Origin: Mycobacterium senriense
GTDB lineage: Bacteria; Actinomycetota; Actinomycetes; Mycobacteriales; Mycobacteriaceae
Reading direction: 5' to 3'
Assembly (NCBI RefSeq): GCF_019668465.1
Contig: NZ_AP024828.1
Location: 3,782,001 to 3,846,000, forward strand
DNA: 64,000 nucleotides
Below the pieces are notes generated by a model. It was not told the DNA's origin and made no database searches. It saw only the letters and a list, made by a program, of their open reading frames with translations. Position numbers and translations under genes: made by a program. Shown here in pieces: positions 1 through 64,000 of the stretch. Positions within the stretch are counted from its first letter, which is position 1. Every line of letters starts with the position of its first letter.

Positions 1-2
1 AG

Positions 3-1202
3 TTGGTGCGCGACGAGCGACCCGGCGCGGTGGCGTTGTCCAAGGTGATGTCGGAGCGGCCGCGCTACATCAACCTGGTGGTGCTGCTGCGGATCACCTG
101 CGAGATCACCGCGACCGTCCTGCTCGTGGTGTTCCTCTACGACAACTTCGGGCTGCGCTGGGGATTGTTCGGCGCCGCGACCATCATGGTGGTGACCAGC
201 TTCGTCGTCATGGGGGTGGGGCCGCGCACCCTCGGCCGGCAGAACGCCTACTCCATCGCGTTGACGACAGTGCTTCCGCTGCAGGCGATCTCGTGGCTGT
301 TGATGCCGATCAGCCGGTTGTTGGTGGTGCTGGGTAACGCGGTCACCCCCGGGCGCGGCCTGCGGAACGGGCCGTTCGCCTCCGAGATCGAGCTGCGCGA
401 GGTCGTCGACCTGGCCCAGCAGCGCGGCGTGGTCGCCGCGGAAGAGCGCCGGATGATCCAGTCGGTCTTCGAACTTGGTGACACCCCGGCCCGTGAGGTG
501 ATGGTGCCGCGCACCGAGATGATCTGGATCGAAAGCGACAAGTTCGCCAGCCAGGCCATCAACCTGGCGGTGCGCAGCGGGCATTCCCGCATCCCGGTAA
601 TCGGCGAGAACGTCGACGACATCGTTGGCGTCGTGTACTTGAAAGACCTGGTCCAGCAGACGGTTTTATCCGGTGACGGCGGCCGGACCCCGCCGGTGTC
701 GAAGGTGATGCGGCCTGCGGTCTTCGTGCCCGACTCCAAACCCCTGGACTCGCTGCTGCGGGAAATGCAGCGCGACCGCAACCACATGGCGCTGCTCGTC
801 GACGAGTACGGCGCGATCGCCGGCCTGGTCAGCATCGAAGACGTGCTCGAAGAAATCGTCGGCGAGATCGCCGACGAGTACGACCAGGCGGAGACGGCGC
901 CGATAGAAGAACTGGGCGACAAGCACTTCCGGGTGTCGGCGCGGCTGCCGATCGAGGACCTGGGCGAGCTGTATGACGTCGAATTCGACGACGATCTCGA
1001 CGTCGACACCGTCGGCGGCCTGCTCGCCCTGGAACTGGGCCGGGTTCCGCTGCCGGGCGCCGAGGTGGTGTCACACGGTCTGCGGCTGCAGGCCGAGGGC
1101 GGCACCGATCACCGGGGCAGGGTACGGATCAACACCGTCCTGCTCAGCCCGATCGAATCCGACGGTTCATCCGATCGCGAGGACTACGAACAGCATGACT
1201 GA
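3..1202 (+). CDS. CorC/HlyC-type CBS-domain membrane protein (5' end outside window)
   Basis: Integral membrane protein of the CNNM/CorC (DUF21-CBS-CorC_HlyC) family, whose members are linked to Mg2+/Co2+ homeostasis. The visible 399 residues hold about three hydrophobic segments (roughly residues 22-105), a CBS pair (about 163-218 and 238-292, with MVPRTEM and [20 protein letters not shown]) and a C-terminal CorC_HlyC domain (about 305-385). The M. tuberculosis counterpart is Rv2366c at about 435 residues, so some 35 N-terminal residues lie upstream of the window. The stop overlaps the era start in an ATGACTGA arrangement, implying translational coupling. Ion specificity cannot be read from the sequence. 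Confidence 0.93.
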
Positions 1203-2094
1203 ATTCCGTTCCGGCTTCGTATGTTTCGTCGGCCGTCCCAACACCGGGAAATCGACACTGACGAACGCGCTCGTCGGGACCAAGGTCGCGATCACCTCGG
1301 TGCGGCCACAGACCACCCGGCACACCATCCGCGGCATCGTGCACCGGGACGACTTCCAGATCATCCTGGTCGACACGCCAGGTCTGCACCGGCCGCGCAC
1401 CCTGCTCGGCAAGCGGCTCAATGACCTTGTGCGCGACACCTATTCCGAAGTCGACGTGATCGGGCTGTGCATCCCGGCGGATGAGGCGATCGGTCCGGGA
1501 GACCGGTGGATCGTCGAACAGATCCGCGCGACCGCGCCTAAGACGACCTTGGTCGCCATCGTCACCAAGATCGACAAGACGCCCAGGGACCGGGTGGCCG
1601 CGCAGTTGGTGGCGGTCAGCGAGTTGGTCGGTGACGCCGCCGAAATCGTGCCGGTGTCGGCGGTGACCGGCGCGCAGGTCGACATCTTGATCGACGTGCT
1701 GGCCGCCGCGCTGCCGCCCGGCCCGGCGTACTACCCCGACGGCGAGCTGACCGACGAACCCGAAGAGGTCTTGATGGCCGAGCTGATCCGGGAGGCGGCA
1801 CTGGAGGGCGTTCGCGACGAATTGCCGCACTCGCTCGCGGTGGTCATCGACGAAGTCAGTCCGCGGGAGGATCGCGACGACCTGATCGACGTGCACGCCC
1901 TGCTCTACGTCGAACGCGACAGCCAGAAGGGGATCATCATCGGCAAGGGTGGTGCCCGGCTGCGGGAGGTCGGTACCGCCGCGCGCGCCCAGATCGAGAA
2001 ACTGCTGGGCACCAAGATTTATCTCGACCTGCGCGTCAAGGTCGCCAAGAACTGGCAGAGCGACCCCAAACAGCTTGGCCGACTAGGTTTTTAG
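1195..2094 (+). CDS. era: GTPase Era
   Basis: Ras-like GTPase that binds the 3' end of 16S rRNA and helps mature the 30S subunit. The protein has 299 residues. G1 is GRPNTGKS at residues 13-20, G3 is DTPG near 60, and G4 reads TKID near 124-127 instead of the usual NKxD. A C-terminal KH domain carries the GKGG loop near residue 250. The ATG at 1195 is chosen because it overlaps the upstream stop by 8 nt and gives the family's normal length; an in-frame extension to 973 would run through the CorC gene in the wrong frame. Confidence 0.97.
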
Positions 2095-2110
2095 CGATCA
2101 CCGCCTGACC

Positions 2111-2175
2111 GGCGCACGCTGCCCGCGCACGCTGCCCGGCGCACTTTCCACGGGCGCACGCCCGGCGCACTTTCC
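2111..2175. repeat. Short degenerate direct repeats downstream of era
   Basis: Two copies of GCGCACGCTGCCC lie back to back (2112-2124 and 2125-2137) and two copies of GGCGCACTTTCC lie at 2138-2149 and 2164-2175, with further GCACGCCCG fragments around them. This is a small, locally amplified GC-rich repeat in the 3' intergenic space. No function is evident. Confidence 0.7.
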
Positions 2176-2211
2176 GTCGCCGCACGCCCGACTAATAGGT
2201 GAGTTTCATTC

Positions 2212-2233
2212 GCGCTAGCGCCGGTGCTAGCGC
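2212..2233. terminator. Hairpin 1 between convergent genes
   Basis: A perfect 8-bp inverted repeat, GCGCTAGC with a 6-nt spacer gccggt and then GCTAGCGC. It sits between era (+) and the decarboxylase gene (-), which converge here, so a bidirectional factor-independent terminator is the simplest reading. No T-tract follows, which is common in mycobacteria. Confidence 0.55.
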
Positions 2234-2253
2234 ATATGGGAAAGGCCATATGC
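2232..2253. terminator. Hairpin 2 between convergent genes
   Basis: A second perfect 8-bp inverted repeat, GCATATGG with spacer gaaagg and then CCATATGC. It begins at the last two bases of hairpin 1 and has the same stem and loop sizes. Together the two form a tandem hairpin pair between convergently transcribed genes, probably terminating both transcripts. Confidence 0.5.
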
Positions 2254-2303
2254 CAGGCAGAGGCTACGCAAGTGGCTCGTGTGACTTGCGGAGGGTCGAC
2301 TCG

Positions 2304-3473
2304 TCAGGCCAGCACCCGGATGGTCTGCAACGACTGGTCGGCCGCGTCGGGCAGGTTCATGCCGGCGTTGACGCCCGAGCACAGGTAGTCCAGCACAGCA
2401 TCGTTGAGACGTTCGCCGGGGACGACGGCGGGAATGCCCGGGGGATAGGGCGTGATTTGTTCGGCGGCGATCCGCCCGCCGGCGCTCTGGGTGGGTATCG
2501 CCTCGACCTGCCCGAAGAACGCATCCCGCGGCAGCTCGACGGTTTCCAGTTGCAGGTCCGCCGGCGAAGGCAGCGCGATGCGCGGCGCCGGCTCGAAATC
2601 GTTGGCCGCGGTTCGCCATGCCCGCAGCGCATCGGTGAGACGTCCCAGGGTTTCCTTGTCGTCGGCCATGGACAAGGTGGCCAGAATGCGACGGTGATCG
2701 CTCATGCCCAGATCGATGTGCGCGTTCGCGCGCAACCAGTCGGCGGCCTGGTAACCCGATGTGCCCGTGGCCGATACGTCGATCAGCACCTGCATCCTGT
2801 CCAGGTCGTGGGAGGCCTGCACGCCGAGCAGTTCCTCGTCGAGTACCTCCACGTCCGGAATGAGTTCGATCTCCTCGGGCGCCTGCCGTGTCAAATCCAA
2901 CGCGGCGCCGAGTAATTCGTGACCATGCTGCACCATCTGCCGGCGCCACCCGTCCATGGCCGCATACAACAGCACGCTGGGGCTGGTCGTCATCAGCAGA
3001 TCAGCGCAACCCGAAAGGCGGTCCCGATCGATCAGGTCGCCCTGCACGTGGAACACCGAGCCCTGCTCGAAACCCGCGCCCATCTTGTGCACGCTCACCA
3101 CACAGACGTCCGCGCCCGCATCCATCGCCCAGGTCGGCAGGTCCTCGTGAAACGGCAGGTGCGCTCCCCACGCCTCGTCCAGGATCAATGGCTTTCCCCG
3201 CCGGTGGCACACCTCGGCGATGTCGGCGATGTCGGCGCCCACGGCCTCGGCCATCAGGTCTTCGGCGCGCTCGAGGTATCCGTTGCTGGTTCTGCGGTCA
3301 TCCAGGCCACCGCTGGCCAGCAAGTCGTCCAGGAACGGCTCGCGGCCCAGGACCGCCAGGACCCGGTCGTCGGCGCCGCGGCCTTGCCGGTGGCCCGGCG
3401 GGGTGAACCCGTACCGGTTCTTGTCGCGATAATCGGCCAGCGCATCGAGCAGGGGAGCGGTCGACTGGTCCAC
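2304..3473 (-). pseudogene. Orn/Lys/Arg decarboxylase-family gene with large in-frame deletion
   Basis: Reads as a 389-residue fold-type I PLP protein of the short Orn/Lys/Arg decarboxylase group. The N-terminus (YGFTPPGHRQG), the Schiff-base lysine in SVHKMG (K130) and the C-terminal domain (PYPPGIP) are present. After AEDLMAEAVGAD (about residue 80) the sequence jumps straight to IADIAEVCHRRG. Family members have roughly 100 more residues here, including the Gly/Ser-rich PLP phosphate-binding turn and the histidine that stacks on the cofactor. The join lies in a tandem GCGATGTCG repeat at 3216-3237, consistent with slippage or recombination between short repeats. The frame stays open, so a protein may be made, but PLP-dependent catalysis is unlikely. 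The gene seems inserted between era and the amidase relative to M. tuberculosis. Confidence 0.75.
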
Positions 3474-3501
3474 GACGGACGGATACCCGGGTTGTCAGCG
3501 G

Positions 3502-4980
3502 CTAATTGGCGCCGGGCGCATCGGTGGTCTGGTCCCACCACGACTGGGGCTGTTGACTCGCCCAGCCGCAGACGGCCTCCAGCTCGGCGGCCAGCGAAAT
3601 CAGCATGCCCTCGCTGTTCTCCGGACCCATCAGCTGCACACCGATCGGCAGGCCTTCGGACGTGAAGCCCGCCGGGACGTTGATCGACGGCCAGCCCAGC
3701 ACGTTCCACGGGAACGTCAGGGGGCACGCCGCGATCATGGCGCGGTCGGTGCCGAAGCCACTCAAGCGGTCGAAGGCCCGCGCCAGCGGCGGCGGTTGGG
3801 CCGTGGTCGGTGCCAGCACCACGTCGACGATGTCGAAGATCGACCCCACTCGGCGCTGGTCGGCCGCTTCGTGGCGGCGCGCGGTGCGCAGGATGGCCTG
3901 TCCCAGCAGCGCACCCAAGCGCAGGTTGGACAGGGTGCGGGGGTCCAGTACGACGCCGTCGCCCAGCCGCTCCTCCCAATCGCGGAGGCCAGCGGTGGAC
4001 CGGGCGAGGAAGTCCCACGACAGCCGCATGCCGTAGTCGGGGTTGCCGGGCACCACGGTGTGTCCGAGCAGCTCGAGTTGCTTGCCGACGGCCCGCGTCG
4101 CGGCCAGGATCTCCGGGTGCAGCTTCGGCCGGAAGCCGGTGTATGGGAATCGGGTGGACAGCGCGATGTTCAGCGGGCCGGGCGCCTTGCCCACATAGTC
4201 GGACGCGATCAGCGGGGGCGGCTTGTGCCGGTCGCCCTCGACGTTGCCCGACGCGGCGTCGAGCACCAGCGCCGCATCGGCCACGGTGCGGGCCAGCACG
4301 CCGTTGACCGTGATGCCGTTGAACGCCTCCGGCAACGGCCAGGTCGAGATGCGTCCGCGCTGCGGCTTGATGCCCACCAGGTGCGTCCACGCCGCCGGAA
4401 TCCGGATGCTGCCGGCGCCGTCGGAGCCGATCGCGGCGGTGACCAGTCCGGCCGCCACCGCGGCGGCGCTGCCGCCCGACGATCCGCCGGGGGTGTGCCG
4501 ACGCGACCAGGGGTTGCGAGTATGCCCGAACCCGGGCCCGCTGGTGAACGGCCATTGCCCGAGTTCACAGGTGTTCGTCTTGCCGACGATCACCGCGCCG
4601 GCCGCCTTGAGGCGGCGCACCACCTCGGCATCGTGCGTGGCGGGGGCTACCGACCCCTCGGTCCCGAAGGCGGTGGGCACACCGGCAACGTCGACATCGT
4701 CTTTGACGGCGATCGGGACCCCCAGCAGCGGGGCGGGGTCACCGGCCGCGCGGCGCCGGTCGGCCTCCGCCGCGTCGGCCAGCGCCGACTCGGTGAGCAC
4801 CACCCGGAAGGCGTTCAGCGTGGGCTGGCTGGCGTGGATGGCGTGCAGGGAGCGGCCCACCAGTGTGGTGGATGTCACTGAGCGGCTGGCCAGCTGATAC
4901 AGCAGGTCAGTGAGTGTGGGCAGGCGCCGGTGGCCGGATCCGGAAATGGACCCGGGACCCGACCCAGAAGCGCCAATCAC
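3502..4980 (-). CDS. amiA2: Amidase (amidase signature family, AmiA2-like)
   Basis: Amidase-signature serine hydrolase of 492 residues that cleaves a carboxamide to acid and ammonia; the natural substrate is unknown. The Ser-cisSer-Lys triad is visible: the lysine in PIAVKDD, the cis-serine in the GGSSGGSAAA signature and the nucleophilic serine in GSDGAGSIR. The GTG at 4980 (VIGASGSG) is chosen because the M. tuberculosis homologue (Rv2363) starts equivalently; the longer frame to 5112 would overlap recO. It diverges from recO with only 61 bp between the two starts, so their promoters overlap. Confidence 0.9.
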   Translation of the reverse strand: MIGASGSGPGSISGSGHRRLPTLTDLLYQLASRSVTSTTLVGRSLHAIHASQPTLNAFRVVLTESALADAAEADRRRAAGDPAPLLGVPIAVKDDVDVAGVPTAFGTEGSVAPATHDAEVVRRLKAAGAVIVGKTNTCELGQWPFTSGPGFGHTRNPWSRRHTPGGSSGGSAAAVAAGLVTAAIGSDGAGSIRIPAAWTHLVGIKPQRGRISTWPLPEAFNGITVNGVLARTVADAALVLDAASGNVEGDRHKPPPLIASDYVGKAPGPLNIALSTRFPYTGFRPKLHPEILAATRAVGKQLELLGHTVVPGNPDYGMRLSWDFLARSTAGLRDWEERLGDGVVLDPRTLSNLRLGALLGQAILRTARRHEAADQRRVGSIFDIVDVVLAPTTAQPPPLARAFDRLSGFGTDRAMIAACPLTFPWNVLGWPSINVPAGFTSEGLPIGVQLMGPENSEGMLISLAAELEAVCGWASQQPQSWWDQTTDAPGAN

Positions 4981-5041
4981 GGGGTACGAGACTAACGGCG
5001 CGGATACCCGTAATGTCGCGGCGGGGTGCAAAACTATTGTG

Positions 5042-5839
5042 ATGCGGCTATACCGAGACCGAGCTGTTGTGTTGCGCCAGCACAAGCTCGGCGAAGCCGA
5101 CCGGATCGTCACCCTGCTGACGCGTGATCACGGGCTGGTCCGCGCGGTGGCCAAGGGCGTGCGCCGCACCCGCAGCAAATTCGGTGCGCGGCTGGAGCCG
5201 TTCGCGCATATCGACGCGCAGCTACATCCCGGCCGCAACCTCGACATCGTCACCCAGGTCGTCTCCATTGACGCGTTCGCCACCGACATCGTCAGCGACT
5301 ACGGCCGTTACACCTGCGGCTGCGCCATGCTGGAGACCGCCGAGCGCCTCGCCGGCGAGGAGCGGGCGCCCGCCCCGGCCCTGCACGGGCTCACGGTGAG
5401 CGCGTTACGGGCGGTGGCCGACGGCCGCCGATCCCGGGACCTCCTGTTGGACGCCTACCTGCTGCGCGCGATGGGCATCGCCGGATGGGCGCCCGCGCTC
5501 AATGAGTGCGCCCGTTGCGCCACCCCCGGTCCCCATCGGGCATTCCACGTCGGCGCCGGCGGCAGCGTCTGCACACACTGCCGCCCGGCCGGTTCGACGA
5601 CGCCGCCGCCGGGGGTGCTGGATCTGATGTCCGCGCTGCACGACGGCGATTGGGACTTCGCCGAGCAGACGCCGCAATCGCACCGCAACTACGTCAGCGG
5701 CCTGGTGGCCGCGCACCTGCAGTGGCATCTGGAGCGACAGCTCAAGACGTTGCCGCTCGTGGAACGGACGTATCACGTCGACCGGACCATCGCCGACCAG
5801 CGCGCGGCGCTGATCGGGCAGGATATGGACTGTGGCTAA
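5042..5839 (+). CDS. recO: DNA repair protein RecO
   Basis: Recombination mediator of the RecFOR pathway that anneals ssDNA and helps load RecA onto SSB-coated gaps. The protein has 265 residues, the same as the M. tuberculosis protein. An N-terminal OB fold ([22 protein letters not shown]) is followed by a helical domain with a cysteine cluster, CARC and later CTHC (about residues 156-182), that should bind zinc. ATG 5042 is chosen over an in-frame upstream ATG at 4910 because residues before it look random and overlap the amidase gene. Its last 8 nt overlap uppS. Confidence 0.95.
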
Positions 5840-6749
5840 ACTCTGGGCCGGCGGCTCGGGCCGGAAGGCCGAGCGCGCCACGGCGTCAGCCGATTTCCCG
5901 CAGCTGCCCCCCGCGCCCGACGACTATCCGGTGTTTCCCGACAAGTCGACCTGGCCCGTCGTCTTTCCGGAGTTGCCGCCGTCCCCCGACGGCGGGCCGT
6001 CCCGGCCACCGCAGCACATCTCCAAGGCGGCCCCGCCCAAAATCGAGGCCGATCGACTGCCCAACCATGTCGCCATCGTGATGGACGGCAACGGCCGATG
6101 GGCCACCCAGCAGGGGCTGAGCCGCACCGACGGCCACAAGGCGGGCGAGGCGGTGGTCATCGATATCGTCTGCGGCGCAATCGAACTCGGCATCAAATGG
6201 CTCAGCCTGTATGCCTTCTCCACGGAAAACTGGAAGCGTTCCCCCGACGAGGTCCGCTTCCTGATGGGATTCAACCGCGACGTGGTGCGCATGCGCCGGG
6301 TGAACCTCAAGACGATCGGGGTCAAGATCCGGTGGGTGGGTTCGCGGCCGCGCCTGTGGCGCAGCGTGATCAATGAATTGGCGATCGCGGAGGACATGAC
6401 GAAGAACAACGACGTCATCACCGTCAACTACTGCGTCAACTACGGTGGGCGTGCCGAAATCGCCGAGGCCACAAAGGAAATCGCGCGCCTGGCCGCCGCA
6501 GGCCGGTTGAACCCGGAACGCATCACCGAGTCGACGGTGTCGCATCACCTGCAGCGGCCCGACATCCCCGACGTCGATCTGTTCCTGCGGACCTCGGGGG
6601 AGCACCGGTCCAGCAATTTCATGTTGTGGCAGGCGGCGTACGCCGAATACGTCTTTCAGGACAAGCTGTGGCCCGACTACGACCGCCGCGATTTGTGGGC
6701 TGCGTGTGAGGAATACGCGTCCCGCAACCGTAGATTCGGGAGCGCATAG
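5832..6749 (+). CDS. uppS: Decaprenyl diphosphate synthase (cis-prenyltransferase)
   Basis: Cis-prenyltransferase that condenses isopentenyl diphosphate onto an allylic primer to make the polyprenyl carrier used for peptidoglycan, arabinogalactan and mannoside synthesis. The 305-residue protein has a Pro-rich N-terminal extension of about 75 residues typical of mycobacteria, then MDGNGRW at 84-90 with the catalytic Asp85, and the C-terminal RTSGE diphosphate-binding motif near 253. By homology to Rv2361c the product is probably decaprenyl diphosphate. The GTG start overlaps recO by 8 nt. Confidence 0.96.
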
Positions 6750-7177
6750 TGCCATCGCTGCAGGAACGCCTGGCGTCCATACTCGGCGACGTCCTCCCGC
6801 TCGAGGAGGAGGCGGACGGCGCGGTCACGGTGCGCCACGACGGCACCATCGCCTCGTTGCGGGTGGTGAACATCGCCGAGGGTCTCGATCTGGTGTCGCT
6901 CACCCAGATACTGGCGTGGGATCTGCCGTTGACCAAGAAAATCAGCGAGCAGGTGGCCAAGGAGGCCCGCGACAGCAACTTCGGCAGCGTGAGCCTGATC
7001 GAGAAGGTCAATGCGAAGGCGGTGCAACGCAATTCGAGCAAGAGTGCGTCGAAGACCGCCGACGTGATGCTGCGCTACAACTTCCCCGGCGGCGGACTCA
7101 CCGACGACGCCCTGCGGACGCTGATCCTGTTGGTGCTGGACACCGGCGCCGGGATACGTCGGAAGCTGACGGCCTGA
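6749..7177 (+). CDS. Conserved mycobacterial protein (Rv2360c-like)
   Basis: A 142-residue soluble acidic protein with no signal peptide, equal in length to Rv2360c. It has mixed alpha/beta composition, with central VTVRHDGTIASLRVVNIAEGLDLVSLTQILAWDLP and no catalytic motif I recognise. The GTG start shares one base with the uppS stop, so it is probably translated with uppS. It converges with zur, leaving only 4 bp between the two stops. Function unknown. Confidence 0.85.
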   Translation: MPSLQERLASILGDVLPLEEEADGAVTVRHDGTIASLRVVNIAEGLDLVSLTQILAWDLPLTKKISEQVAKEARDSNFGSVSLIEKVNAKAVQRNSSKSASKTADVMLRYNFPGGGLTDDALRTLILLVLDTGAGIRRKLTA

Positions 7178-7181
7178 CCGG

Positions 7182-7577
7182 CTATCGGCCCCTGCAGTCC
7201 GAACAGGTGCCGAAGATCTCGATGGTGTGGCTGACGTCGGAGAAGCCATGTTTGGCAGCCACTTCCGCCGCCCACTGCTCGACCTCGTGATCGCCCACCT
7301 CGATGGTGGCGCCGCAGCTGCGGCACACCAGGTGATGGTGATGGTGCTCAGAACACCTGCGGTACACCGATTCACCGGTGTCGGTGCGCAGCGTGTCGAT
7401 CATCCCGGCCGCGGCCATCGACTGCAACGTCCGGTAGACGGTCGTCAGGCCGATGTTCTCGCCGCGGCGGCGCAGCTCGTCATGCAGCTCTTGGGCCGAG
7501 CGGAACTCGTCGAGCGTCTCCAGCAACGTGGAGATCGCCGCACGCTGCCGGGTGGATCGGACGCTGGTTCCGGTCAT
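7182..7577 (-). CDS. zur: Zinc uptake regulator Zur (FurB)
   Basis: Fur-family zinc-dependent repressor of 131 residues. A winged-helix DNA-binding domain (STRQRAAISTLLETLDEFRSAQELH and LTTVYRTLQSM) precedes a metal-binding dimerisation domain with a histidine run (CSEHHHHHLVC) and two structural zinc pairs, CRSC and CSDC. In M. tuberculosis this protein (Rv2359) represses zinc uptake, alternative ribosomal protein and ESX-3 genes. Its start codon touches the smtB stop at position 7577, so the two form one operon. Confidence 0.95.
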   Translation of the reverse strand: MTGTSVRSTRQRAAISTLLETLDEFRSAQELHDELRRRGENIGLTTVYRTLQSMAAAGMIDTLRTDTGESVYRRCSEHHHHHLVCRSCGATIEVGDHEVEQWAAEVAAKHGFSDVSHTIEIFGTCSDCRGR

Positions 7578-8002
7578 CAGCGCGGCTCCTCACTGGCGTG
7601 CGCGACCGCGTCCACCACGATGTGCGCGAGGTGATGATCGGCGAGCCGGTAGAGCACCTCGCGACCGGACCGCTCCCCGGTGACCACCCCGGCGGCCTTC
7701 AGAATCTTCAGGTGCTGGCTTACCAGCGGTTGGGGCACGCCCAGCGCATCCACCAGCTCGTGCACGCAGCGGTGGGACTCGCGCAGCTGCAACACGATCG
7801 CGATCCGCACTGGCGCGGCCAGCGCGCGCAACAACTCGCCGGCGGCATCGAGGATGTCGCGTGGCGGCGGGACGGGGTAGGCGGCGACTCCGGAGTGCCC
7901 GGCGGCGCCGAGCGCGTCGTGGTCGTGGGCGACGACGCCGGGGTCCGAATCGCCGTCGTCGGCGGCCGGCATCGATGCAGAAGGCGACGGGGACGTCATC
8001 AT
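7577..8002 (-). CDS. smtB: ArsR/SmtB-family zinc-sensing repressor
   Basis: A 141-residue winged-helix repressor that releases DNA when zinc binds. The recognition helix is in LGVPQPLVSQHLKILKAAG. The C-terminal alpha-5 zinc site is complete, with Asp and His in DHHLAH and then HxxE in AHASEE. The N-terminal 35 residues are acidic and His-containing, as in the M. tuberculosis homologue Rv2358. As first gene of the smtB-zur operon it is expected to control zur, so that zinc lifts SmtB repression and Zur is then made. Two adjacent ATG codons (8002, 7999) are both possible starts. Confidence 0.93.
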   Translation of the reverse strand: MMTSPSPSASMPAADDGDSDPGVVAHDHDALGAAGHSGVAAYPVPPPRDILDAAGELLRALAAPVRIAIVLQLRESHRCVHELVDALGVPQPLVSQHLKILKAAGVVTGERSGREVLYRLADHHLAHIVVDAVAHASEEPR

Positions 8003-8084
8003 GAGAGCGGCATCACCTCGAGAAGTGCCAGGTAGTGGGAAAGTATCCGCCGTTGAATATCGTTATCGGCTGCCATCCACTGTC

Positions 8085-8104
8085 ACATGCATGATGACGC
8101 ATGT
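8085..8104. promoter_or_regulatory. Probable SmtB operator in the smtB/glyS divergent promoter
   Basis: A perfect inverted repeat, ACATGC, 8-nt spacer, GCATGT, lies 83-102 bp upstream of the smtB start and 90-109 bp upstream of the glyS start. SmtB-family repressors bind imperfect palindromes in their own promoter, and in M. tuberculosis Rv2358 binds such a site ahead of Rv2358-furB. The assignment here rests on position and symmetry only. Confidence 0.5.
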
Positions 8105-8193
8105 CAAAGAGCGCGGCGTCGATCGCTACCATGACTGATGCTCTGCGCACCGCGGTTGACCGCCGCGCGTGCCCGCCCCAACCCGGAAAGGGA

Positions 8194-9585
8194 GTGCACC
8201 GCCCCGTGGCGTCCGTCATCGACACCGTAGTGAACCTGGCCAAACGGCGCGGCTTCGTCTTTCCCTCGGGGGAGATCTACGGCGGCACCCGGTCGGCGTG
8301 GGATTACGGCCCGCTGGGTGTGGAGTTCAAAGAGAACATCAAACGGCAGTGGTGGCGCTCGGTGGTCAGCGGTCGCGACGACGTGGTCGGCCTGGATTCG
8401 TCGATCATCCTGCCGCGCCAGGTGTGGGTAGCCTCCGGCCACGTCGAGGTGTTCCATGACCCGCTGGTCGAGTCGTTGATCACCCACAAGCGCTACCGCG
8501 CCGACCATCTCATCGAGGCCTACGAAGCCAAGCACGGACACCCGCCGCCCAACGGGCTGACCGACATCCGCGACCCGGAGACCGGCGAGCCAGGCCAGTG
8601 GACCGAGCCGCGCGAGTTCAACATGATGCTCAAGACCTACCTGGGTCCGATCGAGACCGAGGAGGGCCTGCACTATCTGCGCCCCGAGACGGCGCAGGGC
8701 ATCTTCGTCAACTTCGCCAACGTGGTGACGACCGCCCGTAAGAAGCCACCATTCGGTATCGGCCAGATCGGCAAGAGTTTTCGCAACGAGATCACTCCGG
8801 GCAACTTCATTTTCCGGACCCGCGAGTTCGAACAAATGGAAATGGAGTTCTTCGTCGAGCCGTCGACCGCGAAGGAATGGCATCAGTACTGGATCGACAC
8901 CCGGCTGCAATGGTATGTCGACCTGGGCATCGATCAAGAGAACTTACGGTTATTCGAGCATCCCGCCGACAAGCTGTCGCACTACTCCGATCGCACCGTC
9001 GACATCGAGTACAAGTTCGGGTTCGCCGGTAATCCCTGGGGCGAGTTGGAAGGGGTCGCCAACCGCACCGATTTCGACTTGTCGACGCATGCAAAGCATT
9101 CCGGCGTCGACCTGTCGTTCTACGACCAGGTCACCGATACCCGGTACACGCCCTATGTCATCGAGCCGGCCGCAGGCCTGACGCGGTCGTTCATGGCGTT
9201 CTTGATCGACGCCTACGTGGAGGACGAAGCCCCGAACGCCAAGGGCAAGATGGAAAAACGCACAGTGCTGCGCCTGGACCCGCGCCTGTCTCCGGTCAAG
9301 GCCGCGGTGCTTCCGCTTTCCCGTCACGCCGACTTGAGCCCGAAGGCGCGGGACTTGGCCACCGAGTTGCGCAAGTGTTGGAATATCGACTTCGACGACG
9401 CCGGTGCGATCGGGCGACGTTACCGGCGCCAGGACGAGATCGGTACGCCGTTCTGCGTCACGGTCGATTTCGACTCACTCGAGGACAACGCCGCGACGGT
9501 GCGCCGGCGCGATGACATGTCCCAGGAGCGTGTCCCGATGAATGCCGTGTCCGACTATCTGGCGGCGCGCCTGAAGGGCTGTTAA
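8194..9585 (+). CDS. glyS: Glycyl-tRNA synthetase
   Basis: Class II aminoacyl-tRNA synthetase of the homodimeric alpha2 type. Motif 2 is in [11 protein letters not shown] with the following [13 protein letters not shown], and motif 3 is in [12 protein letters not shown]. The C-terminal anticodon-binding domain spans about 350-463. The GTG at 8194 gives 463 residues, equal to M. tuberculosis GlyS, and follows a GGAAAGGGA purine run. An in-frame GTG at 8206 is possible and would sit better behind that run. The ATG at 8101 is unlikely because it overlaps the divergent regulatory region. Confidence 0.95.
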
Positions 9586-9744
9586 TCGGCCAGTTGCGGC
9601 GCGGCCTTGTTATATTGTCCGTCCCGTTCCGCCCTCGCGCGTCTGATGGGCCCGCGCGGGTGCCGATGAGCCCACACCGACGCCGGAATTTCGGAATAAG
9701 GTTTGCTTAAAGTTCGGCCTTTCTCGGTGACGGTGCCTTAGGAT

Positions 9745-9756
9745 CCCCTTTTGGGG
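9745..9756. promoter_or_regulatory. CCCC-TTTT-GGGG hairpin in the PPE leader
   Basis: The 252-bp gap between glyS and the PPE gene contains a short perfect stem, CCCC, loop TTTT, GGGG, followed by an AT-richer stretch (GCATAAGTAGATAGC) about 80 bp before the PPE start. It could be the end of a glyS terminator or part of the PPE leader. No clear -10/-35 pair can be assigned. Confidence 0.25.
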
Positions 9757-9837
9757 CATAAGTAGATAGCTAATGGCCACGGGCGGATGTCGCGCCGTCC
9801 GGGGTAGGAGCCGTTGACTCGGTCAGTTGGGGTTGCA

Positions 9838-11064
9838 ATGATTCCCGCGTTTGTGTTCTTCCCTCCTGAGATCAACTCGGCCTTGATATTTGGCGGTCCG
9901 GGGGCCGGACCTCTGTTCGAGGCGGCCTCGGCGTGGGATGGGCTGGCGGTTGAGCTGTCATCCTCGGCGTCGTCGTTTCACACCACGGTTTCCGATTTGG
10001 CCGGTAGCGCCTGGATGGGTCCGTCGTCGATGTCGATGACCGCCGCCGCGGCGCCTTACGTGGAATGGCTGGTTATCGCCGCGGCGCAAGCAGAGGTGGC
10101 GGCCCTGCAGGCCCGGATCGCGGCGCTAGCTTTCGAGGGAGCTCTGGTGGCGACGGTGCCGCTGCCGCAGGTGCTGGCGAACCGGGCCCGGCTGCTCGTG
10201 CTGATTGCGACGAACTTCTTCGGCATCAACACCGCGGCCATCGCACAGACCGAACTCGAATACGTCGAGATGTGGGCGCAGGATGTGGCGGCGATGTTGG
10301 GCTATCACGCCGGGGCTCAATCGATGGCGCAGGCATTGCCGGAGTTCAGCGTGCCGCCCGCGGCCCTGGGAGGTAGCGCACCGTCCGCGGACCTGACGGG
10401 CCTGGCGGGATTGGTGACGGCTCCGCTGAGTTTCGCGTCGCAGTTCTTCCAGGGACTGTCCTCACTGGGGACCGCGTTCGTCTCCGAACTGCAGTCGGTG
10501 TTCGGCGCACTCTCGCCGGCGGTCTCGGTGCTCACGTCGACGCCGGTGGCCACGTTGACCACGGTCGCGCAGGCCGGGGTGTACCCGGCCACCGCATTGA
10601 TGACGCCCATGGCGACGCTCGCCCATAGTGCCGGACCTGCGGGCCCAACTACGGTGCCCGCTGCCGCGCCGGCACTGGCACCGGCGTTCGTCGGCGCCAC
10701 CAGCGCGCCCCTCAACGCGCCACACAGCGCGGGTAGCCCGCTATCCGACCTGCAGCCGCTGGCCGGTGGGGGGTTGGGCGCCTTGGGCGTTGCGACGGCG
10801 GGCCTGGGGAGCGCGCGGTTCATCGGGTCGATGTCGGTGCCCGCCGCCTGGGAAGGATCGATGCCGGCGTACATCGCCACCCCGGCGATGTCGGGCGTGG
10901 GCTCCGGAGCCCCGCCCGCCTCGGCCGCTACCGGGTCGGGCAGTGGCGTGCCGATGGCCGCGATGCCGGTGGGCGACAAGAGCCCCGAGGGCGAGGACCG
11001 CGGGACCCGCGCTCAGGTGGTGAGGTCTCGTCCCAAGGTGGTTCCGCGCAACCGTCCGGGATAG
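9838..11064 (+). CDS. PPE family protein, SVP subgroup
   Basis: Type VII-secreted PPE protein of 408 residues. The N-terminal PPE domain (about 1-165) contains FFPPEINSALIF and the WxG turn in GSAWMGPSS. The C-terminal region is Ala/Gly/Pro-rich and carries the diagnostic SVP signature GxxSVPxxW as GSMSVPAAW near residue 330. It ends in a basic tail (RSRPKVVPRNRPG). ATG 9838 is chosen because PPE proteins begin just before the FxxPPE motif; an in-frame codon at 9814 is less likely. It sits beside glyS, as PPE40 (Rv2356c) does in M. tuberculosis, but no PE partner is adjacent. Surface exposure and export by an ESX system are inferred from the family. Confidence 0.92.
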   Translation: MIPAFVFFPPEINSALIFGGPGAGPLFEAASAWDGLAVELSSSASSFHTTVSDLAGSAWMGPSSMSMTAAAAPYVEWLVIAAAQAEVAALQARIAALAFEGALVATVPLPQVLANRARLLVLIATNFFGINTAAIAQTELEYVEMWAQDVAAMLGYHAGAQSMAQALPEFSVPPAALGGSAPSADLTGLAGLVTAPLSFASQFFQGLSSLGTAFVSELQSVFGALSPAVSVLTSTPVATLTTVAQAGVYPATALMTPMATLAHSAGPAGPTTVPAAAPALAPAFVGATSAPLNAPHSAGSPLSDLQPLAGGGLGALGVATAGLGSARFIGSMSVPAAWEGSMPAYIATPAMSGVGSGAPPASAATGSGSGVPMAAMPVGDKSPEGEDRGTRAQVVRSRPKVVPRNRPG

Positions 11065-11081
11065 CGGCGGCGGTGCTGCTG

Positions 11082-11104
11082 TTGCACACGTGAATATTGT
11101 GCAA
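11082..11104. promoter_or_regulatory. Inverted repeat just downstream of the PPE gene
   Basis: TTGCAC, an 11-nt AT-rich spacer, then GTGCAA, beginning 18 bp after the PPE stop. It may be a terminator stem or a regulator site. The rest of 11105-11560 shows no convincing coding frame on either strand; it turns AT-richer near 11455-11525 (TTTTCTTGAGTTTGTCTTACGATGTGA), which could hold a promoter for the small frame at 11578. Confidence 0.3.
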
Positions 11105-11577
11105 AGGGTGTGTGAATTCAATACTTTTGGTCATGCGGGCATGCGCGGCAACGGGCGTTGTACCGCGGCACGCGATTTTATCTGTTGCACCTAGTAGAAA
11201 CTCGAGCCGGTCTACGCGTTTGGTGGATGAACTGGGCCGAACCGACTCCCGCGACGCGCCGCACAACCTTGTCCGCCCGTCGGGGTCTGCCCTCGCTGAT
11301 AGTCCTAATGCGTTGCGCGTCAACGAATATGTTTCGAAAATCCGTCGCATGACACTTCGCGTCGAGCGGCGGCGCACGGCGTTGTTGATGCGGCGACGGT
11401 GAGCCGCGGCGGCCGTCGCGGAACGGCGACGAGTTGTCCGCTGTCGAGCACGTCCCGAAAAATCAAAATTGGCAATTCCCGCATATTTTCTTGAGTTTGT
11501 CTTACGATGTGACCGGTTGGTGTAAATAGACTCGCCACAGCGCCCGAACGCACTATCGGCTGTGGAAGGGGGCAGGG

Positions 11578-11862
11578 GTGCTTTTGCCTCTCGGTTCGCC
11601 GTTGCCGGATGACACGGTGTCGGCAGTTCGAGGTGAATCCGGCATGCTCGGTGGCCTGTCGGTTCCACTCAAGTGGGGCGTGGTCGTCCCACCAGATGAC
11701 TATGACCACTGGGCGCCGAAGTCGGACGTCGGTGCCGAAGCTTCCGAGGAGAGGGCCGACGTTCCCCGCCCGACAGCCGTCGCAGACGGTGTGTGGAGCG
11801 GGTGGGATGAAGCCGTCCCACGGAGCCCGGGCGTGATACCGCATTCCCCGGCGGCCGGCTGA
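11578..11862 (+). CDS. Candidate 94-residue protein with a PPE-SVP-like motif
   Basis: A GTG-started frame preceded by the purine-rich run GGAAGGGGGCAGGGG. The predicted protein contains GGLSVPLKW, which fits the GxxSVPxxW signature of PPE-SVP proteins, followed by GVVVPPDDYDHWAP and an acidic tail. There is no PPE domain and no signal peptide. It lies 0.5 kb downstream of a genuine PPE-SVP gene in the same orientation. It could be a real small gene, a decayed PPE C-terminus, or a chance match in GC-rich DNA. I do not recognise a family. Confidence 0.4.
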   Translation: MLLPLGSPLPDDTVSAVRGESGMLGGLSVPLKWGVVVPPDDYDHWAPKSDVGAEASEERADVPRPTAVADGVWSGWDEAVPRSPGVIPHSPAAG

Positions 11863-11906
11863 AACCGGAGAAAACCCAACAGCCGATGGTCGGCGTCGTG
11901 CGCTGC

Positions 11907-13898
11907 TCAGAATCGGCCGCCGCCGCCCATGAAATCGCCGCCGGACGAACTTGGGCTGCCGCCGAACGAGGTCGGGCTCCAGCCGCCGAATCCGCCCCGC
12001 ATTCCTCCGCCGAGAACGTTGCCGATGATGATCCCGCCGAGCATCGCGCCCATGTCGCTGCCGCCGCGGCCCATGTAGGCGCGCTGCGCGAGTTGCACGT
12101 CCTCGTTGGCCAGGGACTGCGCCGTGGCGGCCAGCGTCGACGCCGCATTGGCGTGGGCGATCGCCTCGGTCGGCAGCGTCGACCGTTTGTCCTCCGCGGC
12201 TTGGAGATGCCGTCTGGCCTCGGCCAGCCGGGTGCGCGCCTCGGGGCCGATGCTGCCCCGACGCGTGTCGACGTAGTCCGACACCGCGCGCACCCTCGAC
12301 TGCGCGGTGAACAACGCCTGCTCCAGCGACCGGTTCAGCTGCTCGGCGGCGGCCTGCTCCTGGGCCAGCGTGGCCAGTAGGCCGTTCAGGGCGGCGTCGG
12401 CCTTGGTCAGCTGACTGAATTCGCCCAGCGGATCGTCGGATGCGCCGGCTCGTGCGCTCTCGACGGCCCTGACGGCCGCGTCGCGCGCCGCGAACAGATC
12501 ACCGCGGTGCGCGGCTTTGGTGTTCGCTGTTTTCTTCAGCAGTTGGTCTGCACGCTCGATCCCGTTCTGTATGTCGGTCATCGCCGACGGCAACCGGTCA
12601 ATGGCGTGCTGAATGTCGTTGGCCGCGTTGTCCACCGCGTCGAGCAACGCGCGCGCCTGGCCCAGTGCCGACTCTGCGGCGCGGACGGCATCGACTAGAC
12701 CGGCTTGCTGCCCGCTGACGGCTTGGGCGGCAAGCTCACGGGCGCTGCCGATGTTGCGGTCGGCGAATGCCAGGCGCTCCTTGGCCGCCGTGACATTGCC
12801 GGACACCGAAGTCAGTGCGGCGGCACTGAATTCCTTGTGCAGCGCGGCAAGTCGTTCCCCGGCCGGTGCGACGCGGGTGGTGAGTTCCACGTACTGCTGC
12901 GTCAGCGAGTCCAGCCGGGTGGGGGCGTTGATCACCAAATCGCGCAGCTTCTCGAATGCCTCGGTCTGTGACTCCAGTTCGCGGTCGGCCCGCGCCGCCG
13001 AGACGATCACCTGGGTGAGCAACTCGCGGCGCTGCGCCGGTGTCTCCGGCGACGCGTCGTCGAGCTGCTGGCGGATCGTGAATGCCTGGGACAGAGCCGC
13101 TTTCGCGTTGGTCACCGCCTGGGTGAATGGCTGGGTGCGGTCTTCGCCGAATTCGCTGACTGCCAGGTCCAATTCATTGGCGCTGGTGCGTACCGCATTG
13201 TCGACGTCCACCACCAGCGCGCGGGACAGGTCGTCGAGTGCCTGTGGTGACACCGCGGCCAGCGCATCGGCGTCGGTGGGGTCGACCCGGCGTGCCGCGG
13301 CCAACGCCGCGGCGCGGCGGCGCCGGCCCCGATAACGCATCACCAGCAACAGGACCGCCAACGAGACGAGAATGCCCGCCAGCACGGCCAGCAGTGCCAC
13401 CCGGCCCGACGAACCGGGCGAGGTGTCGAGCCCGTTGGCCGCCGCCACGGCGGCCCCACTCCAATCCCCGTTGTGCAGGGCGGGCTCGATCTTGTTGCGC
13501 CGCAACTTGTCGACCTGATTTGCGTTGATGCTCTTGATCGTGGAGGGCACCAGGAACGCGTATTCACGGCTGGTGGTGCCCACGGCCAGCAGCGCGTCGT
13601 AGTCGCCCAGGTCGCTGCTGCTCACGGTGCGCTGTGCCCATTCGACCGGGGTCTGCCCGGAGAAATTGTCGACATAGACCACCCACAGCCGGATGTGGCG
13701 GTCGGTGTACAGCTTGTTGAGGGCGGAGCTGACCGCGCTGTGCCCGGAATTCGACAAGGCTCCCGCGGGATCAGTGATGTAGTCGGCCAACCGGAATGGT
13801 GGTTGCGCGCCGGCGGACGGTGTCAGCAGCAGGCTGCCGCCGAAGCCGACCGTGAGGATCGTCGCGATCACGGCGATCAGGCGAGCGGTGCGACGCAT
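11907..13898 (-). CDS. TPM-domain membrane protein (Rv2345-like)
   Basis: Predicted exported and membrane-anchored protein of 663 residues, close to Rv2345 in length. It has a signal peptide (about 1-31, AGA before QPPFRL), an extracytoplasmic TPM domain (about 36-155; LADYITDPAGALS, WVVYVDNFSG), and one transmembrane helix (about 168-189) followed by RYRGRRRRAA. A long Ala-rich, probably coiled-coil region (about 200-600) follows, then a Gly/Ser-rich tail ending GGDFMGGGGRF. TPM domains occur in proteins tied to photosystem repair, phosphatase activity or membrane stress; the mycobacterial role is not known. It diverges from dgt. Confidence 0.88.
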   Translation of the reverse strand: MRRTARLIAVIATILTVGFGGSLLLTPSAGAQPPFRLADYITDPAGALSNSGHSAVSSALNKLYTDRHIRLWVVYVDNFSGQTPVEWAQRTVSSSDLGDYDALLAVGTTSREYAFLVPSTIKSINANQVDKLRRNKIEPALHNGDWSGAAVAAANGLDTSPGSSGRVALLAVLAGILVSLAVLLLVMRYRGRRRRAAALAAARRVDPTDADALAAVSPQALDDLSRALVVDVDNAVRTSANELDLAVSEFGEDRTQPFTQAVTNAKAALSQAFTIRQQLDDASPETPAQRRELLTQVIVSAARADRELESQTEAFEKLRDLVINAPTRLDSLTQQYVELTTRVAPAGERLAALHKEFSAAALTSVSGNVTAAKERLAFADRNIGSARELAAQAVSGQQAGLVDAVRAAESALGQARALLDAVDNAANDIQHAIDRLPSAMTDIQNGIERADQLLKKTANTKAAHRGDLFAARDAAVRAVESARAGASDDPLGEFSQLTKADAALNGLLATLAQEQAAAEQLNRSLEQALFTAQSRVRAVSDYVDTRRGSIGPEARTRLAEARRHLQAAEDKRSTLPTEAIAHANAASTLAATAQSLANEDVQLAQRAYMGRGGSDMGAMLGGIIIGNVLGGGMRGGFGGWSPTSFGGSPSSSGGDFMGGGGRF

Positions 13899-13986
13899 AG
13901 GGCCAATCTAGCCCCGCGACGACACACGCCAGTAGGCCTGAGTCGAGCCAGACTTCGGCGGGCATTCCCTGGCAGACTGTGCGTCG

Positions 13987-15252
13987 GTGACCAGGAATCA
14001 GCACGACCCATATGACGACTTCGACCGTCAGCGACGGGTGGCCGAAGCGCCGAAGACTGCGGGTCTGCCGGGTACCGAGGGTCAGCACCGCACCGACTTC
14101 GCCCGCGATCGCGCGCGCGTTCTGCACAGCGCTGCGCTGCGCCGATTGGCCGACAAGACCCAGGTGGTCGGGCCCCGCGAAGGGGACACGCCGCGCACCC
14201 GGCTGACGCACTCGCTCGAGGTCGCCCAGATCGGGCGGGGGATGGCGATCGGGCTGGGCTGCGACCTCGACCTGGTCGAGCTGGCGGGACTGGCCCACGA
14301 CATCGGCCACCCGCCGTACGGCCACAACGGTGAACGGGCGCTCGACGAGGTCGCGACGGATTATGGCGGCTTCGAGGGCAACGCCCAGAACTTCCGAATC
14401 CTGACCAGCCTCGAGCCCAAAGTCCTTGACGAACAAGGCAATAGCGCGGGACTGAATCTGACTCGCGCGTCGCTGGACGCGGTCACGAAGTATCCGTGGC
14501 CCCGCGGCGAAGGACAACGCAAGTTCGGGTTCTACGACGACGACCGCGAGCAGGCCGCCTGGGTTCGGGCGGGCGCGCCGGAGGGCCGGATGTGCCTGGA
14601 GGCGCAAGTCATGGACTGGGCCGACGACGTGGCGTATTCGGTACACGACGTCGAGGACGGTGTGGTGTCCCAACGCATCGACCTGCGGGTGCTCGCCGAC
14701 GACGACGAGGCCGCCGCGTTGGCAAAACTGGGCGAGACCGAATTCTCCCGGGTGCGTGCCGATGACTTCATGGCGGCCGCGCGACGGCTCGCCGCCCTGC
14801 CGGTGGTCGCCGCCGTCGGCAAGTACGACGCCACGCTCGCCGCATCGGTGGCGCTGAAGCGCTTGACCAGTGAGCTGGTCGGCAGGTTCGCCTCGGCCGC
14901 CATCGCCACCACCCGCGCGGCGGCCGGCCCCGGGCCCCTGGTGCGCTACCGGGCCGAGCTGCAAGTTCCCGACCTGGTGCGTGCCGAGGTCGCCTTGCTG
15001 AAAATCCTGGCGCTGCAATTCATCATGTCCGATCCGCGGCATCAGGAAACCCAGGCCGGGCAGCGCGAACGCGTCCACCGGGTCGCGCACTGGCTGTATG
15101 CCGGCGCGCCCCGGACACTTGATCCAGTCTTTGCTGCGGCCTTCAACACCGCGGCCGACGACGGTGCGAGATGGCGGGTCATCGTCGATCAGATCGCCTC
15201 GTTCACCGAGGGCCGGCTCGAACGGATCGACGTCCACCAGGCCGCACCGTAG
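13987..15252 (+). CDS. dgt: Deoxyguanosinetriphosphate triphosphohydrolase-like protein
   Basis: HD-superfamily dNTP triphosphohydrolase, 421 residues, expected to convert dGTP or other dNTPs to the nucleoside plus triphosphate. The metal-binding set is visible: H in RLTHSLEV, the HD pair at 104-105 within [14 protein letters not shown], and a later D in [16 protein letters not shown] 13987 is the start with a length close to Rv2344c. It is followed by the SodC-like gene and dnaG in the same direction; dgt next to dnaG is conserved in mycobacteria and fits a nucleotide-pool role near replication. Confidence 0.93.
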
Positions 15253-15318
15253 TCGCCGCGGGCATCAAGTCGTCCGGTCCGGGGATCGGCGGGGCCGCCG
15301 CGAGTTAGGCTGCCCGAC

Positions 15319-15936
15319 ATGAAGAAATTCAGCGGCTCGCCCTTTGTGGCCTCCTTCTTGATGGGACTGCCGGTCGTCGCCATGACAGCCTGCAGTTCAC
15401 CGCAGCATGCGAGCACCCAGTCGGGCACCACCCCGCCGGTGAAGAGTGCCGCTCCGACGTCGTCCGCTGAGACGACGACCCCGGCACCGGCCGGCGGCTC
15501 ACTCAGCGCGGAACTGAAGACGCCCGATGGCCGCTCGGCGGCCACCGCGACCTTCGACTTCACCGGCGGCTACGTGACCGTCACCGTGAAGACGTCGGCG
15601 CCCGGCATCCTGACGCCCGGCATCCACGGCCTGCACGTGCACGAGATCGGCAAGTGCGAGCCGAACTCGGTGGCTCCCACCGGCGGTGCACCCGGGAACT
15701 TCCTGTCCGCCGGCGGTCACTACCAGGCCCCCGGCCACACCGGGAAGCCGGAAAGCGGCGATCTGACGTCGCTCGAGGTCCGTCAGGACGGCTCGGCGTA
15801 CCTGGTCACCACCACCGATTCGTTCAACCGGGACGACCTGCTGGCGGGCAACAAGACCGCGCTGATGCTGCACGGCGCCCAGGACACCGAGAACGCGATG
15901 GACCGGGTCGCCTGCGGCGTCATCGGTACCGGCTAG
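15319..15936 (+). CDS. Cu/Zn superoxide dismutase-family lipoprotein
   Basis: SodC-like exported lipoprotein of 205 residues. A lipoprotein signal peptide ends at Cys25 (VVAMTAC), and a Ser/Thr/Pro linker precedes the SOD domain (about 60-205). Likely copper ligands are present: two His in GLHVHE, His in GGHY and His in LMLHGAQ. The disulphide pair would be GKCEPN and RVACGV. Like M. tuberculosis SodC, which lacks active-site zinc, it has only some zinc ligands (GHTG, SGD). Between LMLHGAQDTENAM and DRVACG about 25 residues of the loop found in M. tuberculosis SodC are missing, so this may be a paralogue with altered substrate guidance. Activity is probable, not certain. Confidence 0.85.
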   Translation: MKKFSGSPFVASFLMGLPVVAMTACSSPQHASTQSGTTPPVKSAAPTSSAETTTPAPAGGSLSAELKTPDGRSAATATFDFTGGYVTVTVKTSAPGILTPGIHGLHVHEIGKCEPNSVAPTGGAPGNFLSAGGHYQAPGHTGKPESGDLTSLEVRQDGSAYLVTTTDSFNRDDLLAGNKTALMLHGAQDTENAMDRVACGVIGTG

Positions 15937-15965
15937 CTTTCGCCGTCGCGCCTTAGACTGAGCCG

Positions 15966-17921
15966 ATGTCAAGCCCGGCAGGTTCACGCGCGGAGGGCGA
16001 TGGCCGTGCCCGGGGTCGCGGCCGGATTCCCGACCGCGACATCGCGGCCATCCGCGAACGGGTGCGCATCGACGAAGTCATCGGTGATTACGTCCAATTG
16101 CGGCGTGCCGGCGCCGATTCGCTCAAGGGCCTGTGTCCGTTCCACGACGAGAAGTCCCCGTCGTTTCACGTCCGCCCTAATCACGGCCACTTTCACTGCT
16201 TCGGCTGTGGTGAGGGCGGCGACGTGTACGCGTTCATCCAGAAGATCGAACACGTCAGCTTCGTCGAGGCGGTCGAACTGCTCGCCGACCGGATCGGCCA
16301 CAACATCAACTACTCCGGCCCGGCGACCAGCGTGCAGCGCGACCGCGGCAGTCGCAGCCGGCTCGTCGCGGCCAACGCGGCCGCGGCGGAGTTCTATGCG
16401 GCGGCGTTGGAATCCGCCGAGGCCGCACCGGCCCGGCAGTACCTGACCGAGCGCAACTTCGACGCCGAGGCGGCGCGGCGCTTCGGTTGCGGCTTCGCAC
16501 CGTCGGGCTGGGATTCGCTGACAAAGCATTTGGTGCGCAAGGGCTTTGAGTTCAAAGAACTGGAGGCGGCCGGCCTGTCGCGGCAGGGGCGGCGCAGACC
16601 GATGGACCGCTTCCACCGCCGATTGTTGTGGCCAATCCGGAGTTCGTCCGGTGAGGTGATCGGCTTCGGGGCCCGGCGGCTGTTCGACGACGATCCGATG
16701 GAAGCCAAGTACATCAACACGCCCGAGACGCTGCTGTACAAGAAGTCGAACGTGATGTTCGGCATCGACTTGGCCAAACGTGACATCGCTAAGGGGCACC
16801 AGGCCGTCGTCGTCGAGGGCTACACCGACGTGATGGCGATGCATCTGAGCGGGGTCACCACCGCCGTCGCCTCGTGCGGCACCGCGTTCGGCGACGAGCA
16901 CCTGTCGATGCTGCGCCGACTGATGATGGACGACAGCTTCTTTCGCGGCGAGCTGATCTACGTTTTCGACGGTGACGCGGCCGGGCGGGCCGCCGCGCTC
17001 AAGGCCTTCGGCGGCGAGCAGAACCTGGCGGGGCAGTCATTCGTGGCCGTCGCGCCGGACGGCATGGATCCGTGCGATCTGCGGCTCAAGTCCGGCGATG
17101 GCGCGCTGCGCGACCTGGTGGCGCGGCGAACCCCGCTGTTCGAGTTCGCGATACGTTCGGCGCTCGCCGAGATGGACCTGGACAGCGCCGAGGGGCGCGT
17201 AGCCGCGCTGCGCCGCTGCGTGCCGATGGTGAGCCAGATCAAGGACCCCACGCTGCGCGACGAGTACGCCCGCCAGCTCGCCGGGTGGGTCGGCTGGGAC
17301 GACGTCGCGCAGGTGATTGATCGGGTGCGCAGGCAGGCCAAGAGCTCCAACGCTCAGGCCCGCGGCGGTTCCGCGCTTAAGACCTCCCGCCGCGCGGCCG
17401 AGCCCGCGCCCGCCGCGGCCCAGGCCGCCGCCGCCCGTCCGGACCCGCGCGACCCCACCCTGTGGCCACAGCGGGAGGCGCTCAAGGCGGCCCTGCAGTA
17501 CCCGGCGTTCGCGGGGCCGGTGTTCGACACGCTGACCGTCGAGAGCTTCACCCATCCCGGGTATGCGGCCATCCGCGCCGCCATCGAGACCGCCGGTGGC
17601 ACGTCGAGCGGGGCCACCGGCGCACAGTGGATCGAGGCGGTGCGTGACCAGGCCTCCTCGCCCCTGACGGCCGGTCTGGCCAGCGAGCTGGGTGTGGAGT
17701 CCATCCAGGTCGACGAGGAGAAGCTGCCGCGCTACATCGGCGGCGTGCTGGCCCGGCTGCAAGAGGTGTGGATGGGCCGGCAGATCGCCGAGGTGAAGTC
17801 GAAGCTGCAGCGCATGTCGCCGATCGAGCAGGGCGATGAGTATCACGCCCTATTCGGCGACCTGGTGGCGATGGAGTCCTACCGGCGCAGCCTGTTGGAG
17901 CAGGCTAGCGGCGACGATTAG
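15966..17921 (+). CDS. dnaG: DNA primase DnaG
   Basis: RNA polymerase that makes replication primers; 651 residues. The N-terminal zinc-binding domain has ligands C57, H60, C78 and C81 (CPFH and CFGC). The TOPRIM catalytic core shows VVVEGYTDVMA (catalytic Glu) and YVFDGDAAGRAA (DxD-type metal site). The C-terminal helicase-interacting domain follows an Ala/Pro-rich linker (about 450-495). It begins 29 bp after the SodC-like gene and ends 17 bp inside the convergent gene at 17905. Confidence 0.97.
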   Translation: MSSPAGSRAEGDGRARGRGRIPDRDIAAIRERVRIDEVIGDYVQLRRAGADSLKGLCPFHDEKSPSFHVRPNHGHFHCFGCGEGGDVYAFIQKIEHVSFVEAVELLADRIGHNINYSGPATSVQRDRGSRSRLVAANAAAAEFYAAALESAEAAPARQYLTERNFDAEAARRFGCGFAPSGWDSLTKHLVRKGFEFKELEAAGLSRQGRRRPMDRFHRRLLWPIRSSSGEVIGFGARRLFDDDPMEAKYINTPETLLYKKSNVMFGIDLAKRDIAKGHQAVVVEGYTDVMAMHLSGVTTAVASCGTAFGDEHLSMLRRLMMDDSFFRGELIYVFDGDAAGRAAALKAFGGEQNLAGQSFVAVAPDGMDPCDLRLKSGDGALRDLVARRTPLFEFAIRSALAEMDLDSAEGRVAALRRCVPMVSQIKDPTLRDEYARQLAGWVGWDDVAQVIDRVRRQAKSSNAQARGGSALKTSRRAAEPAPAAAQAAAARPDPRDPTLWPQREALKAALQYPAFAGPVFDTLTVESFTHPGYAAIRAAIETAGGTSSGATGAQWIEAVRDQASSPLTAGLASELGVESIQVDEEKLPRYIGGVLARLQEVWMGRQIAEVKSKLQRMSPIEQGDEYHALFGDLVAMESYRRSLLEQASGDD

Positions 17922-18213
17922 ACGGCGCGAGCGCGTCGTCGGCGGAGCCCTCGACGTCGCGTTCCATGATGGCCGTTTGGTCGTCGATCTCCGTCAGCGT
18001 GACAAAACCGGCGTCGGGGGAGATCCGATTGGCGACCTTGCGGCGTCCCCCCTCGATCATCGACTTGGCCACCGGACTGCTGGTCAGCGCGCGATAAGTG
18101 CCGACGAGCTGCTCGTATCGGCGACGCCCGGCCTTCGAACCCAGCACGTAACCCAGTCCAAGCACCACGACATACCGGATCAAAACGTTCCTCCCGACTA
18201 TCGATGGCTCCAT
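17905..18213 (-). CDS. Small conserved membrane-associated protein (Rv2342-like)
   Basis: A 102-residue basic protein with one N-terminal hydrophobic segment (IRYVVVLGLGYVLGSKAG) followed by RRRYEQLVGTYRALTSSP and an acidic tail. It resembles Rv2342, which starts at the equivalent of IRYVVV; a TTG at 18183 would give the same start (92 residues) and may be the true one. Its last 17 bp overlap the 3' end of dnaG on the opposite strand. Function unknown. Confidence 0.8.
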   Translation of the reverse strand: MEPSIVGRNVLIRYVVVLGLGYVLGSKAGRRRYEQLVGTYRALTSSPVAKSMIEGGRRKVANRISPDAGFVTLTEIDDQTAIMERDVEGSADDALAPSNRRR

Positions 18214-18330
18214 CCTGCCTCACCGCCCGGCGACCCGCTGCGCCCGGCCACGCCGTGCCGGCGATCGCCACTGGTCCGCAGTTGGGTGCGGTCGTGCCAG
18301 TACGCTAGAGTCGTCCCGCGATCGGGTTAG

Positions 18331-18403
<73 letters not shown>

Positions 18404-18426
18404 CAGAATTCACGCTCCGCCGGCTC

Positions 18427-19812
18427 TCATTGGCCGATCGCGATGCCGGCTGGATTTCCCGCCCACCCGGGCGTGGGTGACAAGCCCAGATGCTCGCGCA
18501 AGGTGTGGCCGCGGTATTCGGTGCGGAAGCTACCGCGTTCCTGCAACAGCGGCACCACCTTGTCGACGAACTCGTCGAGGCCGTGCGGCGTCAGGTGCGG
18601 CACCAGGATGAAGCCGTCGCACGCATCCGACTGCACGTAGCGGTCGATTTCCTCGGCTACCTGCTGCGGAGTGCCGACGAACTGCTGGCGGCTGGTCACT
18701 TCGATGATCAGCTCGCGGATCGACAGGTTGTCGGCTTCCGCTCGCGCCCGCCAGGTTTGGGCGACCGTCTTGGGGTCGCCGTGCCGAACCCGTCCTCGGG
18801 TGATGCTCGGGTTCTCGACGGGGTCGATGTCGGGCAGCGGCCCGTCGGGGTCGTAGGCCGACAGGTCCACGCCCCACACCTGTTCGAGGAATGCGATCGC
18901 GGTCGGGCCGCTGACCTGCTGCTCGCGGATGTGGCAGGCGTTGTCCTGCGCTTCGGCGGGGGTGTCACCCAGCGCGAACGTCGCGCCGGGCAGCACCTTG
19001 AGCTGGTCGGGGTCCCGCCCGTGGGCCGCGGCGCGGCTCTTCACGTCGGCGTAGTAGCGCTGGCCCGCCTCAAGGGACCCGTGCAGCGTGAACAGGGCAT
19101 CGGCGTGCCGGGCGCCGAAGTCGCGGCCGTCGTCGGAGTCGCCGGCCTGCAGCAGCACCGGGTGGCCTTGCGGCCCGGCGGGCAGCGAGGCGGCGCCGCG
19201 GACGGCGAATTGCGGGCCGCGGTGCTCGACGCTGCCGATGCGGGCCGGATCGGCATAGATCGCCGCGTCGACGTCGGCGACGACGGCATCGGCCGCCCAA
19301 CTGTCCCAGAACTTTCGCGCCACCGTGATGAATTCCTCGGCCCGGTGGTAGCGCTCGGCGTGAGCGAGAAATCCGCCGCGGCGAAAGTTTTCTCCGGTGA
19401 ACGCGTCCGAGGAGGTGACCATGTTCCAGGCCGACCGCCCGTCGGACAGGTGGTCCAGCGTCGCGAATTGCCTTGCCACCTCGTAGGGTTCGTTGAAGGT
19501 GGTGTTGATGGTGCCGGCCAGGCCGAGTCTGTCGGTGACGGCGGCGAGCGCGGCCAGCACGGTGAAGGTATCGGGTCTGCCGACGACGTCGAGGTCGTGG
19601 ATCTTGCCGCGGTGCTCGCGCAGCCGCAGGCCTTCGGCCAGGAAGAAGAAGTCGAACAGCCCCCGCTCTGCGGTCTTGGCAAGGTGCACGAACGATTCGA
19701 ACGCGATTTGGCTACCCGCGCTGGGGTCGGACCACACCGTGGTGTTGTTCACCCCGGGAAAGTGCGCGCCCAGATGTATCTGCTTGCGGCGGGCCGGTTC
19801 TCGAACGCTCAT
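18427..19812 (-). CDS. Flavin-dependent monooxygenase, NtaA/SnaA/DszA type
   Basis: Luciferase-like (LLM) flavin-dependent monooxygenase of 461 residues in the NtaA/SnaA/SoxA(DszA) group, which uses FMNH2 and O2 on organosulfur or aminocarboxylate compounds. Family features include IHLGAHFPGVNNTTVWSDP at the N-terminus, FEPYEVARQFATLDHLS-type NTTFNEPYEVARQ, GRSAWNMVTS, and GPQGHPVLLQAGDS. ATG 19812 is chosen because it overlaps the previous gene's stop as ATGA. It is the third gene of an operon of three LLM enzymes. Beside cysE/cysK this suggests desulfonation or sulfide oxidation for sulfur scavenging, but the substrate is not known. A separate flavin reductase is required and is not in the operon. 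Confidence 0.87.
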   Translation of the reverse strand: MSVREPARRKQIHLGAHFPGVNNTTVWSDPSAGSQIAFESFVHLAKTAERGLFDFFFLAEGLRLREHRGKIHDLDVVGRPDTFTVLAALAAVTDRLGLAGTINTTFNEPYEVARQFATLDHLSDGRSAWNMVTSSDAFTGENFRRGGFLAHAERYHRAEEFITVARKFWDSWAADAVVADVDAAIYADPARIGSVEHRGPQFAVRGAASLPAGPQGHPVLLQAGDSDDGRDFGARHADALFTLHGSLEAGQRYYADVKSRAAAHGRDPDQLKVLPGATFALGDTPAEAQDNACHIREQQVSGPTAIAFLEQVWGVDLSAYDPDGPLPDIDPVENPSITRGRVRHGDPKTVAQTWRARAEADNLSIRELIIEVTSRQQFVGTPQQVAEEIDRYVQSDACDGFILVPHLTPHGLDEFVDKVVPLLQERGSFRTEYRGHTLREHLGLSPTPGWAGNPAGIAIGQ

Positions 19813-20930
19813 CCGGTTAATCCCCATCGCTTGGCGATCAGTTCATGCGAGCGCAGCCGGTCGACGTGCCGGTGCGTCACGGAGGTGATCACCAGCTCGT
19901 CGGCGTCGGTGGCCTGGCGCAGCAGCTCGAGCCGGTCGGCGACCTCGTCCGGATTGCCGACGAATTGTGTTGCGGTGCGGTCGGCTACCAGCGCCTGCTG
20001 CTCCTCGGTCAACGGCTCGCAGAAGTCGGGGTCCGGGTAGGGGACCGCACCGTGGCCGCTGCGGATGGAATGCACCCAGCGGCCGTAGCCGGACGCGAGG
20101 TGGCGTGCGGTTGCGTTGTCCTCGGCCACCACGACGTCGGCCGACACCACCACGTACGGCTCGGCGAGCCGGGCGGACGGCCGAAACGCGTTGCGGTACG
20201 CGGTGATCGCGTCGAGCGCCGTGCCGGGGGTGATGTGGTAACTGGCGACGAACGGCAGTCCACGGGCACCGGCCACCTCGGCGCTCTGGCCTCTGGTGCT
20301 GCCGAAGATCCACGGTGTCAACTGGGCGTGCTCGCCCGGAACGGCGTGCAGCTCATGGCCGTTGACGGCGTAGGTGCCGTCCAGCAACGCCTCGATGTCG
20401 GCCAGCTGCTCGGCGAAGTCGGGGGGTTGCGCACACGGCTGGGCGAGCACCGAAGCCTGAGCCCGGATCCGGTCGCTTTTCATCAGCGGGGTCTGGTCAA
20501 AAGGTGTGGGAATGAGGACGCCGGCCACCTCGCGCCACGGCGTGGGTGCGCGTTCGGGTACGGCCGTAGGCGATGTGGCCGCCTCTTGGCGCCGCTGCCC
20601 GGACCGGCCCAGCCCCATGTCGATGCGGCCGGGGTAGAGCGCGTCGAGGATGCCGAAGCTTTCCACCACCGCGAGCGCCGTTGTGTGGCCGACCTGCACC
20701 GCGGCCGATCCGACGTGGATTCGTTCTGTGGCCGCGGCGATTTGGCCGATCAGCGTCACCGGTGACGAGCTGGCCACCGCGACGAAGTGGTGCTCGGCAA
20801 GCCAGTAGCGCCGGTAGCCCCAGCGCTCGGCGTGCTGGGCCAGGTCGATGGTGTTGCGCAGTGCCGTCGGGGCGTCGCTGCCGGCGCTGATGGGCGCGAG
20901 GTCGAGGATCGACAGGGGAGTGACGGTCAT
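19809..20930 (-). CDS. LLM flavin-dependent oxidoreductase, MsnO8-like
   Basis: A 373-residue luciferase-like TIM-barrel protein of the MsnO8 group: [43 protein letters not shown], then [12 protein letters not shown] and [17 protein letters not shown]. It is the middle gene of the operon and its ATG overlaps the upstream stop by 4 nt (ATGA at 20927-20930), with the same overlap downstream. Such proteins act on alkyl or aromatic sulfur or nitrogen substrates, or use F420 in some cases; which applies here cannot be decided by eye. Confidence 0.86.
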
Positions 20931-22048
20931 GACGGCACCGCCGCGTAGCGATTGGGTGCGGGTGCCAGGCCCAGGCGTTCGCGCAGCGTCTCGCCGTCGC
21001 GGTAGCCGGCGCGGAATCGGCCGGCGTGCTGCAGTCGCGGCACCAGGTCATCGACGATGGCGGGCAGGTCGATGGCGTTGATCGCGGGCCGCAGCCGCAC
21101 GCCGTCGACCCCGGCGTCCTGCCAGGCGAGCAGAAGTTCCGCCAGATCGCTTGTGTTGCCGGTGAATACGTGCGCATCGGAGGAGATGGCGGCCGCCGGC
21201 GCCAATGGATCGTCGGCCAGCGACACCACCAGGTCGCCGTAGACCTGAATTTCGCGGCCCGCGGCGCGCTGGGCGTGGCTGACGTCGGCCAGGATCGCAC
21301 GCAGCGAGTGTTCGTCGTGCGGGGTGACGAACACCAGGTCGGCGTTGGCGGCGGCGAATTCGTAGACCCGCGGCGCGTGTGCCAGCGCCGCCACCACCGG
21401 CTGGCCCTGGGGTGGCCGCGGGGTGATCGAGGGCCCCTTGACCGAGAAGTGCTCGCCGGCGAAGTCGATGTAGTGCAGCTTGTCGCGGTCGATGTAGCGA
21501 CCGGTCGCGACATCGCGGATGACGGCGTCGTCCTCCCAGCTGTCCCACAGGCGGCGCACCACCTCGACGGCGTCGGCGGCCTCGTCAAACAGTTCGTCGG
21601 CGGCGGGGGCGGCCCGACGGCCGAACAGCGCCGCTTCGTGCGCGGTCGGGCTCACCCGCACCTGCCAGCCCGCCCGGCCATGGGAGATATGGTCAAGCGT
21701 CGCAATCGCTTTGGAGACGTGGAACGGCTCGGTATGGGTCACTGTAGCAACGGGAATCAGGCCGATGTGCTTGGTGACCGGCGCGATCCGGGCGGCCACC
21801 AGCGTGGCATCTGCCCGCCCCGATAGGCGCCGCGGGGAGATTTCGGCTCGGCGGCCCGGCTGCACGTCCAGGCTGTCGTCGATGGTCAGGAAATCCAGCA
21901 GCCCGCGCTCGGCGGTGCCGGCCAGCGCGGCCCAGTAGCGACCGCTGAGTTGCCCGCCGCCGGTCGCGTTGTGTGCGAACGCGTATCGCCACGCCTGTGG
22001 GTGCCAACCGTAGCCATCCAGGCCCACGGCCAGATGCAGCTCGGTCAT
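20927..22048 (-). CDS. LLM flavin-dependent monooxygenase (sulfur-scavenging type)
   Basis: First gene of the three-gene operon, 373 residues from the ATG at 22048 ([20 protein letters not shown]). It has LLM features ([54 protein letters not shown]). A frame extension to 22123 is rich in Arg/His and looks noncoding. Its sequence is closest in style to the NtaA-type enzyme at 18427 but shorter at the C-terminus. Probable role: oxidation of an organosulfur compound to release sulfite for cysteine synthesis; this is inferred from the company it keeps. Confidence 0.85.
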
Positions 22049-22263
22049 GATCGGGCCCCGATGATGTCGCCGTCGCGCGTCGTGGTCATAACTCACTGTG
22101 CAACGCTGCGGACGGTGGTGCATTCCATCACGGGGTTAAGTTCAGCGTGAGTAATACTTCGCCGAGCTCAATGCCGCGGGGACGCGCGGACGGGGATTCG
22201 GTGCAGCGTGGCGAATTCCGGAGATCACGGCGTGTTCGGCTGGGCTCCACGATCTTTCACAGA

Positions 22264-22947
22264 TCAGATGGAGAAGTCCTCGCCGTGCCACACACCGGCC
22301 TCGGGCGGCCTGATGACGTGATTGCTCTGGGGGCCGTCCGCCCGGGCTTCGAGTTTGGTCACGCGGGTCAGCAGCGACTGCAGGCTGACGCCGACGAGGT
22401 CGGGCATCATCGAGTCGTCCGGACTGCCGGGACGGCTGCGGCTGATGACCTGTCCGGGCACCCCGACGACTACCGAGCTCGACGGAACCTCTTTGACCAC
22501 CACTGCATTGGCACCGATGCGACTGTCGTCACCGATTTTGATCGCGCCCAATATCTTCGCCCCGGCGCCGATCGTCACCCGATCACCGATGGTGGGATGG
22601 CGTTTTCCGGTGTCCCTGCCGCTCCCGCCGAGGGTGACGCCGTGGTAGAGCGTCACGTCCTCGCCCACCTCGGCGGTCTCGCCGATCACCACCCCGGTCG
22701 CGTGGTCGATGAAGAGGCCGGGACCCAGGACGGCACCGGGATGGATCTCGACGCCGGTCAGGATCCGGGTGATTTCGGCGGTGATGCGCGCGATCAGCCT
22801 TGCGCCGCGCTGCCAGAGCCAGTGGTTGATGCGGTGACCCCAGATGGCATGGACGCCCGGGTAGGCGAAGATCACCTGCAGCGTCGTCGGAACGGCCGGA
22901 TCGCGCTCCCGGGCCGCTCGTATGTCACGTCGGATGGCTTCGAGCAT
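22264..22947 (-). CDS. cysE: Serine O-acetyltransferase
   Basis: Left-handed beta-helix acetyltransferase of 227 residues that makes O-acetylserine from serine and acetyl-CoA. The N-terminal helical part ([20 protein letters not shown]) is short, as in EpsC-type enzymes. Hexapeptide repeats run through [23 protein letters not shown], and the catalytic His is in [14 protein letters not shown] 22947 lies 2 bp after the cysK stop, so the two genes form one operon, like Rv2334-Rv2335. Confidence 0.95.
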
Positions 22948-22949
22948 GG

Positions 22950-23882
22950 TTAATCGGCCAGGTCGGCGAATAATGGCGTGCTGAGGTACCGCTCGCCGAA
23001 GTCGGGCAGCACCACGACGACGAGCTTTCCGGCGTTCTCGGGCCGGCGGGCCACCTGCAGGGCCGCCACCACGGCCGCGCCCGAGGAGATGCCGACCAAC
23101 AGTCCCTCTTCCGCGGCCAGCCGCCGGGCCAGGGTGATGGATTCCTCGTTGCCGACGGCGATCACCTCGTCGACCAGATCCATCGCGAGCACCGGCGGGA
23201 CGAACCCGGCGCCGAGGCCCTGGATGGGGTGCGGTCCCTTCTGTCCGCCGGACAGCACCGGGGACGCGGCCGGCTCCACCGCGATGAATTGTGCCGAGGG
23301 CTTGCGTTCCTTGATCACCTGAGCGACGCCGGTGATGGTGCCGCCGGTGCCCACGCCGGCGACGAAGATGTCGACCTTGCCGTCGGTGTCGCGCCACACT
23401 TCCTCCGCGGTGGTGGCGCGGTGGATCGCGGGGTTGGCCTTGTTCTCGAATTGCTGTGGCACGAAATACCGTTGGTCGCTCTTGGCCAGTTCCTCGGCCT
23501 TGGCGATGGCGCCGGGCATGCCGTCGGAGCCCGGCGTCAGAACGATCTCGGCGCCCAACGCGCGCAACAACATTCGTCGCTCGACGCTCATGGTCTCCGG
23601 CATGGTCAGCACGCAACGGTAGCCGCGGGCCGCGGCGACCAGGGCCAGGGCGATGCCGGTGTTTCCGCTCGTCGGCTCGAGAATGATGGTGTCCGGTTTG
23701 ATCAGACCCGCCTGCTCGGCCGCGTCGATCATCGCAACCCCGATGCGGTCCTTGACGCTGTTGCCCGGGTTGAAGAATTCCAGCTTGGCGACGACGTCGG
23801 CGACCGCACCTTCGGTGACCCGGTTCAGCCGGACCAGCGGGGTGTTACCGATCAGTTCCGTGACGTTCTCCGCGATGCTCAT
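22950..23882 (-). CDS. cysK1: O-acetylserine sulfhydrylase (cysteine synthase A)
   Basis: Fold-type II PLP enzyme of 310 residues, the same length as M. tuberculosis CysK1. It joins sulfide to O-acetylserine to form cysteine. PLP lysine K44 is in NPGNSVKDR; the substrate loop is EPTSGNTG, the phosphate loop is [10 protein letters not shown], and GISSGAA is conserved near the C-terminus. It is preceded by the unknown gene at 23883 with no gap and followed by cysE. Confidence 0.97.
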
Positions 23883-24278
23883 CTACCTATTGTCTCCAAC
23901 GACGTAGGACCAGGCCTTTGCCTGCCAGCTAATCTCGAACTCTATGTTCATCTCGGTGGGGATGGCTAGCGCCACCGAGATAGAGCGGTGCGACGCTTCG
24001 TCCAGCGCCACCCCGGTGAGCACGCGTCCATGCAGATCGCCAACCGTTTTCGCGGTGAGTGTTATTCCCGGGGTGTCGGGCGCCTGGCGTAGGTAGAAGT
24101 CCGTGCCGGGTTCGATCACTCCGGTGACGGCGAAGCCGTCCGCGTCGACAAGTTCGCGGCCGTTGTTCGCGCTGGATATCAGCGGGGTTCGCACCTGAAA
24201 CGGTCCGACGAGCCCCGGGTCCGCCGTTGTGCGCGCCACCGGCGCCAGGGCACCGTCGGGATCGGACAATACGGTCAT
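23883..24278 (-). CDS. Unrecognised protein upstream of cysK
   Basis: A 131-residue frame from ATG 24278 (MTVLSDPDGALAPVARTT), with AGGAAG about 10 bp upstream. It is a beta-rich, acidic, soluble-looking sequence (GFAVTGVIEPGTDFYLRQAPDTPGITLTAKTVGDLHGRVLTGVALDEA) ending SWQAKAWSYVVGDNR, with no signal peptide and no motif I can name. Its stop abuts the cysK start, so it is probably cotranscribed and may belong to cysteine synthesis. A longer frame to 24359 exists but its start region is Arg-rich and unlikely. Confidence 0.6.
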   Translation of the reverse strand: MTVLSDPDGALAPVARTTADPGLVGPFQVRTPLISSANNGRELVDADGFAVTGVIEPGTDFYLRQAPDTPGITLTAKTVGDLHGRVLTGVALDEASHRSISVALAIPTEMNIEFEISWQAKAWSYVVGDNR

Positions 24279-24595
24279 GGGTGGGTGGTCTTCCTGAAAG
24301 GCTTTTCGCGAACCCGCGTCATCATTCCGCCGGCGGACCCGGCGATACCGCCCTGACATGGGCGACGGGGATTTCTACAACGTCAGAGCGCCTGAGGAAA
24401 TCAACAACAACAGCAACAACAGTCCACGACGATGCAGCGCGACGGGACAAAGCGCAGCTGTACGGGGTGTTGCATATCACCACTATAGGGCACCGGCCGT
24501 GGTCGATCGTTGGGCTCAGCCCGGCATTAGGCCTTCTGGCCAGGCCTTACCCTGACCTCCGATCGGCGCGACCGGCAGTCGCTAGACGAAGCGCA

Positions 24596-24840
24596 CCGAT
24601 CGAGGCCGGCACGGGGAACATCGCCGACGCCGTCGGGCCAGGAAGGTGCTGCGCTCCGTCGAGCGGGTGGGCATCGAGCGCAGCGCGCCGCCCACGAGCA
24701 CGCCCTGCTCGAGTACGCGACGCCGCGGCTCGGTCAGCACGCTCAACGCCGAAGGCATCGCGGCGCGAGCGGGCTACAAGACATTCGAAGAGATCGACGT
24801 GTTCCCGGAGGCGATGTGCCGGATCGCCGAAGGCGGCGCC
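24596..24840 (+). pseudogene. Decayed cysteine desulfurase (SufS/NifS-like class V aminotransferase)
   Basis: Pieces of one protein appear in order but in different frames: PIEAGTGNIADAVG (24596 onward), VLRSVERVGIER, AAHEHALLEYATPRLGQ, and then NAEGIAARAG joined to YKTFEEIDVFPEAMCRIAEGG. This order and wording match the C-terminal half of cysteine desulfurases (EAGTxNIAxAVG, AAHEHxLLxYAxxRL, LDxEGIAVRxGHHCAQP, YNTxEEID). The segment with the active-site region HHCAQP is missing between RAG and YKT, another stretch is missing after LGQ, and at least two frameshifts are present. It is noncoding now. It lies beside cysE/cysK, where a sulfur-mobilising desulfurase would make sense. The flanking 24360-24595 shows nothing recognisable. 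Confidence 0.72.
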
Positions 24841-24906
24841 GACGTTGGCATCCTGAATTACGGTCGGAATCGGGTACAAGACAATGCGACGCGGGGCGCA
24901 AAACCC

Positions 24907-26034
24907 TTAAGTACCTGCGCCCCAACCGAATACGCGCGACGTCAGCAGCACGATTCCCAGCGAGACCGTGGCGACGACGGTGAGTCCGATGACCGCGACC
25001 ACCAAAGGGCGCCACCCGGTGCGCGCGATCTGACGGATGTCGGTGTTGAGCCCCACCCCGGCAAAGGTCAGCAGGAACGCCCATTTCGAGACGTTCGCGA
25101 GGTTGGCGGTTTGACCCTTCGTCAGCCAGCCGGCGGTGGCGATCGCCGAGACCACCAGGAAGCCGAGCACGAATTTCGGGAACTTGTTCCAGACGAACGC
25201 GACCTTGGCCCTGGCGCCGCGCGCGATCTCGTCGGCTTGCCCCCGACCCGCCCAAAACAGCGCGAAGCCCAGCACGACGAACCCGATCAGCGCGTTGCGG
25301 GTCGACTTCACGAGCACCGCGATCTTGCCGGCATGGTCCGAGTACAGGTATCCGGTGGCGGTGGTCTCGGCCGTGTTGTCCACCGAAAGCCCGGCCCACA
25401 AACCGAATTCGTGGTCGGTGAGACCGATCGCATGGCCCAGCGGCGGCAACACGAACAGCGACACCGCCCCCAGTGCCAGGATCGCCGCGATCGCGTAGCT
25501 GACATCGGAGTTGCGGGCCCGGATCGCGCCCTTGGCCGCCACGATGGCCGACACCCCGCAGATCGACGTGCCTATCGCCAACAGCGAACCGAGCTTGCCC
25601 GACAACCCGAACGCGCGGGCCGCGACGATGATGATCGTTCCGGCAATGGTCATGTCCACCAGGATCTGCACCAGGCTGATCCCGCCGAGCTTGGCGATAT
25701 CGCCCAGCACGAAGCGCGAACCAAGCGCCACGATCCCGACCTTGAGCCAGAATTCGTAGGTCAGCACGCCCGGGCGAAATATCGGGTGCAGGCCGACGGT
25801 GTTGGTGATGAGCAACCCGATCACGATCGCCCACAACACGTATTCGATGTCGGGCACCGTCCAGTGCTGGTGCTTGGCCAGCGCGTTCCACCAGATCTGG
25901 GCGTACTTGCCCAACACGCCCACGCCGATCAGCAGCAGGATGCCGGGCACATAGTCGAGTGGACGGGTGCTGGTGAAGGCGGCTTCATCCGACGCTTCGT
26001 CGGGCTCCACCTGAACCGTGCTCACGCCCGTCAC
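24907..26034 (-). CDS. YeiH-family putative sulfate exporter
   Basis: Polytopic membrane protein of 375 residues in the YeiH/YadS (Cons_hypoth698) family, annotated as putative sulfate exporters on weak evidence. About 10 hydrophobic segments are visible. Conserved stretches include [50 protein letters not shown] and [20 protein letters not shown] 26034 is chosen because it overlaps the stop of a small membrane protein gene (GTGA). Within this sulfur block it may move sulfate or sulfite released by the monooxygenases, an inference from neighbours. Confidence 0.85.
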
Positions 26035-26195
26035 CAGGGGATCTTCGGGAGCACGTTGGCCACGGCCAACGCGACGATCACACCCGCCACCGCGGTCGCC
26101 CACCAGTCCACCGACACCGAACCGAGCCGGGCCGCCCAATCCGGCCGCGGCGAAGCGTCGGGGTCTCTTCCGTCAGTTGGCACGCCTTCACCCAC
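26031..26195 (-). CDS. 54-residue single-pass membrane protein coupled to the YeiH-like gene
   Basis: A short gene read from GTG 26195, preceded by AGGAG with 8-nt spacing, encoding a charged N-terminus ([22 protein letters not shown]) and one hydrophobic helix ([18 protein letters not shown]) ending LPKIPW. Its TGA overlaps the GTG of the YeiH-like gene (26031-26034, GTGA), so the two are translationally coupled. The strong ribosome-binding site, clean TM segment and coupling argue that it is real despite its size. It may be a subunit or chaperone of the transporter. I do not recognise a named family. Confidence 0.75.
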
Positions 26196-26318
26196 GATGA
26201 CCGCTCCTCAAGCGCCCATGGCGGCGTCTCCCAGCCGCACCCGTCGATCCGAATGGTGGCGTCCGCGCGCGCCACATCCAAGTGATTGGCTCGGGCTGAA
26301 TTTAGCTCTGCCGGCCGA

Positions 26319-27122
26319 TCAGGTTGGCAGGCCGTGCTTCTCGGCGTCGGCGCGGTAGCGGTCCACCCACTCGTCGGAGCGCTGGTCGGCCTGGCGCTCC
26401 AGCACCGGCTGCGGCGCCAGCTGAGGGTCCAGCCCCAACGCCTCCAGGATGGAACCCACCACCTGAGTTAGGTTGCGCCACAGCACCGGATACGAGATGT
26501 CCATCGGCTCGATGCCTTCTTCGGCGAACCAGTTTCGCCAGCCCTCCTCCTGCGCGCGCAGCATGGTGACGACGTGGGCGATCGCTCCTGCGTGATAGGT
26601 GGCGCGGGCATCGCGCACCGGATCGGGCCTGCCCCGCCAGACCCGCGTCTGCACCGCGCGCCAGAACGACACCGCCTGCGAAATCACATCGGGCCGGTAA
26701 ACGTGGATCAGCAGCGGCTGCTCGCCTATTACGTCGGTGATCGCCGCCAGCAGGCCGTCGCCGCTGCGATCCGGCAGGTTCTTCGCACGGTCCAGCAGCA
26801 GCGGCGTCTGGTTCCACATCAGCTTGCCGCCCCACACCCCGTTGGGTGTGCGTCCGACCGTGCGGATGTATGCGCGCCAGATCTCGGGCGGCGCCAGGTC
26901 CGGCGTCCCGACGTCCAGCGGGTCGAGCAGGCTCAGGATCGACTCGTCCTCGACGCCGGCGAACCACTCCCGTGGCTGCGGTGACTGGCTGGTGGACGGG
27001 AGGTACTGGAAGAACTCCTGTGGCTCGCCGGCCACGCCGGTGGCGCGCAGCGACTCGACGAGCAGCGTGCTGCCGCTGCGCTGCGACGCCAACACCAGAT
27101 ATGACGACGGGCTATCTGTCAC
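26319..27122 (-). CDS. stf0: Stf0-type sulfotransferase (probable trehalose 2-sulfotransferase)
   Basis: A 267-residue PAPS-dependent sulfotransferase, identical in length to M. tuberculosis Stf0 (Rv0295c), which sulfates trehalose at the 2 position in the sulfolipid-1 pathway. The 5'-phosphosulfate loop is [19 protein letters not shown], followed by [11 protein letters not shown] and [15 protein letters not shown]. It is 123 bp upstream of the small membrane gene and YeiH-like gene, same strand. Whether this organism makes sulfolipids is not shown here; a stand-alone trehalose sulfate is possible. Confidence 0.9.
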
Positions 27123-27332
27123 CGGCAGAGTGTATCCAGAACTTTCGGTTTCTATCCGGGGCCGTGCGATTACGGTCAGGCTGAAGGAAATCCTTGCGTC
27201 GAAACGGATTTACCCGCGTGGCGCGCTTTGAGCGACAGCAGTTGGCGCCGCGCGGCCGTGAGCGTGCAAGTAACTAGGGAACATTCGACGCTTTGGTGTC
27301 CAAGGCCGGCCGGACAACGATACGGCGTCTGA

Positions 27333-27635
27333 TCAGAGTGAATCAGAGGAGATCTGCAGCGTTTCCGCGCCGTCACGCTCGTCGGCCTCGCAGACGCACA
27401 CCACGGCGCCGTGTCGCCACGGGCCGAACTGCGTACCGCGCCTGCGCAGCAGATGCTGCGCCAAGACCTTGTCGCGTTGATCGCGTGAGAACGCGAAGTC
27501 CAGGTTGACGGGCAGCCCCGCCCAGTCGACCTGGTCACTGACCAGTTCGTCGGCCGTCCCGCCGTACCGCAGCCGGCATTGCAGCGGGCAGCCGTTCTTG
27601 ATGACCCGATCGGGTCCCTCACACTCCCGAGCCAC
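27333..27635 (-). pseudogene. Fragment of a CysJ-like flavoprotein reductase
   Basis: An open stretch of about 100 residues whose centre reads LDFAFSRDQRDKVLAQHLLRRRGTQFG and then VVCVCEAD. This aligns with the C-terminal NADPH-binding part of the adjacent nitrate reductase fusion ([23 protein letters not shown] and LYVCGTAD). There is no flavin domain, no obvious start, and the end (ERDGAETLQISSDSL) departs from the family. It looks like the remnant of a duplicated reductase, oriented like the intact gene and 121 bp from its 3' end. The surrounding 27123-27332 and 27636-27755 hold nothing else I can identify. Confidence 0.65.
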
Positions 27636-27755
27636 GATGACGTCACTCCTCCAGGTGCGCGACCTTGTGAGTGCATCGTGCGACGCAGAAGTTTCGGCTG
27701 CGGTTGTGCGATGTTTCCGCCCTGTTACGGCTTCGGCGGCAGCGGCCGATCGACG

Positions 27756-30700
27756 CTAGTAGACGTCGCGGTGGTAGCGCTTGTCGGCGCTCAACGACTG
27801 GACGTAATCCCTGGCCGCGTCCGGGTCGAGCTTGCCGAATTCGGCCGCGATCTCGCAGAGCGCCCGGTCGACGTCCTTGGCCATGGGATCGGCGGTGCCG
27901 CAGACGTACAGCTGGGCGCCGTCCTGCAGCCAGCTCCACAGCTGCGCCCCGCGGTTGCGCATCAGATGCTGCACGTAAACCTTCTGCTGCTGGTCACGGG
28001 AGAACGCCAGGTCCAACTCGGTGAGGAACCCGTCGTCACGCATCTGCTCGAGCTCGTCGCGGTAGTAGAAGTCGGTGGCGGCGTGCTGCTCGCCGAAGAA
28101 CAGCCAGTTGGGTCCGGTGTGGCCGAGCGCGCGCCGTTCCTGCAGAAAGCCGCGGAAGGGCGCGATACCGGTGCCGGGCCCGATCATGATCATCGGCGTG
28201 TCCGAGTCACTCGGCGGCCGGAAGTTGCTCGACTGCTGCAGATAGACGGCGACGCGATCGCCGGGGGAGCGGTCGGCCAGGTAGGTCGAACACACCCCAC
28301 GGCGCGGCACGCCCTGGAAGTTGAAGCGCACCGGAGAGACCGTCAGGTGAACTTCCCCCGGACACGCTTTGGGGCTCGACGATATCGAGTAGAGCCGCGG
28401 CTGAAGGCGCTTGAGGACGCGCAGCCACTCGTGGGCCGACGCGGACACCGGCAGCTTCGACAGCAGGTCGATGGACTGGCGTCCCCACGTCCAATCCGCC
28501 AGTGCGCGCTTGTTTTCCGGCTTTAGCAGCTCGGCGAGCGTCGAGTCACCGGTGCGCTCCTGGACGAACCGCACCAGGTCCCGGCTGATGTGGGCGATCT
28601 CGATGCGCTCGGTGAGCGCGGAGCGCAACGACATCAGGCCGTGCTCGCCGACCTCGACCGGGGTCTGGCCGTTCAGTCCGGTCACCGACAGCCATTCGTC
28701 GACCAACTCGTCGCTGTTGCGCGGCCACACGCCGAGCGCGTCGCCGGCCTCGTAGGTCACGGATTCCTCCGGCAGGTCGAACACCAAGTGCCGCACGTCT
28801 TTTGTCGATTCCGGCTGACTCAACACGGTGTTGCGGACCATGCCGGTGATCAGCGGGTGCTTCTTGCTGTAGGCGCTCGTCGCGTGGCCATTGGAGCGGG
28901 ACGGTGCCGCTACAGGGGCGGTGCGGGCCTTCGCCACCGCGGCTCCGTCGCCGCCGACGGCCGTGGGCGTCTTGGTCAGCGCGTCGATGACGTCGCCCAG
29001 CCACTTCGCCGCGGTGTCGTCGTAGTCGGGTTCGCAGTCCACCCGATCGGCGATGCGGCTCGCCCCCAGCTCCGCCAGCCGCGCGTCCAGATTGCGGCCG
29101 TGACCGCAGAAATCGTCGTAATTGGAGTCGCCCAGCGCGAGCACGGCGTAGCGGGTGTCGGTGAATCGCGGCGCACCCTCGCCGGTCAGTGCCCGCCAGA
29201 GGCCGGCGCCGTTGTCGGGCGCTTCGCCGTCACCGGTGGTGCTGGTGACCAACAACAGTTCCTTCGTCGTCGCCAACTCGGCCGCAGGGAAGTCGTCCAT
29301 GCTCCGCAGCGTGACCGGAAGTTCGGCGGCACCCAATTGTGCGGCGATCTCGGCGGCGAGTTCCTCTGCGTTCCCGGTCTGCGATGCCCATAGCACCACG
29401 ATGGGAGCGCGCTCGGCCGCGGGTTTCGCATCAGCCGGGGCGGCGGGCGGTTGCTGAGCGGCCTGCTGCGGCGTCGGTTGGGCCCCCTCGGGCAGCGCGA
29501 CCGGCTGGGGCCCATCGATGCGCGAGAACAGCCCCGCCAGAAGGCCATCCACCCAGAGCCGGGTGCTGGAATCGAACGGCGCGCTCAGCGGCAGGGTGGG
29601 CACCCCGCCGGCGCGGCGTCCCGCGTCCGAGCGAAGCCCGGACAGCATCCCGGCCAGGTAGGAGCGGCCGAGCTCGGTGAATTCAGGCGTGGGTTGTGTT
29701 GCCACACCCAGCAATTCGCCGAGGGCGTCGACTTGTGACACGCTGATTTCTCGTACCTCCGTGGGCGCGGGTTCTGGTGTGTCGGTGGGCGCCGGCGTCT
29801 CGGTTCCCGAAACGGGTTGATAAACGGCGATCTTCGTCAGCGTGACGGCGCACACCTTGAATTCCGGCTGGTTCGAGATCGGGTCGACCGCATCGTTGGT
29901 GACGGCGTTGATAGACAGGTATTCCCCGAAAGCGTCGTTCCAGTGGAAGGGCGCGAAGCAGTTACCGGGCCGCACCCGGTCGCTGACGACGGCGGGCAGC
30001 ACGGCACGGCCTCGGCGGGAAGCGATTTCGATCTGATCGTCGTCGGCGATCTGCAGGCGCGCGGCGTCGTCGGGGTGGATCTCGACGAATGGCCCGGGGT
30101 TGAGCTTGTTGAGTTTGGCGACCTTGCCGGTCTTGGTCATGGTGTGCCATTGGTGCGGCAGGCGACCGGTGTTCAGCAGGAACGGGTAGTCGTCGTCGGG
30201 CATTTCCTCGGGCATCAGGTGCGGGCGGGCGAAGAACACCGCGCGACCCGTCGCCGTGGGAAAGGCCAACCGCGGTACGCTGCCGTCCTCGCGGACGAAC
30301 TGCGTCTGGCTGACGCCGTCGTTGAGATAGCGGATCGGGTTGCGGTCACCGTCGCCCTCCGGTGGGCACGGCCACTGCAGCGGGCTCTGACGCAACCGCT
30401 CGTAGCTGACGCCACGCAGGTCATAACCGGTCTTCGGGTTCGAGAACCGCTTGATCTCTTCGAAAACTTCCTCGGCGGAGTCGTAGCTGAACGCCTCCGA
30501 AAAGCCCATCTCGCAGGCGATCCGGGCGATGATCTGCCAGTCGGGCAGGGCGTGGCCCGGCGCCTGGACCGCGGGCTGGAACAATGTCATGTTGCGCTCG
30601 GAATTGACCATCACCCCTTCGGACTCCGTCCACAGGGTCGCCGGCAACAACACGTCGGCGTATTCGTTGGTCTCGGTATCGAAAAACGCGTCCTGGGCCA

Positions 30701-32012
30701 TCACCAATTCGGCGCGCTCCAGTCCGGCCAGCACCGTCTTTCGGTTGGCAACGGAGGCAACGGGATTGGTGCAGATGATCCAGCAGGCCTTGATCTGGCC
30801 GTCGGCCATCCGGGAGAACATGTCGATGGTCCCGCTGCCCACCTCGGTGCGCAGGGTGCCGCGGGGAATGCCCCACAGGTTTTCCACGAATTCGCGGTCG
30901 TCGTCGGATGCCACCGAACGCTGACCCGGCAATCCCGGACCCATGTAACCCATCTCGCGACCGCCCATCGCGTTGGGTTGTCCGGTGAGGGAGAAGGGGC
31001 CGCTGCCCGGCTTGCAGATCGCCCCGGTGGCCAGGTGCAGGTTGCAGATGGCGTTGGTGTTCCAGGTGCCGTGGGTGCTCTGGTTGAGGCCCATCGTCCA
31101 GCAGCTCATGAAATTCTCGGCCTCGCCAATCATTTGAGCCGCCGCGCGGATGTCCTCTTCGGGGATGCCGGTCGCCGCGCTGACCATGTCGGGGGTGTAC
31201 TGCTCCAGGAAACTGGGCATCACCTCCCAGCCTTCGGTGAATTCGGCGATGAAATGGGCGTCGGTGTGGCCGTTTTCGACGATCAGGTGCAGCAGTCCAT
31301 TGAGCAGTGCCAGATCCGATCCCGGCGCGATCTGAAGGAACAGATCGGCCTTATCGGCGGTCGCGGTGCGGCGCGGGTCGACGACGATCAGCTTTGCGCC
31401 GGCCTTGACCCGGTCCATCATGCGAAGGAACAGGATGGGATGGCAGTCGGCCATGTTGGCGCCGATCACGAAAAAGACGTCGGCACGCTCGAAGTCCTGG
31501 TAGGACCCGGGCGGTCCGTCGGCGCCCAGTGAGAGCTTGTAACCGGACCCCGCGCTGGCCATGCACAGACGCGAATTCGACTCGATCTGGTCGGTGCCGA
31601 TGAAGCCCTTGGCCAGCTTGTTCGCCAGGTACTGCGCCTCGATGGACATCTGGCCGGACACGTACATCGCGAAGGCGTCCGCGCCGTGTTGATCGATGAT
31701 CGCCCGTAACCGTTTCGCACACTGGGTGATCGCCCGGTCCATGTAGATGGGCTCGAGTGGTTCACCCCGGTCGGCCCGCGCATGCGCCGATTCCATCCGG
31801 CCCGGCGCGCCGAGCATGTCCGCGGTGGTGGCGCCCTTGGTGCACAACCGGCCGAAATTCGCCGGATGTTCCTTGTTCCCAACCGACTTGGCGACGTGAT
31901 CGCGGCCCGTTTTCGGGTCCGTTGTGATCTGCAACACCATGCCGCAGCCGACGCCGCAGTAAGCGCACATGGTGTTCACGGCGTTCTCACGCGCCATGGA
32001 CTCCCTTGCCAC
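27756..32012 (-). CDS. Assimilatory nitrate reductase fused to a sulfite-reductase-type flavoprotein
   Basis: A 1418-residue cytoplasmic fusion. The N-terminal part is a molybdopterin (bis-MGD) nitrate reductase of the NarB/NasA type, with the 4Fe-4S ligands C16, C19, C23 and C57 (CAYCGVGC and RLCTKG), and a C-terminal molybdopterin-dinucleotide domain to about residue 720. A Pro/Thr linker leads to a flavodoxin domain (about 870-1010, [19 protein letters not shown]) and a CysJ-like FAD/NADPH reductase module (about 1060-1418; [22 protein letters not shown]). It could therefore reduce nitrate to nitrite with NADPH in one chain. Two ATG codons (32012, 31997) are possible starts. No nitrite reductase or nitrate transporter gene is adjacent. 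Confidence 0.93.
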
Positions 32013-32101
32013 GCTTACGTCCCTCCGTCGAGTGCGTACGGGTTAGCTCCGTATCGGGTGAGTTCATTGTGGAGCAGGCATGTTTCGGCATCGCTGCTCG
32101 A

Positions 32102-32167
32102 AATTTCCCCCGGTTTACTTCTTCCTCTCAACGGCCAACGGGCCGTTGTGAAACCGCTGGGGGAATT
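32102..32167. promoter_or_regulatory. Nested inverted repeat upstream of the nitrate reductase gene
   Basis: An inner perfect 8-bp stem, CAACGGCC (32129-32136), loop AACG, GGCCGTTG (32141-32148), sits inside an outer imperfect stem: AATT, CCCCC and GGT (32102-32114) against ACC, GGGGG and AATT (32153-32167). It lies 90-155 bp upstream of the reductase start and 145-210 bp upstream of lppP. It could be a regulator site in the divergent promoter or a leader RNA structure. The remaining 32013-32311 contains no gene. Confidence 0.5.
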
Positions 32168-32311
32168 CACGGCTCAGGATCGCGTTAGCGCAGGTCACCG
32201 CTGACCGCCCGCCCCGCTCGAGGTTACGCAGCGCGAGCCTCGAAACGCTTCTCAGAACGGGGTTTTTGACCAAACCGGCGGGACATTCACAGTCTTCGCT
32301 AAGCTCACCGC

Positions 32312-32794
32312 GTGCGTCAGCTCATTGTGATCTTTCTGGTTTTGCTGGCCTCCGGCTGCGGCTGGAAGCCGACCGCGCCACCGCAGGCACGACCCGACAC
32401 CTGCAAGGACTCCGACGGGCCCACGGCCGACACCGTGCGCCGGGCGATCACCGCGGTTCCCATCGCCATCCCCGGCACCATCTGGGTCGAGATGGGGCGG
32501 GGGCACACGCGAAACTGCCGGTTGCACTGGGTGCAGATCATCCCGACGATCGCCAGCGAATCAAGTCCGCAACAACTGCTGTTCTTCGACCACAACACGC
32601 CGCTCGGCAGCCCCACCTCCAACCCGAAGCCGTATATAACCGTGCTACCGCCCTCGGATGACACCGTCACCGTTCAATACCAGTGGCAGAAGGGAAACGA
32701 TCAGCTGTGCTGTCCCACCGGGATCGGAACGGTGAAGTTCCGGATCGGCCCGGACGGCAAGCTGCAGACCCTTGGCAAGGTCCCGAATCAATAA
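32312..32794 (+). CDS. lppP: Lipoprotein LppP
   Basis: Exported lipoprotein of 160 residues. The signal peptide is MRQLIVIFLVLLASGC with lipidated Cys16. The mature part follows the LppP/LprE (Lipoprotein_21) family: DTCKDSDGPTADTVRRAI, GHTRNCRLHWVQIIPTIA, PQQLLFFDHNTPLG and a C-terminal CCPTGIGTVKFRI. Several cysteines suggest disulphides. The match to M. tuberculosis LppP (Rv2330c) is strong. Function unknown. GTG start at 32312; it diverges from the nitrate reductase gene. Confidence 0.92.
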   Translation: MRQLIVIFLVLLASGCGWKPTAPPQARPDTCKDSDGPTADTVRRAITAVPIAIPGTIWVEMGRGHTRNCRLHWVQIIPTIASESSPQQLLFFDHNTPLGSPTSNPKPYITVLPPSDDTVTVQYQWQKGNDQLCCPTGIGTVKFRIGPDGKLQTLGKVPNQ

Positions 32795-32806
32795 CGTTCC
32801 ACGCCA

Positions 32807-33163
32807 ATGACTTCCCTGCACACCCAAGGCTTCGCAGGAGAACCAATCGCGTTGTGTAACAGTCTGATCACGCCAGCGCGGCCGCACGACTCTGGCCACG
32901 GTGGCCGCGTCACGCTCACCGTGCTGGCCGGAATGATCGCAGCCGGCGGGTTCCTGGTCGCTGTGAGCCTCCACGACGACCTGATCAACCTGGCACTGCG
33001 CGAGTCCTACACCATCACCGGCACCGAGACGCCGGCCTCCTGGGCGTTCATGAGCTGCTACGTCGCCGCGGCGCTGTTGACCTGGGCGAGGTACGTGCGG
33101 CCGCAACGCCCCGCCGGGGCGCCGGACCTGGAGGCGATCGCCGAACAGCCCGTCAGCTCGTGA
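32807..33163 (+). CDS. Small hypothetical membrane protein
   Basis: A 118-residue frame starting 12 bp after lppP. It has two hydrophobic segments (VTLTVLAGMIAAGGFLVAVSL and ASWAFMSCYVAAALLTWARYV) and a short acidic C-terminus, suggesting a two-pass membrane protein. The first 34 residues are less convincing and there is no good ribosome-binding site at 32807, so the true start may differ. It overlaps the convergent acyl-CoA oxidase gene by 11 bp. No family recognised. Confidence 0.55.
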   Translation: MTSLHTQGFAGEPIALCNSLITPARPHDSGHGGRVTLTVLAGMIAAGGFLVAVSLHDDLINLALRESYTITGTETPASWAFMSCYVAAALLTWARYVRPQRPAGAPDLEAIAEQPVSS

Positions 33164-35105
33164 GTGCCTCGGACAAGTTCTCCGGGTGCAGCATCTCGAC
33201 GTAACGCAGCCGCTCCGGGACGCCGAACCCGTCGACGATGGTCTCGGCGTGCGGTCGCAGCGCGCGACACCGGTCGTTGATGCCGCGGGTGACGGCCTTG
33301 GCGCGTTCGGTGGACAGGTAGCGGTGCTCGATGTACCAGGCCTTGTCGTCCTCGATCACCGAAAGCGCGTACAGGTCGCACAGGATGCCGAGTAGTTCGC
33401 GGGCCTGCTCGTCCGGGCAGGCGTCGATCCCGGCGACGAACGCCTCCAGGATGACTCGGTCGATGTGCGCGCTGGCCGCATGCAGCACGTGGTCCTGCAC
33501 CGAGTTGAACGCGTCGAATGCCGACATCTCTTTGGATTTGGCCTGCAGCCGGCGGGCCACGGATGCCAGCAGATATTCCTCGCGGTCCTCGAACATCTTG
33601 ATCTGGGTACCGCGGTTGAACAGGCTGCCCTCTTCTTCGCTGTCCTGCCGGGCATCCACGATCGTTTGGATAATCGTTTCTGCCGCAGTGCGTTTGACGA
33701 CGCGTTCACCGACGGTGTTGGCGGCGAAGCGAACCCATTCGACCGGGCTCATGCTCTTGATGTCGTCGGCGTAGGCCGTCAGCAGCTCCTTGGCCACCAG
33801 CTGGGTCAGCACGTGGTTGTCGCCCTCGAACGTGGTGAAGACGTCGGTGTCACCCCGTAGCCCGATCAGCCGGTTCTCGGCCATGTAGCCGGCGCCGCCG
33901 CACGCCTCGCGGGACTCCTGGATCGCGCGGCTGGCGTGCCAGGTGTTGGCGGCCTTCAGCCCGGCGGCACGCGCTTCCAGTTCGCGCTGCTCGTCGGCGT
34001 CGGGGGCGTCCGCGCTCTGCACGTCGTGACACTTGCCGACCAGCTCGTTCTGGGCGAACTGCAGCGCGTATGACTTCGCGATCAACGGAAACAGTCGCCG
34101 CTGGTGCACCAGGTAATCCATGATCAGCACCTCGGAATCCTCATTGGGTGCGCTGAACTGCCTGCGCTGCAACGCATATCGGGTGGCGATGTCCAAGGCC
34201 ACCCGGCCGGCGGCGCCGGCGCTGCCGCCCACGGTGATCCGGCCGCGGACCAGGGTGCCCAGCATGGTGAAGAACCGGCGGTTGGGGTTCTCGATCGGCG
34301 AACTGTACGTGCCGTCGGCCGCGACGTCGCCGTACTTGTTCAGCAGGTTGACCCGCGGGACGCGGACATGGTCGAACACGATGCGCCCATTGTCGACGCC
34401 GGGCAGCCCGCCCTTGTATTCGCAGTCCGACGTGGTGACGCCGGGCAGGTCGTTGCCGTCCTCGTCGCGGATCGGGACCAGGACGCAGTGCACACCGTGA
34501 TTGACCGGCTTGCCGTCCTCGGTGGTGATCAGTTGCGCGAAAACTGCTGCCATGGTTGCGGTTTCGGCGGCACCGCCGATGTAATCCTTGCGGGCGGACG
34601 GGGTGGGGGAGTCGATGACGAACTCTTGGGTCTCAGGGTCGTAGGTCGCCGTGGTCTCCAACGACTGCACGTCGCTGCCGTGTCCGGTCTCGGTCATCGC
34701 GAAACAGCCACGCAACTCCAGGCTGATGATGTTGGGCACGTAGATCTCGTGGTGGCGCTCCGTGCCCAGGTTCTCCACGGCCCCGCCGAACAGCCCCCAC
34801 TGCACGCCGGCCTTCACCATCAGCGACAGGTCCGACATCGCCAGCATCTCGATCATCGTGATCGCCGCACCGACGTCGCCGGTCCCGCCGTGCTCCTTCT
34901 TGAAACTGTCGGCGGCCGCGCCGAACGCCGCCATGATTCGCATCTGCTCAGCCACCTTGGTGCGGGCGATGATGGTGTTCGGGGTGTAGTGCGGGCGGAA
35001 GAGATCCTCGGTGAGTGTGTCCCGCATCCGGTTTCTGACATCGCGCCAGCGCCCGTCCAAGGCGTTGCGTAGATGATCGGCAGTGGTAGTCGTTTCAGGC
35101 GCCAT
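33153..35105 (-). CDS. Acyl-CoA oxidase/dehydrogenase family protein
   Basis: A 650-residue flavoprotein of the acyl-CoA oxidase-like branch (longer than the usual 380-400-residue FadE). The FAD/substrate region contains FAMTETGHGSDVQSLETTATYD; the C-terminal catalytic domain has SREACGGAGYMAENRLIGLRGDTDVFTTFEGDNHVLTQLVAKELL, typical of acyl-CoA oxidases. It is expected to oxidise an acyl-CoA to the trans-2-enoyl-CoA; whether O2 or ETF accepts electrons cannot be told. ATG 35105 (MAPETTTT) is chosen over 35144, whose extra residues look random. Confidence 0.88.
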   Translation of the reverse strand: MAPETTTTADHLRNALDGRWRDVRNRMRDTLTEDLFRPHYTPNTIIARTKVAEQMRIMAAFGAAADSFKKEHGGTGDVGAAITMIEMLAMSDLSLMVKAGVQWGLFGGAVENLGTERHHEIYVPNIISLELRGCFAMTETGHGSDVQSLETTATYDPETQEFVIDSPTPSARKDYIGGAAETATMAAVFAQLITTEDGKPVNHGVHCVLVPIRDEDGNDLPGVTTSDCEYKGGLPGVDNGRIVFDHVRVPRVNLLNKYGDVAADGTYSSPIENPNRRFFTMLGTLVRGRITVGGSAGAAGRVALDIATRYALQRRQFSAPNEDSEVLIMDYLVHQRRLFPLIAKSYALQFAQNELVGKCHDVQSADAPDADEQRELEARAAGLKAANTWHASRAIQESREACGGAGYMAENRLIGLRGDTDVFTTFEGDNHVLTQLVAKELLTAYADDIKSMSPVEWVRFAANTVGERVVKRTAAETIIQTIVDARQDSEEEGSLFNRGTQIKMFEDREEYLLASVARRLQAKSKEMSAFDAFNSVQDHVLHAASAHIDRVILEAFVAGIDACPDEQARELLGILCDLYALSVIEDDKAWYIEHRYLSTERAKAVTRGINDRCRALRPHAETIVDGFGVPERLRYVEMLHPENLSEALTS

Positions 35106-35207
35106 AAGCCGACAGTAATGGGCGGTTCGCGTCGCGGCGAACATCGACGACAGTTCATGTCGCCGAACGGAACTTCCCGGCGGTCGCGAGCCGACGGCGC
35201 CGGAAAC

Positions 35208-37667
35208 TCAGCGCTCGGGATGAGGGGCTTGCGGCTCGGGATCGGGAAAAGGGCCGCGACTTTGGCCGAGGGGCGACCGCAGCCGATAAAGCGTGAACCC
35301 GGCCGCGATGACGCCGAACAACACCAGCATCCCCATGTCGAACACCCACCAGCCGCTGTAGTGGGTCCAGGTGACGGCGTTGGCGGCCAGCGAGTCGACC
35401 CTGCGCAGATTCGCGGTGGACGCCGCGGCCGCGAACCCCCACTGGGCCGGGACGAACCAGCTGATCTGCTGTAAGCCCAGCACGCTTACCAGCTGCACCA
35501 GGCTGCCGTTGAACAGCGCGGACGCCAGGATCACCGGGATTACCAGCGGCAGAACCTCCCGCAGCGACTTGCCCAGTGACGACAGCGCGAGGCCGATGAT
35601 CGCGGAGACGATCGCCGTGACCGCCACGCTCACGTAGAGCTCGACCGTGGCGTTGTGCAGCAGGACGGCGCTGCGTCCCGGCTCGCCCTTGACCGCGATG
35701 ACGATCGCGAACACGACGGCCGTCCAGATGGCTGCAGTCAGGCCGTAGACGGTGAGCTTGGCGGTCAGGTAGGCCGGCGCCGACAAGCCGACCTCTTGCT
35801 CGCGGCGGAAGACGTGACGCTCGCACACCACCGCGCGGATGGTCAGCGCCGTGCCGATGATCACCGCGGCGATGTTGAGGGCGGCCAGGATCTCGATGGC
35901 TTCGTGCGGGTTGGTGCTGCCCGGGTCGGGCCGCGTCAGGCCGGAATCACCCGGGATCAGCAACGCGAACCCCGCCAGCACGAACGGCAGGATCACCAGG
36001 AACGCACAGTAGATGCGATCGCCGAGCAGCATGCGAACCTCGCGCCGGGCCAGCAACCGGATCTGCCGGTTCCTGGACCGCCCGGGTGGCGGCGGAGCCG
36101 CTGCCGCGACTTCGGGTGGGGTGGTCGGTGCCGCTGTCTGCGGCCGCACCCGGAAGGCGCGATGGGCCCCCTCGGGGTCCTCGCCGACCTGCGCGAGCAC
36201 CCTCGACCAGTCGTTGGTGCCCATCGCGGACTCGACCTGCAGGGGCGTTCCCAGGTAGGCGACTTTGCCCGTTGTGGTGAGCACCAACACGTGGTCGCAC
36301 GCGTTGACGTCGGTGAGCGACCCGTGCGCCGAAATCGCGACCACGACGACGCAGCCGAGGTTGGCCTGGTGCCGCAGCATCGCCATGACGTGCCGCTGCT
36401 GCGCTGCATCCAGTCCGGCGGTGGGTTCGTCGACCACGAGCAGGCTTGGCCGGCTGACGAGCTCGACAGCCAGGGCGGCGCACCGGCGCGCCTCGGGTGA
36501 GAGGTTGCGGATTCTGGTGTCCCGGTGCGGCGTCAGCTCGAGTTCGTCGAGAACCTGGCTGACCACCCGCTCCCGCTGCTCGGCCGTGGTGTCCGGTGGC
36601 AGCCGGAGTTCGGCGGCGTACTCCACCACCTTTGCGACGGTGAGCTGCCGGTGCAGGCGGTCGTCGCGCGGGACCACACCGATGCGGGTGCGCATGAACT
36701 CCGGCTCGGCGTGGACGTCGTGTCCGTCGACGATGACGCGCCCGGCGCTCAGTTCTCTGGTGCCGGCCAGCAGCGCGAGCAGCGCGGAATTGCGTGCGGC
36801 CGACGGCCCGATGACCGCGGTCATGGTGCCGGGACGCGCAGTGAACGAGATGCCCGACAGGGTCTCGCGACCATCGACCGCCAGCCCCAGCTGGTAGGCC
36901 GTCACGCCGCTGGTGCGCGACGCGGTTAGCAGCGGCAGCCGAAAGGTGGAGTTGGGTTCCTCGGTGCGAAAGGAGGGGCGCTGGACGCGCAGCTTGCTGG
37001 TCACCATCCGCTCGATCAGGCTCGGGCCCTTGTGCTGCTCGGGCTCCGCGGCGGGCGGGGGGACCGGCGGAGCCGGCGGTGCCGCGGGCGGGGGAGCCCC
37101 GCCGGGCGGCGGTGGTGGCGGTGGGCTGGGCTGGGTAGGCCGCTGGGCGGTGGGCGGTGGGGGCGGGACCACGCGCATCCGCTGGGTGGCGCTCTGCGTC
37201 GGATCCCGCGGGTCGGGCTCGCTTGGACGACCGCCCGGCGGCGGCGCGCCCGGCGGAACCGAAGGCGCCTGGGGTGGATACGCCGGGCCGGCGGGCGGGG
37301 GAGGTCCGGGCGGTGCGGCCGAGCGTGCGGTTTGAAAGACGAGGCGCGGACCGTGCTGGGGATCGCCGATAGCGATCCCCAGACCGTCGCGGATCTCGAC
37401 GGTCGCCACCCGGGATCCGTTGACGAAGATGCCGCGGCGGCTCAGATCGATGGCCACCCATTGCGTTCCCGTGAACCGCAGGATCACGTCCACCCGGGGC
37501 GGCCGCGGGTGCTGGGAAGGCTGGCCGAGACGCTCCAGGGGAATGTCACAACCCGGGCCGTAGCCCGCGAGCACGTCGCGGCCTGGGGTAAAGACATACT
37601 TCGCCGGTCCGGCCCATACGGTCAGCGAGGCCGGAAGGGCCGAAGCCTCGGTCGGCATGGCCGCCAC
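35208..37667 (-). CDS. FHA-ABC membrane protein with degenerate nucleotide-binding site
   Basis: An 819-residue protein with the layout of Rv1747: an FHA-like domain (about 13-110), a Pro-rich linker (about 113-210), an ABC ATPase domain (about 250-470) and an ABC-2-type membrane domain with about six helices (about 530-790). The ATPase is abnormal: the Walker A motif reads GPSAARNSAL instead of GPSGAGKST, losing the essential lysine, and the signature reads NLSPEARR instead of LSGGQ. Walker B (LLVVDEPTAGLD) is kept. The FHA phosphothreonine loop (SQHPRPPR where SRxH is expected) also looks altered. It probably cannot hydrolyse ATP by itself and may be a structural paralogue or partner of a functional FHA-ABC protein elsewhere. 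Confidence 0.85.
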   Translation of the reverse strand: MAAMPTEASALPASLTVWAGPAKYVFTPGRDVLAGYGPGCDIPLERLGQPSQHPRPPRVDVILRFTGTQWVAIDLSRRGIFVNGSRVATVEIRDGLGIAIGDPQHGPRLVFQTARSAAPPGPPPPAGPAYPPQAPSVPPGAPPPGGRPSEPDPRDPTQSATQRMRVVPPPPPTAQRPTQPSPPPPPPPGGAPPPAAPPAPPVPPPAAEPEQHKGPSLIERMVTSKLRVQRPSFRTEEPNSTFRLPLLTASRTSGVTAYQLGLAVDGRETLSGISFTARPGTMTAVIGPSAARNSALLALLAGTRELSAGRVIVDGHDVHAEPEFMRTRIGVVPRDDRLHRQLTVAKVVEYAAELRLPPDTTAEQRERVVSQVLDELELTPHRDTRIRNLSPEARRCAALAVELVSRPSLLVVDEPTAGLDAAQQRHVMAMLRHQANLGCVVVVAISAHGSLTDVNACDHVLVLTTTGKVAYLGTPLQVESAMGTNDWSRVLAQVGEDPEGAHRAFRVRPQTAAPTTPPEVAAAAPPPPGRSRNRQIRLLARREVRMLLGDRIYCAFLVILPFVLAGFALLIPGDSGLTRPDPGSTNPHEAIEILAALNIAAVIIGTALTIRAVVCERHVFRREQEVGLSAPAYLTAKLTVYGLTAAIWTAVVFAIVIAVKGEPGRSAVLLHNATVELYVSVAVTAIVSAIIGLALSSLGKSLREVLPLVIPVILASALFNGSLVQLVSVLGLQQISWFVPAQWGFAAAASTANLRRVDSLAANAVTWTHYSGWWVFDMGMLVLFGVIAAGFTLYRLRSPLGQSRGPFPDPEPQAPHPER

Positions 37668-37775
37668 CTTTCGTTCCGGTCAGCTCGATTCGGTCGCGCC
37701 GTCAGGACCGCCCGCTCTCCGGCGCCGATTAAGTGTCTACTCTTGCCCGCGGTCCAATCACCAGCGCCGCCCCGT

Positions 37776-38264
37776 TCAGAGCGTGCTGCGGCGGCCCGCA
37801 GCGGAGGTGGTGAGCGAGGCGTTGTCGAGCAGCCCACGTAACACCTCCACCGCTTGCACCAGAACCTGGCGGTCCGCGTCGTCGAGCAGCGCCAACTGCG
37901 GTTCGATCGCGGCGGCACGGTCGGCCCGAACCGCGTTGAGTGTGCGCCGGCCCTCGGCCGTGATGCGGATTCGGACCGCACGCGCGTCCCCCGGGTCCAC
38001 CATCCGGGTCACCAGGCCCGCCTCCTCGAGGCGGCGCACCTGCGTCGTCATCGTCGGTTGCGAACAGTGGTCGACCGCGGCCAGGTCGCCGATGCGGGCT
38101 TCGCCGTGAGCCTCGATGGTGGCCAGCAGCCTGGCCTGCGCCGCCGGCAAGGGCATCTGGATGCGCTGGGTGGCCATGCGGTTGAGCCGCGCGACCACGG
38201 CAAGCAGGTCAGCTCCCAAGCCCTGCGCTCCCTTGAGCTTTGCGGCGTCGACATCGTTGTCCAT
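37776..38264 (-). CDS. MarR-family transcriptional regulator (Rv2327-like)
   Basis: A 162-residue winged-helix regulator: LPAAQARLLATIEAHGEARIGDLAAVDHCSQPTMTTQVRRLEEAGLVTRMVDPGDARAVRIRITAEGRR is a complete MarR DNA-binding domain including the DxRxxRI wing. Flanking helices form the dimer interface. ATG 38264 gives the length of Rv2327. It diverges from the ECF-type transporter gene at 38313, as in M. tuberculosis, and is the likely controller of that promoter. Confidence 0.92.
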   Translation of the reverse strand: MDNDVDAAKLKGAQGLGADLLAVVARLNRMATQRIQMPLPAAQARLLATIEAHGEARIGDLAAVDHCSQPTMTTQVRRLEEAGLVTRMVDPGDARAVRIRITAEGRRTLNAVRADRAAAIEPQLALLDDADRQVLVQAVEVLRGLLDNASLTTSAAGRRSTL

Positions 38265-38279
38265 GTCTCCATGGTTGCA

Positions 38280-38290
38280 TAGCTTTGCTA
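38280..38290. promoter_or_regulatory. Candidate MarR operator
   Basis: TAGC-TTT-GCTA, a short perfect inverted repeat inside the 48-bp gap between the MarR gene start and the transporter start, 16 bp upstream of the MarR ATG. Position and symmetry fit autoregulation; the arms are only 4 bp, so this is weak. Confidence 0.3.
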
Positions 38291-38312
38291 AGCGAGGCCT
38301 AAAAGACGACGC

Positions 38313-40418
38313 GTGCCGCGCAAAACCCATCTTCAGCGGACACTCCTGCTGGCGGCTGGCAGAATCGCCCAAGTGACCTTGCTGCGTTTCCGGCGATCGA
38401 AGGAAGGGGCGCTGCGGCCAAATGAGTTGGCACAGGCCGCGGTTATGGGGGCCCTCTGCGCGGCGATCGAGATCCTGGCCGCGGTAATCCCATTCGCTCA
38501 GGGACTGGGCGTGCTGGGCACCGTGCCGATGGGACTGCTGGCCTACCGCTACCGCCCCCGGGCGCTGGTGGCCGCGACGGTGGCCGGTGGGGTGATCGCC
38601 TTTTTGATTGCCGGACTGGGCAGTCTGTTCATGCTCGTCGATTGCGCCTGGGTCGGCGGATTGTGCGGGATCGTCAAACGTAAAGGCCGCGGCTTGCCGA
38701 CGGTCGCCCTGTTGTCGTTGGCCGCCGGAGTCCTCTGGGGCGCCGGCTGGGTCGCGGTGCTGGCGGTGCTGACCCGGCTGCGGCACTTGTTCTTCGACGT
38801 CATCACCGCCAATGCCAACGGCGTCGCGGCATTTCTGAATTGGGTCCACCTGCGGGGTGTCGGCGTGGGCCTGAAGCGGTATGTCGCCGACGGCATACAG
38901 CATTGGCCGTTGCTGATTTTCCCCTACATGGTCCTGTTGGTCGTCATCGTTGCGTTCATCAGCTGGTCGGCGCTGTCCCGCCTCCTGGAGCGGATGCGCA
39001 AAATCCCTGACGTCCACAAGCTGGACAGCTCCGAGGATGCGCAGGCGCACGGCAGTCCGGTGGGGCCGGTGCCGGTGCGGTTGGACAGGGTGCGGTTCCG
39101 GTACCCCGGCGCCGAGCGGGACGCGCTGCGCGAGGTCAGTCTCGATGTCCAGGCCGGTGAACACATCGCGGTGACCGGCGCCAACGGTTCGGGCAAGACG
39201 ACGTTGATGCTGATCTTGGCCGGCCGGGCACCGACGGCGGGCAGCGTCGAGCGCCCGGGAACGGTGGGGCTCGGCGAGATGGGCGGCACGGCGATTGTGT
39301 TGCAGCACCCCAAAAGCCAGGTCCTGGGCACCCGGGTCGCCGACGACGTGGTGTGGGGTTTGCCACCGGAGGCCGAGATCGACGTCAACCAACTACTGAA
39401 CGAGGTCGGCCTCGAAGGGCTGGCCGAACGTGACACCGGAAGTCTGTCCGGCGGGGAACTGCAGCGTCTCGCGCTCGCGGCCGCGCTGGCGCGGGATCCG
39501 GCGCTGCTCATCGCCGACGAAGTCACCACCATGGTCGACCAGCAGGGGCGAGATGCCTTGCTGGGCGTGCTCTCTGGCCTTGCCAAGCGGCACCAGACGA
39601 CGTTGGTGCACATCACCCATTACGACAACGAGGCCGCATCCGCCGACCGCATCATCGAACTCAGCGATTCGCCGGACAACACGGTGACCAGCGACACCGC
39701 GACCGCACCGGCCCTGACCGCCGCCGCCGTCGGTCACAGCTCGCAGACGCCGGTGCTGGAACTCGTCGATGTCAGCCACGAATATGCCAGCGGCACACCG
39801 TGGTCCAAGGTCGCGCTGCGCGATATCAGCTTTGTGGTGGAACAGGGCGACGGCGTGTTGATCCACGGCGGCAACGGCTCGGGAAAGTCGACGCTGGCGT
39901 GGATCATGGCCGGCCTGACGACGCCGACCGCCGGCACCTGCCTGATCGACGGCGAGCCCACCCACGAGCGCGTGGGCGAGGTCGCGCTGTCGTTCCAGTC
40001 GGCCCGGTTGCAATTGATGCGCGATCACGTCGACGCCGAAGTCGCATCCGCAGCGGGCTTTTCGCATCGCGACACCGATCGCGTGGCCGAGGCGCTGATC
40101 TCGGTCGGGCTGGACCCGGCGATGGGCAAGCGCCGAATCGATCAACTCAGCGGCGGCCAGATGCGCCGCGTGGTGCTGGCCGGGCTGCTGGCTCGCTCCC
40201 CGCGAGCGTTGGTCCTCGACGAGCCGCTGGCGGGATTGGACATTGGCAGCCAGCGCGGCCTGCTGCGGTTGCTGGAGAACCTGCGCAAGGAACGAGGCCT
40301 GACGGTCGTGGTGATCTCCCACGACATCGTCGGACTCGAGGAGCTCTGCCCGCGAGTGCTGTTCCTGCGCGACGGCATGCTGGAAGCGGCGTCGACCGCG
40401 GCGGGGGGTATGTCGTGA
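38313..40418 (+). CDS. ECF-type ABC transporter, substrate-binding and duplicated ATPase domains fused (Rv2326c-like)
   Basis: A 701-residue fusion. The N-terminal 220 residues hold five or six TM helices resembling an ECF S component, followed by two ABC ATPase domains. The first has Walker [10 protein letters not shown], signature LSGGE and Walker [13 protein letters not shown]; the second has [14 protein letters not shown] and [12 protein letters not shown]. With the transmembrane T component encoded next, the pair forms an energy-coupling-factor uptake system. The substrate (vitamin or metal) is unknown. A GTG at 38373 is an alternative start giving 681 residues. The stop overlaps the next start as GTGA. 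Confidence 0.9.
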
Positions 40419-41266
40419 CCGCACCCGCGGACACCAAGCGGGCACCGAACCGCACCCGGCGCACGCACCGTCCGGTGGTGCTGCTGGTGCCGGTGCCCGG
40501 TACGTCGAAGATCCACGAGTTGTGGGCCGGCACCAAACTGCTGGTGGTGCTGGGTGTTTCGATACTGCTGACCTTCTACCCGGGCTGGGCGACCATCGGG
40601 TTGATGTTGGTCTTGCTGATCACCGCGGCGCGGCTCGCCCACATTCCCCGTGGTGCGGTGCCGTCGCCGCGGCGCTGGATCTGGATCATTCTGGCGGTGG
40701 GCGCCATAACTGCCGCGCTCGGCGCCGGTAGTCCGGTGATCGAGATAGCCGGAGTTCACATCGGGTTGGGCGGAACGCTGCATTTCGTGCGGGTCACCGC
40801 GCTGTCGATCGTGTTGATCGGGCTCGGCGCCATGCTGTCGTGGACCACCAACGTCGCCGAAATGGGGCCGGCGCTGGCGGCTTTGGGCCGACCGCTGCGG
40901 TGGCTGCGGATCCCGAGCGACGAATGGGCCGTCGCCCTGGCGCTTGCGTTGCGTGCCTTCCCGATGCTGATCGAAGAATTCCAGGTGCTCTACGCCGCCC
41001 GGCGACTGCGCCCCAACCAGGCGCAGCGGAAGCGCAGGGCCCGCCGCCGGCAGCAGGCCCGCGACATGATTGATTTGCTCACGGCGGCAATCGTGGTGAC
41101 GCTGCGACGGGCCGACGAGATGGGCGACGCGATCACCGCCCGGGGCGGTATCGGCCAGCTGTCGGCCGCACCGGCGCGACCGAAGTTGGCAGACTGGGTG
41201 ACGCTCGGCATCACCACCGCGGCCGGCGCAATCGGAGTCGTGATCGACTCGCTATTGGTCCATTAG
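40415..41266 (+). CDS. ECF transporter transmembrane (T) component (Rv2325c-like)
   Basis: A 283-residue membrane protein of the CbiQ/EcfT family with about five TM helices ([22 protein letters not shown] and onward). The coupling region contains the Ala-Arg-Gly motif as ITARGGIG near the C-terminus and [12 protein letters not shown] before it, which contact the two ATPase domains. GTG 40415 overlaps the preceding stop (GTGA), so the two proteins are made together. Confidence 0.92.
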
Positions 41267-41351
41267 GCAACCCGTTGCCCGGCTGTATGCCTCTCGTCGC
41301 TCGACACCGGCCCGCCCGCGGCCGTCCCGGTTGTTCGGCCGGCGCTGACTT

Positions 41352-41798
41352 TTACGGCCGCATCCGATCGATCAGGTTGGACAACACGACGATGCTTTCG
41401 CTGCGTTCGATGTCCGCACTGGACCGAATTTTCTCCAAGGCCGCCTCCAGATGCCGCATGTCGCGGGCCAGCACATGCAGAATCGCATCGGGGGTGCCGG
41501 TGACCGTCGCAGCGCTGAACACCTCGGGGATGTCCGCCCAGGCCGCTCGCAACTCATCGGGTGCGATCCGGCCGTGGCAGAATACCTGTACGTAAGCCTC
41601 GGTGTTCCAACCCAGCGCGTTGCGGTCAATGACCGTGGTGAAGCTCTTGATCACGCCGCTGTCCAGCATCCGGTCCACGCGCCGCTTCACCGCCGGCGCA
41701 GACAGATTCACCTTCTCGCCGATTTCGGCGAAGGTGGCGCGCGCATGTTCGGTCAACTCGGCGAGGATGCGCTCGTCGGTCTCATCCAAGCGGTCCAC
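41352..41798 (-). CDS. Lrp/AsnC-family transcriptional regulator (Rv2324-like)
   Basis: A 148-residue regulator with an N-terminal HTH (DERILAELTEHARATFAEIGEKVNLSAPAVKRRVDRML) and a C-terminal RAM ligand-binding domain (EAYVQVFCHGR, ATVTGTPDAILHVLARDMRHLE). The GTG at 41798 gives exactly the length of Rv2324; a frame to 41843 is an extension through the promoter. It diverges from the arginine/ornithine cassette, which it probably controls in response to an amino acid. Confidence 0.93.
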   Translation of the reverse strand: MDRLDETDERILAELTEHARATFAEIGEKVNLSAPAVKRRVDRMLDSGVIKSFTTVIDRNALGWNTEAYVQVFCHGRIAPDELRAAWADIPEVFSAATVTGTPDAILHVLARDMRHLEAALEKIRSSADIERSESIVVLSNLIDRMRP

Positions 41799-41826
41799 GG
41801 CGGGCCCTCCCGGCGATAAACAACAA

Positions 41827-41919
41827 ATCGTCGATTCCAGCACTGTAGCGCAATAAATCGACCATAGACACGCAATATGCGCGGTTTGATTAACAACAGT
41901 GCCGCAAATATCGTTGATT
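41827..41919. promoter_or_regulatory. Three-copy ATCGTYGATT element in the asnC/deiminase divergent promoter
   Basis: The decamer ATCGTCGATT (41827-41836), an inverted 9/10 copy AATCGACCAT (41856-41865) and ATCGTTGATT (41910-41919) are spread over the 122-bp divergent promoter. The first is 29 bp from the AsnC start and the last touches the start of the + strand gene. Lrp/AsnC octamers wrap DNA around several such sites, so this is a plausible operator array. Confidence 0.5.
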
Positions 41920-41920
41920 C

Positions 41921-42784
41921 ATGACGGAACAACATCTGCTAGCGTCCCGAACCGTCAGGTCAGCCGGGCCCGTCGCGCTCGGTCGCATGCCGAGCGTCCG
42001 TCGGTACGCGATGACGCCGCCGGCCTTCTTCGCGGTCGAATACGCGATCAACCCCTGGATGAACACCACCACGCCCGTCGATGTCGGCCTCGCGCAAGCG
42101 CAGTGGGAAAGCTTGCGTGAGACCTATTTACGGCTGGGGCATCACGTGGAGGTGATCGAACCCGTGCCCGGCCTTCCGGACATGGTCTATGCCGCCAACG
42201 GCGGGTTCGTCACGCGCGATGTCGCGATCGTCGCCAGGTTCCGGTTCGCCGAGCGGGCCGGCGAATCGCGCGCCTACGCCCAGTGGATGTCGTCGCTGGG
42301 TTACCGGCCGGTGTGCACCCGCCACGTCAACGAAGGGCAAGGCGACCTGCTGAAGGTCGGCGACATCGTGTTGGCCGGCTGGGGATTTCGCACCGACCGG
42401 CGCGCGCATGCGGAGATCTCCCGCGCGCTGCGCGCGCCGGTGATCTCCCTGCAGCTGGTGGACCCCCGCTTCTACCACCTCGACACCGCCCTGGCCGTTC
42501 TCGACGATCACACCATCGCGTTCTACCCGCCGGCGTTCAGCGCCGAGGCCCAGGAGCAGCTGGGCGCGCTGTTCCCGGACGCCATCATCGCCGACACGGC
42601 CGATGCCTACGTGCTTGGTCTCAACGTCGTCTCCGACGGCCTGCATGTGGTGATGCCCAGCGCGGCAACGGGTTTCGGCGCCCAGTTGCGCCGAGCCGAC
42701 TTCGAGCCGATCGGCGTCGATTTGTCCGAGCTGCTCAAGGGCGGCGGATCCGTCAAGTGCTGCACCCTGGAGGTATACCCATGA
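41921..42784 (+). CDS. Arginine deiminase/dimethylargininase-superfamily protein (Rv2323c-like)
   Basis: A 287-residue guanidine-group-modifying (GME) superfamily enzyme. Catalytic features are visible: the acidic residue in EGQGDLL, the His in RFYHLDTALAVLD and the nucleophilic Cys in GGGSVKCCTLE. Related enzymes hydrolyse arginine or methylarginines to citrulline. With rocD and rocE directly downstream (ATGA overlap with rocD), it most likely feeds arginine-derived carbon and nitrogen into the ornithine route; exact substrate and product are unproven. Confidence 0.88.
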   Translation: MTEQHLLASRTVRSAGPVALGRMPSVRRYAMTPPAFFAVEYAINPWMNTTTPVDVGLAQAQWESLRETYLRLGHHVEVIEPVPGLPDMVYAANGGFVTRDVAIVARFRFAERAGESRAYAQWMSSLGYRPVCTRHVNEGQGDLLKVGDIVLAGWGFRTDRRAHAEISRALRAPVISLQLVDPRFYHLDTALAVLDDHTIAFYPPAFSAEAQEQLGALFPDAIIADTADAYVLGLNVVSDGLHVVMPSAATGFGAQLRRADFEPIGVDLSELLKGGGSVKCCTLEVYP

Positions 42785-44031
42785 CGATCCTCGATGCGCA
42801 GACGTCGCAGAAGGTCGCCGCCAACCGGATCGACACCGCGATCAGGTTGGCGGAAAGGCGTACAGCGCATAACTATTCGCCGCTCCCGGTGGTCGCCGCA
42901 AGCGCCGAAGGCGCGTGGATCACCGACATCGACGGCCGCCGCTACCTGGATTGCCTATCCGCCTATTCCGCGGTGAACTTCGGCCACCGCAACCCGGAGA
43001 TCACCGCCACCGCGCATGCGCAACTCGACGCCGTGACGTTGGTCAGCCGCGCATTTCATTCCGACAAGCTCGGACCCTTCTGCGCGGCACTTGCCTACCT
43101 GTGTGACAAGGACATGGTGCTGCCGATGAACTCGGGCGCCGAGGCCGTCGAAAGCGGCCTCAAGGTCGCCCGCAAGTGGGGCGCCGACGTCAAGGGCGTA
43201 CCCGCCGATCAGGCCAACATCATCGTGGCCGACAACAACTTTCACGGCCGCACGATCAGCATCGTCAGCTTCTCCTCGGATCCCGCCGCGCGAAATGGGT
43301 TCGGACCCTTCACGCCGGGATTCCGTTCCGTGCCGTTCGGTGACGCCGCCGCGCTGGCGCAGGCGATCGACGACACCACGGTCGCGGTGCTGTTGGAGCC
43401 CATCCAGGGCGAGGCCGGGATCATCGTCCCGCCCGACGACTACCTGCCAGCGGTCCGCGCGCTGTGCAGCGAGCACAACGTGCTGATGATCGCCGACGAG
43501 ATCCAGTCGGGCCTGGCGCGCACCGGTTACACATTCGCCTGCGATCGATGGCGAGTGACCCCGGACGTCTACCTGCTGGGCAAGGCGCTGGGCGGCGGAG
43601 TGGTTCCGCTGTCGGCGGTGGTGGCCGACCGCGACGTCCTGGGCGTGTTGCACCCCGGCGAGCATGGCTCCACCTTCGGCGGAAATCCGCTGGCCGCCGC
43701 CATCGGCACCACGGTGGTGTCCATGCTGGCGCGCGGCGAATTCCAGGCCCGGGCGACCGCGCTGGGTGCGCACCTGCATCGGCGGCTGCGACAGCTGCTC
43801 GGCCACGGGGTCCAGGAGATACGGGGCCTGGGATTGTGGGCCGGTGTCGATATCGACCCCTCACTGGGCACCGGCAAGGAGATCAGCCTGCTGCTGGCCG
43901 GCCACGGTGTCCTGGTGAAAGACACCCACGGTTCGACGCTTCGCTTCGCTCCGCCTTTGGTGGTCACCGCCCAGGAGATCGAGTGGGCAGTCGGGCGGCT
44001 TGCTGCGGTATTACGGGAGGCTGCTTCATAA
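42781..44031 (+). CDS. rocD: Ornithine aminotransferase
   Basis: A 416-residue fold-type I PLP aminotransferase that converts ornithine and 2-oxoglutarate to glutamate semialdehyde and glutamate. It has VLPMNSGAEAVESGLKVARKWG, NNFHGRT, LEPIQGEAG, IADEIQSGLARTG and the PLP lysine K268 in LLGKALGGG. The gene is a single uninterrupted frame; in M. tuberculosis H37Rv it is split into rocD1 and rocD2. ATG 42781 overlaps the upstream stop as ATGA. Confidence 0.96.
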   Translation: MTILDAQTSQKVAANRIDTAIRLAERRTAHNYSPLPVVAASAEGAWITDIDGRRYLDCLSAYSAVNFGHRNPEITATAHAQLDAVTLVSRAFHSDKLGPFCAALAYLCDKDMVLPMNSGAEAVESGLKVARKWGADVKGVPADQANIIVADNNFHGRTISIVSFSSDPAARNGFGPFTPGFRSVPFGDAAALAQAIDDTTVAVLLEPIQGEAGIIVPPDDYLPAVRALCSEHNVLMIADEIQSGLARTGYTFACDRWRVTPDVYLLGKALGGGVVPLSAVVADRDVLGVLHPGEHGSTFGGNPLAAAIGTTVVSMLARGEFQARATALGAHLHRRLRQLLGHGVQEIRGLGLWAGVDIDPSLGTGKEISLLLAGHGVLVKDTHGSTLRFAPPLVVTAQEIEWAVGRLAAVLREAAS

Positions 44032-44059
44032 TCAGCTGATCCGGCCATAGGAGGGGCGC

Positions 44060-45514
44060 TTGCCAGCCACGTCGATCAGCCTGAAAGAGCAGATGCTCCG
44101 GCGGCGCCCGGTGGTGGGCGCGCACGCCGCACACGGGACCGCCGATCACCTCAAGCGCGGTATCGGAACCTTCCAGCTGACCATGTTCGGGATCGGCTCG
44201 ACGGTCGGCACCGGCATCTTCTTCGTCATGTCCGAGGCCGTGCCCGAGGCCGGGCCAGGAGTGATCGTCTCCTTCCTTCTCGCGGGCATCGCCGCCGGCC
44301 TGGCGGCCGTCTGCTATGCCGAATTGGCGTCGGCTGTACCGGTTTCGGGGTCGTCGTATTCGTATGCGTACACCACGCTCGGTGAGGTGGTGGCCGTGGG
44401 CGTGGCGGCGTGCCTGCTTCTGGAATACGGCGTGGCCACCGCCGCGGTCGCCGTCAACTGGAGTGGCTATCTGAACAAGCTGCTGAGCAATGTCCTGGGA
44501 TTCCAGCTGCCGCAAGCCTTATCGGCCGCGCCGTGGGATTCCCAACCCGGGTACGTGAACGTGCCGGCGGTCCTGCTGATCGTGATGTGCGCGTTGCTGC
44601 TCATCCGCGGCGCCAGCGAGTCGGCCAAGGTCAACGCCATCATGGTGATGATCAAACTCGGCGTGCTGGTCGTCTTCGCGGTAGTCGCTTTCACGGCATT
44701 CGACGTGAGCCATCTCCGTGACTTCGCGCCCTTCGGTGTTTCCGGTATCGGTTCGGCCGCGGGCACCATCTTCTTCTCCTACATCGGTCTGGATGCCGTG
44801 TCCACCGCGGGTGACGAGGTGAAGGATCCGCAGAAAACCATGCCGCGGGCACTGATCGGCGCGCTGCTGACCGTCACCGGCGTCTACGTCCTCGTCGCGG
44901 TGGCCGCGCTGGGCGCTCAGCCGTGGCAGAACTTCGGCGGCCAGCAGGAAGCCGGGCTGGCCGTCATTCTCGACAACGTCACCCACGGCGGCTGGGCGGG
45001 CACGATCCTGGCTGCCGGGGCGGTCATTTCGATCTTCAGTGTCACGCTCGTCACCATGTACGGCCTGACCCGCATCCTTTTCGCCATGGGCCGCGACGGG
45101 TTGCTGCCCGCGAGGTTCGCGACGGTGAACGCACGCACCATGACGCCGGTGAACAACACGGTAATCGTCGCCGTCGTCGCCTCGGCTCTGGCCGCGTTCA
45201 TCCCGCTGCAAAAGCTCGCCGACATGGTGTCGGTCGGCACGCTCACCGCGTTCGTCGTCGTTTCCGTCGGGGTGATCGTCTTGCGGGTGCGCGAGCCCGA
45301 CCTGCCGCGTGGATTCAAGGTGCCGGGTTATCCTGTCACGCCTATCCTTTCGGTGGCGGCCTGCGGCTACATCCTGGCCAGCCTGCACTGGTACACCTGG
45401 ATCGCGTTCAGCGGCTGGGTGTCATTGGCGTTGATCTTCTATTTCGTCTGGGGTCGCCACCACAGCGCGCTCAACGACGAGACGGTCGAGCGGTCGGCGT
45501 ACGACGTCCGGTGA
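44060..45514 (+). CDS. rocE: APC-family amino acid permease (RocE-like)
   Basis: Polytopic 484-residue permease of the amino acid-polyamine-organocation superfamily (cationic amino acid transporter type). About 12 TM segments can be traced; the substrate-binding unwound helix 1 is FGIGSTVGTGIF and helix 6 contains FFSYIGLDAVSTAGDEV. The start is TTG 44060 with a strong AGGAGGGG site just upstream. As last gene of the cassette it presumably imports arginine or ornithine. Confidence 0.92.
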   Translation: MPATSISLKEQMLRRRPVVGAHAAHGTADHLKRGIGTFQLTMFGIGSTVGTGIFFVMSEAVPEAGPGVIVSFLLAGIAAGLAAVCYAELASAVPVSGSSYSYAYTTLGEVVAVGVAACLLLEYGVATAAVAVNWSGYLNKLLSNVLGFQLPQALSAAPWDSQPGYVNVPAVLLIVMCALLLIRGASESAKVNAIMVMIKLGVLVVFAVVAFTAFDVSHLRDFAPFGVSGIGSAAGTIFFSYIGLDAVSTAGDEVKDPQKTMPRALIGALLTVTGVYVLVAVAALGAQPWQNFGGQQEAGLAVILDNVTHGGWAGTILAAGAVISIFSVTLVTMYGLTRILFAMGRDGLLPARFATVNARTMTPVNNTVIVAVVASALAAFIPLQKLADMVSVGTLTAFVVVSVGVIVLRVREPDLPRGFKVPGYPVTPILSVAACGYILASLHWYTWIAFSGWVSLALIFYFVWGRHHSALNDETVERSAYDVR

Positions 45515-45521
45515 CGGGCCC

Positions 45522-46862
45522 TTACTGGCGCGCCGCCGCGGTGTTGGCCGCCGCCTGAGCCCGCTGCAATGTCGCCGCGACATCGCTGCGGCCCAAGAAC
45601 ATTTCGTCGAAGTACGGCCGCAGGGCGTCGTTGCCGGCGGCAAAGCCCGCACCGCCGGGCGCCGCGATGCGCGGACCGTTCAGCACGGCGAAAAAGGGTG
45701 TGACGTCGACACCCCGGGCGGCCCAGTATTGGAAGTAGACCGATTGAGCCGAGGACACCGCCGGGATGGCCGCACCGTAACGCCCGAGGTATTCGTTGCC
45801 CTCCTTGCTGCCCATCCAGGCCAGCACCTGTCGGACCGCATCAGGGTGCTTCGTCGCCGCATTGCCCGCCGCGGCAATGCCGTTGGTGACGCTGACCCGG
45901 CCCGCCGGCCCGGCGGGCATCATCGCCACGCCCCAGTGGAAGCGGGCATCGCGGGCCACCGGCGCCAGGTTGTAGGTGCCGGACTGAAACAGCGCCATCC
46001 TGCCGGCCAGGAACTGGTTGCGGGAGAAGTCGCCGTTGTCGTTGGTGTCGGCGGCGGGCGGCGCGACGTGGTCGCGGTTGATCAAGTCGACCAGATACTG
46101 AAAGGCCGTCACGGCTGCGGGGTTGTCGAACGCGAACGTGTCGTCTCGCTGGAACACGCCGCCGGCCGAACCGATGTAGTTCAGGTAGATGCCCTGGGGG
46201 TCATTGGCCGCGTTGTATGCCCACTGACGCACCCGTCCAGCATCGAAACGTGCTGTGTCGCCGCGGTTTCCGTCGGAGTCGACGGTAAGCCGGCGCAGCA
46301 GGGGACGTAACGTGTCGCCGCCGTCGGGGCTCCACCGCAAGGTGTTCAGCTGGGCGGGTTCGACGCTGGCCGCGGCAAGAAGATCCGCGTTGTAGTACAA
46401 CGCTATCCCTGCATCGGTCAGCTGGGGCACGCCCCACAACGTGCCGTTACGGGTGAACTGCTCGACCACCGGCCGCTCCCACTCCGCGGCGGCTTTGGGC
46501 CCGAGCACTTCGCCGATGTTCAGTAACCGGCCGCTGTCGGCATACGCCGCGAGGTAGGCGTTGGACAGCCAGAAGATATCGTCGGCGCTGCCGCCGGCCA
46601 CGTCGGTGCGCAGGGTGTTGAAGTACGTTGAATAGGCCACCAAGTTCAGGTGCACGTCGATGTCGGGATGCGCGCGGCTGAACGCCTCGAAGGATTGCCG
46701 ATAGGCCGCGCCGATCTGATCGCCCCAGATGCGTACCGTGACGACGGTCTTGCCGCCATGGGGCTGGCCGGAGTAATCCAGCAGTACGGCCATCGCCGCC
46801 AGCAGCACGGCCACCAGCGCAACCGATCCCGCGATCAGTGTGGAAAAGCGGGGCCGGGTCAC
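45522..46862 (-). CDS. uspC: ABC sugar transporter substrate-binding protein UspC
   Basis: A 446-residue extracytoplasmic solute-binding protein (family 1) with an N-terminal membrane anchor or signal (LIAGSVALVAVLLAAMAVLLDYSG) and no lipobox Cys. Mature features are VTVRIWGDQIGAAYRQSFEAFSRAHPDIDV and GRMALFQSGTYNLAPV. The M. tuberculosis homologue (Rv2318) binds amino sugars. GTG 46862 overlaps the uspB stop (GTGA). It converges with rocE, leaving 7 bp. Confidence 0.92.
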   Translation of the reverse strand: MTRPRFSTLIAGSVALVAVLLAAMAVLLDYSGQPHGGKTVVTVRIWGDQIGAAYRQSFEAFSRAHPDIDVHLNLVAYSTYFNTLRTDVAGGSADDIFWLSNAYLAAYADSGRLLNIGEVLGPKAAAEWERPVVEQFTRNGTLWGVPQLTDAGIALYYNADLLAAASVEPAQLNTLRWSPDGGDTLRPLLRRLTVDSDGNRGDTARFDAGRVRQWAYNAANDPQGIYLNYIGSAGGVFQRDDTFAFDNPAAVTAFQYLVDLINRDHVAPPAADTNDNGDFSRNQFLAGRMALFQSGTYNLAPVARDARFHWGVAMMPAGPAGRVSVTNGIAAAGNAATKHPDAVRQVLAWMGSKEGNEYLGRYGAAIPAVSSAQSVYFQYWAARGVDVTPFFAVLNGPRIAAPGGAGFAAGNDALRPYFDEMFLGRSDVAATLQRAQAAANTAAARQ

Positions 46863-47683
46863 TTTAGTCCCGAGACGACGATCGACGCGACGATGTGGCG
46901 CTGGAAGATCACGAACAGCGCGATCAGCGGGGCGATCGCGACGGTGGTCGCCGCCATCACCAGCGTCCACTGGGAATTGAACCGCGACTGCAGCTCGGCG
47001 GTTGCGACGGTGAGCACCCGCCACTTGTGGCCGCTGGTGATCACCAACGGCCACATGAAGTTGTTCCATTGCGAGACGACCGTGATCAGTGCCAGTGCGG
47101 CAAGGACCGGGCGACTGGACGGGATCACCACGTGCACGATGACGTCGAGGGTGTTCGCCCCGTCCAGCCGGGCGGCGTTGATCAAGTCGTTCGGAATGAT
47201 GCGGAAGTGCTCGCGCAGCAGAAAGATTGCGTAGGGCGAGCCGAACATGAACGGCAGCACCAACGCCCAGAACGTGTTGCGCAGGCCGAGCTGGGCCATC
47301 ATCAGATACATCGGCACCACCGTGACGGTGCCGGGCACCATCAGCGTCGCGATGTACACCCAGAACAGCGCGTCACGGCCGGGGAATTGCAGGCGCGCGA
47401 AGGCGTATCCGGCCAGCACCGAAAAGGTCAACTGGCCCACCAGGATCACCGCCGTCATTAATGCGGTCACCGCGGCCGCCCGGCCGAATCCGGCTCCGGC
47501 CAGGTTGGCGAAGTTGGACAGCGTGGGTGGCCGCGGCAGTTGCAACGGGGTGCCCGTGGCGAATTGGTGGGCCGAGGTGAATGCCGTCATCAATCCGAGT
47601 GCGAACGGCGCCAACGTGATCAATGCGCCCAGTGACAGCCCGGCATAAATCACGATGCTGGTGGTGCGGTTAGGTGAGGTCAT
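46859..47683 (-). CDS. uspB: ABC sugar transporter permease UspB
   Basis: A 274-residue inner-membrane permease of the MalG type with six predicted TM helices. The EAA loop that docks the ATPase is FRIIPNDLINAARLDGANTLDVIVHVVIP. It overlaps uspA by 14 bp upstream and uspC by 4 bp downstream. Length equals Rv2317. Confidence 0.93.
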   Translation of the reverse strand: MTSPNRTTSIVIYAGLSLGALITLAPFALGLMTAFTSAHQFATGTPLQLPRPPTLSNFANLAGAGFGRAAAVTALMTAVILVGQLTFSVLAGYAFARLQFPGRDALFWVYIATLMVPGTVTVVPMYLMMAQLGLRNTFWALVLPFMFGSPYAIFLLREHFRIIPNDLINAARLDGANTLDVIVHVVIPSSRPVLAALALITVVSQWNNFMWPLVITSGHKWRVLTVATAELQSRFNSQWTLVMAATTVAIAPLIALFVIFQRHIVASIVVSGLK

Positions 47684-48554
47684 AGCTGATCCGTCGCCGG
47701 AAGTACAGGTGCTGGACCAGGGTGACGCCGATCAGGATGACGAACAACACCACCGCCATCACCGAGGCCCGGCCGATGGACGCCGAACCGAACGCCTCGG
47801 CATAGATGCGATGGGCCACCAGGTCGGTGCTGCCGGCCGGTCCGCCGTCGGTCAGCGCGTACACCATGTCGAAAACCTGTGCTGCGCTGACGATCCCGGT
47901 CACCAGCACGAAGAAGGTCGTTGGCCGCAGCATGGGCATGGTGATGCGCCAGAATCGCTGCCACGCGGTGGCGCCGTCGGTGCGTGCCGCGGCCTGGATG
48001 TCGTCGGGAATGGCCAGCAGGCCCGCCAGAAACGACAGCGAGACGTAGCCGACGTTCGTCCACACCACCACGGCCGAAACGAGCGGCAACGCAAAGCTGG
48101 GATCGGAGAGCCACTCGATGCTGTGCCCGAGCACGGTGCTCACCGCGCCGTCCGTGGGAGCCAGGATCCAGCGCCACAGCACCGCGATGGCCAGCGGCGC
48201 GCAAATCCACGGCAGCACAAACAGGGTGCGAAACACATTGGTGCCGCGGAGCTGGCCGGCCAGCATGGTCGCGGCCAGCAGTCCCAGCGCGGTCTGCGCC
48301 GGCACCACGATCGCGACGAAGATGACCGTGACGATCAGCGAGTTGCCGAAACCCGCGTCGGTCAGCACCGACCGCCAGTTGGACAGGCCCACAAAGTGCA
48401 GGGGGCCGAGCAGATCCCAGCGGCACAGGCTCAGCCAGAGCACGACCAGGATGGGCAGCAGTAGAAAGGCGAGCACGCCGAACAGGCTGGGCGCCAGCAG
48501 CGCGTAGCCCAGCGCCGTGGATCGAGGTTGTTTCCTCAGCACCGCGCTGGCCAT
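47670..48554 (-). CDS. uspA: ABC sugar transporter permease UspA
   Basis: A 294-residue MalF-type permease, partner of UspB. Six TM helices; the EAA loop is LLAIPDDIQAAARTDGATAWQRFWRITMPML. It is the first gene of the uspABC operon. No ATPase gene accompanies the operon, so a shared ATPase encoded elsewhere must energise it. It diverges from tldD with 58 bp between starts. Confidence 0.93.
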   Translation of the reverse strand: MASAVLRKQPRSTALGYALLAPSLFGVLAFLLLPILVVLWLSLCRWDLLGPLHFVGLSNWRSVLTDAGFGNSLIVTVIFVAIVVPAQTALGLLAATMLAGQLRGTNVFRTLFVLPWICAPLAIAVLWRWILAPTDGAVSTVLGHSIEWLSDPSFALPLVSAVVVWTNVGYVSLSFLAGLLAIPDDIQAAARTDGATAWQRFWRITMPMLRPTTFFVLVTGIVSAAQVFDMVYALTDGGPAGSTDLVAHRIYAEAFGSASIGRASVMAVVLFVILIGVTLVQHLYFRRRISYDLT

Positions 48555-48612
48555 GGGGTTATTAAAGCGGGCGCCGCCGGGGTTTGGGGTGAGCGGCCGT
48601 TACGGTGGAAGC

Positions 48613-50133
48613 GTGACACCGAACCGGGGGATCGATGCCGACTTCCTGGACCTGCCGCGCCACGACCTGGCCGATGCCGCGCTCTCGGCGGCCAAGTTGG
48701 CCGGGGCGACGCACGCCGACCTGCGGGTTCATCGCATCATTACCGAAATCATCCAGCTGCGCGACGGCGAGCTGGAGACCGCGGTGATCAATCGTGAGGT
48801 GGGCCTGGCGGTGCGAGTGATCGTCGACGGCACCTGGGGATTCGCCTCGCATGCGGAGCTGGTGCCGTCGGTGGCGGCCGAGACGGCGCGGCGCGCGGTG
48901 CACGTGGCCACCACTTTGGCGACGCTGAGCAGCGAGCGCGTCGAGCTGGCGCCCGAACCGGTGTACGCGGACGCGGCCTGGGTGTCGGACTACCGGATCG
49001 ACCCGTTCGACATCTCGACCACCGACAAGATCGCCGTGCTGGAGGACTACTCCGGGCGGCTGCTGAGCGCCGACGGCATCAACCACGTGTCGGCGCTGCT
49101 GACCGCCGTCAAGGAGCAGACGTTCTACGCCGACACGTTCGGATCCTCGATCACCCAACAGCGGGTGCGGGTGCTGCCCTCGCTGGAGGCGGTGACGGTC
49201 GACCCCGCGGCCGGCAGCTTCGATTCGATGCGCACGCTGGCGCCGCCGATGGGCCGTGGCTGGGAGGTCCTGGCCGGTGACGAGGTGTGGAACTGGACCG
49301 ACGAGCTGGCGCAGCTGCCGTCATTGCTGGCCGAGAAGATCAAGGCGCCCACCGTCGTTCCGGGGCCCAAAGACCTGGTGATCGACCCGACCAACCTGTG
49401 GCTGACGATCCATGAATCAATCGGGCACGCAACCGAATACGACCGCGCGATCGGCTACGAGGCGGCCTACGCCGGTACGTCGTTCGCCACGCCGGACAAA
49501 CTGGGCACCATGCGGTACGGGTCGCCGGTGATGACGGTGACCGCGGACCGCACCGTCGAATTCGGCTTGGCCACCATCGGTTACGACGACGAGGGGGTGG
49601 CCGCGCAAAGCTGGGATCTGGTGCGCGACGGAATCTTCACCGGCTACCAGCTCGACCGAGTATTCGCGCAGCGACTGGGCCAGCCGCGCTCCAACGGATG
49701 CTCGTATGCCGACTCGCCGCACCATGTGCCGATCCAGCGGATGGCCAACGTGTCGCTGCAGCCGGCGCCCGACGACATCAGCACCGACGACTTGATCAGC
49801 CGGGTCGAGGACGGCATCTACATCGTCGGCGACAAGTCATGGTCAATCGACATGCAGCGCTACAACTTCCAATTCACCGGCCAGCGTTTCTTCCAGATCC
49901 GCGAGGGCAGGCTGGACGGTCAGCTGCGTGACGTGGCCTATCAGGCCACCACCACCGAGTTCTGGAATTCGATGGAGGCTTTGGGGGGAGCGTCGACCTG
50001 GCGCCTGGGTGGTGCGTTCAATTGCGGCAAGGCCCAACCCGGACAGATCGCGGCGGTCAGCCACGGCTGCCCGTCGGCGCTGTTCCGCGGCATCAACGTG
50101 CTCAACACCCGCACCGAGGGCGGGCGCCAGTGA
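48613..50133 (+). CDS. tldD: Metalloprotease TldD (Rv2315c-like)
   Basis: A 506-residue TldD-type subunit of the TldD/TldE heterodimeric zinc metalloprotease, which in enterobacteria degrades unfolded peptides and matures microcins. The zinc motif HExxxH is HESIGH at 267-272, with CSYADSPHH and GGRQ-ended C-terminal parts conserved. GTG 48613 follows GGTGGAA and gives the normal length; the frame upstream to 48517 is spurious. The stop overlaps the partner start as GTGA. Confidence 0.93.
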   Translation: MTPNRGIDADFLDLPRHDLADAALSAAKLAGATHADLRVHRIITEIIQLRDGELETAVINREVGLAVRVIVDGTWGFASHAELVPSVAAETARRAVHVATTLATLSSERVELAPEPVYADAAWVSDYRIDPFDISTTDKIAVLEDYSGRLLSADGINHVSALLTAVKEQTFYADTFGSSITQQRVRVLPSLEAVTVDPAAGSFDSMRTLAPPMGRGWEVLAGDEVWNWTDELAQLPSLLAEKIKAPTVVPGPKDLVIDPTNLWLTIHESIGHATEYDRAIGYEAAYAGTSFATPDKLGTMRYGSPVMTVTADRTVEFGLATIGYDDEGVAAQSWDLVRDGIFTGYQLDRVFAQRLGQPRSNGCSYADSPHHVPIQRMANVSLQPAPDDISTDDLISRVEDGIYIVGDKSWSIDMQRYNFQFTGQRFFQIREGRLDGQLRDVAYQATTTEFWNSMEALGGASTWRLGGAFNCGKAQPGQIAAVSHGCPSALFRGINVLNTRTEGGRQ

Positions 50134-51503
50134 TCACCGCGCAGCATGTCGTCAACATCGTGCTCGATGAGGCGGCCAAGCTCGGCCGCGCCGACGAGAC
50201 CATGGTGCTGGTCACCGACAAGGTCGAGGCGACGTTGCGTTGGGCGGGCAATTCGATGACCACCAACGGGGTTTCGGTGAGCCGCAGCGTGTCGGTGATT
50301 TCGGTGGTGCGTCGCGGGTCCGGCGCGCGCATCGGCACGGTGGTGTCCGCTGAGGCCGACCCGCGGGTGCTGCCCGGGCTGGTGGCCGCGTCGCAGGAGG
50401 CGGCCAGCGCGGCGCCGGAGGCCGGTGACGCCGCGCCGCTGCTGAGCGATACCGGGGTGCCCGTGGATTGGGACGCGCCGGTGCCCGGCACCGGGCCATT
50501 GGTCTTCTCCGATGTGGCCGGCTCACTGACCCGCGGCTTCCGCGGCGAAGACCGGTTGTATGGCTTTGCCCACCACAGTGTTTCGACGACCTTCCTGGCA
50601 TCGTCGACGGGATTGCGGCGACGTTTCACTCAGCCCAACGGGGCGGTGGAAATCAACGCCAAACGCGGCGACGCCAGCGCCTGGGCGGGGGTCGGGACAC
50701 CCGACTTCGTCGATGTGCCAACCGATTCGCTGCTCGAGCAGCTGTCGACGCGGCTGGGCTGGGCGCAGCGCAGCGTCGAGCTGCCGGCGGGACGCTACGA
50801 GACGATCATGCCGCCGTCGACGGTGGCCGACATGATGATCTACATGGCGTGGTCGATGGCCGGCCGCGGCGCCCAGGAGGGCCGGACCGCGTTCTCGGCG
50901 CCCGGCGGCGGAACCCGGGTGGGGGAGCGGCTCACCGATCTGCCGCTGACGCTCTACTCCGATCCGATGGCGCCCGGACTGACTTGTACGCCGTTCGTCG
51001 CGGTCAGCAGTTCCTCCGAGACGGTGTCGGTGTTCGACAACGGTGCGGAGATCAATCAGGTGGACTGGATCCGCAAGGGAGTGATCAACGCGCTGGCTTA
51101 TCCGCGAGCCACCGCCGCCAAATACGACGTCGACGTCGCGGTGGCCGCCGACAACCTGGTGATGACCGGTGGGACGGCCAGTCAGGAGGACATGATCGCG
51201 GCCACCGAGCGCGGTCTGTTGCTGACCACGCTGTGGTACATCCGCGTCGTCGACCCCACCACCCTGTTGTTCACCGGGCTGACCCGCGACGGCGTCTACC
51301 TCATCGAGGACTGCCGGGTGACCGCGGCGGTCAACAACTTCCGATTCAACGAGAGTCCGCTGGACCTGCTGCGGCGGGCCACCGAAGCCGGCGTCAGTGA
51401 AAAGACCCTGCCGCGCGAATGGGGGGATTGGGCCACCCGCGCCGCGATGCCGTCGCTGCGGATACCCGACTTCTACATGTCGTCGGTGAGCCAGGCCCAG
51501 TAA
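50130..51503 (+). CDS. tldE: TldE/PmbA-family protein (Rv2314c-like)
   Basis: A 457-residue partner of TldD, identical in length to Rv2314c. It lacks the HExxxH zinc motif, as TldE subunits do, and acts by forming the closed chamber with TldD. The N-terminal part ([21 protein letters not shown]) resembles that of TldD, and the C-terminal region ([26 protein letters not shown]) is conserved. GTG 50130 overlaps the tldD stop. Confidence 0.92.
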
Positions 51504-51543
51504 TTCATTGCCGCCGGGCGGCGGGCGTTCTAGCGTGTGACGA

Positions 51544-52401
51544 ATGACGGCTCCGGTTTCTGTTCGAGAAGACCAGCTCATGCGGTTGGTGTCGTTGGCT
51601 CCGGGCGACAGTCGTCTGGCGGCGCTGGTTCGCCGGGTATGTGCGCAGACGATGTCGCTGCCGCCGCTGCCCGCGAGCGTCGAGGTCGGCGAGCCGGAAT
51701 CGGAAACCGAGGCCGCGGTCGCCGAATTCGCCGAACAATTCAGCGCCGACGTCGCGTCGGTCACCGCCGAACAGCGGTCGCGGTTGTGGAAGCAGCTAGG
51801 GGACGGCACTTTTGGCGTCGTCGTGCAGATGTACATCGCCGACTTCATCCCCCGGGTGCGGGCCGGGCTGGAAGCGCTCGGCGTCGGCGCGCAATACCTC
51901 GGCTGGGTCGGTCAAGCGATCACCTGGGATCACACCACCGATCCGGCGTATGCGGTGTTCAACCAATTTTTAATCGCGGTGGCGCGAATGCGTGCCCTCG
52001 ACCCCGTCACCTCCGAACTGGTTCGGCTACGCGGGGCGGCACAGCACAATTGCCGGTTGTGCAACTCGCTGCGAGAGGGCGGCGCGCTCGATGCTGGTGG
52101 CTCGGAAACGCTGTACGAGGAGATCGCGCGCTTCGAATCATCGAGTTTGCTCGATGACCGCGCTAAAGCAGCGCTGCGTTATGCCGATGCGTTAATTTGG
52201 ACGCCTGCGCACCTCGTCGCCGACGACGTCGCCGAGGTGCGCTCCCGGTTCTCCGAGTCGGAGGCCGTGGAGCTCACCTTCGACATCATGCGAAATGCCA
52301 GCAACAAAGTCGCCGTGTCATTGGGCGCCGACACACCGCGCGTCGAGACCGGCACCGAGCGGTACTTGCTCGACGCCGACGGCCAGACGGTATTCAGCTG
52401 A
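51544..52401 (+). CDS. AhpD/carboxymuconolactone decarboxylase-like protein (Rv2313c-like)
   Basis: A 285-residue all-helical protein of the AhpD-like fold. The conserved CxxC is in [18 protein letters not shown] and is followed by a helix ending in [23 protein letters not shown], typical of carboxymuconolactone decarboxylase-type proteins, several of which are thiol peroxidase partners. The N-terminal 110 residues are an additional helical domain. Peroxide or redox function is possible but unproven. It follows tldE by 40 bp. Confidence 0.85.
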
Positions 52402-52811
52402 CGTTTGCGGACGCCGCGCGGTGCCGCCGGGCCGGACCGGTCTTAGCTGACGGCGCGGTGTGGGGCGGTAGTAGCTGGCCACCGGGGTTGTGCCGCCGAG
52501 TGGTTGAGGGCTCAGACGCCCGTCGACGCGGCGGCGAGAGCACGAAATGTTAACCATTCGTACACTGACGCGCAAGCCCCCGTTTCCGCTGTGTGTGGGG
52601 GTCATTCGCTACTTTTAGCGCGTTCGCCGACACTGATACGACACCGAGAAGTGGCGGTAACGAGATGGCAGCGTGGCCCGAGCCGGGTGGCCACGGATCG
52701 TGCGTCATTGGCGCGCGGTCCGGATGGCTTTGCCGGTCAGTTTGTTTGCAGGATTTTTAGCTTGGGTTGCGTCGAACGCGGCAGCGTTCCCGCGCAGAGG
52801 GAGGTTCGGAA
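52402..52811. other. Intergenic region upstream of the DUF732 pair
   Basis: No coding frame looks real here. The region becomes AT-richer near 52740-52765 (TTTGTTTGCAGGATTTTTAGCTTGG), about 50-70 bp upstream of the DUF732 start, which is the likeliest promoter position. A CCCCC to GGGGG pairing around 52576-52603 has a long loop and is not convincing as a terminator. Confidence 0.3.
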
Positions 52812-53234
52812 ATGACAAGCACCCGTACACGCTCGCGCGTTCGAGTGTCGTCGGTCTGGGCTGCCGGCGTCGCGCTGGGTGCCTCGATGCTCGGCGGCGC
52901 GGTGCTGTCGGCTCCGTTAGCCTCGGCTAACTGCAATTTGAGTCCGGCCGACGATCAGTACATCAAACTGCTCGCGCAGAACAAGATGGTCCACACTGCC
53001 GACTTCAGCGATTGCCACGAGGCCGCCGAGGGTCGTTGGTTCGCCGATCAGGTTCGGGCCAACCCCAATCCGTTCGGTGAGGGCCAAGAGCTGATCAACA
53101 TGATCACCAACACCACCCCGATGACTCAGGCGCAGGCCGAGTGGGAGGTCGAGTCGGCGATCTACGTCTACGCACCCGAACTGATCCCCAAGATCAAAGA
53201 CCAAGCCGCAAACGCAAACTGGCCGACTCCGTAG
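52812..53234 (+). CDS. DUF732 secreted protein 1
   Basis: A 140-residue exported protein of the mycobacterial DUF732 family. The signal peptide is MTSTRTRSRVRVSSVWAAGV through ASA before NCNLSPADDQ. The mature domain has two cysteines (NCNLSP and FSDCHEAAEG), probably disulphide-bonded, and the family helix pattern DDQYIKLLAQNKMV and FADQVRANPNPFGEGQELINMI. ATG 52812 follows AGGGAGG at optimal spacing. It is one of two tandem copies. Function unknown; DUF732 proteins are small cell-envelope or culture-filtrate proteins. Confidence 0.88.
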   Translation: MTSTRTRSRVRVSSVWAAGVALGASMLGGAVLSAPLASANCNLSPADDQYIKLLAQNKMVHTADFSDCHEAAEGRWFADQVRANPNPFGEGQELINMITNTTPMTQAQAEWEVESAIYVYAPELIPKIKDQAANANWPTP

Positions 53235-53281
53235 CGAGAGCAATTGGGGCGCAACGGATTGTGTTGCGCTGAGAACGTAAG

Positions 53282-53312
53282 CGGCCGTGAGGCGTTGCCC
53301 TCCGGCCGTTTT
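53282..53312 (+). terminator. Rho-independent terminator after DUF732 gene 1
   Basis: Stem CGGCCG (53282-53287), a bulged T, GAGG, loop CGTTGC, CCTC, CGGCCG (53303-53308), then TTTT. This is a strong 10-bp hairpin with a T-tract 48 bp after the stop, a textbook factor-independent terminator. The two tandem genes are thus transcribed separately. The rest of 53235-53575 has no gene; an AT-rich segment at 53430-53465 (TTTCACGCACAGTAATTTTAGC) may hold the promoter of copy 2. Confidence 0.8.
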
Positions 53313-53575
53313 CGTGTTCGTATTGCAGCTAACTCAAGGTCGGGCACCGTAACCGCTGGGTGACGGCGATCAATTCGACCGCGCCGCATTGCCCCCATAG
53401 CGTCGGCTCCGTTACCGCTTTAGACCCGAATAGTTTCACGCACAGTAATTTTAGCTAATTGCTGTTCACGCGTTGTTCGAAACGATCATCGTTTGCCGCG
53501 CTTATCGGCGGTGGTACCCGAACTTTGTTGCGAAAGGGAAGGTAGCAAATTCCACGATAAGGGGGTCTGAGAGAA

Positions 53576-53986
53576 GTGAGAACGACACGATCGCGCGTGC
53601 AGGTGCTGGCGGTGGGGGCCGCGGGCCTGGCGCTGGGGGCCGCGATGTTCGGTGGTGCTGTGGCGTCAGCGCCGCAGGCCTCGGCGTCGTGCAACATGTC
53701 TCCCGCCGACGATCAGTACATCAAATTGCTGGCGCAGAACAAGATGGTGCACAACGCCGACTTCAACGACTGCAGCGAGGCAGCCGAGGGACGCTGGTTC
53801 GCCGATCAGGTTCGTGCCAACCCTAATCCGTACGGCGAGGGCCAGGAGCTGATCAACATGATCACCCGCACTACGCCGATGAGCCAGGCCCAGGCCGAGT
53901 GGGAGGTCGAGTCGGCGATTTTCGTCTACGCGCCCGACATGATTCCCAAGATCAAGTCTCAAGCGCCGGGGCCGGCTCCCGCCTGA
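53576..53986 (+). CDS. DUF732 secreted protein 2
   Basis: A 136-residue tandem paralogue of the preceding gene: a signal peptide (RTTRSRVQVLAVGAAGLALG, cleavage after SASA) and a mature domain almost identical in pattern (CNMSPADDQYIKLLAQNKMV, FNDCSEAAEGRWFADQVRANPNPYGEGQ), ending in QAPGPAPA rather than ANANWPTP. GTG 53576 follows a GAGAG purine run. The high similarity of the mature parts against diverged signal peptides points to a fairly recent duplication or gene conversion. Confidence 0.88.
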   Translation: MRTTRSRVQVLAVGAAGLALGAAMFGGAVASAPQASASCNMSPADDQYIKLLAQNKMVHNADFNDCSEAAEGRWFADQVRANPNPYGEGQELINMITRTTPMSQAQAEWEVESAIFVYAPDMIPKIKSQAPGPAPA

Positions 53987-54010
53987 CCTCGAGAACATCG
54001 AGGCGCAACG

Positions 54011-54044
54011 GCGGTGGGTGCTGCCGATATGGGGCGCCCACCGC
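54011..54044 (+). terminator. Hairpin after DUF732 gene 2
   Basis: GCGGTGGG (54011-54018) pairs perfectly with CCCACCGC (54037-54044), 25 bp past the stop. No T-tract follows on the + strand (AAAA instead), so it would be a mycobacterial-type terminator lacking a U-run. Confidence 0.45.
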
Positions 54045-54132
54045 AAAAGTCGGCATCAGGTGAAGGCGGCGGCACCGCCCGACACACCCTGACTTCAGCC
54101 TTCGGCTACGGTTTCCTACGGACAACCCTGTC

Positions 54133-54206
54133 GGGGCGGTAGCTCAGTTGGTTAGAGCCGCGGACTCATAATCCGTTGGTCGCGGGTTCGAGCCCCGCCC
54201 GCCCCA
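54133..54206 (+). tRNA. tRNA-Met (CAT anticodon)
   Basis: A 74-nt cloverleaf. Acceptor GGGGCGG pairs with CCGCCCC, discriminator A. The anticodon loop is CTCATAA, giving CAT. The T arm GCGGGTTCGAGCCCCGC is intact, and CCA is not encoded. The acceptor is fully paired, so it is not the initiator. Elongator Met is the likeliest identity, but a lysidine-modified Ile2 tRNA cannot be excluded by eye. Everything downstream to the window end looks accessory. Confidence 0.93.
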
Positions 54207-54210
54207 CTTA

Positions 54211-54230
54211 AAAGGCCTGGTAGAGCCTTT
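54211..54230 (+). terminator. Weak hairpin after tRNA-Met
   Basis: AAAGGC, an 8-nt loop, GCCTTT, directly after the tRNA 3' end, followed by CT-rich sequence. It is short (6 bp) but well placed to end the tRNA transcript. Confidence 0.4.
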
Positions 54231-54304
54231 CTAGGCCGCCAGATTGGTTCGATCGGGCCTCCGGTCGCGGCGCGCGGCGGATCGCGGTGGAAGGGTCGGC
54301 GCGC

Positions 54305-54325
54305 TAGCTACTTCGACCTGAAAAA
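54305..54325 (+). repeat. Left terminal inverted repeat of the insertion sequence
   Basis: 21 bp, perfect inverse of 55872-55892; it starts TAGCTACTTC and ends GAAAAA. Confidence 0.93.
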
Positions 54326-54410
54326 GTCGGGGTGTGGCGGTGGCTGAAGTGGCCGTTGTTTGACGAGATGATGGCCTCGAACCCTTGGGCAAGAAGGGAT
54401 CGAGGCCATC

Positions 54411-55802
54411 GTGCTGAGAACTTTAAACGACCAGCCGTCGTTGTGGGACGCGATACTGCCGTCGGAGCTGCTGGTGTTGCCCGACGAATTGGCGCGGGTG
54501 GACAGGCTGCTCGACGACCCAGCGTTCTTCGCGCCTTTCGTGTCGTTTTTCGACGCACGAATGGGGCGTCCGTCGGTACCGATGGAGACCTATCTGCGGA
54601 TGATGTTCCTGAAGTTCCGTTACGGGCTGGGTTATGAGTCGCTGTGTCGTGAGGTGGGTGATTCGATTTCCTGGCAACGGTTTTGCCGAATCCCGTTCGG
54701 CACACGGGTCCCGCATCCGACCACGTTGATGAAGCTGACCCGCCGGTGCGGCGATGCTGCGGTGGCCGGGCTCAACGATGCGCTGTTGGCCAAAGCCACC
54801 GAGCGCAAATTGCTGCGAACCGACAAGGTCCGTGCGGATACCACCGTGGTGCCAGCGGCGGTGGCCTATCCGACCGACTCGGGTTTGTTGGCCAAGGCCG
54901 TGGGCAGCATCGCTGGCACGATCACGCGTATTCAAGCCGCCGGCGGAGCGACGCGCACCCGGGTGCGCGACCGCAGTCGCTCCGCGGGGCAGCGGGCCCG
55001 TTCGATCGCGGCCAAGCTGCGTCTGCGCGGTGCAGCGGCGCGCGAGGAGGGCCAGGCTGCGGTGCTGCGGATTACCGGGGATCTGGCCGGTATCGCCGAA
55101 TCGACGGTGCGTGATGCCCAGGCGGTGCTGCGCAACGCCCGACGGAGTCTGCCCACCGCGACCGGTCGGCGTTGCGGCCAATTGCGCCGAGCGATCAATG
55201 ACCTCGATACGCTGTTGCAACGCACCGCTCTAGTGGTGGCTCAGACCCGCAGCCGGCTGGCCGGAGTGATGCCTGATTCAGCGACCCGGATGGTCAGTTT
55301 CCATGACGTCGATGCCCGCCCCATCCGCAAGGGTCGGCTCGGTAAGCCGGTGGAGTTCGGTTACAAAGCCCAGGTCGTAGACAACGCCGACGGGGTCATC
55401 CTCGACCACACCGTCGAGACCGGAAACCCTGCTGATGCACCGCAATTGGTGCCGGCCATCGCACGCATAACAGAACGCACCGGTGGTGCACCAACAGCGG
55501 TGACTGCTGATCGCGGCTATGGATACGCGTCGGTGGAAACCGAACTGCACGACCTCGGGGTTCGCCGCGTCGCGATCCCGCGTGCCAATAAGCCCAGTGC
55601 CACCCGCCGGGAGTTCGAACACCGAAGAGCATTCCGCGCCAAGATCAAATGGCGAACCGGATGTGAAGGCCGGATCAACCACCTCAAACGCAGCTACGGT
55701 TGGAACCGCACCGAGTTGACCACCCTGACGGGAGCTCGAACCTGGTGCGGACACGGAGTCTTCGCCCACAACCTGGTCAAGATCAGCGCCCTGGCCGCAT
55801 GA
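54411..55802 (+). CDS. Transposase (ISNCY-type, DDE)
   Basis: A 463-residue transposase. The N-terminal DUF772-like region contains MGRPSVPMETYLRMMFLKFRYGLGYESLCREV. The DDE catalytic region shows RADTTVVPA (first Asp), TADRGYGY (second Asp) and, near the end, INHLKRSYGWNRT with the downstream acidic residue in CEGRINHLKRS. A long basic insertion (about 180-280) separates the first two. The sequence matches what is annotated as ISNCY-family transposase in actinobacteria; family assignment is from memory. GTG 54411 follows a GGGATCGAGG purine run. Confidence 0.9.
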   Translation: MLRTLNDQPSLWDAILPSELLVLPDELARVDRLLDDPAFFAPFVSFFDARMGRPSVPMETYLRMMFLKFRYGLGYESLCREVGDSISWQRFCRIPFGTRVPHPTTLMKLTRRCGDAAVAGLNDALLAKATERKLLRTDKVRADTTVVPAAVAYPTDSGLLAKAVGSIAGTITRIQAAGGATRTRVRDRSRSAGQRARSIAAKLRLRGAAAREEGQAAVLRITGDLAGIAESTVRDAQAVLRNARRSLPTATGRRCGQLRRAINDLDTLLQRTALVVAQTRSRLAGVMPDSATRMVSFHDVDARPIRKGRLGKPVEFGYKAQVVDNADGVILDHTVETGNPADAPQLVPAIARITERTGGAPTAVTADRGYGYASVETELHDLGVRRVAIPRANKPSATRREFEHRRAFRAKIKWRTGCEGRINHLKRSYGWNRTELTTLTGARTWCGHGVFAHNLVKISALAA

Positions 55803-55871
55803 ACAGCGCAGACCAGCAGCCCGATCGACCAGCCTCGGCCGTCAGCTCGAGCGCCCTCAGACCATCAACCG

Positions 55872-55892
55872 TTTTTCAGGTCGAAGTAGCTA
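55872..55892 (-). repeat. Right terminal inverted repeat of the insertion sequence
   Basis: 21 bp, perfect inverse of 54305-54325. Its outer three bases, CTA on the + strand, form the TAG stop codon of the neighbouring - strand oxidoreductase gene. Confidence 0.93.
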
Positions 55893-56861
55893 ACCGTCAG
55901 CCGCCACTTTGAGCAGGATCTTGCCGCCACGGAGGAGATGTTGCACCGCGTCCTGGATATGCTCCAGGGGGTACGCGGCCCCCACCGGGACAGCGAGGGC
56001 GCCGTCGGCCACCAGCGGTGTCGCCTCACGAATGACCGGCAGCACTTTGTTGCGGTAGTCGAAGTCGCCGACAAAGAATCCGCGGACGGTGAGGTGTTTG
56101 CCGACCAGTGTCGAGGTGTCGACCCACATGGGTTCGTTCCTGGCCCAGGAATAGCTGACCAACCGTCCACCGTCGGACAGCAATTCGAGCAACCGCGCTA
56201 CCCCCGGACCCCCGACGGCATCCACTGCCAGCGCCACTCGCGCGTCGCCGATCGCTGCTCGAACATCGCTGACCGCATCGGGGTCGTCGAGGTGGACGAC
56301 GTCGGCCCCGGCTGCTGTGAGCTCGGCGAACGTTGTGTCGTCGCGGGCCAGGTTGATCGTCTTCAGTCCACGAAGTTTGGCTAGCGCGATCATTGACCGT
56401 CCCACACCGGAGTTCGCGGCGTTCTGAACCACCCAGTCGCCGGGCTGCAGGGTGGTGCATTCACTGAGCATCAAGCCTGCTGTCGGGGGGTTGCTGCCCA
56501 GCATCGAGTACTGCTCGATGTCACCGTCGGCGGGGAGTGCGAACAGGCCGTCGGCGGGCACGACGAGCCGCTCACGCCACGCACCGGCATACAGGGGTAG
56601 CACGACCAGATCGCCGACTTGAAGTCCATCGACCTCGGCACCAGTGGCAAGCACGCGGGCGACCCCCTCTGCACCTGGTATGTGGGGCAGCGATGGTCGC
56701 GCGAGCGCGCCCATGACAACCAGGAGGTCGTGTTTGTTCAACGGCGAGATCTCAACGCTCAGCAGAACCTCGTGCGGACCCGGTGGCGGCGGCTCCTCTA
56801 TGTCGACGACGCGGAGCACCTCCGCGGGGTCGCCGAACCGTTCAATCTGGATGGCGCGCAT
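55890..56861 (-). CDS. Zinc-independent MDR-family oxidoreductase (quinone/enoyl reductase type)
   Basis: A 323-residue medium-chain dehydrogenase/reductase without zinc ligands: MRAIQIERFGDPAEVLRVVD, then IPGAEGVARVLATG, and a nucleotide-binding region with VVQNAANSGVGRSMIALAKLRG. It resembles NADPH-dependent enoyl-CoA or quinone reductases (EtR/QOR types). The gene ends in KILLKVAADG and its TAG stop is contributed by the insertion sequence end, so a few C-terminal residues may have been lost or replaced. It is the second gene after the SRPBCC gene at 56900 (38-bp gap). Confidence 0.85.
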   Translation of the reverse strand: MRAIQIERFGDPAEVLRVVDIEEPPPPGPHEVLLSVEISPLNKHDLLVVMGALARPSLPHIPGAEGVARVLATGAEVDGLQVGDLVVLPLYAGAWRERLVVPADGLFALPADGDIEQYSMLGSNPPTAGLMLSECTTLQPGDWVVQNAANSGVGRSMIALAKLRGLKTINLARDDTTFAELTAAGADVVHLDDPDAVSDVRAAIGDARVALAVDAVGGPGVARLLELLSDGGRLVSYSWARNEPMWVDTSTLVGKHLTVRGFFVGDFDYRNKVLPVIREATPLVADGALAVPVGAAYPLEHIQDAVQHLLRGGKILLKVAADG

Positions 56862-56899
56862 GACAATTCCTTTCGATCGAAGGGCTATGTAAACGGCGG

Positions 56900-57358
56900 T
56901 TATCGCCGAATTTCGGCGTCGCTGCGCGTCTCGATGGCCTTGATGCTGTGAACGAACGCCTTCCTTAAGACTCCCTTGCCGATGGTGCCGAGTACGGCCG
57001 CCAGGACGCGTCCCTTGAGGTTTTTGCCCTCCCGGACAATGACAACGTCCACGTTCGTGGTGCCGTAGGGACGCGGGCTGAGGGTGTAGACGTAGCCCGA
57101 CGCGCCTCCCCAGGTGTTCGAGTCGGTGGTCGTAAGCGTGACGTGGTTGGGATCGGACCAGTCGTAGTGCAGCCGTTCCCAGATGCCGCCTGAGCCTTCG
57201 GTGACATCGGCGTCACGCGCGCCCTTGTGGTGCACTATGAGGTCGGCGTCCGCGCTATCCGGAAAGACCTCGGAACGGCCCGGTCCGAAGTCAGTGAGCC
57301 CGGCGATGAACTGCTCCGGGGTAGATGCGGTGGACCGGTGGAAATGAATCGTGGACAT
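56900..57358 (-). CDS. SRPBCC (START-like) family protein
   Basis: A 152-residue protein with the SRPBCC/polyketide cyclase-like helix-grip layout: IHFHRSTASTPEQFIAGLTDFGPGRSEVFPDS at the N-terminus, beta strands with DWSDPNHVTLTTTDSNTWGGASGYVYTL, and a long C-terminal helix. These bind hydrophobic ligands. ATG 57358 follows a perfect AAGGAGG. It forms an operon with the downstream oxidoreductase and diverges from the XRE regulator. Confidence 0.78.
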   Translation of the reverse strand: MSTIHFHRSTASTPEQFIAGLTDFGPGRSEVFPDSADADLIVHHKGARDADVTEGSGGIWERLHYDWSDPNHVTLTTTDSNTWGGASGYVYTLSPRPYGTTNVDVVIVREGKNLKGRVLAAVLGTIGKGVLRKAFVHSIKAIETRSDAEIRR

Positions 57359-57493
57359 CGCGTCCTCCTTACTTGATCGATTGATCCTTCGTTCCCGGGA
57401 AGCGCACCGCCGCCAATCCGAATTCCCGCTTGGACCTCGGCAGCCATGCCTCATTGATCCTGGTGTTGGGAGGGACAGCCTTAAGATCGGGCG

Positions 57494-58297
57494 ATGACGC
57501 CAACGGTCAGCGCGCTGGGTAACTTCCTGCGCGCGCGCCGCGAACAACTCCGCCCGGAGGATGTCGGGTTGGATTCCGGACCTCGCAGGCGCGTCCGGGG
57601 ATTGCGCCGCGAAGAGTTGGCGATGCTCGCGGGCATTAGCGTCGACTACTACCTGCGACTCGAGCAAGGTCGTGACCGGCACCCGTCCTCACAGGTGCTC
57701 GATGCGCTCGCCCGGGCGCTGCGACTGGATATCAAAGCCACAGAACATCTGCATCGGCTTGCGGGCTTACAAGCGGCGCATAGCCCTCGGCCTGTTGCAG
57801 AGGCAGCGGCTGACGGTCTCGATCAACTGATCGAGCAGATCTCGCTTCCTGCGATCGTCACCAACCGATACCAGGATGTGTTGGCCGCCAATGCGATTGC
57901 CTGCGCGTTGTCACCAGGGTTCGCGCCCGGCGAGAACTTCTTGCGGTGGCGGCTGCTGACACCGGCTGCTCGCGATTTTTTCGTCGACTGGGACGAGGCA
58001 ACCGAGGTCGCGGTGAGTGGCTTACGGGAATCCGCGGCCGGCAATGTGGGTGATCCTCGCTTACGCGCCTTGATCGACGAGCTTTCGGCAGCCAGCGACC
58101 GATTCCGCGAACTCTGGGCACGCGCAGATGTCGGATACCGTAGCGGCATCCTCCACCTGCGACATCCCCTGGTGGGTGATCTCTACCTTCGCCGCACGAG
58201 GCTCAGCGTCCCCGACTCAGACACTCAGGTGTTCATTTACCACCCCGAGCCGGGCAGTGATTCGGCAAAAGCGCTTGAGGCACTCGCAGCCTCATAA
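57494..58297 (+). CDS. XRE/MmyB-like transcriptional regulator
   Basis: A 267-residue regulator with an N-terminal HTH (LGNFLRARREQLRPEDVGL, RRVRGLRREELAMLAGISVDYYLRLEQGRDRHPS) and a C-terminal MmyB-like PAS-type ligand domain (IVTNRYQDVLAANAIACAL, FRELWARADVGYR, PLVGDLYLRRTRLSVPDSDTQVFIYHPEPGS). Such proteins are typically encoded divergently from the oxidoreductases they repress, as here; the 135-bp gap carries a repeated TTGATC element (57373-57386). Confidence 0.9.
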   Translation: MTPTVSALGNFLRARREQLRPEDVGLDSGPRRRVRGLRREELAMLAGISVDYYLRLEQGRDRHPSSQVLDALARALRLDIKATEHLHRLAGLQAAHSPRPVAEAAADGLDQLIEQISLPAIVTNRYQDVLAANAIACALSPGFAPGENFLRWRLLTPAARDFFVDWDEATEVAVSGLRESAAGNVGDPRLRALIDELSAASDRFRELWARADVGYRSGILHLRHPLVGDLYLRRTRLSVPDSDTQVFIYHPEPGSDSAKALEALAAS

Positions 58298-58307
58298 ACC
58301 CGTAAGG

Positions 58308-58469
58308 GCGCTGGGGTTACGGAAGTTCTTCGAGGAGGGTGGCCACGAACTGGTGGTGACCTCGGACAAGGACGTCTGGACTCGGAGTTCGAGCGCGAAC
58401 TGCCTGACGTCCCACCGGCCGCTGGAGCCGGCCTATTACGCTCAACGCCTGAGGCCAGCCGCCGGCTGA
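58308..58469 (+). pseudogene. Remnant of an NAD-dependent formate dehydrogenase
   Basis: Starting 11 bp after the XRE stop, the sequence reads ALGLRKFFEEGGHELVVTSDKD in one frame, DSEFERELPDV in a second frame and SHRPLEPAYYAQRL back in the first. These match successive parts of the N-terminal region of NAD-dependent formate dehydrogenases (LGLRKFxExxGHxLVVTSDKDGPDSxFExELPDADxVISQPFWPAYLTAERI). Both ends and the whole NAD-binding and catalytic core are missing, and two compensating frameshifts are present. It is a short relic of a deleted gene. Confidence 0.7.
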
Positions 58470-58557
58470 GTGCTCAAATCAGAAGGTCTCAACACGCCCG
58501 CCGTGATGGCATTGGAGCTGGCCGCTCCGATCCAGTGGACCCGATGGAGGGGCCAGT

Positions 58558-59532
58558 ATGGCAACCATGCGGTCTGTCGTTGCCGAGAAGGTAGGCGAAC
58601 CGTCCGAGGTCCTGCAGCTACAGGCCCGGCCAATCCCGGAGCCTGGCATCGGCCAGGTCCGGATCCGGGTAACAGCTGCACCGGTTGAGGCCAGCGATCT
58701 ACACACCGTCCGCGGCAGATACGGATTTACCCCGGAGTTTCCCACCGTGCCCGGAATCGAATCCGTTGGTGTGATCGACGAAATCGGGAGCAGTGCAGAG
58801 GGATTGACCATCGGGCAGCGCGTCATCACAATCGGAGTCACGGGCACCTGGCAGGAATACGTCGTTGCCGATGCCGAGCGAGTGCTGCCTGTACCCGCGG
58901 GCATGAGCGATTCCACCGCCGCCCAGATTCTCAGCAATCCGCTCACCGCCGTCATCTTGACCAGTGAAAAGCTCGATGTTCGGTCGGGTGAATGGCTTTT
59001 GCAGACCGCAGCCGGCTCAATCGTGGGCCAGTCGGTCATCCAACTGGGAACCCACGTCGGCTTCAAAACCCTCAACGTGGTCCGTCGTCGCTCGGCTGTC
59101 GAGGACGTCCTCGCGCTGGGCGGCACCGCGGTGATCTGCACCGAAGACGAGGACCTGCGCGAACGGGTGGCCGAGATCGCCGGCGCCGATGGCGTGTCCA
59201 AGGCGATCGACTGCGTGAGCGGTCAGGTGGGCGCGGGTGCGTTGTCCACGCATCGGCAAACCGAACCCGACAAACTCACCATCCCCATCTTCGCCCGCTC
59301 GCTGATCTACGAAACCAAGACCGTTCGGGGGTTCTGGCTGTTCCGCTGGTTCAACCAAACCCCGAAGGATCGGATGGCGGCAACGATCGACCGGACACTT
59401 CAGCTCGTCGACAGTGGTGCGCTACGGGTGCCCGAGGGGCAGCCGATCCCCGCCGAAAAGTTCAGTGAGGCGGTTTATTTGGCCGAAGCGCCCGCACACG
59501 GGGGCAAACCGCTGCTGGTGTTCGAAACGTAA
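58558..59532 (+). CDS. MDR-family oxidoreductase (enoyl/quinone reductase type), probable small internal deletion
   Basis: A 324-residue zinc-independent MDR: MRSVVAEKVGEPSEVLQL, TVPGIESVGVIDEIGS, LLQTAAGSIVGQSVIQLGTHVGFKTLNVVRR. In the nucleotide-binding half, SGQVGAG runs directly into ALSTHRQTEPDKLTIPIFARSLIYETK. Homologues normally have about 15 more residues there (a helix and a Gly-rich turn), so an in-frame deletion near 59230-59240 is likely and activity is doubtful. ATG 58558 follows GGAGGGG. It has no zinc-binding cysteines. Confidence 0.8.
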   Translation: MATMRSVVAEKVGEPSEVLQLQARPIPEPGIGQVRIRVTAAPVEASDLHTVRGRYGFTPEFPTVPGIESVGVIDEIGSSAEGLTIGQRVITIGVTGTWQEYVVADAERVLPVPAGMSDSTAAQILSNPLTAVILTSEKLDVRSGEWLLQTAAGSIVGQSVIQLGTHVGFKTLNVVRRRSAVEDVLALGGTAVICTEDEDLRERVAEIAGADGVSKAIDCVSGQVGAGALSTHRQTEPDKLTIPIFARSLIYETKTVRGFWLFRWFNQTPKDRMAATIDRTLQLVDSGALRVPEGQPIPAEKFSEAVYLAEAPAHGGKPLLVFET

Positions 59533-59539
59533 AAACGCG

Positions 59540-59556
59540 AGGCGCGACGCGCGCCT
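59540..59556 (+). terminator. Hairpin after the MDR gene
   Basis: AGGCGC, loop GACGC, GCGCCT, 8 bp past the stop. Six GC-rich pairs; no T-tract. Confidence 0.45.
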
Positions 59557-59563
59557 GCCACTT

Positions 59564-59601
59564 GGCAAATAATTTTCCTTTTGCCGTGGTCGTTTAACCA
59601 C
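59564..59601. promoter_or_regulatory. Paired inverted repeats upstream of the nitrilase operon
   Basis: GGCAAA, 10-nt AT-rich spacer, TTTGCC (59564-59585) is followed at once by GTGGT, 6-nt spacer, ACCAC (59586-59601). This AT-rich island stands out in GC-rich DNA and lies about 190-225 bp upstream of the nitrilase start. It is a plausible operator/promoter for the operon. The rest of 59602-59789 shows no gene. Confidence 0.45.
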
Positions 59602-59789
59602 TACGCTGAGCCCATCGGGACACCCGTGATCAACTGGGTTGATATCGGTCACCGCTTCAGTAGCCATATCACCTCGGAATTTGCTTGCCGACGACCCAGC
59701 CTCGGCCGCCGTCGCGATGGACTCAACCCGCAGAACGCCTCTAAAGGCGCGCCGTCCTGTCTGCCAGTAGAACGCAATTCGAGGTGAGG

Positions 59790-60815
59790 ATGGGCGCGGT
59801 GACCACAATCCGGGCAGCGGCAGTCCAACTGCGTCCTGAGCTGTACAGCCGGGACGGGACCGTCGAGCGCGTCGTCGCGAAGATCGACGAACTGGCAACG
59901 CGTGGCGTGCAATTCGCGACTTTTCCGGAGACTGTCGTTCCCTATTATCCGTATTTTTCGTTTGTGCAGCCCCCGTACCAAATGCTGCCCGAGCAAATAC
60001 GGCTCATGCGGGAGGCCGTCACCGTGCCATCCCCGGCGACACAGGCAATCGCCGACGCCGCAAGCCGCGCCGGAATGGTGGTCTCCATAGGTGTGAACGA
60101 GCGCGACGGCGGCTCACTGTTCAACACCCAGCTGCTTTTCGATGCGGACGGAGCACTGATCCAGCGTCGCCGAAAGATCACTCCGACCTATCACGAACGC
60201 ATCATCTGGGGCCAAGGCGATGGCAGCGGACTTCGAGCCGTCGACAGCGCAGTGGGTCGCATTGGCCAGCTGGCCTGTTGGGAGCACTACAACCCGCTGG
60301 CCCGCTACGCGCTGATCGCCGACGGCGAGCAAATTCATTCGGCGATGTTTCCGGGATCCATTTTCGGCGACCTGTTTGCCCGGCAGGCGGAAGTCCAGGT
60401 GCGCAACCATGCGCTCGAATCGGGTGTCTTCGTGGTCGTGGCAACCGCCTGGCTCGATCCCGATCAGCAGGCGCAGCTCATGGCGGACACGGGTTGCCCG
60501 ATAGGGCCGATCTCGGGTGGCTGCTTCACCGCGATCATCACACCGCAAGGCGAGCCGCTCAGTGAGCCCCTGCGTTCCGGTGAAGGCGAGGTGATCGGGG
60601 ATCTGGACTTTACGTTGATCGACAAACGCAAGGCCTTCATGGACTCCGTCGGGCACTACAGCCGACCCGAATTGCTAAGTCTCCTTATCGATCACACTCC
60701 CAGCGCCTACATTCATCGACGGTTTCCGGGATCGTCTATCGTGCCTGGCACTGAGGAGAGCGTGATGGTACTCACGGATCCGGTGACGACGTCGGTTGAC
60801 GGAGGCGCCGTATGA
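59790..60815 (+). CDS. Nitrilase
   Basis: A 341-residue carbon-nitrogen hydrolase of the nitrilase branch, converting a nitrile to the acid plus ammonia. The catalytic triad is Glu47 (FPETVVPYYPYFSF), Lys129 (RRRKITPTYHE) and Cys163 (GQLACWEHYNP). The motif wording, notably CWEHYNPL, fits aliphatic or Nit6803-like nitrilases rather than amidases. ATG 59790 is preceded by GAGG at 5-nt spacing; GTG 59784 is an alternative. It is the first gene of a tight six-gene operon and overlaps the next start as ATGA. It is not the classical Nit1C cluster: no radical SAM, acetyltransferase or AIR synthase-like gene follows within the window. Confidence 0.92.
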   Translation: MGAVTTIRAAAVQLRPELYSRDGTVERVVAKIDELATRGVQFATFPETVVPYYPYFSFVQPPYQMLPEQIRLMREAVTVPSPATQAIADAASRAGMVVSIGVNERDGGSLFNTQLLFDADGALIQRRRKITPTYHERIIWGQGDGSGLRAVDSAVGRIGQLACWEHYNPLARYALIADGEQIHSAMFPGSIFGDLFARQAEVQVRNHALESGVFVVVATAWLDPDQQAQLMADTGCPIGPISGGCFTAIITPQGEPLSEPLRSGEGEVIGDLDFTLIDKRKAFMDSVGHYSRPELLSLLIDHTPSAYIHRRFPGSSIVPGTEESVMVLTDPVTTSVDGGAV

Positions 60816-61198
60816 CATGCATGGGAAAGCCTTACTACCCATTGTGGTTGGACGACCTGGCCGACGACGTCACCCTCGAGGCCGCGGCGATGGACGGCAC
60901 CGCGCACGGTGCCGAGGCTGTCCGCTTCATCTTGGGCAAAGCTCGCGAACAGTACGAGCACCAAGAGTTCACCTACGCCGGTCCCTGCGGCGAAAGCGGT
61001 TACGTCGAGGACTATTCGAGCTCGGTTCGCGGGGTGCCGACCTGCGTCGTCGTGCTGGTCACCTTCAACACCGACGGGCAGACCCAGCACGTCGTGGTGA
61101 ACCACCGGCCGCGCAGCGCGATGTTGAACTTTTCCCGCGTGATGCTCGAAACCTTCGCCGACACCCCGCATGCCAAGCATTGGAAAGGCACCCCGTAA
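60812..61198 (+). CDS. NTF2-like (SnoaL-type) protein, copy A
   Basis: A 128-residue protein with the alpha+beta cone layout of NTF2/SnoaL-like proteins: GKPYYPLWLDDLADDVTLEAAAMDGTAHGAEAVRFIL, EFTYAGPCGESGYVEDYSSSVRGVPTCVVVLVTFNTDG and a C-terminal VVNHRPRSAMLNFSRVMLETFADTPHAKHWKGTP. Such folds act as small isomerases, cyclases or hydrolases, or bind ligands. ATGA overlap with the nitrilase and TAATG overlap with copy B show strong coupling. Confidence 0.8.
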   Translation: MTCMGKPYYPLWLDDLADDVTLEAAAMDGTAHGAEAVRFILGKAREQYEHQEFTYAGPCGESGYVEDYSSSVRGVPTCVVVLVTFNTDGQTQHVVVNHRPRSAMLNFSRVMLETFADTPHAKHWKGTP

Positions 61199-61590
61199 TG
61201 GCATCGACATATCTGGGAAAGCCTTATTACCCGGCGTGGTTGGACAATCTGGCCGACGACGTGACGGGGGAGGGGCCGGCATGGGACGGCGCCATCCAGG
61301 GCGCTGCGGCCGTCCATGAAGTCGTGGTCGCCGCCAAAGAGATCTACGAGTTTCAAGAGTTCCACTACGCCGGGCCATGCGGGGACAACAGCTTCCTTGA
61401 GGACTACACATCATCGGTTCGCGGTGTGCCGCTGCGCGTCATCGTTCTGGTCGCCTTTAATGCCGACGGGAAGGCCCAGCGCCTAGTGGTCAATCACCGC
61501 CCGCGCAGTTCTGTGCTGGAGATGTCACGCGCGATGCTCGAGAGATTCGCCGGCACCCCCCTTGCCAAACACTGGGAAGGCACACCGTAA
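61198..61590 (+). CDS. NTF2-like (SnoaL-type) protein, copy B
   Basis: A 130-residue tandem paralogue of copy A with the same frame: YLGKPYYPAWLDNLADDVTG, FHYAGPCGDNSFLEDYTSSVRGVP, VVNHRPRSSVLEMSRAMLERFAGTPLAKHWEGTP. Central residues differ (for example VHEVVVAAKEIYEFQ against VRFILGKAREQYEHQ), so the copies have diverged and may form a heterodimer or act on different intermediates. Its ATG shares a base with the TAA of copy A. Confidence 0.8.
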   Translation: MASTYLGKPYYPAWLDNLADDVTGEGPAWDGAIQGAAAVHEVVVAAKEIYEFQEFHYAGPCGDNSFLEDYTSSVRGVPLRVIVLVAFNADGKAQRLVVNHRPRSSVLEMSRAMLERFAGTPLAKHWEGTP

Positions 61591-61599
61591 GGAGCGCGA

Positions 61600-62511
61600 A
61601 TGAGTACGCCCCTGTATCTGATCACCGGCGCGGGTGGGGGCACCGGTGGGGTCAGCAGACAAGTGATCGAGCAACTGCGCGCGGGTGGAAACCAGGTGCG
61701 CGCGTTGGTCCATCGAGACGATGCTCGTGCCGATCCGCTGCGCGAACTCGGCGCTGAAGTGGTCATCGGGGATCTGACCGAACCGCGAGATGTCGTCAAC
61801 GCCATGGCCGGCGTCGATCGCATGTTCTTTTCGATGAGCGTTTCGCCGGACTACCTGACGGCGACAGCCGTAATCTGTGATGCTGCATTGGAATACGGTC
61901 ACCTGGAGGTGGTCGTGAACATGTCTCAGATGACGGTGTCGCAGATGACGCTGACCAGCGAGGGGGAGTCTCACCAACATCGGCTGCACTACCTCGCAGA
62001 GCACGTCTTAAACTGGTCGGGAATACCGGTGGTGCACATCAGACCGACGGCGTTTTTGGATAATCCGATCTTTACCTGGTTCGCCGCGCCATCGCTGCGG
62101 GAACGAAATCTGTTGGTGTTGCCCTTCGGAACCGGGCGAACCTCGCCGATTGCCACCAGCGACGTGGCCCGCGCGGTCGCGGCAGTGCTCGTCGACCCCG
62201 CCGACCGTATCGGGAATATCTACGAGTTGACCGGACCGACCAGCCTGGACATCGACGGGCTGGCAGCCGAATACGCACGGGGACTGCACCGGCCGATACA
62301 AGGTTCCGACATTCCGCATGAGACCTGGGTCCAGGAAGTCCTCAAACCGCTCGGCCTGCCCGAGCACCTGCAGCAGCACCTCACCACGATGGCGCTCCTG
62401 CACCGGGCCGGACGCTACGACCGAGCCACCGATGACGTCGAAAAGCTCACGGGGCAGCAGGCTTCCACGGTTGGCGAATACGTCGCCGAACATCCCGAGC
62501 TGTTCTCATAG
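61600..62511 (+). CDS. NmrA-like NAD(P)-binding protein
   Basis: A 303-residue atypical short-chain reductase of the NmrA/SDR-a5 type: the dinucleotide-binding motif is LITGAGGGTGGVSRQVIEQL, followed by VRALVHRDDARADPLRELGAEVVIGDL and PVVHIRPTAFLDN. It lacks a clear YxxxK pair, as NmrA-like sensors and some reductases do. ATG 61600 follows AAGGAGCG. It may reduce an intermediate of the nitrile pathway; this is inference. Confidence 0.85.
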   Translation: MSTPLYLITGAGGGTGGVSRQVIEQLRAGGNQVRALVHRDDARADPLRELGAEVVIGDLTEPRDVVNAMAGVDRMFFSMSVSPDYLTATAVICDAALEYGHLEVVVNMSQMTVSQMTLTSEGESHQHRLHYLAEHVLNWSGIPVVHIRPTAFLDNPIFTWFAAPSLRERNLLVLPFGTGRTSPIATSDVARAVAAVLVDPADRIGNIYELTGPTSLDIDGLAAEYARGLHRPIQGSDIPHETWVQEVLKPLGLPEHLQQHLTTMALLHRAGRYDRATDDVEKLTGQQASTVGEYVAEHPELFS

Positions 62512-62514
62512 CTA

Positions 62515-63243
62515 ATGGGCGATCTGCTCGCCGAGGTGGTCGCGGCGCACGGCGGCATGGAGCGCTGGAACAGTGTGACATCGGTCAACGTCGCCGCGTC
62601 GATCACCGGGGCGACCTGGTTCGTCAAGGGCAAAGGCGATGCGCTCAAGGACGTCCGCTTCCAGGTCGACACCACGCGCGAGCTGCTGACGATGGACTTC
62701 GTCGGTCAAGACAAGCGCTCGATCTTCGAGCCCTCCCGCGTCGCGATGCAACGCGCTGACGGCATGACCGTGCAGTCACGTGCGGACCCGGAGCGGTCGT
62801 TTGACGGGCACGTGCTCGCCACCCCGTGGGACGACCTGCACGTCGCCTACTTCAGCGGGGAGGCGCTCTGGACGTATCTGAACACGCCATTCGTCTTCAC
62901 CTGGCCCGAATTCGTCACCGACGAGATCAGCCCCATCGAGGTGGACGGTGAACCGTGCCGGCGGCTAAGGGCGACGTTTCCCGATCACATCAAAAGCCAT
63001 ACCCGCGAACAGATCTTCTGCTTTGGCCCGGACGGGCTGCTGCGCCGTCAGGACTACACGGTCGACATCCTGGGTGGCGCAGCCGGGTTGAACTACGCCA
63101 GCGACTTTCGCGATGTCGACGGGATCATCATCCCCACCAAGCGGCGGGTCTACAGCTGGGAGGGCGACTATCAGCTGGTCCCGGAGCCGCTGCTGATCGC
63201 GATCGACATGAGTCAGATCACCTTGCGCCGAAACAACATCTGA
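62515..63243 (+). CDS. Unrecognised 242-residue protein of the nitrilase operon
   Basis: Starts 3 bp after the NmrA-like gene (MGDLLAEVVAAHGGMERWNSV). It is beta-rich, with alternating strands such as VRFQVDTTRELLTMDFVGQDKRSIFEPSRVAMQ and CFGPDGLLRRQDYTVDILGGAAGLNYASDFRDVDGIIIPTKRRVY. The opening AHGGxxRWxxV and overall length resemble LolA/LppX-like beta-fold proteins, but there is no signal peptide, so it would be cytoplasmic. No catalytic motif recognised. Confidence 0.75.
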   Translation: MGDLLAEVVAAHGGMERWNSVTSVNVAASITGATWFVKGKGDALKDVRFQVDTTRELLTMDFVGQDKRSIFEPSRVAMQRADGMTVQSRADPERSFDGHVLATPWDDLHVAYFSGEALWTYLNTPFVFTWPEFVTDEISPIEVDGEPCRRLRATFPDHIKSHTREQIFCFGPDGLLRRQDYTVDILGGAAGLNYASDFRDVDGIIIPTKRRVYSWEGDYQLVPEPLLIAIDMSQITLRRNNI

Positions 63244-63255
63244 GAGGAGCGCATC

Positions 63256-63891
63256 ATGGCCGACATCGAACCGCATGGAGCATCGGGAAGCTATAGCAAC
63301 AGCGCGATCACAGCGTTGCACGCCGGAGAACTCCACGCGGCATCCAGGGACGAACAGGTACTCGCCGCCAAAATATCGCGCGCGATGTCGTCGGGTCCGC
63401 TGCACATCACCCGCGACGCCACGATCGCAGAGATGGATGGGCACGGCAATCCTGTCGTGCTACGCCAGGGAACCAACCAGTGGGTGTGTTTCCCCGGTGA
63501 TGAGAACAAGATCGGCGACGTGCCCATGTGCGCGGATCCCATGGGGCTGCAATGGATGCTAGACATCATGGCGAGCAAGCCGGCTCCGACCAACACTGCC
63601 CCCGGAATCATCTACATGCTCTGCGGTGCAACACAACACAGCAATACCGACCTGTTCGACAAGACCAGCCCCGCCATTCCGATCGGCCCGCACTGGATGA
63701 TCCTTTGGCCCTACAGCGCGGCGCGTGATGGCCTCCCGAACACCGTGCGTGATGCCGGCGCCTGGGTGATGTTCGACGGCACGCCCTATGCATATCTGCA
63801 TATCTGCGGCACGCCCTGGGCGGGCAATGAGTACACGCCCGGCCAGGCACCCGTCTGGACGATGCGATATAGCGCGCCGACAGAAAACTAA
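63256..63891 (+). CDS. Unrecognised 211-residue conserved protein of the nitrilase operon
   Basis: ATG 63256 has AGAGGAGCG just upstream. Distinctive stretches are GTNQWVCFPGDEN, MCADPMGLQWMLDIMASKPAPTNTAPGIIYMLCGATQHSNTDLFDK, PIGPHWMILWPY and GTPYAYLHICGTPWAGNEYTPGQ. The regularly placed Cys, His and Trp residues suggest a metal or substrate site. I have the impression of similar hypothetical proteins in proteobacteria but cannot name a family. There is no signal peptide. Confidence 0.75.
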   Translation: MADIEPHGASGSYSNSAITALHAGELHAASRDEQVLAAKISRAMSSGPLHITRDATIAEMDGHGNPVVLRQGTNQWVCFPGDENKIGDVPMCADPMGLQWMLDIMASKPAPTNTAPGIIYMLCGATQHSNTDLFDKTSPAIPIGPHWMILWPYSAARDGLPNTVRDAGAWVMFDGTPYAYLHICGTPWAGNEYTPGQAPVWTMRYSAPTEN

Positions 63892-63969
63892 CCGCGGACC
63901 GTCGGAGGTTTCGCGCGTACCCCTCGCCGCGCCCCTGCAGCTGCGGTACTACTACCGAGCCAAGGAGGC

Positions 63970-64000
63970 GTGAACTCAGCTTTGGCCCCGAGGTGGTCAC
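63970..64000 (+). CDS. Possible start of a further gene (truncated by window end)
   Basis: An AAGGAGG at 63962-63968 is followed by GTG 63970 and an in-frame TTG at 63982. Only ten codons are visible. The ribosome-binding site makes a seventh gene of the nitrilase operon plausible. Confidence 0.3.
   Translation, partial: MNSALAPRWS

Follow-up and report, generated by a model that had tools for sequence, protein, structure and literature searches.

Our preferred reading, held with slightly less than even confidence, is that a mycobacterial nitrilase belongs to a ten-gene cluster beside a tRNA-Met gene, that this cluster has likely moved between species, and that the nitrilase would hydrolyze a functionalized natural nitrile. 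The cluster lies in the window, by which we mean the whole 64,000-nt stretch of Mycobacterium senriense DNA that was analyzed (contig NZ_AP024828.1, positions 3,782,001 to 3,846,000). The original prediction described a six-gene operon; the actual unit has ten genes and reaches upstream to position 55890, beside the tRNA-Met gene. The gene order also exists outside this strain: a second genome, G936, has the same ten genes in the same order. This recurrence, and the presence of parts of the set in several genera and phyla, make the arrangement more than a chance one. Sequence comparison indicates that the cluster is conserved and apparently mobile.

The six genes at the 3′ end all lie on the + strand and are packed as tightly as predicted, with successive junctions of -4, -1, +9, +3 and +12 bp, the first two being overlaps. 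The nitrilase (59784-60815) has in-frame start candidates at GTG 59784, ATG 59790 and GTG 59799, and the frames called in relatives (e.g. L021 and L036) start near the position of GTG 59799. It is followed by NTF2-like protein A (60812-61198), NTF2-like protein B (61198-61590), an NmrA-type NAD(P)-binding protein (61600-62511), ORF5 (62515-63243) and ORF6 (63256-63891). The predicted families held for the nitrilase (Pfam CN_hydrolase, 138.4 bits versus a cut-off of 23.2) and the NmrA-like protein (Pfam NmrA, 62.5 bits versus 27), and held in part for the NTF2-like pair. NTF2-like A matches SnoaL_2 at 13.9 bits, below the Pfam cut-off of 27, and its assignment has weak support from PDB 3f8x, which it matches in a profile comparison (E 0.0012); its paralog B, 64% identical to A, has no Pfam family match.

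Upstream, the cluster begins with adh1, a medium-chain, quinone oxidoreductase-like dehydrogenase (55890-56861, - strand; 90% identical in G936), and a 153-aa protein with no Pfam family (56900-57361, - strand; 90.4% DNA identity in G936). They are followed on the + strand by an MltR/MmyB-type regulator with HTH and MLTR_LBD domains (57494-58297; 91% in G936) and by adh2, a second medium-chain dehydrogenase (58558-59532; 92% in G936 and 81% in locus L161, where it adjoins NTF2-NmrA genes as well). The regulator has the features that PMC3406030 describes for the MltR/MmyB type, namely the MLTR_LBD domain (156.9 bits versus a cut-off of 26.3), a divergent neighbor, and adh1 and adh2 on either side. 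The 251-bp gap 5′ of the nitrilase (59533-59783) is presumed to be regulatory. It had been called an AT-rich regulatory island; the AT-richness is real but mild, at 58.6% G+C versus a window value of 66.5%, and a G+C content this low is reached by 2.3% of 251-base stretches. The scanned stretch that includes the gap contains no sigma-70-like consensus site, and the inverted repeats in the gap are short and near chance length.

In a biosynthetic alternative to breakdown, the cluster would tailor a nitrile-bearing secondary metabolite. Polyketide pathways also use SnoaL-like proteins. The available text of PMC3406030 ties MltR-type regulators to antibiotic genes, but no synthase or transporter family was found among the ten proteins scanned, and we consider biosynthesis quite improbable.

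The evidence for transfer comes from the comparison with G936. There, the six-gene order is retained at 96-97% protein identity and the ten-gene order at 90-97%, and DNA identity over 55887-63975 is 93.9%. By comparison, a 6.9-kb chromosomal stretch (45525-52401) has 76% DNA identity to G936; the six frames within it are 54-84% identical, and two of these overlap each other, one on each strand. Because the cluster is 94% identical in DNA and this flanking stretch 76%, the cluster has likely moved between species. Relative to G936, nine of the ten genes have Ka/Ks ratios of 0.15-0.36; the exception is ORF6, whose ratio of 0.88 on 12 changes gives no sign of constraint.

The site of the cluster resembles that of a tRNA-borne genomic island, with a tRNA gene, a direct repeat of its 3′ end and an identity contrast to the flank. 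ARAGORN finds a tRNA-Met (CAT) gene at 54133-54207 (+ strand), whose last 46 bases (54162-54207) form the left repeat. The right repeat, 97.8% identical, falls beyond the end of the window (G000:C1:3851171-3851215, or 69171-69215 counted from the window's first base), and an alpha/beta hydrolase frame sits farther out. In G936, exact 47-bp repeats of the tRNA-Met 3′ end bracket just the ten genes, with about 8.4 kb between them, and so provide natural limits for the genes to be tested together. An insertion sequence (54305-55892, + strand) separates the tRNA from the cluster in the window; it has a transposase frame (54411-55802; Pfam DUF772/DDE_Tnp_1) and 21-bp inverted ends (54305-54325 and 55872-55892). 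It is a later insert, absent from G936, where its two sides abut. Unlike typical tRNA-borne islands, the cluster is small in G936 and has no recognized integrase among those island frames that were scanned. Copies of the tRNA-Met 3′ end are frequent in relatives. Flank searches for an empty site in 51 genomes located the tRNA and the right flank but did not line them up next to each other, and ARAGORN found no tRNA-Met in 27 other loci, of which four repeat a genome and some are short.

We now turn to the nitrilase. Judged by its sequence, the window enzyme is a subfamily-1 nitrilase outside the Nit1C branch, and its Glu-Lys-Cys triad is intact (E49, K131 and C165). It is of the same subfamily as the Nit1C nitrilases and 67% identical to that of the Acinetobacter Nit1C cluster, but scores 479.3 bits against TIGR04048, under the cut-off of 502.6. 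None of the six Nit1C partners (radical SAM, GNAT, AIRS-like, MSMEG_0570, MSMEG_0572 and flavin oxidoreductase) was found in 85 kb around the gene, while the control search recovered all six in L170, their own source; a search of the whole genome, run without a control, found no radical SAM relative. The predicted difference from Nit1C is thus borne out by the partners and by the tree. At E 1e-100, a nitrilase of this type occurs in four of 298 genomes of the order, all four in the window's genus, and a TIGR04048 family search across the phylum was positive in two of 296 genomes, one of them the window genome.

Our tree covers 62 nitrilases. Its base is formed by four rows with Nit1C context; they lie outside a 57-row set (support 91/97) that lacks such context and includes the window nitrilase. 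The root is unsure because the tree is rooted on a single outgroup row with a very long branch. Within that set, the window nitrilase belongs to an 11-row set (support 100/93) whose members all lie within 6 kb of at least one gene for NTF2, NmrA, ORF5 or ORF6. These partners do not define the 11-row set, because NTF2 or NmrA-type neighbors also occur outside it (L132, L135, L174, L169 and L172), as does an NmrA-type neighbor alone (L175, L176 and L178). The tree leaves out any sequence that was identical to another for most of its length, matches below roughly 700 bases, the short search loci L075-L123 and L166, loci L200-L207 (hence G936 and L204), and a second Pseudomonas nitC clade, which carries glxA upstream according to the available part of PMC11049912.

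The position of the enzyme recalls a proposal by Podar et al. in 2005. As given in the accessible text (PMC1199592), they inferred that nitrilases of subfamily 1 had moved out of the Nit1C cluster and, under selection, into a new role, named six selected sites, reported altered enantioselectivity on the non-Nit1C side of the tree, and knew that side solely from environmental DNA. Of these six sites, four (46, 162, 205 and 208) differ from the Nit1C state in the window nitrilase and two (189 and 289) carry the Nit1C residue; the letter named by Podar et al. is found at T46 and Q162 only. Q162 and N208 are each present in 11 of 11 members of the window's set, while all five Nit1C sequences have A or S at site 162 and H at site 208.

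The same sites, together with the partner search, bear on a second reading, in which the cluster detoxifies cyanide and captures its nitrogen. Here, the nitrilase would hydrolyze 2-hydroxynitriles arising from cyanide and carbonyls, with its partners handling the carbonyl side. Among solved structures, a Synechocystis nitrilase (3wuy, E 6e-123) is the closest, the Pseudomonas NitC of Nit1C hydrolyzes a cyanohydrin in the available text of PMC11049912, the two retained sites agree with such a role, and the released ammonia would feed the nitrogen supply. Against it stand the missing Nit1C partners, the four departing sites and the altered enantioselectivity on this side of the tree. Overall, we give cyanide detoxification a minor share of our confidence.

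Among known systems, the window cluster is close to those of Podar et al., one of which is an environmental, non-Nit1C cluster ordered MarR, nitrilase, NAD-binding 'epimerase' and epoxide hydrolase (PMC1199592, available text). We found a cultivated example of this type in Paraburkholderia sp. FT54. The window nitrilase shares a side of the tree with these enzymes, and its cluster also has an NmrA-type NAD(P)-binding partner, 46.7% identical to the FT54 counterpart over 306 aa; the NTF2-like protein is 39% identical to its FT54 counterpart. Unlike those clusters, the window has an MltR-type regulator, two dehydrogenases, the NTF2-like pair, ORF5 and ORF6, and neither the MarR protein nor the alpha/beta (epoxide) hydrolase of FT54 has a match in 85 kb around the window nitrilase. 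The partners had been predicted to be unrecognized. ORF5 and ORF6 indeed have no Pfam family match, but the set is not wholly unrecognized, because the 2005 cluster already paired a nitrilase with an NAD-binding protein. Our literature search found no described function for this gene set.

The genes could instead form a loose catabolic neighborhood gathered on islands, with the NTF2-like proteins, the NmrA-type protein, ORF5 and ORF6 sharing no substrate with the nitrilase. Composition does vary, with DUF302 replacing NTF2 in most relatives. Among 36 other places in the genus with a nitrilase at least 70% identical, 31 have a DUF302 neighbor (nitrilases 71-81% identical by tblastn), and just six have NTF2-like A within 6 kb, though neighbors of L126, L129, L134 and L149 may be undercounted because their stretches were taken shorter than the contigs allow. 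The nitrilase-DUF302 pair also occurs in Rhodococcus opacus 1CP, whose plasmid pR1CP1 encodes a nitrilase 77.6% identical to ours. In these pairs, DUF302 lies directly 3′ of the nitrilase, a slot held by ORF6 in five mycobacterial loci, and DUF302 has no match within 85 kb around the window nitrilase; we found no paper pairing a nitrilase with DUF302. ORF6 is common without a nitrilase, with seven of 59 ORF6 loci holding one in the fetched stretch, and MltR regulators often adjoin dehydrogenases anyway (PMC3406030, available text). However, the overlapping starts, the nitrilase subclade whose every row has at least one of these partners, a fusion of ORF6 to a nitrilase, and an NTF2-nitrilase linkage that spans mycobacteria, Streptomyces and Burkholderiales all argue for a functional connection. 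Streptomyces, Caballeronia and Paraburkholderia also have nitrilases of this kind with NmrA-type and NTF2-like partners nearby. We regard the loose neighborhood as unlikely.

Under our preferred reading, each gene would contribute to one pathway. The nitrilase would use its triad to hydrolyze a functionalized natural nitrile, yielding a carboxylic acid and ammonia, and the MltR-type regulator may sense the nitrile compound or a hydrophobic breakdown product. NTF2-like A and B, an old paralog pair, would likely act jointly to isomerize or dehydrate the nitrilase product, and the NmrA-type protein and medium-chain dehydrogenases would likely reduce or oxidize the same skeleton. ORF6 likely works physically with the nitrilase because one genome, Mycobacterium sp. 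OTB74, encodes both as one 535-aa frame, and ORF5 may be an accessory or binding protein. A more elaborate version, which we consider doubtful, would make the cluster a mobile tRNA-Met-borne module with an undescribed natural-nitrile pathway. Its neofunctionalized nitrilase would be complexed with a new-fold ORF6, an obligate NTF2-like A/B heterodimer and the NmrA reductase would rebuild the freed acid, and the subclade's dimer face (Q205) would have changed on taking partners.

In an aldoxime-nitrile pathway, the nitrilase would act second, after an aldoxime dehydratase. Such operons are known for other nitrilases (PMC8955678, available text), but no dehydratase was recognized among the cluster genes. 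PF13816 (aldoxime dehydratase) was not found in the genome, a negative that is weak because 14 control genomes are silent too. We hold this aldoxime route to be very improbable.

ORF5 and ORF6 belong to large families, with 2971 and 1221 relatives, for which we found no Pfam entry. Sequence profiles against the PDB returned nothing to E 1 for ORF5, which may resemble LolA-like proteins, and nothing to E 5 for ORF6. Structure prediction, suggested earlier for both, gave no convincing PDB match for ORF6. Both models offered weak hints of a cytochrome P460/c′-beta fold, but we did not retain ORF6 as a P460-type heme protein: its sequence lacks a CxxCH motif, and a scan of 73 family members at E up to 1 yielded weak Tat-signal and scattered chance matches only, with no P460 family among them. 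One relative of ORF6, 302 aa long with a catalase-like start (P0044), is known from a single 1.2-kb contig and was left aside because it may be a chimera.

With the window cluster and its counterparts in Mycolicibacterium sp. CBMA 226, M. aquaticum, Paraburkholderia sp. FT54 and Caballeronia sp. SBC2, all named isolates, the question of Podar et al. comes within reach of deletion and growth tests. Parts of the set are also present on plasmids. A relative of NTF2-like A occurs in eight of 72,556 plasmid records searched; it lies within about 2.5 kb of a nitrilase (67-71% identity) in four of the eight and 16-19 kb from one in two more. Across mycobacterial relatives, the set is loose in composition.

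The six frames of the nitrilase operon in the original prediction are present in the window sequence at the place it gave (59790-63891; here called as 59784-63891 on the + strand), and encode a nitrilase, the NTF2-like proteins A and B, an NmrA-like protein, ORF5 and ORF6, with successive junctions of -4, -1, +9, +3 and +12 bp. Pfam assigns the first frame to CN_hydrolase and the fourth to NmrA; the second falls short of the SnoaL_2 cut-off, and no Pfam family matches the third, fifth or sixth. The gap 5' of the nitrilase (59533-59783) has a G+C content of 58.6%, compared with 66.5% for the window, and the first + strand frame beyond ORF6 to match a Pfam family, G6PD_N, starts about 680 bp on. 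A search for the same gene order elsewhere, which had been proposed as a check, found it in a genome of another species (G936), and the unit is larger than six: the shared order comprises ten genes, namely adh1, a 153-aa protein, a regulator, adh2, the nitrilase, NTF2-like A and B, NmrA, ORF5 and ORF6.

The ten-gene unit has likely moved, judging from its similarity to the G936 copy. Protein identity is 90-97% for the nine genes searched as proteins, and 55887-63975 is 93.9% identical as DNA, compared with 76% for a chromosome stretch at 45525-52401, whose six frames (two overlapping on opposite strands) reach 54-84% protein identity and whose counterpart lies about 9 kb away from the G936 tRNA-Met; 44061-45480 has a 75% match at another place in that genome. 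The synonymous distance to G936 steps down inside the unit, from 0.22-0.25 in the first three genes (adh1 to the regulator) to 0.02-0.10 from adh2 through ORF6, which would point to a more recent sharing of the second half.

The surrounding anatomy fits a genomic island. ARAGORN places a tRNA-Met gene at 54133-54207, and its last 46 bases recur as a direct repeat in the same orientation, with 97.8% identity, at 69171-69215, outside the window. In the G936 locus (L200), the tRNA-Met (14781-14855) and an exact 47-bp copy of its 3' end (6347-6393), about 8.4 kb apart, bracket the cluster. This reading is limited by the frequency of such 3' copies beside tRNA-Met in relatives; no integrase was recognised among the island frames scanned, no empty site lacking the cluster lined up in flank searches of relatives, and ARAGORN reported no tRNA-Met in any of 27 further loci, four of which repeat a genome and some of which are short. 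Between tRNA and cluster the window has an insertion sequence of 1.6 kb (54305-55892; inverted ends of 21 bp) that is absent from G936, where its two flanking sides abut. TAGCTA occurs on both sides of it and once at the uninterrupted G936 site, as expected of a target duplication. A 371-bp direct repeat of 82% identity (52827-53197 and 53585-53955) lies just 5' of the tRNA-Met gene. G936 carries a third tRNA-Met 3' copy (L200, 4218-4258; 95%), past a zinc metallopeptidase gene, and because of it the site may hold stacked inserts.

We infer that the cluster breaks down a functionalised nitrile. The nitrilase would hydrolyse it, the NTF2-like pair, presumably a heterodimer, would then isomerise or dehydrate the product, and NmrA and the dehydrogenases would perform redox steps, with expression of the cluster presumably regulated. 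One main rival is cyanohydrin use, as in the known Nit1C cluster. The predicted difference from Nit1C is borne out, with none of the six Nit1C partners matching in 85 kb; DUF302 (the usual mycobacterial neighbour), MarR, tautomerase and the hydrolase of Paraburkholderia sp. FT54 likewise had no match in the 85 kb around the cluster, and each query protein was recovered in its own source locus. The enzyme retains the Glu-Lys-Cys triad (E49, K131, C165), has Synechocystis nitrilase 3wuy as its closest PDB relative, and scores 479.3 bits against TIGR04048, below the cut-off of 502.6. In a 62-row tree, the four rows that have Nit1C neighbours (Acinetobacter, Acetobacter, Rhizobium, Tistrella) are basal and the window row falls inside a 57-row set without them (support 91/97); the root is unsure, since it sits on a single, very long branch. 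The Nit1C row closest to the window's branch comes from locus L170, where a mobilizable plasmid of Acinetobacter ursingii carries a complete Nit1C cluster.

Podar et al. (2005; PMC1199592) describe such a non-Nit1C side as coming, at that time, from environmental DNA only, about two-thirds of it accompanied by genes for MarR, an epimerase and an epoxide hydrolase, and name six sites under selection. We mapped these with an offset of 5 (their triad is E44, K126, C160) and compared five Nit1C sequences, including Synechocystis, with 46 other rows and 11 rows of the window's set. Site 46 is V in 5/5 Nit1C sequences and T in 34/46 others and 8/11 of the set; site 162 is A or S in Nit1C and Q in 45/46 and 11/11; site 208 is H in Nit1C, N or Q in 45/46 and N in 11/11. 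Site 205 is T in Nit1C, S, N or A in 46/46 and Q in 10/11, a state of the window's subclade's own. Cyanohydrin use would fit the remaining two, since the window nitrilase shares the Nit1C state there: F at site 189 (also 11/11) and V at site 289, which varies elsewhere. At the other four it departs from that state, and at two of six it carries the letter that Podar et al. named.

In FT54, genes for MarR, a nitrilase, an alpha/beta hydrolase and an NAD(P)H-binding protein follow one another, a cultivated example of the Podar arrangement; the last of these proteins shares 46.7% identity with the window NmrA. Neither this class of nitrilase nor the notion of a non-Nit1C cluster is new. What is new, to our knowledge, is the gene set in mycobacteria, the link with NTF2 across phyla, the fusion with ORF6 and the setting at a tRNA-Met, and searches of the open-licence PMC literature turned up no description of the set. 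Among 72,556 plasmid records, 522 match the nitrilase (64 at 60-80% identity) and 8 match NTF2-like A. The latter lies within about 2.5 kb of a nitrilase in Streptomyces sp. NBC_01483, Caballeronia SBC1 and SBC2, and Paraburkholderia FT54, and 16-19 kb away on two Streptomyces plasmids; the other two records have no nitrilase among the best 40 of the 522 matches.

The second main rival is a loose neighbourhood of genes without a common pathway, which would fit the varying make-up of the set. The host is a mycobacterium in the broad sense: five genomes of its genus have stretches in common with named records, G149 being Mycolicibacterium sp. CBMA 226 and the other four matching Mycobacterium or Mycolicibacterium. 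Of 297 genomes searched in the genus, 35 carry the nitrilase, at 37 places in all, when at least 70% identity is required; NTF2-like A was found in 15 (E 1e-10) and ORF6 in 9. Relatives of NTF2-like B, counting paralogue A, occur in 20 of 396 genomes drawn. Within 6 kb of the 36 non-window nitrilase places, some on contigs that stop near the gene and four on stretches shorter than the contig, DUF302 appears at 31, NTF2-like A at 6, ORF5 at 3, and ORF6, NmrA and NTF2-like B at 2 each. A shared pathway would fit the window's 11-row tree set (100/93), in which every row has NTF2, NmrA, ORF5 or ORF6 nearby. NTF2/NmrA-type neighbours also occur outside it (loci L132, L135, L174, L169, L172), as does an NmrA-type neighbour alone (L175, L176, L178).

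ORF6 itself has a nitrilase in seven of its 59 named loci (L016, L017, L019, L021, L023, L036, L047) and is immediately 3' of it in five of the mycobacterial ones, L016 and L017 being near-identical MAG contigs. In Mycobacterium sp. OTB74 the two are fused into a single frame of 535 aa that has one stop, at its end. Four Acidobacteria loci (L042, L045, L050, L071) combine ORF6 with ORF5 (38-43%) and a dehydrogenase (29-30% to adh2); others in that group carry diverged ORF6 genes in tandem pairs (L038, L040, L060, L061). Nitrilase and DUF302 adjoin in Rhodococcus opacus 1CP as well as at 31 of the 36 mycobacterial places (L124-L159), and no paper naming both was found in the open-licence PMC literature. 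In two mycobacteria (L056, 8907-10663; L072, 2561-4057) ORF6 adjoins a different CN_hydrolase, and DUF302, NTF2-like A and an NmrA-like protein are close by; here a further member of the nitrilase superfamily has partners of the same kinds.
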